Source of the DNA: Pseudaquabacterium terrae
Lineage (GTDB): Bacteria > Pseudomonadota > Gammaproteobacteria > Burkholderiales > Burkholderiaceae_C
Length of the DNA: 36,718 bases
NCBI RefSeq assembly: GCF_013266755.1
Contig: NZ_JABRWJ010000024.1
Location: forward strand, 1 to 36,718
Reading direction: 5' to 3'
In this document: positions 1 through 36,718 of the stretch, one piece after another
Numbering within the stretch: position 1 is the stretch's first letter
Layout of the letters: every line of letters starts with the position of its first letter
Made by a program: the position numbers and the translations under genes
Notes under the pieces: generated by a model
What the model saw: the letters and a program-made list of their open reading frames with translations, nothing else
Databases searched by the model: none
Told to the model about the DNA's origin: nothing

Positions 1-224
1 AGCGGCCCCATTGCGGACGACAGGGGTCGCAATGTCCCAATTCGAGATCCAAATCTCGGCCAAATCGGCTGCCTCCAACCAAATCGGCCGTACAGCTCAC
101 CTACCGTGAAACATGCGGGCTAGTGCTGCCGCCGCCCGCGCTCGCCTGATTCCCCGCACCCTTTTGGCGGCCTCTGTGCCGCCGGGGCATTGCTTTGCCT
201 GAACTTTCCGCAGGAGACATCGAC
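1..224. other. Upstream region of the porin gene
   Basis: No gene is supported here. The stretch is less GC-rich than the rest of the window. It holds a short inverted repeat, CGAGAT (43-48) and ATCTCG (53-58), and two direct copies of CCAAATCGGC (about 61-70 and 80-89). A Shine-Dalgarno AGGAG at 212-216 precedes the porin ATG at 225. I could not assign a confident promoter. Confidence 0.4.
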
Positions 225-1247
225 ATGAAGAAGCACGTCATCGTTGCCGCAGTGCTGGCGACACTCGCAGGGACCCCGCTCGCGCAATCGGAGGTGACGA
301 TCTACGGCCGCGTCGACCTCGGCGTGGCGCAGTATGCGGAAGCCGCCGGATCGCTGAAGGTGCGAGAGCTCCGGCAAGGCTCCGGAAGCCGCCTGGGCTT
401 TCGCGGCGTGGAGGACCTGGGCGGTGGACTCAGCGCGTTCTTCGACCTCCAGCACCGCTTCGACGGCGACACCGGCGTGGCGGCGCCGCGCTACTGGGAA
501 GGCCAGTCGATTGTCGGCGTGGGCGACAAGCGCTGGGGCAGCATCTACCTCGGCCGCACCGACGCCGCGACCTACGGCCTGGTCGAAGTGCCTGCCGATC
601 CGTTCCTGACGGAGACGGTGGCCCATGCGACGCAGATCATTCGCGGCCGCGTCGGCACCAACCGCAACAGCTCGTCGATCAACTACCGCGGGACCTTCGG
701 GTCCGTGACGCTGCGGGCGCAGATCGCCGAGGCGGAGGAGAACCCCTCGACGGCGGCGATCATCGGCGTCGATGCGGCCGGGCGCTTCAAGACCAGCGCC
801 GGCATCACCGACAAGCGGCCGTACAGCGTGGCGGCGTCGTATGCGGCGGGCCCCGTGTGGCTGGCCGCCGGCTACGAGAACCCGACCGACAAGGACGACC
901 ACTGGGCGGCGATCGCAGGCAGCTACGACTTCGGCAGCGTCAAGCTCGGGGCCTTCGTCGGCAGCGGCAAGAACGTGTTGGCCGAGGGCATGCGAGGCAC
1001 GCTGCTGTCGCTCACCGCGCCCATCGGCAGTGGCGCGCTGCGCGCCAGTCTCGGCCGGCTGCAGAACACCACGCGCCACCTGACGACCGACAAGCAGGTC
1101 GGCATCGGCTACCAGGTCCTGCTGTCCAAGCGCACCGCGCTGTACACCGACATCGTGCGGCAGCAGCGTGACGGCATCGGCAACGCCAAGGGAGCCGGTC
1201 GCCTGCAGCAGACCGGCTTCGACCTGGGTATCCGGCACCTCTTCTAG
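225..1247 (+). CDS. Gram-negative outer membrane porin, Burkholderiales type
   Basis: A 340-residue outer membrane porin of the general Gram-negative porin family common in Burkholderiales. It would let small, mainly anionic, hydrophilic solutes into the periplasm. The N-terminus is a Sec signal peptide (MKKHVIVAAVLATLAGTPLAQ) followed by the typical first strand SEVTIYGRVDLG. The body alternates Gly/aromatic-rich strands with GSRLGFRG and LGRTDAATYG, which are family hallmarks, and the protein ends in an aromatic residue (GIRHLF) as needed for Bam-dependent insertion. The ATG at 225 is chosen because AGGAG lies 8 bases upstream and the signal peptide starts exactly there. It is monocistronic and convergent with the ABC-type binding-protein gene. 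The family is certain, the transported solute unknown. Confidence 0.93.
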   Translation: MKKHVIVAAVLATLAGTPLAQSEVTIYGRVDLGVAQYAEAAGSLKVRELRQGSGSRLGFRGVEDLGGGLSAFFDLQHRFDGDTGVAAPRYWEGQSIVGVGDKRWGSIYLGRTDAATYGLVEVPADPFLTETVAHATQIIRGRVGTNRNSSSINYRGTFGSVTLRAQIAEAEENPSTAAIIGVDAAGRFKTSAGITDKRPYSVAASYAAGPVWLAAGYENPTDKDDHWAAIAGSYDFGSVKLGAFVGSGKNVLAEGMRGTLLSLTAPIGSGALRASLGRLQNTTRHLTTDKQVGIGYQVLLSKRTALYTDIVRQQRDGIGNAKGAGRLQQTGFDLGIRHLF

Positions 1248-1320
1248 CCCTGGCGTGGCGGACTCGAAGCGGCCATCGACTGCAGGCGACGAGGCCGGCG
1301 ATCAAAGCGCCCCCAGCCTC

Positions 1321-2316
1321 TCAACGTACGACCTCGTCGGCGCGCGACAAGAGGCGACCGGGCACCGCGACCCCGAGCGCAAGGGCGGTCTTCAGGTTGA
1401 TCAGCAGTTCGAACTTTTGCGGCTGCTGGACTGGGAGGTCGGCGGGCTTGGCGCCCTTGAAGATCCGGTCGACGTAGCCGGCGGCGCGGCGCGCCAGCGC
1501 GACGATGTCCGCCCCGTACGTCAGCAAGGCGCCACCGGCATGGTGGTAGCGCTCCACGCCGATGGTCGGCAGGCGTGCCTGCGTCGCTGCGCTCACCAGC
1601 TCGGCGCTCGAGTAGACATGCCAGGGCGCTGGGAGGATGAACAACGCGTCGGTGCGCGTGCGCCCGAGTGGCGGGATGACAGCCGCGATGTCCTCGACAC
1701 GGTTCAGCTCGACCCGCCGGATGCGGATGCCGAGGCGAGGCGCCAGCGCCTCGATCTGCGTCAGCTCGTTGCGGTTGACCACCCAGTCGGGCATCCACAG
1801 CACCGCGACCTCGCGGGCCTGCGGCAGCAACTCGCGCAGCAACTCGAACCGCTTGCCGTGCAGCTCGTCGTCGACGGCCGACAGGCCGGTGAGGTTGCCC
1901 CCGGGGCGCGCCAACGACGGGACCAAGCCGCTCGTGACCGGATCGCTCACCCCCGAGAACACGATCGGGATCGTGCTCGTCGCACGCTTCGCGGCCATCG
2001 CCGCACCGGTGGTAAGACAGAAGAAGAGGTCGACGCCGTCCGCCACCAGTGCGGCGGCGTGCGCGTCGAAACCCTCCGTCTTGCCCCCGGTGTGCCGCCA
2101 GTCCATCACATAGTCGCGGCCCTCCTCGTAGCCCTGCTCGCGCATGCCGGCGAAAAAGGCATCGAAGACCGGCACGGCGCCGGAGCTGGGCCGCGGAAAA
2201 AACGAGATGTAGCCGATGCGCCGCGGGCGGTCGGCTGGCCAGACGCCACGCGCGACGCCGGCCGCCGCACCGAAGACGATGAGCCGGCGTGCAACGCCGG
2301 CCGGACGCGGATTCAT
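1321..2316 (-). CDS. ABC transporter substrate-binding protein (TrpX-like, ABC_sub_bind family)
   Basis: A 331-residue periplasmic binding protein of the ABC_sub_bind family (PF04392 type). An N-terminal hydrophobic segment after RR (residues 10-25) acts as signal peptide. The family start RRIGYISFFPRPSSG, the hinge-like IPIVFSGVSDPVTSGLV and the motif LARPGGNLTGLSAV near residue 140 are characteristic. Most Burkholderiales carry many orphan paralogues of this family, and no permease or ATPase gene lies beside this one, so the partner must be elsewhere or the protein works as a sensor. It is the last gene of the minus-strand group that starts at 8298, 61 bases after the small gene before it. 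Ligand unknown. Confidence 0.85.
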   Translation of the reverse strand: MNPRPAGVARRLIVFGAAAGVARGVWPADRPRRIGYISFFPRPSSGAVPVFDAFFAGMREQGYEEGRDYVMDWRHTGGKTEGFDAHAAALVADGVDLFFCLTTGAAMAAKRATSTIPIVFSGVSDPVTSGLVPSLARPGGNLTGLSAVDDELHGKRFELLRELLPQAREVAVLWMPDWVVNRNELTQIEALAPRLGIRIRRVELNRVEDIAAVIPPLGRTRTDALFILPAPWHVYSSAELVSAATQARLPTIGVERYHHAGGALLTYGADIVALARRAAGYVDRIFKGAKPADLPVQQPQKFELLINLKTALALGVAVPGRLLSRADEVVR

Positions 2317-2377
2317 GCGCCGAGACTACCTCCGAACCGCCCTCACCGCAAAGCGGGTGCGGGGCCGCCGGGCGGCT

Positions 2378-2590
2378 TCACCCCTGCTCGACCACCGGAG
2401 CGAGCAGCAGGCGACCGACGACCGCGCGTGCGAAGAGGTATTGGTTGAGCGCCCGCCGGCCCAGCAGGCCGATGTCGACCCGGCCTGCGGGGTCGCACGG
2501 GAAGGTCAGGTCGTGCCGATCCCTGAACAGGGACCTGAACCGCAGCCGGTGGCCGCTGCGGTCTTCACGCGCCGGTGTCATCAACTTCAT
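2378..2590 (-). CDS. Small conserved hypothetical protein
   Basis: A 70-residue protein without signal peptide or membrane segment. The core (RFRSLFRDRHDLTFPCD, then GRVDIGLLGRRALNQYLFAR and AVVGR) resembles a short protein type I know from many Burkholderiales genomes, where FPCD, GxVD and a final ARAVVGR-like stretch are conserved; its function is not known to me. The ATG at 2590 is supported by GGAG about 7 bases upstream, with a second in-frame ATG at 2581. It lies between the dimeric-barrel gene and the ABC-type binding-protein gene on the same strand, so it is probably co-transcribed. Recognition is from memory of the motif pattern, not from a search. Confidence 0.6.
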   Translation of the reverse strand: MKLMTPAREDRSGHRLRFRSLFRDRHDLTFPCDPAGRVDIGLLGRRALNQYLFARAVVGRLLLAPVVEQG

Positions 2591-2645
2591 GACGTTGCTC
2601 CAGCTTTTCCCGGCACGCATCGCCGCTGCGGCGCGTGCCGGTTTC

Positions 2646-3395
2646 TCAATGTTCCACGGGTGGCCAGATGCGGATGGCGGGCATCGGCGAGCCGGGGGCA
2701 TGCACCAGCGCATCCATCGGCAACTGGTGCAGCTCGCCCGCCGGTGGGCCCTTGGCGAGTGCGGTTTCCTGCGGTTCGAACTCGCGCGCCCGCGCCTCGA
2801 TCGATTCGAATTCGTAGAGCACCGCGATCTCGGGCCATCCGCACAGGCAGGAATACACGCGGGCGCAGATCGCCCCCGGCATGCCGGCGATCAGCGGCAG
2901 GCGGCTGTTGGCGTACCACTTGCCGACCGCGTGCTGGGCCTCCACGCTCTTCATGCGCAGCATGCCCATCTGGATCGCCGGTCCCGGCGTGGTGCCTGGC
3001 ACGCGCAGGCGCAGCTCCGGTCCGTTCACGCGATAGGTTTCGTTGAACAGGTAGCTCTGCGGGCCGATCCGCAGGTCCAGCATCTCGCGGTCGAGTCCGG
3101 TGCGCGCCGCCTCCTCGTCGAGCACGCTCGGTGCGAAGAACAGCAGCGGATCGACCGCGCCGGTGAGCAGCACGTATTGCGTGCCGGAGCCGGTCTCGGC
3201 GGCGGGCGGCCGGCTGAAGCGCCGATGCACCGAACCGAGCATCGCCGGGCTGGTCGCGTTCTTGTAGTGGGCGACCCAGGTGATGCCCGGGCGCTGCTTC
3301 AGACGGGGCAGGTAGTCCCCGTGAAGCCAGGCGAGGTAGTGCTCGGTCCGGTCATCGGGAAGGTCGTACCAGAGGGCCCAGATTGCCTTGTCCAT
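2646..3395 (-). CDS. Uncharacterised protein, probable dimeric alpha-beta barrel (EthD-like) type
   Basis: A 249-residue soluble protein without signal peptide. Two similar halves can be seen. The first opens with AIWALWYDLPDDRTEHYLAWLHGDYLPRL and the second has MRMKSVEAQHAVGKWYANSRLPLIAGMPGAICARVYSC; both fit the pattern of a ferredoxin-like dimeric alpha-beta barrel with a short acid-rich helix, as in EthD and related domains. Such proteins often act on small catabolic intermediates, but no catalytic residue can be named. The ATG at 3395 is preferred over a TTG nine bases upstream. It follows the Bug receptor gene on the same strand, so it probably belongs to the ligase/thiolase operon. The fold assignment is inference. 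Confidence 0.7.
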   Translation of the reverse strand: MDKAIWALWYDLPDDRTEHYLAWLHGDYLPRLKQRPGITWVAHYKNATSPAMLGSVHRRFSRPPAAETGSGTQYVLLTGAVDPLLFFAPSVLDEEAARTGLDREMLDLRIGPQSYLFNETYRVNGPELRLRVPGTTPGPAIQMGMLRMKSVEAQHAVGKWYANSRLPLIAGMPGAICARVYSCLCGWPEIAVLYEFESIEARAREFEPQETALAKGPPAGELHQLPMDALVHAPGSPMPAIRIWPPVEH

Positions 3396-3455
3396 GTGAT
3401 TCAAGCCGTTTCGTGCGGATGGTGATTCGGGGTGATTCGGGGTATTCGGTCGGTG

Positions 3456-4451
3456 TCAGTCGATCTTGGCGCCGGATTCGCGCCACAGCCGCGTGACGCT
3501 TTCTTCCTGCGCCGCCATGAAGCTGCTGAATGCGGCGACCGGCATCGTCTCCGGCTCGAGGCCCGCGTTGACGAGCCCTTGCATCACTGCAGGATCCTTG
3601 ACGGCCTTGTCGATCGCCCGGTTGAGCAGGTCGACCACGGCCGCGGGCGTGCGAGCGGGCGCATGAATGCCATACCAGGTGATCAGGGTCAGTTGCGGAA
3701 AGCCCTGCTCCGTGACGGTGGGTACGTCGGGCAGGGCACCGAGCCGCTTCGCCCCCGTCACCGCGATCGCGCGCAGCCGGCCCTCCTTGATCGCGCCGAG
3801 TGCCGCGACGGCGGTGTAGGTCACGTGCGCGCGGCCGGCGCTGACATCGACCAGCGCCGGGCCGACGCCGCGGAACGGCAGGTGCTGGACGTCGGCCTTG
3901 GTGTAGTGCCGCAGCATTTCGCAGGCCAGGTGCGAGCTGCCGCCGACCCCGGCCGAAGCGCAGTTGACGGTGTTCGGGTGCGCCTTGGAGTAGGCCACCA
4001 GCTCGGCGATGTTCTTCACCGGCAGCGACGACGGCACCACGACGATCTGCGGCGCCGTGCCGAGCAGGGCCACCGGCACGAAGTCGCGGCTCATGACGAA
4101 GGGCGGAGGCGTGCGCGCGGCCTGGTTCAGCAGGTACGCGCCCGTGGTGTTCAGCAGCGTGTAGCCGTCCGCAGGGGCGTCCTTGACGGTCCTGGCGGCC
4201 ACCACGCCGCCGGCCGATGGCAGCGGCTCGACGTTGACCTGCTGTTTCCAGGTCGTCGAGAGGTAGGCGGCGACCACGCGCGCCGGCAGTTCCGAGCCGC
4301 CGCCGACGATCAGGCGCACGGGTTTGTTCGGGTAGTCGATGGCCGGCGACGACGGCTGCGCGTTGGCCGCCGACGGCGCGCAGGCCCATGCCGCGCCGAT
4401 GGCCGCGGCCAGCGCGTGCAATGCAAGTTGTCTCCTGAGGATCGTTTTCAT
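3456..4451 (-). CDS. Bug/TctC family tripartite tricarboxylate transporter receptor
   Basis: A 331-residue periplasmic solute receptor of the Bug/TctC family, which binds carboxylates and related compounds for TTT-type transport. A Sec signal peptide covers about residues 1-32, cut near ANAQP. The mature protein opens with the family motif YPNKPVRLIVGGG and carries ADGYTLL and the C-terminal ALPDVPTVTEQGFP region. GGAG 8 bases upstream supports the ATG at 4451. No TctA or TctB membrane genes are present; orphan receptors are the rule in Burkholderiales. Its place directly after the thiolase and ligase genes (84-base gap) suggests that it captures the acid which that operon degrades. Confidence 0.93.
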   Translation of the reverse strand: MKTILRRQLALHALAAAIGAAWACAPSAANAQPSSPAIDYPNKPVRLIVGGGSELPARVVAAYLSTTWKQQVNVEPLPSAGGVVAARTVKDAPADGYTLLNTTGAYLLNQAARTPPPFVMSRDFVPVALLGTAPQIVVVPSSLPVKNIAELVAYSKAHPNTVNCASAGVGGSSHLACEMLRHYTKADVQHLPFRGVGPALVDVSAGRAHVTYTAVAALGAIKEGRLRAIAVTGAKRLGALPDVPTVTEQGFPQLTLITWYGIHAPARTPAAVVDLLNRAIDKAVKDPAVMQGLVNAGLEPETMPVAAFSSFMAAQEESVTRLWRESGAKID

Positions 4452-4535
4452 TGGAATGCTCCGGGTGGCAGGGTAATGGGTCGGTCCGCGAGCGGGGTCC
4501 GGTTGCGTTCGGCAAGGTGCTTCGGTCGGCGTCGA

Positions 4536-5780
4536 TCAGGGCCGCGCCAGCAGCGTGACGACGGTGGCGGCCTCTTCGGTGCCGTAGAAGCCGCCGCCGT
4601 TCTCAGCGGCGGCGAAGCGCGCCCCGGGCACCTGGCGCCGGCCGGCCTCGCCGCGCAGTTGCGTGACCAGCTCGTGGATCTGGATCGCCCCCGTCGCGCC
4701 GATCGGATGGCCCTTGGACACCAGGCCGCCGGAGGGATTCACCGGCAGCCGCCCGCCGAGCCGCGTGTCGCCGCGTTCGGCCATCGCGCCGCCTTCGCCG
4801 GGCGCGCAGAAACGCAGGTTCTCCACGTGCAGGATCTCGGCGAAGCTGGTCGCGTCGTGCACCTCGGCGACGTCGATGTCCTGCGGGCCGATGCCGGCCT
4901 GGGCGTAGGCCTTGTCGGCCGCGACGCGACCGATGTGCCGTGACAGGTCGTGCGGGTCGCGATTCGATCCGCTGGCCAGCGCGCTGGCGAGGATGCGCAC
5001 CGCGCGGCCCTTGTCCAGTTGGCCGAGCCGCCGGCCGCTGCACAGCACGATGGCCGCCGCGCCGTCGCTCAAGGGGGCGCACATCGAACGCGTGAGCGGC
5101 CACGAGACGAGACGATCCGCCAGGACCTCGTCGATCGACATGTCCTGCTGGTACTGCGCCAGCGGATTCAATGTCGAGTGGTGGTGGTTCTTGGCCGCCA
5201 CGCTGGCGATCTGGCGCTGCGTGGTGCCGTACAGCCCCATGTGCTGGCGGGCCACCGCGGCGTAGATGTCCATGAACACGCTGCGGGCGCCGGTGTCGCC
5301 GTCCGCCGCCGGCGGGATCTCGACGCCAACGCCCAGCGACAGCAACCGCTGCGTGGTCTCGGCTTCGGTGTGCACGTCCCAGCCGCCGCGGAAGGCCTGC
5401 AGCATCTGTTCCTTCTGCTGCGGGTAGAACATCTTCTCGGCGCCGACCACCAGCGCGAAGTCGGCGATCCCGGCGCGGATGCTGGCGCAGGCCTGGTTCA
5501 GGCCGGTCGACGAACTGCAGCAGGCGTTCTCCACGTTGACGATCGGGATCGATTCGAATCCCATCGAACGCAGCGCGCATTGCCCGCGGATCGAGTTCTG
5601 GCCTTCCATCTGGCCCTGGCGCGAGTTCGAGAACCAGGCCGCATCGATCTGCGCCAGCGACAGGCCGGCGTCGCGCAGTGCGGTGGCGACGGCCATACGC
5701 GTCAGCTCCTTGACCGAGAGCTGCGGGAACTTGCCGAGCGGCGTCATGCCGACGCCGACGATGAACACTTCATCGTTCAT
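4536..5780 (-). CDS. Thiolase family protein (SCP-x type acetyl-CoA acyltransferase)
   Basis: A 414-residue SCP-x-like thiolase, expected to release acetyl- or propionyl-CoA from a beta-ketoacyl-CoA. It starts MNDEVFIVGVGMTPLGKF. The nucleophile is a cysteine in ENACCSSS (87-88), the second motif reads EVHDATSFAE, and the histidine motif is intact as KGHPIGATG. The last thiolase cysteine motif is replaced by ENGGGFYG, as usual in SCP-x members. The ATG (5778-5780) overlaps the stop of the ligase gene in an ATGA arrangement, and AAGGTG precedes it, so the two are translationally coupled. Coupling to a CoA ligase places it as the cleavage step of one operon. No DUF35 partner lies beside it, unlike the thiolase-like genes at 27-34 kb. 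Confidence 0.88.
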   Translation of the reverse strand: MNDEVFIVGVGMTPLGKFPQLSVKELTRMAVATALRDAGLSLAQIDAAWFSNSRQGQMEGQNSIRGQCALRSMGFESIPIVNVENACCSSSTGLNQACASIRAGIADFALVVGAEKMFYPQQKEQMLQAFRGGWDVHTEAETTQRLLSLGVGVEIPPAADGDTGARSVFMDIYAAVARQHMGLYGTTQRQIASVAAKNHHHSTLNPLAQYQQDMSIDEVLADRLVSWPLTRSMCAPLSDGAAAIVLCSGRRLGQLDKGRAVRILASALASGSNRDPHDLSRHIGRVAADKAYAQAGIGPQDIDVAEVHDATSFAEILHVENLRFCAPGEGGAMAERGDTRLGGRLPVNPSGGLVSKGHPIGATGAIQIHELVTQLRGEAGRRQVPGARFAAAENGGGFYGTEEAATVVTLLARP

Positions 5781-7306
5781 GGCTGCACCTTTGACGCTGC
5801 GCCGGGCTCGTCCTGCTCGAAGCGTTGCCGGACCTCGCGGCGCACCACCTTGCCGACCTCGTTGCGCGGCAGGTCGGCGACGATGTGGATCGCCTTCGGC
5901 GCCTGTACCGAGCCGATCTCGGCCTTGACGAAGCGGATCAGCTCGGCGGCATCGACGCTCGCGCCATCGCGCAGCCGGACCGCCGCCTCGACCCGCTCGC
6001 CCCACTTCTCGTCCGACAGGCCGAACACGATGCTCTCGTGCACGCCGGGGTGCTTGGACAGTGCCGCTTCGACATCGGTGGGGTAGACGTTGAATCCGCC
6101 CGAGATGATCATTTCCTTCAGCCGGCCCCGGATCGTCAGGAAGCCCTGCTCGTCGAAGGCGCCGAGGTCCCCGGTGTGCAGCCAGCCGTCGACGATGGTC
6201 GCGGCGGTCAGCTCGGGGTTGTCGAGATAGCCCTTCATCAGCAGGTCGCCGCGCGCCACCACCTCGCCGGATTCGCCGGGGGGCAGGATGCGGCCCTGTG
6301 CATCCATCACCTCGACCTGCACCAGCGGTCCCGGCCGTCCGACCGTGCCGGCGTGGCGTTCGTCGGCGAGCTGCTCGCGCGTGGCACCGGTCAGGCACTG
6401 GGAAGCTTCGGTCTGGCCGTAGGTCACGTCGATCTTGGCGCCGAAGATCGCTTGCGCCTGCCGGATCTTCTCGACCGGCATCGGCGCGGCGCCATAGGTG
6501 ATGCTGTGCAGTGCGCGGGTGTCCCGCGGCTGGCGCTGCTGCTCCGCCATCAGGGCATAGAGCAGCGTGGGCGCGAGGAACATCCGCGTCACACCGCGTT
6601 GTTCGATGGCATCGAGGATCGCCGGCGCGGCCGGCTTGCGCAGCAGGATGGTGCGCCCGCCCACTGCCAGCAGCGGAAGGATGTAGGTGCCGCCGGCGTG
6701 GGTCAGCGGCGAGACCGCCAGGCCGGTGTCGCCGCCGTGGTAGCCGTACATCAGCCGCATGTGCAGGTGCACCGTGCTGCCGACGCGATAGGGCTGCTGC
6801 ACGGCCTTGGGCACGCCGCTCGAGCCGCCGGTGAACTTGATGGCCTGCAGGTCGTCGAGCGTCACGCCGTCACGATTCGGCCGGTCACCGCCGTGGCGCC
6901 GGATGATCGATTCGAACCCGGTGCCGCCCGACACGTCGGTGGCGATCAGCACGGGCGCCCCATTCGGCGTGAACTTGTCGAGGCAGTCGTCGTCGACGAT
7001 GAAGAGCGCCGGCCGGGTCACCTCGACGATCCGGTCGAGATCACGCTTCGAATTCTGCGGATTGAGCGCGACCCAGGTATTGCCGCAGGCGTAGGTGGCG
7101 AGGATCGCGAGGTAGTGCGCGAGCGAGTTGTGGCCGCAGATGGCGATCCGGTTGCGGCACCCGGGCACGATCGATTGAACGTGCGCCGCGAGCGCATCGA
7201 CCCGAAGGGCCAGTTCCCGGTAGGACAGTGCGGTGGAGTCGGATTCGACGGCCACCGAATCGGGCAGCAATCGGGCGGTGCGGTACAGATGGTCGATGGG
7301 AAGCAT
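5777..7306 (-). CDS. AMP-dependent acyl-CoA ligase
   Basis: A 509-residue member of the ANL superfamily that activates a carboxylic acid to its CoA thioester through an acyl-adenylate. The phosphate-binding loop reads KFTGGSSGVPK (157-167), with F and G where many members have T and S. The A5 motif is TYGQTEASQ (295-303), A7 is WLHTGDLG (375-382), A8 is RGRLKEMIISGGFN (393-406) and the catalytic A10 lysine is in NEVGKVVR (K486). There is no signal peptide. It ends in an ATGA overlap with the thiolase gene and starts 11 bases after the flavin reductase stop, so all three are one operon. The substrate cannot be read from sequence; an aromatic or medium-chain acid fits the neighbours. Confidence 0.92.
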   Translation of the reverse strand: MLPIDHLYRTARLLPDSVAVESDSTALSYRELALRVDALAAHVQSIVPGCRNRIAICGHNSLAHYLAILATYACGNTWVALNPQNSKRDLDRIVEVTRPALFIVDDDCLDKFTPNGAPVLIATDVSGGTGFESIIRRHGGDRPNRDGVTLDDLQAIKFTGGSSGVPKAVQQPYRVGSTVHLHMRLMYGYHGGDTGLAVSPLTHAGGTYILPLLAVGGRTILLRKPAAPAILDAIEQRGVTRMFLAPTLLYALMAEQQRQPRDTRALHSITYGAAPMPVEKIRQAQAIFGAKIDVTYGQTEASQCLTGATREQLADERHAGTVGRPGPLVQVEVMDAQGRILPPGESGEVVARGDLLMKGYLDNPELTAATIVDGWLHTGDLGAFDEQGFLTIRGRLKEMIISGGFNVYPTDVEAALSKHPGVHESIVFGLSDEKWGERVEAAVRLRDGASVDAAELIRFVKAEIGSVQAPKAIHIVADLPRNEVGKVVRREVRQRFEQDEPGAASKVQP

Positions 7307-7317
7307 GTCGGTTCTCG

Positions 7318-8298
7318 TCAAGCGGATTGGCGCGGGGCCGCAGGGCCTTCGATGACGTGGGTCAGGAGGCCGCGGATCGATTCGATGTCCGTGTCGGGCA
7401 GCCCGGCCAATTGCTGCGCGTCGAATTCGTGCAGGCGCCGCAGCAGGGCTTCCCGGCGCTCCCGCCCCTGGTCGGTCAGGCGCAGCAGCTCGCCGCCGCA
7501 GCGCTGAACCAGCGAGCGTTCGGCGAGCTCGGCCACGGCATCCTCGGCGTCGCGCATGCCGAGGTAGGCCTGGCGCACCAGGCTGGCGAGCGTCAGTCCG
7601 TCGGGATTGCGATGCAGCACCGCCAGCACGCGGCTCTGGGCAAGCGTCAGGCCCTCGGCCTGGCGATGCGCGTCGAACTTCTCGGACAGCGCCTGGTAGG
7701 CGAACAGCAGCATCACCAGGAGGGAAGTCTCTGCCACGGGGGCCTGCGTCGCCGCGGTGGGCGGCGCCTTCAATCCGGGGTGATCGACGGCCACGCCGTA
7801 GCGGCCCTGCACGAACAGCAAGGGCTCCTTCTCGAAGCGGGTGAACTTGCGCACTCGGCCGACCATCAGCACGTGGTCGCCGCCGTCGTGCATCGCCTCG
7901 CGCTCGCACTCGAGAACGGCCAGCACGTCGGCCAGGATCGGCGCGCCCGTCTCGCCGCGGCACCAGGGCACCTGGCCGAAGCGGTCGATGCCGGGTGTCG
8001 AGAAGCAGCGCGAGACATCGATCTGGTCGGCGGCCAGGATATTCACCGCGAAATGGCTTGCCGATTCGAATAGCGCAAGGCTCGTCGCCCGGCGATTGAG
8101 GGCCCAAACGATCAGCGGCGGGTCGAGAGAAAGCGAGCTGAACGAATTGGCGGTCACGCCGACACGCTCGCCTTCGAGCTGTGCGGTGATGACGGTCACG
8201 CCGGTGCCGAATTGCGAGAGACAGCGCCGGAAGGAGCGCATGTCGAGTGCAGGATCGCCCGATTCCACGGGAATTGCTGTGGTGCCGCCGGGGGCCAT
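7318..8298 (-). CDS. Flavin reductase with C-terminal MarR-like domain (C1-HpaH-like reductase)
   Basis: A 326-residue two-domain protein. Residues about 18-175 form a flavin reductase domain of the split-barrel type (FGTGVTVITA, GVTANSFSSLSLDPPLIVWALN, SHFAVNILA, FVQGRYG). Residues about 190-315 look like a MarR winged helix (LTLAQSRVLAVLHRNPDGLTLASLV, then LLRLTDQGRERREALL). The same fusion is known in the reductase C1 of Acinetobacter p-hydroxyphenylacetate 3-hydroxylase, where the MarR-like part senses the aromatic substrate and controls NADH oxidation. A reduced-flavin-using oxygenase should therefore exist, but none is in the window. The ATG at 8298 has AGGAG with 6-base spacing; an ATG at 8304 would abut that site. 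It is first in the operon, divergent from the IclR gene. Confidence 0.9.
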   Translation of the reverse strand: MAPGGTTAIPVESGDPALDMRSFRRCLSQFGTGVTVITAQLEGERVGVTANSFSSLSLDPPLIVWALNRRATSLALFESASHFAVNILAADQIDVSRCFSTPGIDRFGQVPWCRGETGAPILADVLAVLECEREAMHDGGDHVLMVGRVRKFTRFEKEPLLFVQGRYGVAVDHPGLKAPPTAATQAPVAETSLLVMLLFAYQALSEKFDAHRQAEGLTLAQSRVLAVLHRNPDGLTLASLVRQAYLGMRDAEDAVAELAERSLVQRCGGELLRLTDQGRERREALLRRLHEFDAQQLAGLPDTDIESIRGLLTHVIEGPAAPRQSA

Positions 8299-8520
8299 TT
8301 TCATCTCCTGTATTCGCGTCAATGGACAATGGATTCAATAGGCCGGATTGCGCGATTCATTGGAATTGAAGATAGCACGCGCCATTCAGAACGGGTGCCC
8401 CGGGTCGCTCGAAAGGGTTCCACGATCCGAGACGCCGCGAAGATCGGCGTCGATCGATGTCGGCAGCGGGCAGGGCGGTTTTCGATTGCCTTCGGCGCGG
8501 CGAACTGGCATCGTGCCTCG
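8299..8520. promoter_or_regulatory. Divergent promoter region between flavin reductase operon and IclR gene
   Basis: A 222-base non-coding region, AT-richer near 8310-8385, between two genes that point away from each other. IclR proteins usually control the operon facing them. Two copies of GATTCA (8332-8337 and 8354-8359) lie 22 bases apart within similar flanks (GATTCAATAGG and GATTCATTGGA) and may be part of a binding site. I could not define an operator or a promoter with confidence. Confidence 0.35.
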
Positions 8521-9426
8521 ATGGATGCGACGAAGACCCCGCCTGCGCACTGGAGCTACGGCGAGAAGCCGGCGCTCGCCGGCGCTGACGCCGCGCCCAA
8601 GGCCGGCAAGGCCGCCGCCGAGGGCGTGCAAAGCGTGCGCCGGGCGGTGACCGTGCTCAACGTGTTGGGCAGCTTCGGTCGCACCGGCGCCTCGGTGGCC
8701 AAGATCTCGCAGCTCAGCCAGCTGCACAAGGCCACCGCGCACCGCATCCTCGGCGCACTGCTCGGCGAAGGCCTGGTGGAGCAGGACCCGTCATCCAGGA
8801 ACTACCGCCTCGGCGCACGCATCTCGGTGCTCAATGCGCTGATGGGGCAGCAGTTCGACCTGCGCATCGTCGGCCAGCAGGTGCTGGACCGCCTGGCCGA
8901 AGCGACCGGGGACGCGATCTACCTGGGCGTTCGAACCCACTTCGACGGGCTGTGCCTCGACCTGCGCGAGGGTGAACACAAGGTTCCCGTGCTGCGCCTG
9001 CGGCCGAACGAATGCTGGCCGCTGGGCATCGGCGCCTTCAGCATCGCCCTGATCGCCTTCCTGCCCGACGAGGAGGTGGACGCGATCATCGAGCACAACG
9101 CGCGCTACCTGGGCGCGCAGCGGGACATCACGCCGAGCTACATCCGGCAGCAGGTCGACAGCACCCGCGCATGCGGCCATGCGGCGAGCCGCAACCTGGG
9201 CAACCTGGGCATGGCGGCCGTTGCCGTGCCGGTGTTCGATCCGCTGTGGCGCCCGATCGCCTCCTTGTGCATCACGACCACGCTGGAAAGGCTCTCCGCC
9301 GAGCGCGAGAAGGAGCTCGTGAACCTGCTGTGGGCCGAATCGCGCGCCATCACGACGAACTGGTGCGAGCTGGGCGGCTTCTCGCGCCCCATCACCTGGC
9401 GCAAGGGGCTGGCAAGCTCGATCTAG
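8521..9426 (+). CDS. IclR family transcriptional regulator
   Basis: A 301-residue IclR regulator. Residues about 37-98 form the winged helix (VQSVRRAVTVLNVLGSFG, then ISQLSQLHKATAHRILGALLGEGLVEQD and NYRLG). The C-terminal effector domain runs from about residue 115 to 290 (DAIYLGVRTHFDGLCLDLREG, then GMAAVAVPVFDP and IASLCITTT). Lying divergent to the flavin reductase/ligase/thiolase operon, it is the likely regulator of that operon and responds to a pathway acid or CoA ester. The ATG at 8521 is chosen because the family domain starts soon after; the Shine-Dalgarno is weak and the frame stays open upstream to 8212, so the start is less certain than the family. Its stop overlaps that of the thioesterase gene in one CTAG. 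Confidence 0.9.
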   Translation: MDATKTPPAHWSYGEKPALAGADAAPKAGKAAAEGVQSVRRAVTVLNVLGSFGRTGASVAKISQLSQLHKATAHRILGALLGEGLVEQDPSSRNYRLGARISVLNALMGQQFDLRIVGQQVLDRLAEATGDAIYLGVRTHFDGLCLDLREGEHKVPVLRLRPNECWPLGIGAFSIALIAFLPDEEVDAIIEHNARYLGAQRDITPSYIRQQVDSTRACGHAASRNLGNLGMAAVAVPVFDPLWRPIASLCITTTLERLSAEREKELVNLLWAESRAITTNWCELGGFSRPITWRKGLASSI

Positions 9427-9836
9427 GCGCCGGCCTGGCGCAGCGCCTCGCGCTTGGCCGCGAGCCGATCGATGGTCCGGGCGCTGTCGACGACGAAGCG
9501 CGTGTGCCGGCCACGAGCGATCTCTTCCACCGCGTCGCGGACCGTGAACGCGAAGCTCACGCGCCGGCCTTGCACGCCATCGATGCGGACGTCGATGCGC
9601 ACGCGCGCACCGAGCGGCGTGGCGCCGACATGGTCGATCAGCACCTGCGTGCCGACCGAGTTCTCGCCCGGGTCGAGGTGCGGCAGCAGCGCCTCGTGGC
9701 ATGCGTACTCCATGTCGTGCACCACGCTGGGCGTCGCGTACACCCTGGCGGCCGGCCCCATGAACGTGATGCAGCGGTGCTCATCGACCGTGACGTGCTT
9801 CGTGAAGGTCGGAGCGGCAGACAGGGAAGGCTTCAT
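9423..9836 (-). CDS. FlK-like hotdog thioesterase
   Basis: A 137-residue hotdog-fold thioesterase. The sequence follows fluoroacetyl-CoA thioesterase FlK along its length: VVHDMEYACHEALLPHLDPGENSVGT, IDHVGATPLGARV, and GRRVSFAFTVRDAVEEIARGRHTR. The residues matching the FlK catalytic triad Thr42-Glu50-His76 are T35, E43 and H69, with identical spacing of 8 and 26. The likely reaction is hydrolysis of a small acyl-CoA; nothing here proves fluoroacetyl-CoA as substrate, and such homologues are found outside fluoroacetate producers. The ATG at 9836 is used; a TTG nine bases upstream is possible. It is divergent from the MFS transporter gene across an operator-like site, and convergent with the IclR gene. 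Confidence 0.85.
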   Translation of the reverse strand: MKPSLSAAPTFTKHVTVDEHRCITFMGPAARVYATPSVVHDMEYACHEALLPHLDPGENSVGTQVLIDHVGATPLGARVRIDVRIDGVQGRRVSFAFTVRDAVEEIARGRHTRFVVDSARTIDRLAAKREALRQAGA

Positions 9837-9870
9837 GCGGGTCAACCCTTATGATGTGCATCAAGGATGC

Positions 9871-9886
9871 TACTAGTATATTAGTA
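9871..9886. promoter_or_regulatory. Operator-like inverted repeat, site 1 (probable GntR target)
   Basis: TACTAGTATATTAGTA is palindromic except for one mismatched pair (G with T). It lies in the AT-rich gap between the divergent thioesterase and MFS genes, 37 bases before the MFS start. Similar sequences occur at 12138-12156 and 14135-14153. Compared over 19 bases, this site and the third agree at 15 positions. A GntR/FCD regulator gene lies two genes away, and such regulators bind short palindromes of this size. Confidence 0.55.
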
Positions 9887-9922
9887 GTGCAGCAGTTGAA
9901 TCGCACGTAAGGAGCAATCTCG

Positions 9923-11305
9923 ATGAACACGACAGTCGGTGGCCTCCACCGTCCATCGGTGGCAGCGCGTCTCGAACGCCTGCCGATGACCCGCTACCAG
10001 CGCATGCTGTTCGCGATCATCGCGACGGCCTGGTTCTTCGATTCGATGGACCTGGGGCTCATGACTTTCGTGCTCGGCTCGATCAAGGCCGAGTTCGGGC
10101 TGAGCGCGGTGCAGACCGGGCTGCTGGCGAGCTCCAGCTTTGCCGGCATGTTCCTCGGCGCCGCGACGGCCGGCATGCTGGCCGACAAGTTCGGGCGCAA
10201 GCCGGTGTTCCAGCTCAGCATGATCTTCTGGGGCGTCGGCAGCCTGATGTGCGGCCTGGCGCAGAACGTCGACCAGCTGATGGCCTGGCGCATCGTGCTC
10301 GGCTTCGGCATGGGCATGGAGTTCCCGATCGGCCTGGCGATGGTGTCCGAGATCGTGCCGGCCGTGAGCCGCGGGCGCTACGTCGCGATCCTCGAAGGTT
10401 TCTGGCCGCTTGGCTTCATTGCTGCCGGCATCACCGCCTACCTGTGCCTGCCGCTGATCGGCTGGCGCGGCCTCTTCATCGCGCTGTCGCTGCCGGCGGT
10501 GTTCGTGTTCGTCGTGCGGCGCTGGGTGCCGGAGTCTCCGCGCTGGCTGGAGGACGCGGGCCGCACGCTGGAGGCCGACGCCGTGACCAGCCGTTTCGAG
10601 CAGCGCGTGCTCGCCGCCTCGGGCCGGCAGGCGCTGCCGCCGGTGGCGTTCAGCGCGGCCGCGCCGCAGCCCAGGGCCTCGCGCGGCACGCTGTTCGCCG
10701 AGCTGTTCAAGGGTGTGTATGCCAGGCGCACGCTGATGCTGTGGGCGCTGTGGCTGTTCGCGCTGCTCGGCTACTACGGGTTGACCACCTGGCTCGGTGC
10801 ACTGCTGCAGCAGGCCGGCTACGCGGTGACGAAGTCGGTGCTGTACACGGTGTTGATCTCGCTGGCCGGCATCCCGGGCTTCATCTTCTCGGCCTGGCTG
10901 CTCGAAGCCTGGGGCCGCAAGCCGACCTGCGTGCTGATGCTGGTGGGCAGCGCGGCGGCTGCGTACCTCTACGGCCAGGCCGCCGCCACGCAGGCGCCGG
11001 TATCGCAGCTGATCATGGCGGGCCTGGCGATGCAGTTCTTCCTGTTCGGCATGTGGTCGGTGCTGTACGCCTACACGCCGGAGCTGTACCCGACCCGCTC
11101 GCGCGCCACCGGCGCCGGCTTCGCGTCGTCGATCGGCCGCATCGGCTCGCTGGCCGGGCCGTACATCGTCGGCGTGCTGCTGCCGATCACCGGCCAGGCC
11201 GGCATCTTCACGCTCGGTGCCGCCTCGTTCGTCGTCGCAGCGCTGGTGGTGCTGCTGCTCGGCGCGGAGACCAAGGGCCAGTCGCTCGAGCAGCTGTCGG
11301 GTTGA
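9923..11305 (+). CDS. MFS transporter (organic/aromatic acid:H+ symporter-like)
   Basis: A 460-residue inner membrane protein with about 12 transmembrane segments. It has the MFS signature between TM2 and TM3 (GMLADKFGRKP), an acidic residue in TM1 (FFDSMDLGLMTF) as in acid:H+ symporters, FGMGMEFPIGLAMVSEI in TM4 and PESPRWL after TM6. The sugar/aromatic-acid-symporter branch fits best, so it probably imports a carboxylate. The start is firm: AAGGAG at 9909-9914 precedes the ATG at 9923. It is preceded by operator-like site 1 and convergent with the GntR gene, which suggests control by that regulator and uptake of the substrate degraded by the genes from 12133 on. Confidence 0.92.
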   Translation: MNTTVGGLHRPSVAARLERLPMTRYQRMLFAIIATAWFFDSMDLGLMTFVLGSIKAEFGLSAVQTGLLASSSFAGMFLGAATAGMLADKFGRKPVFQLSMIFWGVGSLMCGLAQNVDQLMAWRIVLGFGMGMEFPIGLAMVSEIVPAVSRGRYVAILEGFWPLGFIAAGITAYLCLPLIGWRGLFIALSLPAVFVFVVRRWVPESPRWLEDAGRTLEADAVTSRFEQRVLAASGRQALPPVAFSAAAPQPRASRGTLFAELFKGVYARRTLMLWALWLFALLGYYGLTTWLGALLQQAGYAVTKSVLYTVLISLAGIPGFIFSAWLLEAWGRKPTCVLMLVGSAAAAYLYGQAAATQAPVSQLIMAGLAMQFFLFGMWSVLYAYTPELYPTRSRATGAGFASSIGRIGSLAGPYIVGVLLPITGQAGIFTLGAASFVVAALVVLLLGAETKGQSLEQLSG

Positions 11306-11387
11306 AGCTCAGGCGGCGCCGGGCCGTTCCCAAGCCGACTGAATGCCCCTCGGGGGCCGCGAACGAAGTGAGCTGGGGGCTGACATG
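11306..11387. repeat. GC-rich hairpin repeat between convergent MFS and GntR genes
   Basis: The gap holds GCCCC (11345-11349) paired with GGGGC (11353-11357) over a short loop, followed by a further G run near 11375-11380 (GCTGGGGGC). C-run/G-run elements of this style recur at 24777-24804 and 30213-30247. It sits where two converging genes end, so it could serve as a bidirectional terminator, although no T-run follows. I read it as a Comamonadaceae-style intergenic repeat; that is inference. Confidence 0.4.
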
Positions 11388-12119
11388 TCAGCGATCGCCG
11401 AGAACCGTGGCGCGCGTGTAGTGCTCGATGTTGTCGATCAGCTTGTCGAGCGCGTGGCCCGCAGCGTCCGCGTCGGCCTTGGCGACCGCGGTGGCCACTG
11501 CGGCATGCAGCTTGGCCATCTCCGGCATGTCGGGCGACTGCTTGTAGTGCATGTACCAGAAGCGCCGCGACAGGCCGTGCAGCAGCCGCATGGCGCCTTC
11601 GGCGAACTCGTTGCGCGCGGCGGCCAGGCACAGTTCGTTGAACTCGCGGTCGGCGCGGATGAAGGCGACGTCGTCGTTCTTCGCCGCGGCGCCGACGAAG
11701 TCCCGGGCCAGCCGCGCGAAGCGCTGGCGTTCGGTGTCGCTGGCGCGGCGTGCGGCGCTGCGGCAGACCAGGCGCTCGATCTCGCGCCGGGTCTCCAGCA
11801 GCTTCAGCTGCTTGTTCAGGTCGACCGCTGCCACCAGCAGCCCCCGCTGCGGCAGCACGACGATCAGGTGCTCGCGCGCCAGGCGCTGGATCGCCTCGCG
11901 GATCGGCGTGCGGCCGATGCCGGTCATCTCGGCCAGCTGCTGCTCGGAGACGACGGCACCCGGCGGCAGGCGCAGCGTGACGATCGCCTCCTCGAGCATC
12001 TCGTACGCCATGTCGGTCAGCTTGGCTTTCGGTTCGAGCAGCGGCGCGTCGTCTGCCGGCGCGGCGGCGCGCGGCGCCGGGGGGCGGATCGGTGCCGTGC
12101 TGCGCTTGCGGGTGGCCAT
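11388..12119 (-). CDS. GntR family transcriptional regulator, FCD (FadR/VanR) subfamily
   Basis: A 243-residue regulator. After a Pro/Ala-rich tail of about 35 residues comes the GntR winged helix (YEMLEEAIVTLRLPPGAVVSEQQLAEMTGIGRTPIREAIQRL, about 39-80, with VVLPQRGLLVA as wing). The rest is an all-helical FCD effector domain with the metal-ligand pattern DREFNELCLAAARN, then a histidine in KLHAAV and another in NIEHYTRA. It is divergent from the hydrolase-ADH operon and convergent with the MFS gene. Three similar operator-like sites near the MFS, hydrolase and hydroxylase starts make it the likely local repressor, responding to a carboxylate. The site at 12138-12156 lies just upstream of its own start, so autoregulation is likely. 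Confidence 0.92.
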   Translation of the reverse strand: MATRKRSTAPIRPPAPRAAAPADDAPLLEPKAKLTDMAYEMLEEAIVTLRLPPGAVVSEQQLAEMTGIGRTPIREAIQRLAREHLIVVLPQRGLLVAAVDLNKQLKLLETRREIERLVCRSAARRASDTERQRFARLARDFVGAAAKNDDVAFIRADREFNELCLAAARNEFAEGAMRLLHGLSRRFWYMHYKQSPDMPEMAKLHAAVATAVAKADADAAGHALDKLIDNIEHYTRATVLGDR

Positions 12120-12132
12120 CAGGAGGAACTCC

Positions 12133-12891
12133 GTGAATTCAACTGACATACTAACTGACGACGTGCTCGACATCGAGTGCCTCGGCCGCGGCCCGCGGGT
12201 GCTGGCGCTGCACGGCATCCAGGGCACGCGTGCCGCCTGGCTGCCGGTGGCGCGGCGGCTTGCGGCGCACGCCCGCTTCGTGCTGCCGAACCTGCGCGGG
12301 CGCGGCCGTGCGCCGCGCGGCAGGGGCCCCGGCGACTACACGCTGGACGCCTACGCCGGCGATGCCGCGGCGGCGATCGAGCGCCATGCCGCCGGCGCGC
12401 CGTACTTCCTGGCCGGCTGGAGCATGGGCGTGTCGGTGGCACTCGCACTGCTGGACCGCCGGCCCGAGCTGCGGCCGGCCGGGCTGATCCTGCTGTCGGG
12501 CACGCCCTGTCTGGCGCAGGCGCGCTGGTTCGACGGCGAGGGCGCCGCGCTGCTGGCCGCGGTCGCCGCGCGCGAGCATCGGCTCGGCCTGCTGCAGGCT
12601 GCCGACCACGACGCCGTCGCCTTCACCTGGCGCGCGATATGCCTCACCGACCAGCGCCCGCTGCTGCCACGCATCGATGGCCCGGCGCTGCTGCTGCACG
12701 GCAGCGCCGACACCGACTCGCCGCACGAGCATGCGCGCTGGCTCGCCGAGGGCCTTCCGCAGGCGCGGCTGGTGACGCTGGCCGGTGCCGGCCACGCGCT
12801 GCTGACCGAGCACACCGAGCGCGTCGCCGCGGAAATCGAATCCTTCCTCGCGCAACATGCGCGCCCCCCGAAAGACCCCCATGAGACCTGA
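12133..12891 (+). CDS. Alpha/beta hydrolase
   Basis: A 252-residue alpha/beta hydrolase, presumably cytoplasmic (no signal peptide). The oxyanion-hole region is LALHGIQGTRAAW, the nucleophile elbow is GWSMG (serine near residue 98), the acid is in LLHGSADTDSP and the base histidine in LAGAGHALL. A GTG start at 12133 is chosen because a strong AGGAGG (12121-12126) lies 6 bases upstream and there is no suitable ATG. The last codons overlap the alcohol dehydrogenase start (12881). Ester, lactone or C-C bond hydrolysis are all possible. With the neighbouring dehydrogenase it may release an alcohol from an ester and hand it on for oxidation. The operator-like site 2 lies within its first codons. 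Confidence 0.88.
   Translation: MNSTDILTDDVLDIECLGRGPRVLALHGIQGTRAAWLPVARRLAAHARFVLPNLRGRGRAPRGRGPGDYTLDAYAGDAAAAIERHAAGAPYFLAGWSMGVSVALALLDRRPELRPAGLILLSGTPCLAQARWFDGEGAALLAAVAAREHRLGLLQAADHDAVAFTWRAICLTDQRPLLPRIDGPALLLHGSADTDSPHEHARWLAEGLPQARLVTLAGAGHALLTEHTERVAAEIESFLAQHARPPKDPHET
12138..12156. promoter_or_regulatory. Operator-like sequence, site 2 (probable GntR target)
   Basis: TTCAACTGACATACTAACT overlaps the first codons of the hydrolase gene and lies 18 bases upstream of the GntR start on the other strand. Against site 3 (TTCAACTGATATATTAGT) it shares TTCAACTGA exactly, then ATA and TA at the same positions. It is the least symmetrical of the three copies. Binding here could repress the GntR gene itself and block the hydrolase operon. 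Confidence 0.45.
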
Positions 12892-14143
12892 AGACCTGAT
12901 CCACTTCTGCCCGCCCGGCCGGCTGATCATCGGCTGCGGCACTCGCTCGACGCTGCCGCCACTGGTGCAGCGGCTCGGCCACCGCTGCGGCGTGTTCGTC
13001 ACCGACGCCTTCTTCACGCGCCACACGCCCTGGGTGCAGCAGTACCTCGATGCCGCCGCGGCGCTGGGCATCCGCACCGTGGTGTTCGACGGCGGCCTGC
13101 CCGACCCGACGACGACGCTGTGCGACGCAGCGACCGCGGCCTTGCGCGAGCAGCTCGCCGGCACCGCGCCCGACCACGTGATCGCGCTCGGCGGCGGCAG
13201 CAACATCGACCTGGCGAAGGCGCTGTGCCTGACGCTGACCGAAGGCCGGCCGGTGCGCGAATTCGTCGGCGACATCGGCGGCTGCCGGCCGCTGTCGCTG
13301 ATCGCGCTGCCGACCACCTCGGGCACCGGCTCGGAGGCGACGCCGGGCGCGATCCTGCTCGACCCGGGCAACGCGACCAAGGTGGCGGTGATGGACAACG
13401 CGCTGCGGCCTCAGGTGGCCTTGATCGACCCGGAGTTGAGCTTCACCTGCCCGCCGCGCGTGACGGCCGATGCCGGCATCGATGCCTTCACGCATGCGAT
13501 CGAGTCGCTGCTGACGATCGACTCGGCCGCCTATGACCGCACCGGCCACGTCGACCCGGGCTACAGCGGGCGCTCGTCGCTGACGATGATGTTCGCGCGC
13601 GAGGCGATCCGGCTGTGCATCGCGTACCTCGAGCGCGCTTACCGCGACGGCTGCGACACGACGGCGCGCATCGGCATGGCCTACGCCAGCGTCTACGCGG
13701 CGCTGTCGTACGGCAGCGCCGGGCTGAACGCGGTGCACGGCATCGCCTACGCGGTGGCCGGCCGCACGCACTGCAGCCACGGCAGCAGCAACGCGGTGAT
13801 GTTGCCCTACGTGCTGGACGCGCTGCGCGACGTGCGCCGGGTCGAGCTGCTGGAGGTGGCGCGCCTGTTCGGCCTGCCCGGCGACGACGCGGCGGCGCTC
13901 GCTGCGCTGCCGCAGGCGGTGCGCGGCCTGGTCGGCCGGCTCGGCATTCCCACCGACCTGCGCGGATTCGGCATCGAAACAAGTGAACTCGATGCGCTGG
14001 TGGCCGACGCGCTGGCCGTCACCCGCCTGGCGAAGGCGTTCCCGGTGGTCGACGTGGCGGGCTGCTATCGCGCGATCGTGCACGACGCGTTCGACGGCCG
14101 GCTGGCGGCCGACGATCGCCTTGAATTGGTAGCTTTCAACTGA
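12881..14143 (+). CDS. Iron-containing (group III) alcohol dehydrogenase
   Basis: A 420-residue member of the metal-dependent group III alcohol dehydrogenases, which interconvert alcohols and aldehydes, or hydroxy- and oxo-acids, with NAD(P). The dinucleotide motif is ALGGGSNIDLAKA (102-114) and the substrate loop is LPTTSGTGSEAT (143-154). Metal ligands match D201 and H205 (GIDAFTHAIES), H286 (AVHGIAYA) and H300 (CSHGSSNAVMLPYV). The C-terminal part ends GCYRAIVHDAFDGR. The ATG at 12881 overlaps the hydrolase stop (12889-12891); an in-frame ATG at 12857 would add eight residues. Operonic with the hydrolase, it probably oxidises the released hydroxy compound, or reduces an aldehyde. The last codons overlap operator-like site 3. 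Confidence 0.9.
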   Translation: MRPEDLIHFCPPGRLIIGCGTRSTLPPLVQRLGHRCGVFVTDAFFTRHTPWVQQYLDAAAALGIRTVVFDGGLPDPTTTLCDAATAALREQLAGTAPDHVIALGGGSNIDLAKALCLTLTEGRPVREFVGDIGGCRPLSLIALPTTSGTGSEATPGAILLDPGNATKVAVMDNALRPQVALIDPELSFTCPPRVTADAGIDAFTHAIESLLTIDSAAYDRTGHVDPGYSGRSSLTMMFAREAIRLCIAYLERAYRDGCDTTARIGMAYASVYAALSYGSAGLNAVHGIAYAVAGRTHCSHGSSNAVMLPYVLDALRDVRRVELLEVARLFGLPGDDAAALAALPQAVRGLVGRLGIPTDLRGFGIETSELDALVADALAVTRLAKAFPVVDVAGCYRAIVHDAFDGRLAADDRLELVAFN

Positions 14144-14149
14144 TATATT
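14121..14149 (+). promoter_or_regulatory. Probable sigma-70 promoter for the hydroxylase/lyase genes
   Basis: TTGAAT (14121-14126) and TATATT (14144-14149) are separated by exactly 17 bases, a good match to a housekeeping promoter. The -35 lies in the end of the alcohol dehydrogenase gene and the -10 sits inside operator-like site 3, so a bound regulator would cover it. Transcription would start near 14156, some 27 bases before the hydroxylase ATG. Confidence 0.6.
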
Positions 14150-14153
14150 AGTA
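14135..14153. promoter_or_regulatory. Operator-like inverted repeat, site 3 (probable GntR target)
   Basis: ACTGATATATTAGT (14139-14152) is palindromic but for one pair. Including flanks, it matches site 1 through TATATTAGTAG and site 2 through TTCAACTGA, so it links the two other copies. It overlaps the alcohol dehydrogenase stop codon and the -10 of the promoter proposed here. Part of it is coding sequence, so the resemblance could be partly chance. Confidence 0.55.
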
Positions 14154-14182
14154 GGATGCAAGTTGATCCAGGAGCGCCGACC

Positions 14183-15025
14183 ATGATGACCGAACGCCAA
14201 CGCCAGTTCCGCGAGCAGTACAAGGCCGACATCAGCCCCTTGTACAACGGCCTGCTGCACATCGCCGTGATCTACGGCGTCGGTGCGGCGGCGATCTGGT
14301 ACTGCACGGGACAGATGCGGTACGCCGGCTGGGAATGGCTGCTCGCGCTGCCGGTGTTCATCGCCGGCAACTTCGTCGAATGGTTCATGCACCGCCACGT
14401 GATGCACCGGCGCATCGACGTGTTCGCGCTGCGGGCGATCTACGAGCGCCACACGCGGCAGCACCACCAGTACTTCACCGATCTCGAGCCGACGATCGAC
14501 TCGACGCGCGAGTTCCGCATCGTGTTCTTCCCGTGGCGCGTGCTGATCACGCTGGGCGTCGGCGGCCTCGCGCTGGGCTGGCTGGCGGCGCAGGTCTTCA
14601 ATGCCAATGCCGGATACGTCGTGTTCGTCACGATGGTCGCGCAGTACCTGGTCTACGAGACCTTTCACTACTGCTGCCACGTGCACGACAACTGGTTCGT
14701 GCGCCACACGCCCTTCATCAACACGATCCGCCGACACCACACGGCGCACCACAACATGGGGATCATGATGAAGTACAACATGAACCTCACGTTCCCGATC
14801 GCCGACTGGTTCATGGGCACCACCGACCTGCGTCGCGGCCTGCTCGGCCACCTGTTCAACGGCTACAGCGAGAAGCACGTGAAGCAGGAGCTGAAGCCGA
14901 TCATCGCGAAGTTCCGCGACGACCACAGCCGCGTCACGCTCGACGGCCCGCAGCTGACCTTCCAGGAAGAGAGCGTGATGGTCGGCGGCGGCCGCAACGA
15001 AACGTGCGCAATGAGGGCGCAATGA
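14183..15025 (+). CDS. Fatty acid hydroxylase / sterol desaturase family membrane protein
   Basis: A 280-residue integral membrane di-iron enzyme of the fatty acid hydroxylase superfamily, which oxidises C-H bonds of lipophilic substrates with O2. Hydrophobic helices lie near residues 22-40, 50-66, 118-138 and 142-160. The histidine clusters are HRHVMH (70-75), ERHTRQHH (89-95), HYCCHVH (162-168) and RHHTAHHN (184-191), the family's metal-binding boxes. The ATG at 14183 is chosen for the GGAG 8 bases upstream; an in-frame ATG at 14156 lacks a site. It has its own promoter within operator-like site 3. The tail is odd: an 11-base unit (GCGCAATGAGG) is tandemly repeated at 15006-15027 and supplies the stop. 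Substrate unknown; its link to the lyase genes downstream is unusual. Confidence 0.88.
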   Translation: MMTERQRQFREQYKADISPLYNGLLHIAVIYGVGAAAIWYCTGQMRYAGWEWLLALPVFIAGNFVEWFMHRHVMHRRIDVFALRAIYERHTRQHHQYFTDLEPTIDSTREFRIVFFPWRVLITLGVGGLALGWLAAQVFNANAGYVVFVTMVAQYLVYETFHYCCHVHDNWFVRHTPFINTIRRHHTAHHNMGIMMKYNMNLTFPIADWFMGTTDLRRGLLGHLFNGYSEKHVKQELKPIIAKFRDDHSRVTLDGPQLTFQEESVMVGGGRNETCAMRAQ

Positions 15026-15130
15026 GGGCGCAATAACCCTTCGGCCAGCCGTACTGACAGCCGATCGACAGCGTCGATCGAAATCATCCGCTCCCACGCC
15101 GCTCCCTTCGGCGGCGAGGAGACAGATCTC

Positions 15131-16423
15131 ATGCAGATCACCGGCATGTTGCACGGCGCACGCCTGCTCAAGTTCGTCGGCTTTCCCGCTACCGAGGTTC
15201 TCGGGCCCGGCGCGAGCGAAGAAGAGATCAAGGCCCTGATCGATCGCCACGGCCAGATCTTCATCAAGCCGGTCTTCAAGGGCGGCATCGGCAAGAAGGG
15301 CAAGGCGGGCCTGCTCGGCCGCGCGAACGACCTGAAGACGGCGCTGGCCGAGAAGGAGCGGCTCTACTTCGTCGAGCATGCGGTCGGCCACGTCAAGGCC
15401 AAGGCCAACGGCGTCACCTTCGAAGCCGGCGTGCCGGCCAAGCACGAGGTCTACTTCTCGATCAGCGACTCCACGCACTTCCGCGCGCCGACGATGACGC
15501 TGACGCACTGCGGCGGCATGGACATCGAGGAGGTCGACAAACGCCACGTCGCGCAGGTGCCCTTCGATCCGCTGACCGGGCTGAAGGCCTTCGTCGTCGC
15601 CAATGCGCTGAGTGAGATCGGCGCGCCCAAGGAGATCATCTCGCCGCTGGTGCAGCAGCTGCCCAAGCTCTGGGAGCTGTTCCACGACTTCGGCATGACC
15701 ACGCTGGAGCTCAATCCGATCCGCCTGCACGAGGACCGCAAGGGCCGGCTGACGCCGGTGGCCTGCGACTTCAAGTGCGGCTTCGACCGCGACGATCCGC
15801 GCTGGGCCCGGCTCGGGCTGCCGGCGCACCTGTTCGCGGCGGACCACACCGACTTCGAGCAGGAGATCAACCAGCTGCGCACGCACCAGGGCCAGAGCGA
15901 CGTCTACGTGATCAACGACCAGGGCACGATCCTCGCGCCCACCTTCGGCGGCGGCGCCAATTCACTGGTCACCGAGATGCTCGGCGACGCGGCGATCATT
16001 TCGTCGGACTTCGGCGGCAATCCGCCCTACGACAAGATGAAGGAGGTGGCGCGCATCTGCTTCAAGCACTGGCTGAAGCAGTCGAACGTGCTGTTCGTGA
16101 TCGGCGGCAAGAGCAACAACACCGACATCCACGAGACGCTGCGCGCCATCGCCGATGCGCTGCGCGAGCACGTCAGCGCCTACGGGCCGGTGCCGCTGTA
16201 CGTCGTGCTCGGCCGGGGCGGACCGAACCTGGTGCGCGGCATGGCCGCGCTGCGCGACACCTGCGACCAGTTGGGGCTGCCGTACCGGCTGTTCGGCTTC
16301 GACTCCGACATGAGCCAGGTCATCGATTACGCCAAGCAGGCCGATGCCTGGATGCGCGCCGGTGGCCGCGCGCAGCTCGCCGCCCGCATGGGCATCGCTT
16401 CAACCCCGCAGCACGCCGCCTGA
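15131..16423 (+). CDS. ATP-citrate lyase-like small subunit (ATP-grasp plus citrate-binding domain)
   Basis: A 430-residue protein arranged like AclB, or the N-terminal part of human ACLY. An ATP-grasp/succinyl-CoA-synthetase-beta-like domain (about 1-240, with PVFKGGIGKKGKAG and the metal-binding TLELNPI at 191-197) is followed by a citrate-binding-like Rossmann domain. In the latter, GGGAN (273-277), NNT (329-331) and GRGGPN (361-366) align with human ACLY elements that hold citrate (Gly309; Asn346/Thr348; Arg379), with a one-residue gap in the second. So an acid close to citrate is a plausible substrate, activated by ATP and CoA. GAGGAG precedes the ATG. The large-subunit gene starts 11 bases after the stop, so the two are co-translated. 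Confidence 0.85.
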   Translation: MQITGMLHGARLLKFVGFPATEVLGPGASEEEIKALIDRHGQIFIKPVFKGGIGKKGKAGLLGRANDLKTALAEKERLYFVEHAVGHVKAKANGVTFEAGVPAKHEVYFSISDSTHFRAPTMTLTHCGGMDIEEVDKRHVAQVPFDPLTGLKAFVVANALSEIGAPKEIISPLVQQLPKLWELFHDFGMTTLELNPIRLHEDRKGRLTPVACDFKCGFDRDDPRWARLGLPAHLFAADHTDFEQEINQLRTHQGQSDVYVINDQGTILAPTFGGGANSLVTEMLGDAAIISSDFGGNPPYDKMKEVARICFKHWLKQSNVLFVIGGKSNNTDIHETLRAIADALREHVSAYGPVPLYVVLGRGGPNLVRGMAALRDTCDQLGLPYRLFGFDSDMSQVIDYAKQADAWMRAGGRAQLAARMGIASTPQHAA

Positions 16424-16433
16424 AGGAAACATC

Positions 16434-19133
16434 ATGGTCAAGCCAGGCATCGGCGACTTCAAGTACCACGTCGGCATCGGCTCGCTCGCGCAGATCGCGA
16501 CGCGTGAAGACCGCGTCTGCGTGCTCAACATCCTGGGCGGCGAATCGAGCGACGTGACGCCGGTCAGCCACGCCTATTCCGGCGGCAACGTCGTCTTCGG
16601 CACCGCGCCCGGCAAGGGCGGCCAGGTGCTGGCGACGCCGGCCGGCGACATCCCCGTCTACAACAACGTGCGCGAAGGCCTGCAGGCTGGCCACCGCTTC
16701 AACTGCGGCGTCGTCTACCTGCCTCCTTCCGCCGCGCGAGACGGCGTGGCCGAGCTGATCCGCGTCAATCCGGAGCTGAAGAAGGTCTTCATCATCACCG
16801 AGAAGATCTCGGTGCACGACGCGCGCGAGATCCGTGCGATGGGCCAGCAGGCCGGCGTCGACATCTTCGGTGCCAACGGACTCGGCGTGGCGGACTCGTG
16901 GAACCGCGTGCGCATCGGCGGCGCCCTCGGCGGCGATGCGCCCAGCGACAGCCTGAAGCCGGGCTCGATCGCGATCTTCTCGAACTCCGGCGGCTTCTCG
17001 ACGACCATCGCGCAGTACCTGCGCATGAGCGGCTGGGGCACGACCACCGTGATCTCCAGCGGCAAGGACGTCTACATCCACTACGCGGCGCCGGAGTTTG
17101 CGTTCGCGCTGGCCAACGATGCGCGCAGCAAGGCCGCAGTGCTGTACTGCGAGCCGGGCGGCTACTACGAGCACGACGCCACGTTCACCAAGCCGGTGGT
17201 CGCCTGCGTCGTCGGGCGCTGGAAGAGCAAGCTCACGCGCGCCGTCGGCCATGCCGGCGCGATGGCGGGCGGCGAGGACGATGCGCTCGCGAAGGAGCGC
17301 TGGTTCATGCAGAAGTTCGGCGTCGACGGGCTCTTCACGCCCGAGGCGCCGGTGTTCTCGACCCGCGGCGCCGTGGTGACCAACATCGCGCACATCCCGG
17401 TCGCGCTGGCTGCGGTGATGCGCGCCAACGCGACGCTGCCCGACTTCGAGCCCGAAGGCAGCCTGGCGCTCAAACCCTGGTTCGGTGCCGATGCGGGCCT
17501 GTCGCTGCCGCCGGTGCTGGCACTGCCCGTGGTGCAGGCCCTGTCGCCGTACGGCGAGCAGATCACGGCGGTGAACCGGCAGATCGGCAGCATCGCACCC
17601 CGCCAGGCGATGAAGGACGCCTCCGGCGCGTCGCAGATGGATGCGCAGACGCAGGTCAGCAGCCTGCACGGCGTGTCGATGCTGCATGCGGCGACGCAGC
17701 CGCTGGAGTCGCTGGTCAAGCTGGCGCTGCTGCACGAGCTGGGCGAGGCGCAGGACCGGCCGCTGGTCGCCGCGGCGATCGCCGCGCACGTCAACCTGCA
17801 CGGCACGCCGGAGCTCGCCGCGGCGCAGGCCGCGCGCGATGCCGGCAATGCGCCGAACGCGGTGCTCGCTGCTGCGGCCAGCATCGTCGGGCCGAAGCGG
17901 CAGCAGGCGGCGCGCGACGCCGCCAAGCGCCTGATCGACCGCTTCGCTGCCGCCGGGCTCACGCAGGCGTACGACGAATCGTTCGACCTCGGCCGCGTCG
18001 ACATCGAGGGCTGCGAGTCGCTGGTGCGCGCGACGCCCGACGAGCGCGCGCAGGCGCTGCTCGCGGGGCTGAAGGCGCGCGGCGCAACATCGGTCTTCGT
18101 GCGCTGGCTGCAGACGCTGCCCGGCCATCCGACCGCCGATGCGGTGCTCGCCGCGGTGACGACCACGCTCGCCTGGGGTCCGTTGGCCAGCAAGCGCATT
18201 TCGCGCCTGACGGCCGAGAGCCTGCCGTGGTGGATGACGCTGTTCGGCACGCTGATCGGCGCGTCGGCCGATGCGGCGCGTCATCAGGACGGGTGCTTCG
18301 GCGGCTTCGACGACGCGGCCTTGCTGGGTCGCTGCAGCCTGGGTGAGATCGCATTCGCGGCGCTGCTCGGCCGGTCGCCGGCAGAAGCGGACCTGTTCGC
18401 CTTCCAGACGCTCATCGGGCTGCTGCTGACCAACGGTCCGGGCGCGATCTCGGCGCAGGGCGCGAAGGGCGCCGTCTCGGCCGACGGCCCCGAAGCGCCC
18501 GAGCGCGTGCAGCTCAACAAGGCGCTGGTGGGTTTTCTCACGCACACCGGCTTCACCCACGGCGGTAACGGTTATGAGGGCATCGCGTTCCTCAGCGAGC
18601 AGTTCCGCGATGCCGCGCTGGCCGACCCGTCGGACCCGGCGCACGGTGTCGACCTGCATGCGCTGGCCGCGCAAACGGCCGCGCACTATGCACGTTACAA
18701 GTCCGAGCGCAAGAGCGCCGGCAGCCTGGAGATCGCCAAGCTGCCGGGCGTGAACCATCCGGTGTTCAAGGACAAGCCGGTCAACCACGACCCGCGCGAG
18801 GTGTTCATCGCCGAGCTGCTGGAGCGCCGCGGCGAGTACAACGTCTTCCATGCGTACTACCGCGCGCTGGTGCAGGCATTGTTCGACGCCGGCGTCTCGC
18901 GCAACGTCTACTGCGTCAATGTCGACGCGGTGATCGCGGCGCTGCTGCTGAAGATGCTGTGGCAGCCGCTGCAGCGCGGTGACTTCGCCGCCGCCGACCT
19001 CGAGACAGCGGCGTTCACGATCTTCCTGTATCCGCGCATGCTCGGCTGCGCCGCGGAGGTCGACGACCACATGAACCGCGGCCGCAACATGGACACGCGC
19101 ACGCCGGCGTCGCAGTGCCGGTTCGTGGCCTGA
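16434..19133 (+). CDS. ATP-citrate lyase-like large subunit with duplicated citrate-synthase-like region
   Basis: An 899-residue fusion. Residues 1-320 are a SucD-like CoA-binding and ligase domain with the phosphohistidine motif VGHAGAMAGG (H273). Residues about 570-899 form a citrate-synthase/citryl-CoA-lyase module: LGEIAFAALLGR (636-647), FTHGG (H709), GVNHPVF (H775), NVDAVIAALL (D831) and RMLGCAAEVDDHM (R868). Between them, about 370-560, lies a second stretch with the citrate-synthase-like pattern LVKLALLHELG...GNAPNAVLAAAASIVGPKRQQA, where the catalytic HGG is QQ, so it looks degenerate. Known AclA is near 610 residues, so this protein is about 290 longer. The arginine after the second catalytic histidine (GHRV in relatives) is proline here. 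It likely cleaves citrate or an analogue into an acyl-CoA and an oxoacid. Confidence 0.82.
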   Translation: MVKPGIGDFKYHVGIGSLAQIATREDRVCVLNILGGESSDVTPVSHAYSGGNVVFGTAPGKGGQVLATPAGDIPVYNNVREGLQAGHRFNCGVVYLPPSAARDGVAELIRVNPELKKVFIITEKISVHDAREIRAMGQQAGVDIFGANGLGVADSWNRVRIGGALGGDAPSDSLKPGSIAIFSNSGGFSTTIAQYLRMSGWGTTTVISSGKDVYIHYAAPEFAFALANDARSKAAVLYCEPGGYYEHDATFTKPVVACVVGRWKSKLTRAVGHAGAMAGGEDDALAKERWFMQKFGVDGLFTPEAPVFSTRGAVVTNIAHIPVALAAVMRANATLPDFEPEGSLALKPWFGADAGLSLPPVLALPVVQALSPYGEQITAVNRQIGSIAPRQAMKDASGASQMDAQTQVSSLHGVSMLHAATQPLESLVKLALLHELGEAQDRPLVAAAIAAHVNLHGTPELAAAQAARDAGNAPNAVLAAAASIVGPKRQQAARDAAKRLIDRFAAAGLTQAYDESFDLGRVDIEGCESLVRATPDERAQALLAGLKARGATSVFVRWLQTLPGHPTADAVLAAVTTTLAWGPLASKRISRLTAESLPWWMTLFGTLIGASADAARHQDGCFGGFDDAALLGRCSLGEIAFAALLGRSPAEADLFAFQTLIGLLLTNGPGAISAQGAKGAVSADGPEAPERVQLNKALVGFLTHTGFTHGGNGYEGIAFLSEQFRDAALADPSDPAHGVDLHALAAQTAAHYARYKSERKSAGSLEIAKLPGVNHPVFKDKPVNHDPREVFIAELLERRGEYNVFHAYYRALVQALFDAGVSRNVYCVNVDAVIAALLLKMLWQPLQRGDFAAADLETAAFTIFLYPRMLGCAAEVDDHMNRGRNMDTRTPASQCRFVA

Positions 19134-19176
19134 GTGCCGATCGGCGTGTCGGCGACGAGAGGTTGCAGGACGGCGT

Positions 19177-20127
19177 TCATGGGGATGCCTTCAAGTGGCG
19201 TGCAATGAAGTGGCCGATCTCGTCCAGCGAGCGCTGCGCGTCGCGCAGCGACAGCGCGACCTGGAACACGTGCGGCAGGTCGGGCCAGATGCGCAGCTCG
19301 GCCGCCACGCCGGCGGCGCGCGCACGCTCGACCGCGCGCACCGAGTCGTCGAGCAGCATCTCGCTCGACGAGACGTGGAAGGCCAGCGGCGGCAGGCCGT
19401 GCCAGTGGCCGAGCAGCGGCGACAGGCCGGGATCGGCGAGGTCGCGACCGGGTGCATAGGCCTCGCACAGCAGCGGCTGCGCGGCGAGGGTGAACATCCA
19501 GTCGCTGCGTTCGTTGCGTTGCCACGAGGGGCTGCCGCCGCACAGGTCGGTGACCGGTGACAACAGCACGGCGCAGGCCGGCAGCGGCAGGCCGCGATCA
19601 CGCAGCCGCTGCAGCAGGGCGAGCGCGAGCGCACCGCCGGCCGAATCGCCGGCGATGCAGCAGCGCCGGGGGTCGAGGCCTTCTGCGGGTCCGTCTGCGA
19701 CGGCGTTCGCGAGCAGCGCCGTGTACACGCGCTCCACATCGTCGAGGCCGGCCGGGTAGGGGTGCTCGGGCGCGAGCCGGTAGTCCGGCAGCAGCACGCG
19801 CAGGCCGGTGCGCTGCTGCAGGGCCGCGCCCAATGCGCGATAGGTCGCCGGCATGTGCACGCAGAAGCCGCCGCCGTGCAGGTACAGCAGCACGCCGTGC
19901 TGCGCGGCGGCGGCGTCGCCGATCCAGCAGCCGGCGACACCCTCGAGCTGCACCGATTGAACGGCTGCGTCGCGGCCGCCACCGACCCAGCGATCGGCGC
20001 GCGCTGCGTGGGCTCGCAGCCGGCGGATGCCTTCGGGCCCCGCGAGCCGCCGCCACAGCGGCTTCAGCAGCGCGCGCAGCAGCAGCCGCAGCAACAGCTT
20101 GCGGCAGCGGTCGAGCCAGTTGCCCAT
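19177..20127 (-). CDS. HSL-family alpha/beta hydrolase (esterase)
   Basis: A 316-residue esterase of the hormone-sensitive lipase family. The oxyanion-hole motif is YLHGGGF (82-88), followed by DYRLAPEHPYPAGLDD; the nucleophile elbow is GDSAGGA (160-166, serine 162). The catalytic aspartate is probably in the SSSEMLLDDS region and the histidine in LPHVFQ. An amphipathic, Leu/Arg-rich N-terminus (LLLRLLLRALLKPLWRRL) could associate with membrane. GTG lies directly before the ATG at 20127; ATG is chosen. It is convergent with the lyase gene. On the minus strand an ATG overlaps its stop (ATGA at 19180), but that frame soon enters the lyase gene antisense, so no real partner follows. It probably hydrolyses short-chain esters. 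Confidence 0.9.
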   Translation of the reverse strand: MGNWLDRCRKLLLRLLLRALLKPLWRRLAGPEGIRRLRAHAARADRWVGGGRDAAVQSVQLEGVAGCWIGDAAAAQHGVLLYLHGGGFCVHMPATYRALGAALQQRTGLRVLLPDYRLAPEHPYPAGLDDVERVYTALLANAVADGPAEGLDPRRCCIAGDSAGGALALALLQRLRDRGLPLPACAVLLSPVTDLCGGSPSWQRNERSDWMFTLAAQPLLCEAYAPGRDLADPGLSPLLGHWHGLPPLAFHVSSSEMLLDDSVRAVERARAAGVAAELRIWPDLPHVFQVALSLRDAQRSLDEIGHFIARHLKASP

Positions 20128-20181
20128 CACACCGTCGAGTGTGCCGCGGCGCCGACATCGGCAACACCCGCTCGGCGACGC

Positions 20182-21099
20182 TCAGCGGCGGCTCGATCCC
20201 TTCTTGGTGGCGAGCTGCTCCCAGATGCGCTCGACCATGTCGTTGCTGCGATCGGCCGCGCGGTACAGGCGCACCTCCAGCTCGCAGTGCCATTTCAATG
20301 AGCCGGCCGTGACCAGGCGGCCCTCCTTGACCTCGCGCGTCGTCGAACTCTGCGGCAACCATCCGAGCCCGTGACCGGCCAGGACCATGGCCTTGAGCGC
20401 CTCGGCCATGTGGGTGTCGAACCGCCGCGTCAGGTGGAACGGCTCGCCGGCGTTGAGCAGGATCATCTCGACGACCTGGCCGAGGTAGGCGCCGGAGGAA
20501 TAAGACAGGAACGGCACGACGTCCCCGGCCCGGCCGGGCACCTTGAACCGGGGCGCGCCACTCGGCAGTGGCGCGGAGAACGGCGCCATGCGCTCGGTGG
20601 AGAGCGTCAGGTGAGGGAAGCGCTTCGAATCGAGCAGCACCGGCAACTGCGGATGGTGATAGCCAAGAAGCAGATCGGTGGCGCCCTCGGTGAGGGCCAG
20701 AGCGCCGTCGGCGACGTTGACGGCATTGACGTGCGCGAGGACGTTGCCCAGCGCGGCGCGAAGCTCGTTGAGCCACTGCGGGAAGAAGGATACCGACAAG
20801 GTGTGCGCCACCGAGAACCGGATCAGGCTCTCGGCGATGGCCGTCTGTCCACGCAGCAGTGCGCGCATGTCGTAGGTGCGACGCATCATGTCGGTGGCGA
20901 ACTCGCGGAAGATGCGTCCGGACGGTGTCAGCTGAATGCGCGAGCCGCGGCGATCGATGAGCTCGACGCCGAGCCATTCCTCCAGGGACTGCATGTGACG
21001 GCTGAACGTCGGCTGCGACACGTTGCGTCGTTCGGCCGCCCGGGCGAAGCCCTTCGCGTCGGCGAGGGTGAGGAAATCTTCGATCCACCTGACTTGCAT
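20182..21099 (-). CDS. LysR family transcriptional regulator
   Basis: A 305-residue LysR regulator. The winged helix spans about residues 1-62 (WIEDFLTLADAKGFARAAERRNVSQPTFSRHMQSLEEWLG, then LIDRRGSRIQLTPSG). The effector domain follows, with FSVAHTLSVSFFPQWL as first strand and helix and VLAGHGLGWLPQS as the usual late glycine-rich loop. The ATG at 21099 has AAGGGGG about 5 bases upstream; earlier in-frame starts lie across the promoter region. It is divergent from aspartase with a T-N11-A repeat between, so it most likely controls that gene and itself. Its close relation to this aspartase suggests sensing of aspartate, fumarate or another dicarboxylate, which is inference. Confidence 0.92.
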   Translation of the reverse strand: MQVRWIEDFLTLADAKGFARAAERRNVSQPTFSRHMQSLEEWLGVELIDRRGSRIQLTPSGRIFREFATDMMRRTYDMRALLRGQTAIAESLIRFSVAHTLSVSFFPQWLNELRAALGNVLAHVNAVNVADGALALTEGATDLLLGYHHPQLPVLLDSKRFPHLTLSTERMAPFSAPLPSGAPRFKVPGRAGDVVPFLSYSSGAYLGQVVEMILLNAGEPFHLTRRFDTHMAEALKAMVLAGHGLGWLPQSSTTREVKEGRLVTAGSLKWHCELEVRLYRAADRSNDMVERIWEQLATKKGSSRR

Positions 21100-21146
21100 G
21101 CGGCCCCCTTGCTCGATGCGGAAAATCGTGCCCAACCATGCAGAAT

Positions 21147-21169
21147 GTGAATCACAGGATTGTATTCAC
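21147..21169. promoter_or_regulatory. LysR-type T-N11-A inverted repeat
   Basis: GTGAAT (21147-21152) and ATTCAC (21164-21169) form a perfect inverted repeat separated by 11 bases, which is the classical LysR box. It lies between the divergent LysR and aspA genes. Its right arm touches a promoter for aspA: TTGTAT (21160-21165) and TAGTAT (21182-21187), 16 bases apart. Confidence 0.65.
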
Positions 21170-21187
21170 GCCTGGCTCCCCTAGTAT
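21160..21187 (+). promoter_or_regulatory. Probable aspA promoter
   Basis: TTGTAT and TAGTAT with 16-base spacing lie upstream of aspA and predict a start near 21194, giving a leader of about 30 bases. The -35 overlaps the LysR repeat, an arrangement compatible with repression or contact activation. It rules out the upstream in-frame ATG at 21138 as translation start. Confidence 0.5.
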
Positions 21188-21224
21188 CCATGCACTTTTC
21201 GTAATCAAGGCACACGACAGCGGC

Positions 21225-22637
<1,413 letters not shown>

Positions 22638-22663
22638 GGCGCTCGCGTGGGCGGGAGGGCGGC

Positions 22664-23458
22664 CTACAGCCCCAGCTCCTTCAGCACCGCTTCGCGCAGC
22701 GCCTGCACCTCGGGGCTCGCCAGCCGGCGCGGGTGCGGCAGGTCCACCGCAAAGCCGGCCTGGATCGTCGCCGGCCGCGGCGACAGCACAAGGATGCGGT
22801 CGGCCAGGTAGATCGCCTCCTCGACGTCGTGCGTGATCAGCAGCACCGTGTGGCGCTCCTCGGCGAGCACGCGCAGCAGCTCGTTGCGCATGCGCAGGTT
22901 CATCAGCGCGTCGAGTGCCGAGAACGGCTCGTCCATGTACAGGATGTCGGGCTTGACGACCAGCGCGCGCGCGATCTCCACGCGCTTGAGCATGCCGCCC
23001 GAAAGCTCATGCGGGTAGGCATGCTCGAACCCCTTCAGGCCCACCATCGCGGCGTAGTGATCGGCGAGCGCGGCCTTGTCGCCATGCTCGTCGCCATTCA
23101 GGCCGAACATCAGGTTCTGCTGCACCGTCAGCCACGGGAATACCGAGCCGTGTTGCGAGATCACGATGCCGTTCGGACCCGGCCGCGTGAGCAGCGCGCC
23201 GTCGATCAGCACGCGGCCGGCGTCGGGCCGCTCGAAGCCGGCGACGATGTTCATCAGCGTCGACTTGCCGCAGCCGGACGGTCCGACGATGGCGACGAAC
23301 TCCCCTTCGGCGAGCGAGAAGCTGACGCCATCGACAACGGGCAGCGAGCCCTTGGCGGTGACGAAGCCCTTGCGGAGGTGATCGACGACGATCTTCGGGC
23401 CGGCCGCGGTCGGCGCGGCGCGGCGGCGCTCATCCTGCCCGGCCATGTCAGCGGACAT
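22664..23458 (-). CDS. ABC transporter ATP-binding protein (nitrate/sulfonate/taurine type)
   Basis: A 264-residue ATPase of an importer of the SsuB/TauB/NrtD kind. Walker A is GPSGCGKST (59-67), the Q-loop ISQHGSVFPWLTV (100-112), the signature LSGGM (152-156), Walker B ILYMDEPF (172-179) and the H-loop LLITHDVEEA. The signature's Gln is replaced by Met, a common variation. The start overlaps the permease stop by 11 bases, so the genes are coupled. It is the last gene of the five-gene minus-strand operon (binding protein, SCO1, cupredoxin, permease, ATPase). Substrate cannot be read from this subunit. Confidence 0.95.
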   Translation of the reverse strand: MSADMAGQDERRRAAPTAAGPKIVVDHLRKGFVTAKGSLPVVDGVSFSLAEGEFVAIVGPSGCGKSTLMNIVAGFERPDAGRVLIDGALLTRPGPNGIVISQHGSVFPWLTVQQNLMFGLNGDEHGDKAALADHYAAMVGLKGFEHAYPHELSGGMLKRVEIARALVVKPDILYMDEPFSALDALMNLRMRNELLRVLAEERHTVLLITHDVEEAIYLADRILVLSPRPATIQAGFAVDLPHPRRLASPEVQALREAVLKELGL

Positions 23459-24218
23459 AGCGCCACCTCACCGTTTTCAGTCGTTCGAGCAGGCGCGTGC
23501 TGGTGTCGAGCAGCAGGCCGATGGCGCCGATGATGATCATGCCGGCGATCACCAGGTCGTAGCGGTTGCCGGCGTTGCGCGAGTCCATGATCATGTAGCC
23601 CAGGCCCGAGCGCAACGCGATCATCTCGGCTGCGACGACCACGAGCCAGGCGACGCCGATGCCGATGCGCATGCCGACGATCATCTCCGGCAGCACCGCC
23701 GGGATCACCACCTGGCGGAACAGCACCGCGCGTGAGACGCCGAAGTTCGCCGCCGCGCGCAGGTATCGGCGCTCGATGGTGTGCACGCCGGCGGTCGTCT
23801 GCACGATCATCGGGAACACCGACGAGATGAAGATCAGGAAGATCGGCGACAGGTCGCCGACGCCGAACCACAGGATCGAGATCGGGATCCACGCGATCGG
23901 CGAGATCGGCCGCAGCATCTGGAAGATCGGATTCAGCGTGCGGTAGGCGCTGGCCACCCAGCCCATCCACAGCCCCAGCGGCACGGCCAGCAGCAACGCC
24001 AGGCCGAAGCCGACGCCGACGCGAAACAGCGACGCGCCGATGTGCTCCCACAGCGTGCCGTCCTCGGCCAGTTCCGCCGCGCCGGTCACCACCTGCCACG
24101 GCGTCGGGAAGATCGCGCTCTCGCTCTCCACGACGATCCCCCACCACGCGGCGATCACGAGCGCCATCAGGATCAACGGCGGCACGATGCGCCGCAGGCG
24201 TTCTGCCATGTCCTTCAC
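23448..24218 (-). CDS. ABC transporter permease (SsuC/TauC/NrtB-like)
   Basis: A 256-residue inner membrane permease with about six membrane segments (for example 12-30, 62-85 and 100-140). The coupling EAA-type motif reads AAANFGVSRAVLFRQVVIPAVLPEMIVGMRIGIGVAW. The PISPIAWIPISILWFGVGDLSPIFLIF region is typical of nitrate/sulfonate/taurine importers. A GTG start at 24218 is chosen because GTGA overlaps the upstream cupredoxin stop; an ATG three codons later is the alternative. Coupling to both the cupredoxin and ATPase genes shows a single transcription unit. Confidence 0.93.
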   Translation of the reverse strand: MKDMAERLRRIVPPLILMALVIAAWWGIVVESESAIFPTPWQVVTGAAELAEDGTLWEHIGASLFRVGVGFGLALLLAVPLGLWMGWVASAYRTLNPIFQMLRPISPIAWIPISILWFGVGDLSPIFLIFISSVFPMIVQTTAGVHTIERRYLRAAANFGVSRAVLFRQVVIPAVLPEMIVGMRIGIGVAWLVVVAAEMIALRSGLGYMIMDSRNAGNRYDLVIAGMIIIGAIGLLLDTSTRLLERLKTVRWRYVR

Positions 24219-24724
24219 CGGTTAGCCTCTCCATTGGATTGCACGTTGTTCATCGGCGACTCGCCACCCCGTGCAGCCCCGCCGCGCAAGATGCGCTCCA
24301 ACCGCTGCAGCCGCCACTGCAGGCGCGGCCAGCCGGCCTGCGGCGCCGGATCGACGATCACGCTCATCTGCCCGCTCGCATGCGCGGTGCACGCGAAGCT
24401 GTAGGTCGACGCGGTCTCGAACGGCAGCCGGAAGCTCTGGCCGGGCATGATCAGCACCGGCCCGAACACCTGCGGCACGTCGTCGCGGTTGCGCAGCAGC
24501 AGCACGTCGTTCAGGCCCAGCGTCAGGCGGATCGTGTCGGGCAGGATCTCGACCTTGTCGCCCGCCATGCGACGCGCCCAGGTGCCCTTGGGAATCTCGA
24601 AGGGCTCGTCGCGCGAGCCGAGCACCACCGGCGCGAGGGCGGCCCACCCGAGCACGCCGGCGAGCAGCAGGGTCGCGGCCAACAGCAGCGCCGCGCGCCG
24701 CCGGACACGTCGCGTCGGGGTCAT
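24215..24724 (-). CDS. Membrane-anchored cupredoxin-like protein
   Basis: A 169-residue protein with a basic N-terminus (RRVRRR) and one hydrophobic segment (residues 11-33), then a periplasmic cupredoxin-like domain. The copper-binding loop is FACTAHASGQM (C112, H115, M120). The usual upstream histidine ligand, expected in the strand reading VPQVFGPV, appears to be glutamine (Q85 or nearby), so copper binding may be altered. A Pro/Arg-rich tail follows the domain. It lies between SCO1 and the ABC permease and overlaps the latter by GTGA. It could deliver or hold copper, or serve as an electron carrier. The cupredoxin call rests on the Cys-His-Met loop and length. Confidence 0.78.
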   Translation of the reverse strand: MTPTRRVRRRAALLLAATLLLAGVLGWAALAPVVLGSRDEPFEIPKGTWARRMAGDKVEILPDTIRLTLGLNDVLLLRNRDDVPQVFGPVLIMPGQSFRLPFETASTYSFACTAHASGQMSVIVDPAPQAGWPRLQWRLQRLERILRGGAARGGESPMNNVQSNGEANR

Positions 24725-24822
24725 AAGTGCACCCCTGGCGCTTCGCGCCTCCCCGCCGAGCGGGGGCTGAGCCCCTGGGACCCGAAGGGGCCCCTTCGGG
24801 TCCCGTGGCGGCCGGGCGGGGC
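24725..24822. repeat. Intergenic GC-rich element with a perfect 28-base palindrome
   Basis: Within the operon, between SCO1 and the cupredoxin gene, 24777-24804 is a perfect palindrome with 14-base arms and no spacer (left arm GGGACCCGAAGGGG). A shorter C-run/G-run pair lies at about 24751-24765. Both flanking genes are on the minus strand. It could be a REP-like repeat, an RNA hairpin that separates expression levels, or a partial terminator. No T-run follows. Confidence 0.55.
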
Positions 24823-25404
24823 TCACTGCGCTACAAGGATGCGGAGGTCGTGCACGTAGTCCTTCGCGGCACGGCCGTACGGCATCATGGCGCGCAGCCT
24901 GCCGGCGCGGTCGATCAGGTAGACCGACGAGGTGTGGTCCACCGCGTAGCTGTCGCCCATCGGCACCCTAGTGGCCGTCACGCCGTAGCGCTTGCGCACG
25001 TCGGCGAGCGCCTGCGGCGTGCCGGTGGCACCGACGAAGCCGGGGTCGAAGGACTGCACGTAGGTTTTCAGGCGCGCCGCGTCGTCGCGTTGCGGATCGA
25101 CGGTGACGAACATCACCTGCACGTCGGCACCGGCCGGCCCGAGGGCGCGGCGCGCTTCGGCCAAGGTGGCCAGCGTCGTCGGGCACACCGCGGCGCAGTT
25201 CGTGAAGCCGAAAGACATCACCAGCACCTTGCCGCGAAAGCGCGCGGGACCCAGGTCGGCGCTGCCGTCGGAGCCGCGCAGCGCGAACGCCGGCGCGGGC
25301 GCCGGCGGCTCGAACACGCCGGCCTTCAGCGGCGCAGCCGAGTCGGCGGCGATCGCCGCGAGCGGCGCGGCGAGCAGCGCCGCGGTCAGGGTTCGGCGGC
25401 GCAT
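24823..25404 (-). CDS. SCO1/SenC family copper chaperone/thioredoxin-like protein
   Basis: A 193-residue periplasmic protein of the SCO1/SenC/PrrC family, which delivers copper to the CuA site of cytochrome oxidase or acts in thiol redox. A signal peptide covers about residues 1-20. The copper ligands are FTNCAAVCP (C70, C74) and the distal histidine in AVDHTSS (H157). MFVTVDPQRDD is the usual family strand. Its ATG overlaps the stop of the binding-protein gene by one base (TGATG), so it is translated from the same message. Presence inside an ABC importer operon is unusual and points to a copper-linked process. Confidence 0.92.
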   Translation of the reverse strand: MRRRTLTAALLAAPLAAIAADSAAPLKAGVFEPPAPAPAFALRGSDGSADLGPARFRGKVLVMSFGFTNCAAVCPTTLATLAEARRALGPAGADVQVMFVTVDPQRDDAARLKTYVQSFDPGFVGATGTPQALADVRKRYGVTATRVPMGDSYAVDHTSSVYLIDRAGRLRAMMPYGRAAKDYVHDLRILVAQ

Positions 25405-26420
25405 CACAGCGTGATCGCGGCCGGGCGCGCGGCCTTCGCGAAGCTCTCGTCCATGTACCTCTCGTAGGCGACCGGCGACTTCAGCGTGCCGGCCTCGATC
25501 GACAGCTGCATCAGCTCGTCGAACTCGCTGCGGATCATGCGCAGGTCGCCATAGGTCACGCGGTCGGTCGGGTTCTCCATCACGAAGCGGATGATGTTCG
25601 GGTCCTGGTTGAAGTACTTGCGGCCGGCGGCGATGGCCACCGCCTTGTTGCGGTGGTTCTGCTTCTGGTCCAGCCAGACGCCGGCGCCGAGCACGTGGTT
25701 CACCAGGTCCTGCACCAGCGGCCGGTTCTCGGCGATCAGCTCCTCGCGCACCGTCAGGACGCAGCAGATGTAGTTGCGCCACTCGTCGCGCGTCATGCGC
25801 AGCGGCCGCGCATACCCTGCGCGCTGGGCCGCCGCGCCGAAGGGCTCGCCGGTGCAGTACGCGTCCACCGCCTTGGCGTACAGCGCGGCGGGCATGTCGG
25901 GCGGCGGCATCTCGACGACCTGAATGTCCTTGGGCGTCATGCCCTCGCGCGCGAGCATCTTGCGCAGGAACAGGAAGTCGACCGCGAAGCGGCTCGGGAT
26001 GGCGATGCGTTTGCCCGTCAGGTCGCGGAACTTCTGGATCGTCGAGTCGGTGCGGACCATGATCACGGCGCCCGAGCGATGGCCGAGCGAGACGATCTTC
26101 ACCGGGATCTTCTTGTCCGCCAGATCCATCACCAGCGGCGCGAGCATGTAGGCGGCCTGGATGCGGCCCGCCATCAGCGATTCCTTGATCTCCGGCCAAC
26201 CGTTGTACTTGCTGAACTCGAACTGCGGCCCGCCGACCGCCGCCTTGGCGGCGCAGGCCACCGGCAGCGTCAGGTTGCAGGTGACGGGCAGGCCGCCGAC
26301 CTGCAGCGGCTTGTCGGCCGCGGCAGCGAGTCCCGGCGCGGCTGCCGCGGCGGCGGCCTGGAGAAGCCGGCGACGCGTCAGGGTGGCGACCGGGGGGAAC
26401 GGCATGGCGGGCGAATCCAT
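25404..26420 (-). CDS. ABC substrate-binding protein, NrtA/CmpA/NMT1-like, with Tat-type signal
   Basis: A 338-residue periplasmic binding protein. The N-terminus has TRRRLLQAAAAAAAPGLAAAA, a Tat-like twin-arginine signal, which suggests export in folded form, perhaps with a cofactor. The mature protein resembles nitrate/bicarbonate binding proteins: YNGWPEIKESLMAGRIQAAYMLAPLVMDL, then GKRIAIPSRFAVDFLFLRKML and DAYCTGEPFGAAAQ. Start at 26420 is tentative; ATG at 26405 is equally possible and neither has a clear ribosome site. It is the first gene of the operon with SCO1, cupredoxin, permease and ATPase. The ligand is unknown. Confidence 0.88.
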   Translation of the reverse strand: MDSPAMPFPPVATLTRRRLLQAAAAAAAPGLAAAADKPLQVGGLPVTCNLTLPVACAAKAAVGGPQFEFSKYNGWPEIKESLMAGRIQAAYMLAPLVMDLADKKIPVKIVSLGHRSGAVIMVRTDSTIQKFRDLTGKRIAIPSRFAVDFLFLRKMLAREGMTPKDIQVVEMPPPDMPAALYAKAVDAYCTGEPFGAAAQRAGYARPLRMTRDEWRNYICCVLTVREELIAENRPLVQDLVNHVLGAGVWLDQKQNHRNKAVAIAAGRKYFNQDPNIIRFVMENPTDRVTYGDLRMIRSEFDELMQLSIEAGTLKSPVAYERYMDESFAKAARPAAITL

Positions 26421-26612
26421 CGCGGGAGGGCCAGGGGGTGGACGAACAGAGGTGCACGATTGTCTGCCATCCCCGCTCACGCCTCGCTGTCGGTGACGAC
26501 GGACATCGATCGCTGGCGCAGGTGGCTGTTTCAGGGACACGGGCGCGATGCTCGCGTCCAGCACCGCAAGGACCATCTCTACCTCTGCATCAGCGAATGC
26601 CCGCTCTCCCTG
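26421..26612. other. Intergenic region upstream of the ABC operon
   Basis: A 192-base gap between the end of the thiolase-like gene and the start of the ABC operon, both on the minus strand. It should hold the promoter of the ABC operon. I see no confident promoter, operator, hairpin or small gene in it. Confidence 0.4.
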
Positions 26613-27764
26613 CTACAGCCGGTCTTCGGTGCCCAGGATCGCCGTCGCCTGGCTGGAGAGCACGCCGCCATTGCCGTGCGCCAGCGCCAGTTGCGCGCCA
26701 CGCACCTGGCGCTCGCCGCACTCGCCGCGCAGTTGGCGCACCGACTCGACCACCGTGAACAGCCCGAACATGCCCGGATGGCAATACGACAGCCCGCCTC
26801 CGCTGGTATTGACCGGCAGTACACCGCCCGGCGCGATGCGGCCGCCTTCGACGAAGGCGCCGCCTTCGCCCTTGGCGCAGAAGCCCAGGTCCTCGAGGAA
26901 CAGCAGCGTATTGATCGTGAAGGCGTCGTAGACCTGAACGACATCGATGTCGGACGGCTTCACGCCCGCCTGTGCGTAGGCGCGGGCGCCGGACAACTTG
27001 GCGCCGGTGACGGTGAGATCGGGCATCGCGGCGATGTCGGCATGCGTGACCGCGGAGGCCGCCGCCAGCAGGTAGGCCGGCCTGGCGTGATGGTCGCGCG
27101 CGCGCTCGGCGCGCACCAGCACGACGGCGGCGGCGCCATCGGTCACCAGGCAGCAGTCGCGCACGCCGAGCGGGTCGCTGACCAGGCGCGCATTGACAAC
27201 GGTGTCCAGATCCAGCGGCTCGCGGGCGACCGCCTCGGGATTGAGCTGCGCCCAGCGCCGCGCCGCCACCGCCACTTCGGCCAGCTGGCGCTTGGTGGTG
27301 CCGTACTGATGCATATGACGCGCGGCAGCCAGCGCGTACGACGAGATCGGCCGCAGCGGCTTGTACGGCGCCTCCCACACGGAGGGGCGGCTGGTCTGCT
27401 GCAGCTTGCCGGCGGCGCTGGCCTGGTTGCTGCCGTAGGCGATCAGCGCCACGTCGGCCAGGCCGGCGTCGAGCACCAGCGCGGCATGTTCCAGGTGCAG
27501 CAGGAAGGCCGAGCCGCCGCTGCGGTTGTTGTCGCTGATCTTGGGAGTTATGCCGAGGTACTCGGCGAAGCTCAGTGTCGCCAGCGTGTCCTGCGGCTGC
27601 GCGATGAAGAGCGCGTCGACGTCGCGCGGCGCGAGACCGGCTTCGGCCAGCGCGCGCAGGCTGGCGTGCGCGGCCAGGTCGATCGCATCGAAACCCGGAG
27701 CCTTGCCGATGCCGAAAGTGGCGGCACCGACGATCGCAGTCCTGCCGCGCGGAAAGCCGTGCAT
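26613..27764 (-). CDS. Thiolase-like protein of the SCP-x/Ltp type lacking the nucleophilic cysteine
   Basis: A 383-residue thiolase-fold protein. Where thiolases have the nucleophile, it reads NNRSGGSAF (serine 82 in place of Cys). The second motif is VYDAFTINTLLFLEDLG and the histidine region is SGGGLSYCHPGMFGLF, so the usual GHPIG is altered but a histidine remains. Loss of the cysteine argues against normal thiolysis; proteins of this family paired with DUF35 partners can act as retro-aldolases. It is 11 bases downstream of such a partner (27776-28147) and in the same operon as a crotonase. It probably cleaves a beta-hydroxyacyl-CoA or does a related step. Exact reaction unknown. Confidence 0.82.
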   Translation of the reverse strand: MHGFPRGRTAIVGAATFGIGKAPGFDAIDLAAHASLRALAEAGLAPRDVDALFIAQPQDTLATLSFAEYLGITPKISDNNRSGGSAFLLHLEHAALVLDAGLADVALIAYGSNQASAAGKLQQTSRPSVWEAPYKPLRPISSYALAAARHMHQYGTTKRQLAEVAVAARRWAQLNPEAVAREPLDLDTVVNARLVSDPLGVRDCCLVTDGAAAVVLVRAERARDHHARPAYLLAAASAVTHADIAAMPDLTVTGAKLSGARAYAQAGVKPSDIDVVQVYDAFTINTLLFLEDLGFCAKGEGGAFVEGGRIAPGGVLPVNTSGGGLSYCHPGMFGLFTVVESVRQLRGECGERQVRGAQLALAHGNGGVLSSQATAILGTEDRL

Positions 27765-27775
27765 CGCGGTTTCCT

Positions 27776-28147
27776 TCAGTTGGCCGGCACGAAGACCACG
27801 CGCGGGCCCTCGTCGCCGGCATCGATCTGCGCGACCACGGCCATGCCGATGCGCACCTGCGCCGGCGCGATGCCGGTGACGGTGCTCATCATCCGCGGGC
27901 CCTCGGCGAGCTCGATCAGCGCCACGTTGTAGTCGAGCGCCGGCGGCTTGCAACGCACGGTGGTGCTGGAGTACACCGTGCCGCGGCCCGAGGCCGGCAC
28001 CCAGTGCAGGTCGGTCGCGCCGCTGCCCGGTGCCGCGATCCGTGGCGGGTGGATGAAGGCGCCACTCGCGCGCGATTGCAGCAGCATGAAGCGGCCGGCT
28101 TCGAGGTGTTGCCGGAACTGGCTTTCAGGATGCAGCAGCGTCTCCAT
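27776..28147 (-). CDS. OB-fold DUF35-like protein without zinc ribbon
   Basis: A 123-residue protein of the DUF35/OB-fold type that assists acyl-CoA-acting enzymes. The rubredoxin-like zinc finger region, normally CxxC...PPRxxCPxCG, is recognisable but reads SRASGAFIHPPRIAAPGSG, so all four cysteines are replaced (Ser, Ser, Ala, Ser). The OB part (GRGTVYSSTTV, YNVALIELAEGPRMMSTVTG, IGMAVVAQID) is intact. It lies 6 bases after the crotonase stop and 11 bases before the thiolase-like gene, as expected for a subunit of that enzyme. Compare the second copy at 32568, which keeps all four cysteines. Confidence 0.82.
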   Translation of the reverse strand: METLLHPESQFRQHLEAGRFMLLQSRASGAFIHPPRIAAPGSGATDLHWVPASGRGTVYSSTTVRCKPPALDYNVALIELAEGPRMMSTVTGIAPAQVRIGMAVVAQIDAGDEGPRVVFVPAN

Positions 28148-28153
28148 CGGCGC

Positions 28154-28924
28154 TCAATGTCCGGTGAAGCGCGCGGCGCGCTTGTCCTTGAAGGCCTGCG
28201 TGCCTTCCTTGAAGTCGTCGGCCTGCACCGCCAGCGGCAGCATGCTGCCTTCGAGGTCCATGAACTGATCGAGCGTCAGCGTGGCGGCGACGTCGAACAT
28301 GCGCTTGGCCAGGCCGAGCGCGATGGTCGGCGCGGCGGCGTACTCGTGCGCCAGCGCCAGCGCCTGGTCCATCAGCGCGGCATCGGGCACCACCTTGTTG
28401 ACGAGGCCGAGCGCCAGCGCCTCGTCGGCGCCCACCATGCGTGCCGAGAAGGCGAGGTCCTTGGCTTGCGTCACCCCAAGCCGGCGCACCAGGAACCAGG
28501 CGCCGCCGGCATCGGGCGGCAGCGCAATCTTGCGCTGGATCTGCGAGAAGCGCGTGGTCTCGGAGGCCACGATCACATCGGCGGCCAGCGCCATCGACAA
28601 GCCCATGCCGACCGCGACGCCACGGGTCGCCGCGATCACCGGCTTCTGCACCCGCGCCAGCGCGCGGATCGCCTTGTGCATGTGGCGCGCGCGCAGGAAC
28701 GAGCCGTTGAGCCCGCCCATGCCCATCTCGCCGATGTCGGCGCCGGCGCAGAAATCGGTGCCCGCGCCGGTGAGCACGACGGCGCGCAGCTCGGGCCGGT
28801 CGTTGATCTCCTCGCACAGTTCAGCCAAGCGGTCGCGCATCGCGAGCAGCATGGCGTTCTTCTTGTCGGGGCGGTCGAGGGTGACGATGCCGACAGCGCC
28901 GTCGATGGTGAAGCCGATGCTCAT
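28154..28924 (-). CDS. Enoyl-CoA hydratase/isomerase family protein (crotonase)
   Basis: A 256-residue crotonase. Oxyanion-hole segments are LTGAGTDFCAGADIGEM (51-67) and ATRGVAVGMGLSMALAADV (99-117). The first catalytic glutamate of hydratases (GGGCELA-type) is not conserved (GMGLSMA), while the second position is aspartate in ALPPDAGGAWFL (134-144). That pattern is common in isomerase-type members such as PaaG, so double-bond isomerisation is more likely than hydration. It opens the minus arm of a divergent pair; the degenerate copy of the palindrome lies 11 bases upstream of its ATG. Confidence 0.9.
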   Translation of the reverse strand: MSIGFTIDGAVGIVTLDRPDKKNAMLLAMRDRLAELCEEINDRPELRAVVLTGAGTDFCAGADIGEMGMGGLNGSFLRARHMHKAIRALARVQKPVIAATRGVAVGMGLSMALAADVIVASETTRFSQIQRKIALPPDAGGAWFLVRRLGVTQAKDLAFSARMVGADEALALGLVNKVVPDAALMDQALALAHEYAAAPTIALGLAKRMFDVAATLTLDQFMDLEGSMLPLAVQADDFKEGTQAFKDKRAARFTGH

Positions 28925-28934
28925 CGGTGACCTA

Positions 28935-28948
28935 CATAGTTAACCTGG
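28935..28948. promoter_or_regulatory. Degenerate copy of the divergent operator
   Basis: CATAGTTAACCTGG matches the core of the palindrome at 29009-29022 at 11 of 14 positions and keeps the central AGTTAAC. It lies 11 bases before the crotonase start codon. The mirror-like placement of the two sites, each close to one start codon, suggests one regulator for both arms. No TetR or GntR gene is next to it. Confidence 0.5.
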
Positions 28949-29007
28949 TGATGTAAGTTTAGGATCTCTGCCGTCGCGGAGTCTCAGGGATGACCCGAAC
29001 GTATTCA

Positions 29008-29023
29008 ACCTAGTTAACTAGGT
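29008..29023. promoter_or_regulatory. Perfect 16-bp palindromic operator
   Basis: ACCTAGTTAACTAGGT is a perfect palindrome ending 13 bases before the ATG of the first acyl-CoA dehydrogenase. Palindromes of this length in front of acyl-CoA catabolic genes are usually bound by TetR-family (FadR/PsrA/LiuR-like) regulators that sense acyl-CoA. It stands out as AT-rich in very GC-rich surroundings. Confidence 0.65.
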
Positions 29024-29035
29024 AAGATCTTGGGC

Positions 29036-30184
29036 ATGGATCTCCTGAGCTTCGAGCCCGCCACGCTGCCGCCCGGCATCGCCGGCTGGCGCCGCGAGGT
29101 GCGCGGCTTCCTGGCCGAGCATGCGGCTGGCATCCCGGCCGAACGGCGCGCCAATGCTTGGGGCGTGTTCGACGCGGCGTTCAGCCGCGCGCTCGGCGCG
29201 CGCGGCTGGATCGGCCTGACCTGGCCAACGCAGTACGGCGGCGCCGGGCGCAGCGCGCTCGAACGCTACGTGTTGCTGGAAGAGCTGCTCGCCGCGGGTG
29301 CGCCGGTGGGCGCGCATTGGATTGCCGACCGCCAGAGCGGCCCGGCTTTGCTGCGCTACGGCAGCGAGGCGCAGCGCCTGCGCTACCTGCCCGCGATCGC
29401 GCGCGGCGAGTGCTTCTTCTGCATCGGCATGAGCGAGCCTGGCGCCGGCTCCGACCTCGCCGCGGTGCGCACGCGCGCCGAGCGGCGTGGCGAGCACTGG
29501 GTGCTCAACGGCCAGAAGCTGTGGACCACGCACGCGCACCAGGCACACATGATGATCACGCTGGTACGCACCGGCGAGGCCACAGGCGGCAAGCGCCACG
29601 AAGGGCTGAGCCAGTTCCTGGTCGACCTGAAGAGCCCCGGCGTCACGGTGCGGCCCATCGTCGACCTGGCCGGCGAGGTGCACTTCAACGAAGTCTTCTT
29701 CGACGACGTGCAACTGTCGCCCGGCATGCTGCTCGGTGTCTTGGGCCAAGGCTGGTCCCAGTGCACCAGCGAGCTGTCGCTCGAACGCAGCGGACCCGAG
29801 CGCTACCTGTCGAGCCACGCGTTGTTCGTCGAGTTCCTGCGTTGCGCTGATCCGGCCTCGCAGGCGCAGCGCATCGAGATCGGCCGCCTGAGCGCCGAGC
29901 TGTGGACCTTGCGCGAGATGTCGCTGTCGGTCGCCGCGCGCCTGGCCGCCGGCCAGGACCCGGCGCTGGAAGCGGCGATCGTCAAGGACCTGGGCAACAG
30001 CTTCGAGCAGGCCTTGCCGCGCCGCGTGCAGGCGCTGTTCGACGACGGGGTCGCGCTGTACGACGAGACGCCGCTGGCGCGCGTGCTGGCACTGCTGTTG
30101 CAGACCGCTCCGTCATTCTCGCTGCGCGGCGGCACACGCGAAATCCTGCGCGGAATCATCGCCAGGGGATTGGGGTTGAGATGA
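29036..30184 (+). CDS. Acyl-CoA dehydrogenase (probable large subunit of a heteromeric pair)
   Basis: A 382-residue FAD-dependent acyl-CoA dehydrogenase. GWIGLTWPTQYGG, CIGMSEPGAGSDLAAVRTRAER, GQKLWTTHAHQAHMM and FNEVFFDDV are family motifs for FAD and substrate binding. Near the C-terminus, where medium-chain enzymes have the catalytic Glu in YEGT, it reads LRGGTREILRGIIA, so that glutamate is absent. This is usual in the actinobacterial-type heteromeric (alpha2beta2) dehydrogenases with the base elsewhere. The ATG at 29036 is preferred to a TTG at 29030. It begins the plus-strand operon just after the palindrome; the partner is probably the next gene. Confidence 0.9.
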   Translation: MDLLSFEPATLPPGIAGWRREVRGFLAEHAAGIPAERRANAWGVFDAAFSRALGARGWIGLTWPTQYGGAGRSALERYVLLEELLAAGAPVGAHWIADRQSGPALLRYGSEAQRLRYLPAIARGECFFCIGMSEPGAGSDLAAVRTRAERRGEHWVLNGQKLWTTHAHQAHMMITLVRTGEATGGKRHEGLSQFLVDLKSPGVTVRPIVDLAGEVHFNEVFFDDVQLSPGMLLGVLGQGWSQCTSELSLERSGPERYLSSHALFVEFLRCADPASQAQRIEIGRLSAELWTLREMSLSVAARLAAGQDPALEAAIVKDLGNSFEQALPRRVQALFDDGVALYDETPLARVLALLLQTAPSFSLRGGTREILRGIIARGLGLR

Positions 30185-30212
30185 GCCCGCACGGCCGCCC
30201 GAAGGGCGAATT

Positions 30213-30247
30213 CCCCCTTGGGGGGACGGCGCGCAGCGCCAAGGGGG
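30213..30247 (+). repeat. Hairpin repeat covering the ribosome site of the second acyl-CoA dehydrogenase
   Basis: CCCCCTTGG (30213-30221) pairs with CCAAGGGGG (30239-30247), and inside it GGCGC (30228-30232) pairs with GCGCC (30236-30240), partly sharing bases. The right arm contains AAGGGGG, the Shine-Dalgarno of the gene starting at 30252. Folding would hide that site. The element resembles the GC-rich hairpins at 11345 and 24777 and may be a dispersed repeat that landed inside the operon. Confidence 0.55.
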
Positions 30248-30251
30248 TCCA

Positions 30252-31361
30252 ATGAGCAATGAACAGAGCCGCTTGCTGGCTGACACGCTGACTCGCTTGT
30301 TCCGGGATCAGGGCAAGACGCAGGCCGCGTTGTCCGAGGGCTGGAACCAGGGCCTCTGGCAGCAGCTGGAACAGATGGGCCTGCCGCTGCTGCTCGTACC
30401 CGAGGAGCAGGGCGGTGCCGGCGGCACGCTGGACGATGCGCTGGCCGTGGCGATGGCGCTCGGCGCGTTCGCCGTGGCGCTGCCGCTGGGCGAGGCCATG
30501 CTGGCGCGCTGCGTGGCCGCACGCTGCGGCCTGGCGCTACCCGAAGCCGCGGCGCCCGTCGCGCTGGCCACCACCGCCACCGGCATGCTGGAAGCCGCCG
30601 CGGGTGATGCGCCGCCGCGTTTCACCGGCACGCTGCACGGCGTGCCCTGGGGGCGCCACCTGCACCAGGTGCTGGCGGTGATCGAGGAGGCGGGCGGCTG
30701 GCGGCTGCTGGCGCTGCCGGTCGCCGCTGCGTCGTGCCGACCCGCGCACAACCCGGCCGGCGAGCCGCGCGACCGACTGCAGTTCGATCAGGTGCCGGCG
30801 CTGGCCGTGCCGTGCCCGGCGCCACTCGCGCAGGGCCTGGTGTACGTGGGTGCGCTGTGGCGGGTCGGCCAGATGGCCGGCGCGATGCGCACGCTGCTGC
30901 AGCGCACGGTGGACCATGCCCGCGACCGCGTGCAGTTCGGCAAGCCCATCGGCAGCTTCCAGGCGATACAGCAGCAGCTCGCGCTGTTCGGCGCCGAGGT
31001 CGCGGCGGTGGGTTGCGCGGCGCAGGCGGCCTTTCGAAGCGCAGCGAGGGTGACGGTCGGCAGCGCAGCCCGTGCCGGCGCCGGCGGCGACGCACATTTC
31101 GAGATCGCCGCGGCCAAGCTGCGCGCGAACCTGGCGGTCGAGACTGCCACCGCGGTCGCGCACCAGGTGCACGGCGCGATCGGCTTCACGCGCGAGCACG
31201 ATCTGCATCACTTCACGCGCCGCCTGCTGGCCTGGCGCAGCGAGTTCGGCAGCGACCGCCACTGGAGCGAGGCGCTCGGCCAGGCGGTGATCTCGCGCGG
31301 CGTCGATACCTTCTGGGCCGACCTGACGGCGCGCGGCGATGCCGCGGCCATCGCAGCGTGA
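30252..31361 (+). CDS. Acyl-CoA dehydrogenase (probable small, divergent subunit)
   Basis: A 369-residue acyl-CoA dehydrogenase homologue rich in Ala. It has an N-terminal helical domain ([29 protein letters not shown]), a short beta domain without the usual SEPGAGSD loop, and a recognisable C-terminal helical domain ([26 protein letters not shown], then [27 protein letters not shown]). The missing FAD-contact loop in the middle suggests that it is the second subunit of a heteromer with the preceding dehydrogenase, as in ChsE1-ChsE2. The hairpin upstream spans its ribosome site. Its stop lies 8 bases before the thiolase gene. Confidence 0.85.
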
Positions 31362-31369
31362 GGACGACG

Positions 31370-32551
31370 ATGAACGACGTCGCGATCGTCGCCACCGCAC
31401 GCACGGCTATCGGCCGGGCCTTTCGCGGGGCCTTGAACGACACGCATGGCGCAACGCTCGGCGCGCACGTGATCGCTGCGGCGCTGCAACGCGCCGGCGT
31501 GCCGGCCGATGCGGTCGACGACGTGGTGCTCGGTTGTGCCTGGCAGGAGGGCGCCACCGGCAGCAACATCGCTCGCCAAGCCGCGCTGCGTGCCGGCCTG
31601 CCAGCGAGCGTGCCGGCGGCCACGCTCGACCGCAAGTGCGCGTCCGGCCTGAACGCGATCGCGATCGCCGCGAATGCGATCCGCTGCGGCGAGGCCGAGG
31701 TCGCGGTCGCCGGTGGCCTCGAATCGGTGTCGCTGGTGCAGGACCATCGCAACCGGCACCGCGCGGTCGACGAAGCGCTGATGGCCACTTGGCCCGGCGT
31801 CTACGCGACGATGATCGCCACCGCCGAGAACGTCGCGCAGCGCTACCGCATCGGCCGTGACGCGCAGGACGCCTATGCGCTGCAGAGCCAGCAGCGCACC
31901 GCCGCCGCGCAGGCGGCCGGCGCCTTCGATACCGAGATCGCGCCGATCGACGTGGTGCAGGCGCTGCGCGACAAGCAGGGCCAGTCCACCGGCACGCAGG
32001 CCGTGCGTCTGCAGCGTGACGAGGGCAACCGGCCGGACACGACCGCCGCGGGCCTGGCGGCGCTGAAGCCGATCGCCGGCGCCGACGGCGTAGTCACCGC
32101 GGGCAATGCAAGCCAGCTGTCCGACGGTGCATCGGTGTGCGTGCTGATGGACGCGCGGCGCGCAGAGCGCCTCGGCCTGCCGGTGCTCGGCCTCTTCCGC
32201 GGCTTCGCGGTGGCCGGCTGTGCGCCCGACGAGATGGGCATCGGACCGGTGTTCGCGGTGCCGAAGCTGCTGCAGCGCCATGGTCTCGCCGTCGGCGACA
32301 TCGGCCTGTGGGAGCTGAACGAAGCCTTTGCGGTGCAGGTGCTGTACTGCCGCGACCAGCTCGGCATCGACGATGCGCGCCTGAACGTCAATGGCGGCGC
32401 GATCAGCATCGGCCACCCGTTCGGCATGAGCGGCTCGCGCCTCGTCGGCCATGCGCTGATCGAAGGCCGCCGCCGCGGCGTGCGCCACGCCGTCGTGACG
32501 ATGTGCGTCGGCGGCGGCATGGGCGCGGCCGCGTTGCTCGAGATCGCATGA
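31370..32551 (+). CDS. Acetyl-CoA acyltransferase (thiolase)
   Basis: A 393-residue classical thiolase that cleaves 3-ketoacyl-CoA with CoA. All catalytic motifs are present: [10 protein letters not shown] with nucleophile C90, [23 protein letters not shown] and the second cysteine in [10 protein letters not shown]. The length is typical. The ATG at 31370 follows AGGACG; the gap to the preceding gene is 8 bases. It differs from the thiolase-like proteins nearby, which lack some of these residues, so it is the best candidate for the thiolytic step of the cluster. Confidence 0.93.
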
Positions 32552-32567
32552 ACTATCGAAGGACTCC

Positions 32568-32993
32568 ATGAACACCACCCAGCAGATCCCGATCGCCGAC
32601 GGCCTCTTCACCTGGCCGTCGGCCACGCCGCAACTGATCGGCGGCCACTGCACTGAGTGCGGCGGCTGGCACTTCCCGGCGCAGGACAACTGCCCGCATT
32701 GCGCCGGCTTGAGCGTGGAGCGCACGCCGATGAGCCGGCGCGGCATCCTCTGGACCTGGACCGTGCAGGCCTTCCCGCCGCCGGTGCCGCCCTACCGCGG
32801 GCCGGTGCAGGACTTCGTGCCCTTCGGCGTCGGTTACGTCGAGCTGGCGGAAGGCCTGCGCGTGCAGGGCCGGCTCACCGTCAACGATGCCGCGCAGCTG
32901 AAGATCGGCATGCCGATGGAGCTGGTCCTCGAACCCTTCGGCACCGATGCGCAGGGCCGCACGGTGCTCGGCTTTGCCTTCGCCCCCGCCTAA
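32568..32993 (+). CDS. Zn-ribbon OB-fold protein (DUF35)
   Basis: A 141-residue DUF35 protein. A rubredoxin-like zinc ribbon has CTECGGWHFPAQDNCPHC (C28, C31, C42, C45), followed by an OB-fold (GILWTWTVQAF, FVPFGVGYVELAEGLRVQGRLT, IGMPMELVLEPFG). Proteins of this family form complexes with thiolase-like enzymes; in steroid side-chain degradation a DUF35 domain is needed for the activity of the Ltp2 aldolase. The next gene, 12 bases on, is such a thiolase-like protein, so they very likely form a complex. Confidence 0.9.
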   Translation: MNTTQQIPIADGLFTWPSATPQLIGGHCTECGGWHFPAQDNCPHCAGLSVERTPMSRRGILWTWTVQAFPPPVPPYRGPVQDFVPFGVGYVELAEGLRVQGRLTVNDAAQLKIGMPMELVLEPFGTDAQGRTVLGFAFAPA

Positions 32994-33005
32994 CGGAAAA
33001 AAGAC

Positions 33006-34160
33006 ATGGCCAACGACATTGCAATCATCGGCGTCGGGCTGCATCCCTTCGGCCGCCACGATCACCTGTCCGCGATCGAGATGGGCGTGCAGGCCGCGCG
33101 CCTCGCGATGGCCGATGCGGGGGTGCGCTGGCCGGACATCCAGGTGGCGTATGCCGGCAGCCTCTCGGTGATGATGCCCGAGACGATGAACAAGTTTCTG
33201 GGGCTGACCGGCATCCCGTTCTCGAAGCTTTTCAACGGCTGCGCCACCGGTGGCAACCTGCTGCTGAACGTCATCAACGCCATCCGCGCCGGCACGGCCG
33301 ACGTGGGCATCGCGATCGGGCTGGACAAACATCCGAAGGGCGCGTTCTCGTCCGGCGAGACCATGGATTCGACCGGCCTGCCGCAGTGGTACGGCGAAGC
33401 CGGCCTGGCGGTGAACCCGCAGTTCTTCGCGATGAAGCTGCAGCGCTACATGCACGACTTCGGCATCACGCCGCGCACGCTGACGCGCACGGCAGTCAAG
33501 GCCTTCGCCAACGGCGCGCTGAACCCGGCGGCGTGGCGCCGCACGGCGCTGACGGCCGAGGAGATCGATGCGTCGCGCATCGTCTGCGATCCGCTGCGCA
33601 AGTACCACTTCTGCTCGCCCAGCGACGGCGCGGCGGCGGCGGTGGTGTGCCGTGCCGACATCGCGCACCGTTTCAGCGGCACGCCGATCTACGTGCGCGC
33701 CGGTGAGTTCCGCACCCGTCAGGGCGGCTCGTTCGACGTGCAGAACCCGTCGTTCGCATCGCGCGAGACGCCCGGCGCCAGCGCGGCCGCGGCGCGCGCC
33801 GCGTTCACGGCCGCCGGCATCGGGCCGGACGAGATCGACATTGTTCAGGTGCAGGACACCGAGGTCGGCCACGAGCTGATGCACCTGGCCGAGCTCGGCC
33901 TGTGTCGCGACGGCGAGCAGGAGGCATTGGTGCACGACGGCGTCACCGAACGCGGTGGCCGCCTGCCGGTCAACACCGATGGCGGCCTGCTCGCCAATGG
34001 CGAGCCGATCGGCGCCTCGGGACTGCGGCAAATCCATGAGATCTGCCGTCAGCTGCGTGGCGTCGCCGGGCCGCACCAGGTCCCGCGGGCGCTGAAGACG
34101 GGGCTCACGCACGTCTATGGCTTCCCGGGGTCGAGCTGCGTGACCATTCTGTCGCGTTGA
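33006..34160 (+). CDS. Thiolase-like protein of the Ltp2 type, probable retro-aldolase
   Basis: A 384-residue thiolase-fold protein. Cysteine is kept in FNGCATGGN (C79), but the essential thiolase histidine motif GHPIG reads NGEPIGASGLRQ, with E333 for His. A tyrosine lies in the C-terminal loop THVYGFPG (Y371). The GEPIGASG pattern and an adjacent DUF35 gene fit the Ltp2 group, which cleaves beta-hydroxyacyl-CoA by retro-aldol reaction in steroid side-chain breakdown. The cofactor-free aldolase role here is inferred from motif and context. AAAAAAG lies before the ATG; the next gene begins at or directly after its stop. Confidence 0.85.
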   Translation: MANDIAIIGVGLHPFGRHDHLSAIEMGVQAARLAMADAGVRWPDIQVAYAGSLSVMMPETMNKFLGLTGIPFSKLFNGCATGGNLLLNVINAIRAGTADVGIAIGLDKHPKGAFSSGETMDSTGLPQWYGEAGLAVNPQFFAMKLQRYMHDFGITPRTLTRTAVKAFANGALNPAAWRRTALTAEEIDASRIVCDPLRKYHFCSPSDGAAAAVVCRADIAHRFSGTPIYVRAGEFRTRQGGSFDVQNPSFASRETPGASAAAARAAFTAAGIGPDEIDIVQVQDTEVGHELMHLAELGLCRDGEQEALVHDGVTERGGRLPVNTDGGLLANGEPIGASGLRQIHEICRQLRGVAGPHQVPRALKTGLTHVYGFPGSSCVTILSR

Positions 34161-34165
34161 GCGCC

Positions 34166-35179
34166 ATGCGCGCCTGGGTCAGCCATGGTGCCGGGCTCGA
34201 GCATTTGCGGCTCGAGCAGCGCGAGACGCCGCGTCCCAGCCCCGGCCAGGTGCTGCTGCGCGTGCGTGCGGCAGCCGTGAACCTGCGCGATCACAAGATG
34301 GCGCTGGGCGCGTACGGCGACGCGACCGGCCGCGTCCTGGGCGGGGAGTGCGTCGGCGAGATCGCGGCGCTGGGCCCAGGCGTCGCCGGCTGGCGCATCG
34401 GCCAGCGCGTGAACCCGCTCTTCGTGCAAGCCTGGACCGGCGATCGCATCGCCGCGGCCGACATCGCGGCCAGCACGCTCGGCGGATTGCAGCGCGACGG
34501 CTGCTTCGCCGATTACCTGCTGGCCGATGCCGCGGCGCTGGTCGAGGTGCCGGCTCATTTGAGCGATAGGAAGGCGGCAACGCTGCCCTTCGCCGGGCTC
34601 ACCGCATGGTGTGCGCTCGGTGGCGCCACGGGTGTCCGGTCGGGCGACGTGGTCGTCGTGCAGGGCACCAACGGCGTGATGCTGTTCGCGCTGCAGCTGG
34701 CGCAGGCGGCCGGCGCCGAAGTCATCGTCAGCTCGAAGAGCGACGACAAGCTGGCGCGTGCGCGAAGCTTGGGCGCGGCGCACACGATCAATTACCTGGC
34801 GGTGCCGCAATGGGCCGACGCGGTGCACGAGATCACGCGCGGCCGCGGCGCCGACCGCGTGCTCGACCCCGGCGGCGCCGCGACGATCGCGCAGTCGCTG
34901 CAGGCGCTGCGACCGGGCGGCCGCTGCAGCGTCGTCGGCGCGCTCGGCGCGAGCCCGGAGCTGCCGGTGGCGCTGCCGTGGCTGCTCGGCCACCAGCTGC
35001 AACTGCAGGGCAACAACGCCGGGCCGCTGGCCGAACAGCGTGCGCTCGCGCAGGCCGTCGCGGCGGCGCGGCTGCAGCCCGAGATCGAAACCACCTGGCC
35101 TTTCGAGGCCTTGCCCGAGGCCCTGGCTGCGGCGCCGCGCGCCGAGCAGTTCGGCAAGGTCGTGCTGCAGATCGATTGA
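34166..35179 (+). CDS. Zinc-independent MDR oxidoreductase (quinone-oxidoreductase-like)
   Basis: A 337-residue medium-chain dehydrogenase/reductase. The N-terminal GroES-like domain has AAAVNLRDHKMALGAYG and VLGGECVGEIAALGPGV. The nucleotide-binding domain has VQGTNGVMLFALQLAQAAGAEVIVSSKSDDKL, where the usual GxGxxG is GTNGVM. The catalytic zinc cysteine and lobe cysteines are absent, so it is of the quinone reductase/enoyl reductase kind using NADPH. ATG at 34166 is chosen; a TTG (34157) overlapping the previous stop as TTGA is the alternative. It probably reduces an enoyl or enone intermediate in the same pathway. Confidence 0.88.
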   Translation: MRAWVSHGAGLEHLRLEQRETPRPSPGQVLLRVRAAAVNLRDHKMALGAYGDATGRVLGGECVGEIAALGPGVAGWRIGQRVNPLFVQAWTGDRIAAADIAASTLGGLQRDGCFADYLLADAAALVEVPAHLSDRKAATLPFAGLTAWCALGGATGVRSGDVVVVQGTNGVMLFALQLAQAAGAEVIVSSKSDDKLARARSLGAAHTINYLAVPQWADAVHEITRGRGADRVLDPGGAATIAQSLQALRPGGRCSVVGALGASPELPVALPWLLGHQLQLQGNNAGPLAEQRALAQAVAAARLQPEIETTWPFEALPEALAAAPRAEQFGKVVLQID

Positions 35180-35193
35180 GAACCTGCGAAGAC

Positions 35194-36438
35194 ATGGACT
35201 TCAACGACACCCCCGACGAGGCGGCCTTCCGCGCTGAAGCCCGCGCCTGGTTGCAAGCGAACGCCAAGCCGCGCGATGCGACGCAGTCGCTGGCGATCAA
35301 CCAGGAAACCGGCGACTTCAGCGCCGACTTCCCGCGCGCTCGCGCCTGGCAGGTGGCCAAGTTCGAGGGCGGCTTCGGTGCCATCTACTTTCCGCGTCAG
35401 CACGGCGGGCGCGGCGGCAGTGCGCTGGAGCACATGATCTTTGCGCAGGAGGAAGCCGCCTTCGACGTGCCTGCGACGAATCACTTCATGATCGTCAACC
35501 GCGGCTGCTGCGCGCTGCTGATGAAGCACGGCAGCCGGCCGCTGCATCACGAGCTGATCCGCCCGTCGCTGCGCGGCGACCTGCTGTGGTGCCAGCTCTT
35601 CAGCGAGCCGGGCGCGGGCTCGGACCTGGCGGGCGTGCGCACGCGCGCCGAACGTGATGGCGACGAGTGGGTCTTCAACGGCCAGAAGATCTGGACCAGC
35701 AACGCGCACCTGGCCGACTGGGGCGTGCTGCTCGCGCGCAGCGATGCCACGGTGCCCAAGCACAAGGGCCTGAGCTTTTTCATCGTCGACATGAAGTCGC
35801 CGGGCATTCGCACGCGGCCGATCCGGCAGCTCACCGGCGGCAGCAACTTCAATGAGGTCTTCCTCGAGGACCTGCGCGTGCCCGATGCCTGCCGCATCGG
35901 CGACATTGGCGCGGGCTGGAAGGTGGTGGTCTCCTTCCTGGCCGGCGAGCGCGGCAACATCGCCGTCAAGGAGCTGCAGCCGCTGATCGCCGCGCTGGTG
36001 CGGCTGGCGCGCCAGGTGCACATCGGCGGCCGCCCGGCGATCGAGGACGGCGGCGTGCGCGAGCGGCTGGCCGGCTTCCACGTGCGCGAGGCCGGCGTGC
36101 GCCACACGGTGCAGCGCATGCTCACCGCGCTGGCGCGACGCGAGGAGCCCGGGCCGGAGATCGCCATCGGCAAGCTGGTGCTCGGCACGCTGGTGCAGGA
36201 GATGACCGCCTTCGCGCTCGACCTGATGGGCGGGCAGGGCGCGGTGCTGGACGCCGCGCACGCGCCGCTGGCCGGCGTGTGGCCCAACGAATGGCTCGGC
36301 TCGGTCGTCGATCGCCTCGGCGGCGGCAGCGACGAGATCATGCGCAACGTGATCGGCGAGCGCATCCTCGGGCTGCCGGAGGATGTGCGCGTCGACAAGC
36401 AGTTGCCGTTCAATGCGTTGGGCGGAGGGGCGCGATGA
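35194..36438 (+). CDS. Acyl-CoA dehydrogenase
   Basis: A 414-residue acyl-CoA dehydrogenase, complete in all domains: N-terminal helices (DEAAFRAEARAWLQANA), FAD loop LFSEPGAGSDLAGVRTRAER, GQKIWTSNAHLADWGVLLAR, and the C-terminal SVVDRLGGGSDEIMRNVIGERILGLP. As in the first dehydrogenase, the Glu of the medium-chain enzyme's YEGT motif is Gly here. The GGGSDEIMRN ending is typical of FadE26/FadE29-like dehydrogenases of long or steroid-derived acyl-CoAs. It lies 14 bases after the MDR gene and closes the supported operon. It may catalyse a different oxidation round from the heteromeric pair. Confidence 0.9.
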   Translation: MDFNDTPDEAAFRAEARAWLQANAKPRDATQSLAINQETGDFSADFPRARAWQVAKFEGGFGAIYFPRQHGGRGGSALEHMIFAQEEAAFDVPATNHFMIVNRGCCALLMKHGSRPLHHELIRPSLRGDLLWCQLFSEPGAGSDLAGVRTRAERDGDEWVFNGQKIWTSNAHLADWGVLLARSDATVPKHKGLSFFIVDMKSPGIRTRPIRQLTGGSNFNEVFLEDLRVPDACRIGDIGAGWKVVVSFLAGERGNIAVKELQPLIAALVRLARQVHIGGRPAIEDGGVRERLAGFHVREAGVRHTVQRMLTALARREEPGPEIAIGKLVLGTLVQEMTAFALDLMGGQGAVLDAAHAPLAGVWPNEWLGSVVDRLGGGSDEIMRNVIGERILGLPEDVRVDKQLPFNALGGGAR

Positions 36439-36718
36439 CGCGCGGCGGTGAGGCAGCTGACGGCCCGTTGCGGTCGTTGGAGTGCTGTTGGCTTGCGATG
36501 GCGGGAGCGGCAAAGCCGGGCGCGGGCTGCACGGCCCGGGCGAGATGGCGGTCGGCCCTGGGGGGCCGACTGCTCTGCGCTGCTCGCAGACGCGGGATGG
36601 GCGGACAACTCGCGGCCGAGTACAGCCGCTCAGACACGTCCGCCCAGCTCCCTTCGGTCGCCGACCCGCGCCTGCTGCGCTGCTCGACGCTCATCTCTGA
36701 ATGCCCGGGCCGCGCAGC
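36439..36718. repeat. Gene-less 3' end, possible dispersed repeat
   Basis: The last 280 bases have no convincing coding region. Both strands carry long open frames only because the GC content is high. An inverted pair TGGGCGGAC (about 36598-36606) and GTCCGCCCA (about 36638-36646) surrounds a C/G-rich segment, giving a potential long stem-loop. The sequence looks like dispersed elements I associate with Rubrivivax/Leptothrix-like genomes, but this is an impression from memory. An ATG overlapping the last stop (36435) opens a frame that runs to the window edge without recognisable features. Confidence 0.35.

Follow-up and report, generated by a model that had tools for sequence, protein, structure and literature searches.

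A putative type II ATP-citrate lyase with an additional, degenerate citryl-CoA-lyase-like domain in Pseudaquabacterium terrae

The gene pair and its small subunit

The window, i.e., the whole stretch of 36,718 nucleotides from Pseudaquabacterium terrae analyzed here, contains two adjacent genes for an enzyme resembling ATP-citrate lyase (ACL). The first gene (15131..16423, + strand) encodes a small subunit of 430 aa, which is AclB/CcsA-like and is composed of ATP-grasp and citrate-binding domains, as indicated by the ORF call, the Pfam matches (Citrate_bind, 6.5e-16; ATP-grasp_2, 5e-13) and the best PDB match, the citryl-CoA synthetase large subunit 6hxq_B (E 1.5e-31). The second gene (16434..19133, +; ATG at 16434) was called as an ORF for a large subunit of 899 aa, and full-length homologs of it were retrieved. 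Both ORFs were confirmed to be open at these coordinates, and a pseudogene was ruled out by the open frames together with purifying selection among the relatives.

Conservation was assessed in alignments of 57 large and 51 small subunits, from which rows with <93% coverage, split rows (the small subunit of L023/L072), stop-containing rows and duplicates were dropped. An ATP-grasp fold and three citrate-contact motifs had been attributed to the small subunit in an earlier note on this DNA, and both were borne out by the Pfam matches and the near-invariant motifs. GGGAN (residues 273-277; 15947..15961, +) is identical in all 51 small subunits and aligns with GGGAS of human ACLY. NNT (residues 329-331; 16115..16123, +), also identical in 51/51, stands at the position of N346-F347-T348 in human ACLY. 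RGGPN (residues 362-366; 16214..16228, +) is located at the position of human ACLY R379; no position of GRGGPN (361-366) varies in more than one of the 51, and RGGP is invariant. The position of human ACLY Tyr364 is occupied by His in the window protein (His in 31/51 and Tyr in 18/51 small subunits), which counts against the reading favored below.

Domain organization of the large subunit

The large subunit is composed of a SucD/CcsB-like domain, a degenerate citryl-CoA-lyase-like domain (about residues 409-613) and an intact one (about residues 620-895). The SucD/CcsB-like acyl-CoA synthetase domain (residues 24-300; 16503..17333, +) matches 6hxq_A (E 1.7e-35) and, over residues 24-298, a SucD-like NCBIfam model (7.1e-32). 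Its phosphohistidine, H273 in GHAGA (17250..17252, +), is identical in 57/57 homologs, and the SucD-like domain with this motif had been read correctly before. A strongly conserved stretch (residues 390-408; 17601..17657, +; mean column conservation 0.835) precedes the degenerate domain.

The intact citryl-CoA-lyase/citrate-synthase-homology domain (residues 620-895; 18291..19118, +) was delimited by the family model, hhalign and conservation. It carries H709 in HGGNG (18558..18560, +), H775 in NHPV (18756..18758, +), D831 (18924..18926, +) and R868 (19035..19037, +), each identical in 57/57 homologs, and, as the earlier note had proposed, only this last citrate-synthase-like stretch has all four in place. 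The change from GHRV to NHPV that it described is also correct, H775 and P776 being identical in 24/24. Residues 623-848 match the citryl-CoA lyase model NF004869 at 3.8e-7, which is under the cut-off of the model. No part of the large subunit matched Pfam Citrate_synt (PF00285) at E<=0.1, placing it outside the citrate synthase family as modeled there, and the match of the intact domain to a canonical citrate synthase profile (E 1.9e-4) extends across only 41 columns. The full-length model of the large subunit is of low confidence (pLDDT 64).

The degenerate middle domain

The degenerate domain (residues 409-613; 17658..18272, +), which is without catalytic residues, was recognized by hhalign with controls, predicted fold, conservation and dN/dS. 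In hhalign, residues 340-614 matched residues 615-899 with a probability of 97.1 and an E of 5.5e-11 over 190 columns, against 0.26 for the reversed profile and an E of 0.0081 for the best of 200 column shuffles. Duplication is favored, since the middle-domain profile aligns with nearly the whole C-terminal domain. In this alignment gaps lie opposite H709 and H775, residue 569 (D in 26/57 homologs) lies opposite D831, and residue 606, opposite R868, is T in 39, V in 8, A in 8 and S in 2 of the 57 homologs and R in none; R is found in 38/57 homologs at residue 602, four positions before. The middle domain is under purifying selection, with dN/dS of 0.09-0.14 in 6/6 pairs.

The middle segment was folded alone, because the full-length model aligned with whole citrate synthases across 506-539 columns. 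The template-free AF2 model of residues 402-612 reached a pLDDT of 84, and the best 50 of its 181 PDB matches (E<=10) were all ACL, citryl-CoA lyase or (methyl)citrate synthase, with TM to query of 0.32-0.60 and weak Foldseek E-values (best 2.2e-3). The best structural match was to the compact citryl-CoA-lyase core, the top entry among the matches listed being Ccl (6hxp). This match and the near-full C-terminal profile match disfavor reading the segment as the N-terminal portion of a complete citrate synthase. The extra citrate-synthase-like segment of the earlier note is thus real and degenerate, and the structure prediction agrees with it, but its limits are about 409-613 and not 370-560. 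An unrelated helical linker, with no citryl-CoA-lyase kin, would fit the weak Foldseek E-values and the absence of a match between the middle domain and the canonical citrate synthase profile (E 0.28); it is nevertheless very unlikely in view of the controlled profile match to the C-terminal domain of the same protein and of the uniform group of the best 50 of 181 structural matches. The middle domain is better read as a second copy of the citryl-CoA-lyase domain, produced by duplication and no longer catalytic, which would be kept for structure, assembly or CoA binding.

Assignment to the type II family and comparison with known systems

The name "type II" is said to come from Hugler and Sievert in 2011. 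By sequence the pair belongs to the type II ACL family, which is already known as a postulated enzyme and is not a new clade; in the literature considered here it is called only "postulated" or "putative", and no purified enzyme was seen there. Magnetotactic cocci and tubeworm symbionts are described as running the reductive TCA cycle with type II ACL (PMC3522073, PMC6783814), and citrate cleavage was detected in the organism whose postulated type II ACL is Mmc1_3638/3639 (PMC6783814). Published type II primers encode VAKEEWF and NGFEAIA. The window protein has AKERWF and NGYEGI, 426 residues apart, which are kin of these peptides and not identical to them; the motifs KE.WF and NG[FY]E[AG]I occur together in 49/57 homologs and singly in 55 and 50. 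The arrangement is also that of type II, with two adjacent genes, one CcsA-like and one encoding SucD-like and citrate-synthase-like parts, in the same order in the relatives. The distinct clade supposed earlier is therefore set apart, as claimed, but it is not new, since its gene pairing and primer motifs agree with those of type II ACL as postulated.

With the postulated type II ACL of Magnetococcus MC-1 (Mmc1_3638/3639), tubeworm endosymbionts and Thioflavicoccus, the window pair shares the arrangement as two adjacent genes, the primer-site motifs, all catalytic residues and, judged by those homologs that were retrieved in full length, a large subunit of ~900 aa. The window protein is 57% identical to the homolog from G674, presumably Magnetococcus MC-1, and 60-64% identical to the homologs of G116, G232, G425 and G629, the kin considered for linkage to the reductive TCA cycle. 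Type I ACL (AclA/AclB of Chlorobium; human ACLY) shares the acyl-CoA synthetase half, the phosphohistidine and the citrate-synthase-homology domain with its active-site residues. However, its large chain has 617 aa (Chlorobium, PDB) and one citrate-synthase-like domain, whereas the window protein has 899 aa and two. The size gap to AclA (~610 residues) pointed out earlier is thereby confirmed, and a canonical type I ACL was excluded by length and domain number. In the alignment, ACLY F347 is replaced by Asn in the window protein, and R976, as judged by motif, by Pro. For both synthetase halves, the PDB entries matched best are those of Hydrogenobacter CcsAB (6hxq_A, 6hxq_B), which also has NNT in common with the window protein. 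In Hydrogenobacter, however, CcsAB and Ccl are separate proteins, whereas a single chain of the window joins a CcsB-like part to a dead and a live Ccl-like part.

Distribution and genomic context of the relatives

The lyase was found in 3/399 Burkholderiales genomes, the window host included, in line with the earlier statement that ACL is not standard in heterotrophic members of this order. The related loci were labeled heterotroph-type or autotroph-type from branch, neighbors and names, not from physiology, and genes were called with the lyase genes fixed. The 25 heterotroph-type rows fall on two branches of the tree, of 21 and 4 rows, which need not form a single clade; L008, L015, L016 and L017, where the contig stops within the pair or next to it, were left out, as were L020 and L021, with matches of only 31-42 residues. 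The 20 autotroph-type loci are L056-L075, and in 16 of them the pair is flanked by 3 kb or more on both sides. A TcuC, citrate:cation, CitMHS or TctA gene lies <=7 kb from the pair in 21/25 heterotroph-type loci vs 0/20 autotroph-type loci, and <=310 bp away in 16/25 heterotroph-type loci (17 if TctC is counted). The heterotroph-type loci without such a transporter are the window, L010, L081 and L022, the last being the nearest relative.

Reductive-TCA genes were found near three of the four related loci (G425, G116, G232): aconitase in 3, monomeric isocitrate dehydrogenase in 2 and 2-oxoacid oxidoreductase subunits in 2. None was found at the G629 locus, where the contig stops 598 bp beyond the pair. 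The references were chosen by eye from the same loci, with identities checked afterwards, so that these are partly self-matches. That the lyase serves the reductive TCA cycle, i.e., autotrophy, in this host would accord with the reported use of the family in magnetotactic cocci and tubeworm symbionts (PMC6783814, PMC3522073), with the same-order genome G425, where the neighbors of the pair include aconitase, isocitrate dehydrogenase and the beta subunit of an oxidoreductase, and with 4 POR_N-domain matches in the host genome. Against this, the references used revealed no reductive-TCA genes next to the window pair, as the earlier note had stated, a full citrate synthase is present in the genome (3.3e-133), and the tree (of 59) places the window protein among the transporter-linked rows, apart from those linked to the reductive TCA cycle. 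We regard this alternative as highly improbable. The distinction concerns usage and not the protein.

The neighborhood of the window pair

Upstream of the pair lies a conserved cassette, which includes an MFS transporter closest to aromatic acid/H+ symporters (9986..11305, +), a divergent GntR/FCD regulator (11388..12149, -), an alpha/beta hydrolase (12163-12891, +), an Fe-dependent alcohol dehydrogenase (Fe-ADH; 12881-14143, +) and a histidine-rich membrane protein of the sterol-desaturase kind (14183-15025, +). The last three genes together (12163..15025, +) end 105 bp before the lyase pair and perhaps form one transcript with it, as a candidate only. No citrate/tricarboxylate transporter lies near the pair, the nearest candidate being a 27% TctC-like protein 10.8 kb off.

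It is possible that the window copy acts on a citrate analogue, because its neighbors are not citrate-uptake genes. The hydrolase, Fe-ADH and hydroxylase-like membrane protein would then release a larger compound and oxidize it to a citrate-like acid split by the lyase. Consistent with this, the pair directly follows a cassette that also occurs, at 47-82% identity, without the lyase in L147 and on two plasmids of Cupriavidus, cassette members lie near genes for malonate decarboxylase, another free-organic-acid enzyme, in L152 and L154, and the host genome has no close TcuC (best 32%) and no citrate:cation symporter was found in it. However, no other locus examined has the Fe-ADH and membrane protein next to the lyase, so the association of cassette and lyase is not conserved; moreover, GGGAN, NNT and RGGP are invariant and most related loci adjoin citrate/tricarboxylate transporter genes. 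We therefore consider this route unlikely.

Proposed function and implications

The reading we favor, with fairly good confidence, is a type II ACL acting on citrate in a heterotroph. From the domain content, duplication, conserved residues, family membership and transporter linkage in relatives computed here, we infer the activity, substrate and direction of the enzyme, the heterotrophic life of the hosts and its role in this one. The small subunit and the SucD-like domain would phosphorylate H273 from ATP and activate citrate to citryl-CoA, and in the branch of the window the enzyme would have been recruited for imported citrate as a carbon source. Since many of the closest relatives adjoin citrate importers, the little-studied long-form lyase probably breaks down citrate as food and does not serve CO2 fixation. 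A substrate other than citrate, which the earlier note had suggested, is unlikely because the citrate-contact motifs are intact, and the transporter linkage of the heterotroph-type loci also speaks against it.

A broader proposal, which we hold only tentatively, is that each chain of type II ACL contributes one live and one dead lyase copy to a pseudo-symmetric core, the dead copy shaping or regulating the live one, unlike solved ACLs with identical domains, and that a whole branch of soil- and plant-associated bacteria eats citrate by an ATP-paid route with dedicated transporters. It is debated if the citrate-synthase-like part of ACL acts in catalysis or in allostery, with F347 and R976 under discussion (PMC10115795), and a natural chain with a dead and an intact copy, in which both residues are replaced, offers a direct test case. 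The open-licence PMC literature searched yielded no account of the extra domain, nor of type II ACL in heterotrophs. ACL genes serve as markers of CO2 fixation (e.g., PMC9802188), and a branch linked to citrate uptake in heterotrophs could mislead surveys based on them.

Compared with type II ACL described before, the window-type loci mostly (21/25) lie near citrate/tricarboxylate transporter genes and not near reductive-TCA or nuo genes, and the lyase is patchy (3/21 genomes of the genus) and also plasmid-borne. Among 114 plasmid records with any match, 19 covered at least 80% of the query, and in these 19 the large subunit is annotated as "CoA-binding protein" in 7, as "hypothetical protein" in 4 and not at all in 8.

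Putative Type II ATP-Citrate Lyase Gene Pair

The ATP-citrate-lyase-like pair with an extra, degenerate citrate-synthase-like segment that was claimed in the earlier note is real, and it is mostly explained by a known family: judged by sequence, the two genes are a putative type II ATP-citrate lyase (ACL). The small-subunit ORF (430 aa, 15131-16423, + strand) contains ATP-grasp and citrate-binding domains (Pfam) and is separated by 10 bases from the large-subunit ORF (899 aa, 16434-19133, + strand), which has a SucD/CcsB-like start and a citryl-CoA-lyase-like end. Among solved structures, the small subunit is closest to 6hxq_B, the large chain of citryl-CoA synthetase (CCS) from Hydrogenobacter (E 1.5e-31), followed by the ACL chain 6hxi_A (1.6e-22), and the N-terminal part of the large subunit matches 6hxq_A (E 1.7e-35). 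The C-terminal domain was matched by the citryl-CoA lyase (CCL) model NF004869 at 3.8e-7, below the cut-off of that model, and the Pfam citrate synthase model gave no match to the large subunit at E<=0.1.

The 57 aligned large-subunit homologs are about 900 aa long. Type II ACL primers were published with the motifs VAKEEWF and NGFEAIA (PMC3522073), and patterns of this kind are found singly in 55 and 50 of the 57 homologs and together in 49. A type II aclAB cluster with acn, idh, mdh and korABCD has been described (PMC6315080). Four loci resembling such a cluster came from genomes of the same class (G116, G232) and the same order (G425, G629). By tblastn, aconitase was detected near all three of L069 (G425), L071 (G116) and L072 (G232), monomeric isocitrate dehydrogenase near L069 and L071, and 2-oxoacid oxidoreductase subunits near L069 (beta) and L072 (alpha and beta); six such neighbour proteins were checked with Pfam, five of these also with NCBIfam, and all were confirmed. 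No reductive-TCA gene was found by tblastn at L070 (G629), where the contig stops 598 bp past the pair; genes on the other side resemble those of L069 by eye. The small subunit of L072 is split into two overlapping ORFs (assembly error or frameshift), and its large subunit is intact. One paper reports detected citrate cleavage in MC-1 and gives Mmc1_3638/3639 as the type II ACL postulated there (PMC6783814), and CCS/CCL-like genes of Planctomycetes were placed between CCS-CCL and type II (PMC5459899). Two points are worth attention: the duplicate domain that has lost its catalytic residues, and the heterotrophic branch linked to transporters. No description of either was found in the open-licence PMC papers searched.

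The Duplicated Lyase-Like Domain

Profiles were built from the alignment of the 57 large subunits. The profile of residues 340-614 matched that of 615-899 with probability 97.1 and E 5.5e-11 over 190 columns. The negative controls gave 0.27 (middle domain against SucD part), 0.47 (SucD part against C-terminal domain) and 0.26 (reversed profile), and the best of 200 column shuffles reached E 0.0081, with a score of 26 versus 80 for the real match. A narrower middle profile (395-560) matched the C-terminal domain at E 1.1e-4 only. Against a profile built from 31 canonical citrate synthases, the middle domain gave no match (E 0.28-0.29) and the intact domain matched over 41 columns only (E 1.9e-4); this is therefore a remote branch of the fold. 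The template-free AlphaFold2 model of residues 402-612 (pLDDT 84, pTM 0.82) had 181 PDB matches at E<=10, the best 50 of which were all citryl-CoA lyase, ACL, citrate synthase or methylcitrate synthase (query-normalised TM 0.32-0.60); the best E was 2.2e-3, with none at 0.001. For the fold assignment, this consistency and the profile match count more than any single E-value. The full-length model was weak overall (pLDDT 64, pTM 0.56), and its ten-residue blocks over 411-660 had means of 77 to 96.

Residues H273, H709, H775, D831, R868 and R889 are identical in 57/57 large subunits. In the profile alignment, the middle domain has gaps opposite H709 and H775, residue 569 (opposite D831) is Asp in 26/57, and residue 606 (opposite R868) is Thr, Val, Ala or Ser and never Arg (0/57); nearby residue 602 is Arg in 38/57. 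Mean column conservation is lower in the middle domain (0.62) than in the C-terminal (0.74) and SucD-like (0.81) domains, yet the middle domain is maintained by selection, since its dN/dS was 0.093-0.140 in 6/6 pairs of relatives. The stretch 390-408 is conserved (mean 0.835); as a guess, it could link domains or contact CoA.

Proposed Reaction Mechanism

Judging by sequence, the synthetase half would form citryl-CoA, which the C-terminal domain would then cleave. For human ACLY, one study argued for cleavage by the synthetase half and for an allosteric role of the citrate-synthase part, and discussed F347 and R976 (PMC10115795). The F347 position is Asn in 51/51 type II small subunits, as in Hydrogenobacter CcsA and unlike human ACLY, and Pro directly follows the H775 equivalent in type II. 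These two features agree better with a division of labour in which a CCS step precedes a CCL step. Residue correspondences came from sequence and motif alignment, using the citrate-contact residues of human ACLY.

Transporter-Linked Heterotroph-Type Loci

The heterotroph-type set comprised 25 loci (window, L003-L007, L009-L014, L018, L019, L022, L076-L083, L092, L093). A TcuC, citrate:cation (2HCT), CitMHS or TctA gene lies within 7 kb in 21 of them (TcuC 9, TctA 6, citrate:cation 5, CitMHS 1), and none was found within this distance in the window, L010, L022 and L081. A transporter lies within 310 bp of the pair in 16/25, or 17/25 counting TctC in L011, a weak case because TctC-type receptors are numerous in Burkholderiales. 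No such transporter gene was found at the 20 autotroph-type loci (L056-L075), of which 16 are flanked by 3 kb or more in both directions. References were named by NCBIfam (TcuC 1e-229; CitMHS 6e-169; citrate:cation 3e-139, below cut-off; also malic enzyme) or Pfam (TctA 3.4e-153; TctC 4e-37).

On a quick 59-row tree, 4 changes sufficed for the transporter label, versus 17.3 in shuffles, and one each for the magnetotactic-like and reductive-TCA groups. The 25 heterotroph-type rows formed two branches (21 + 4) beside the reductive-TCA rows; the four transporter-less rows required 3 changes versus 3.9, clustering no more than by chance. A gene resembling aconitase (28%) is found 4.8 kb from the pair in L022, the nearest relative (82%), which has no transporter. 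The Gemmobacter locus has tcuAB and a tautomerase close by, as annotated. A small acyl-CoA thioesterase gene lies 4 bp (Gemmobacter L079), 1.1 kb (L018) or 3.4 kb (L078) from the pair.

The Window Copy and Its Upstream Cassette

In the window, the pair is preceded by a conserved cassette of MFS, GntR, alpha/beta hydrolase, Fe-ADH and membrane protein genes (9986-15025). The full cassette occurs without the lyase on Cupriavidus plasmids (L153, L154) and in L147; therefore, in this lineage the pair was probably added to a catabolic cassette that was already present. The cassette minus the MFS gene, also without the lyase, occurs in L148 and L151, and L152 has only GntR and the membrane protein. 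Malonate decarboxylase genes are close to cassette members in L152 (mdcA, 1.7e-268) and L154 (mdcB above and mdcH below cut-off). TRAP transporter genes were seen near cassette members, on one NCBIfam hit in L151 and by eye in L148. The histidine-rich membrane protein (14183-15025), annotated in plasmid relatives as 'sterol desaturase family protein', was matched by neither Pfam (E<=10) nor NCBIfam (1e-5), and occurs in 53/399 genomes of the order at E<=1e-30, its own included.

An ordinary citrate synthase is encoded in the genome, in which neither a close TcuC nor any citrate:cation symporter was found. Elsewhere in the window are genes for a TctC-type receptor, thiolase, AMP-dependent ligase and flavin reductase (3456-8241), an acyl-CoA dehydrogenase (30252-31361) and, by eye, further genes resembling acyl-CoA catabolism (26613-36438). 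Past a LysR gene and an esterase-like gene on the opposite strand lies an aspartate ammonia-lyase gene (21225-22637; TIGR00839, 4.4e-214), possibly a fumarate/aspartate link.

Distribution

Homologs at E<=1e-40 were found in 3/274 genomes of the class, 3/399 of the order and 3/21 of the genus, its own counted each time, and at E<=1e-30 in 40/398 of the phylum sample, where some were partial (one spanning residues 21-278 only). Named records (20 loci, some fragments) came from Paraburkholderia, Caballeronia, Burkholderia sp., Rhizobacter, Pseudorhodoferax, Methylibium and MAGs. In G674 the homolog lies at 4.57 Mb on a 4,719,581-base contig. Among 114 plasmid records with any match, 19 covered at least 80% of the query; plasmid hosts were Paraburkholderia, Caballeronia, Microvirga, Sinorhizobium, Gemmobacter, Polymorphobacter and Aminobacter. 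The L081 pair is on the 97-kb plasmid pUSP3 of Aminobacter sp. MSH1, typed conjugative, after a dehydrogenase-rich cluster.
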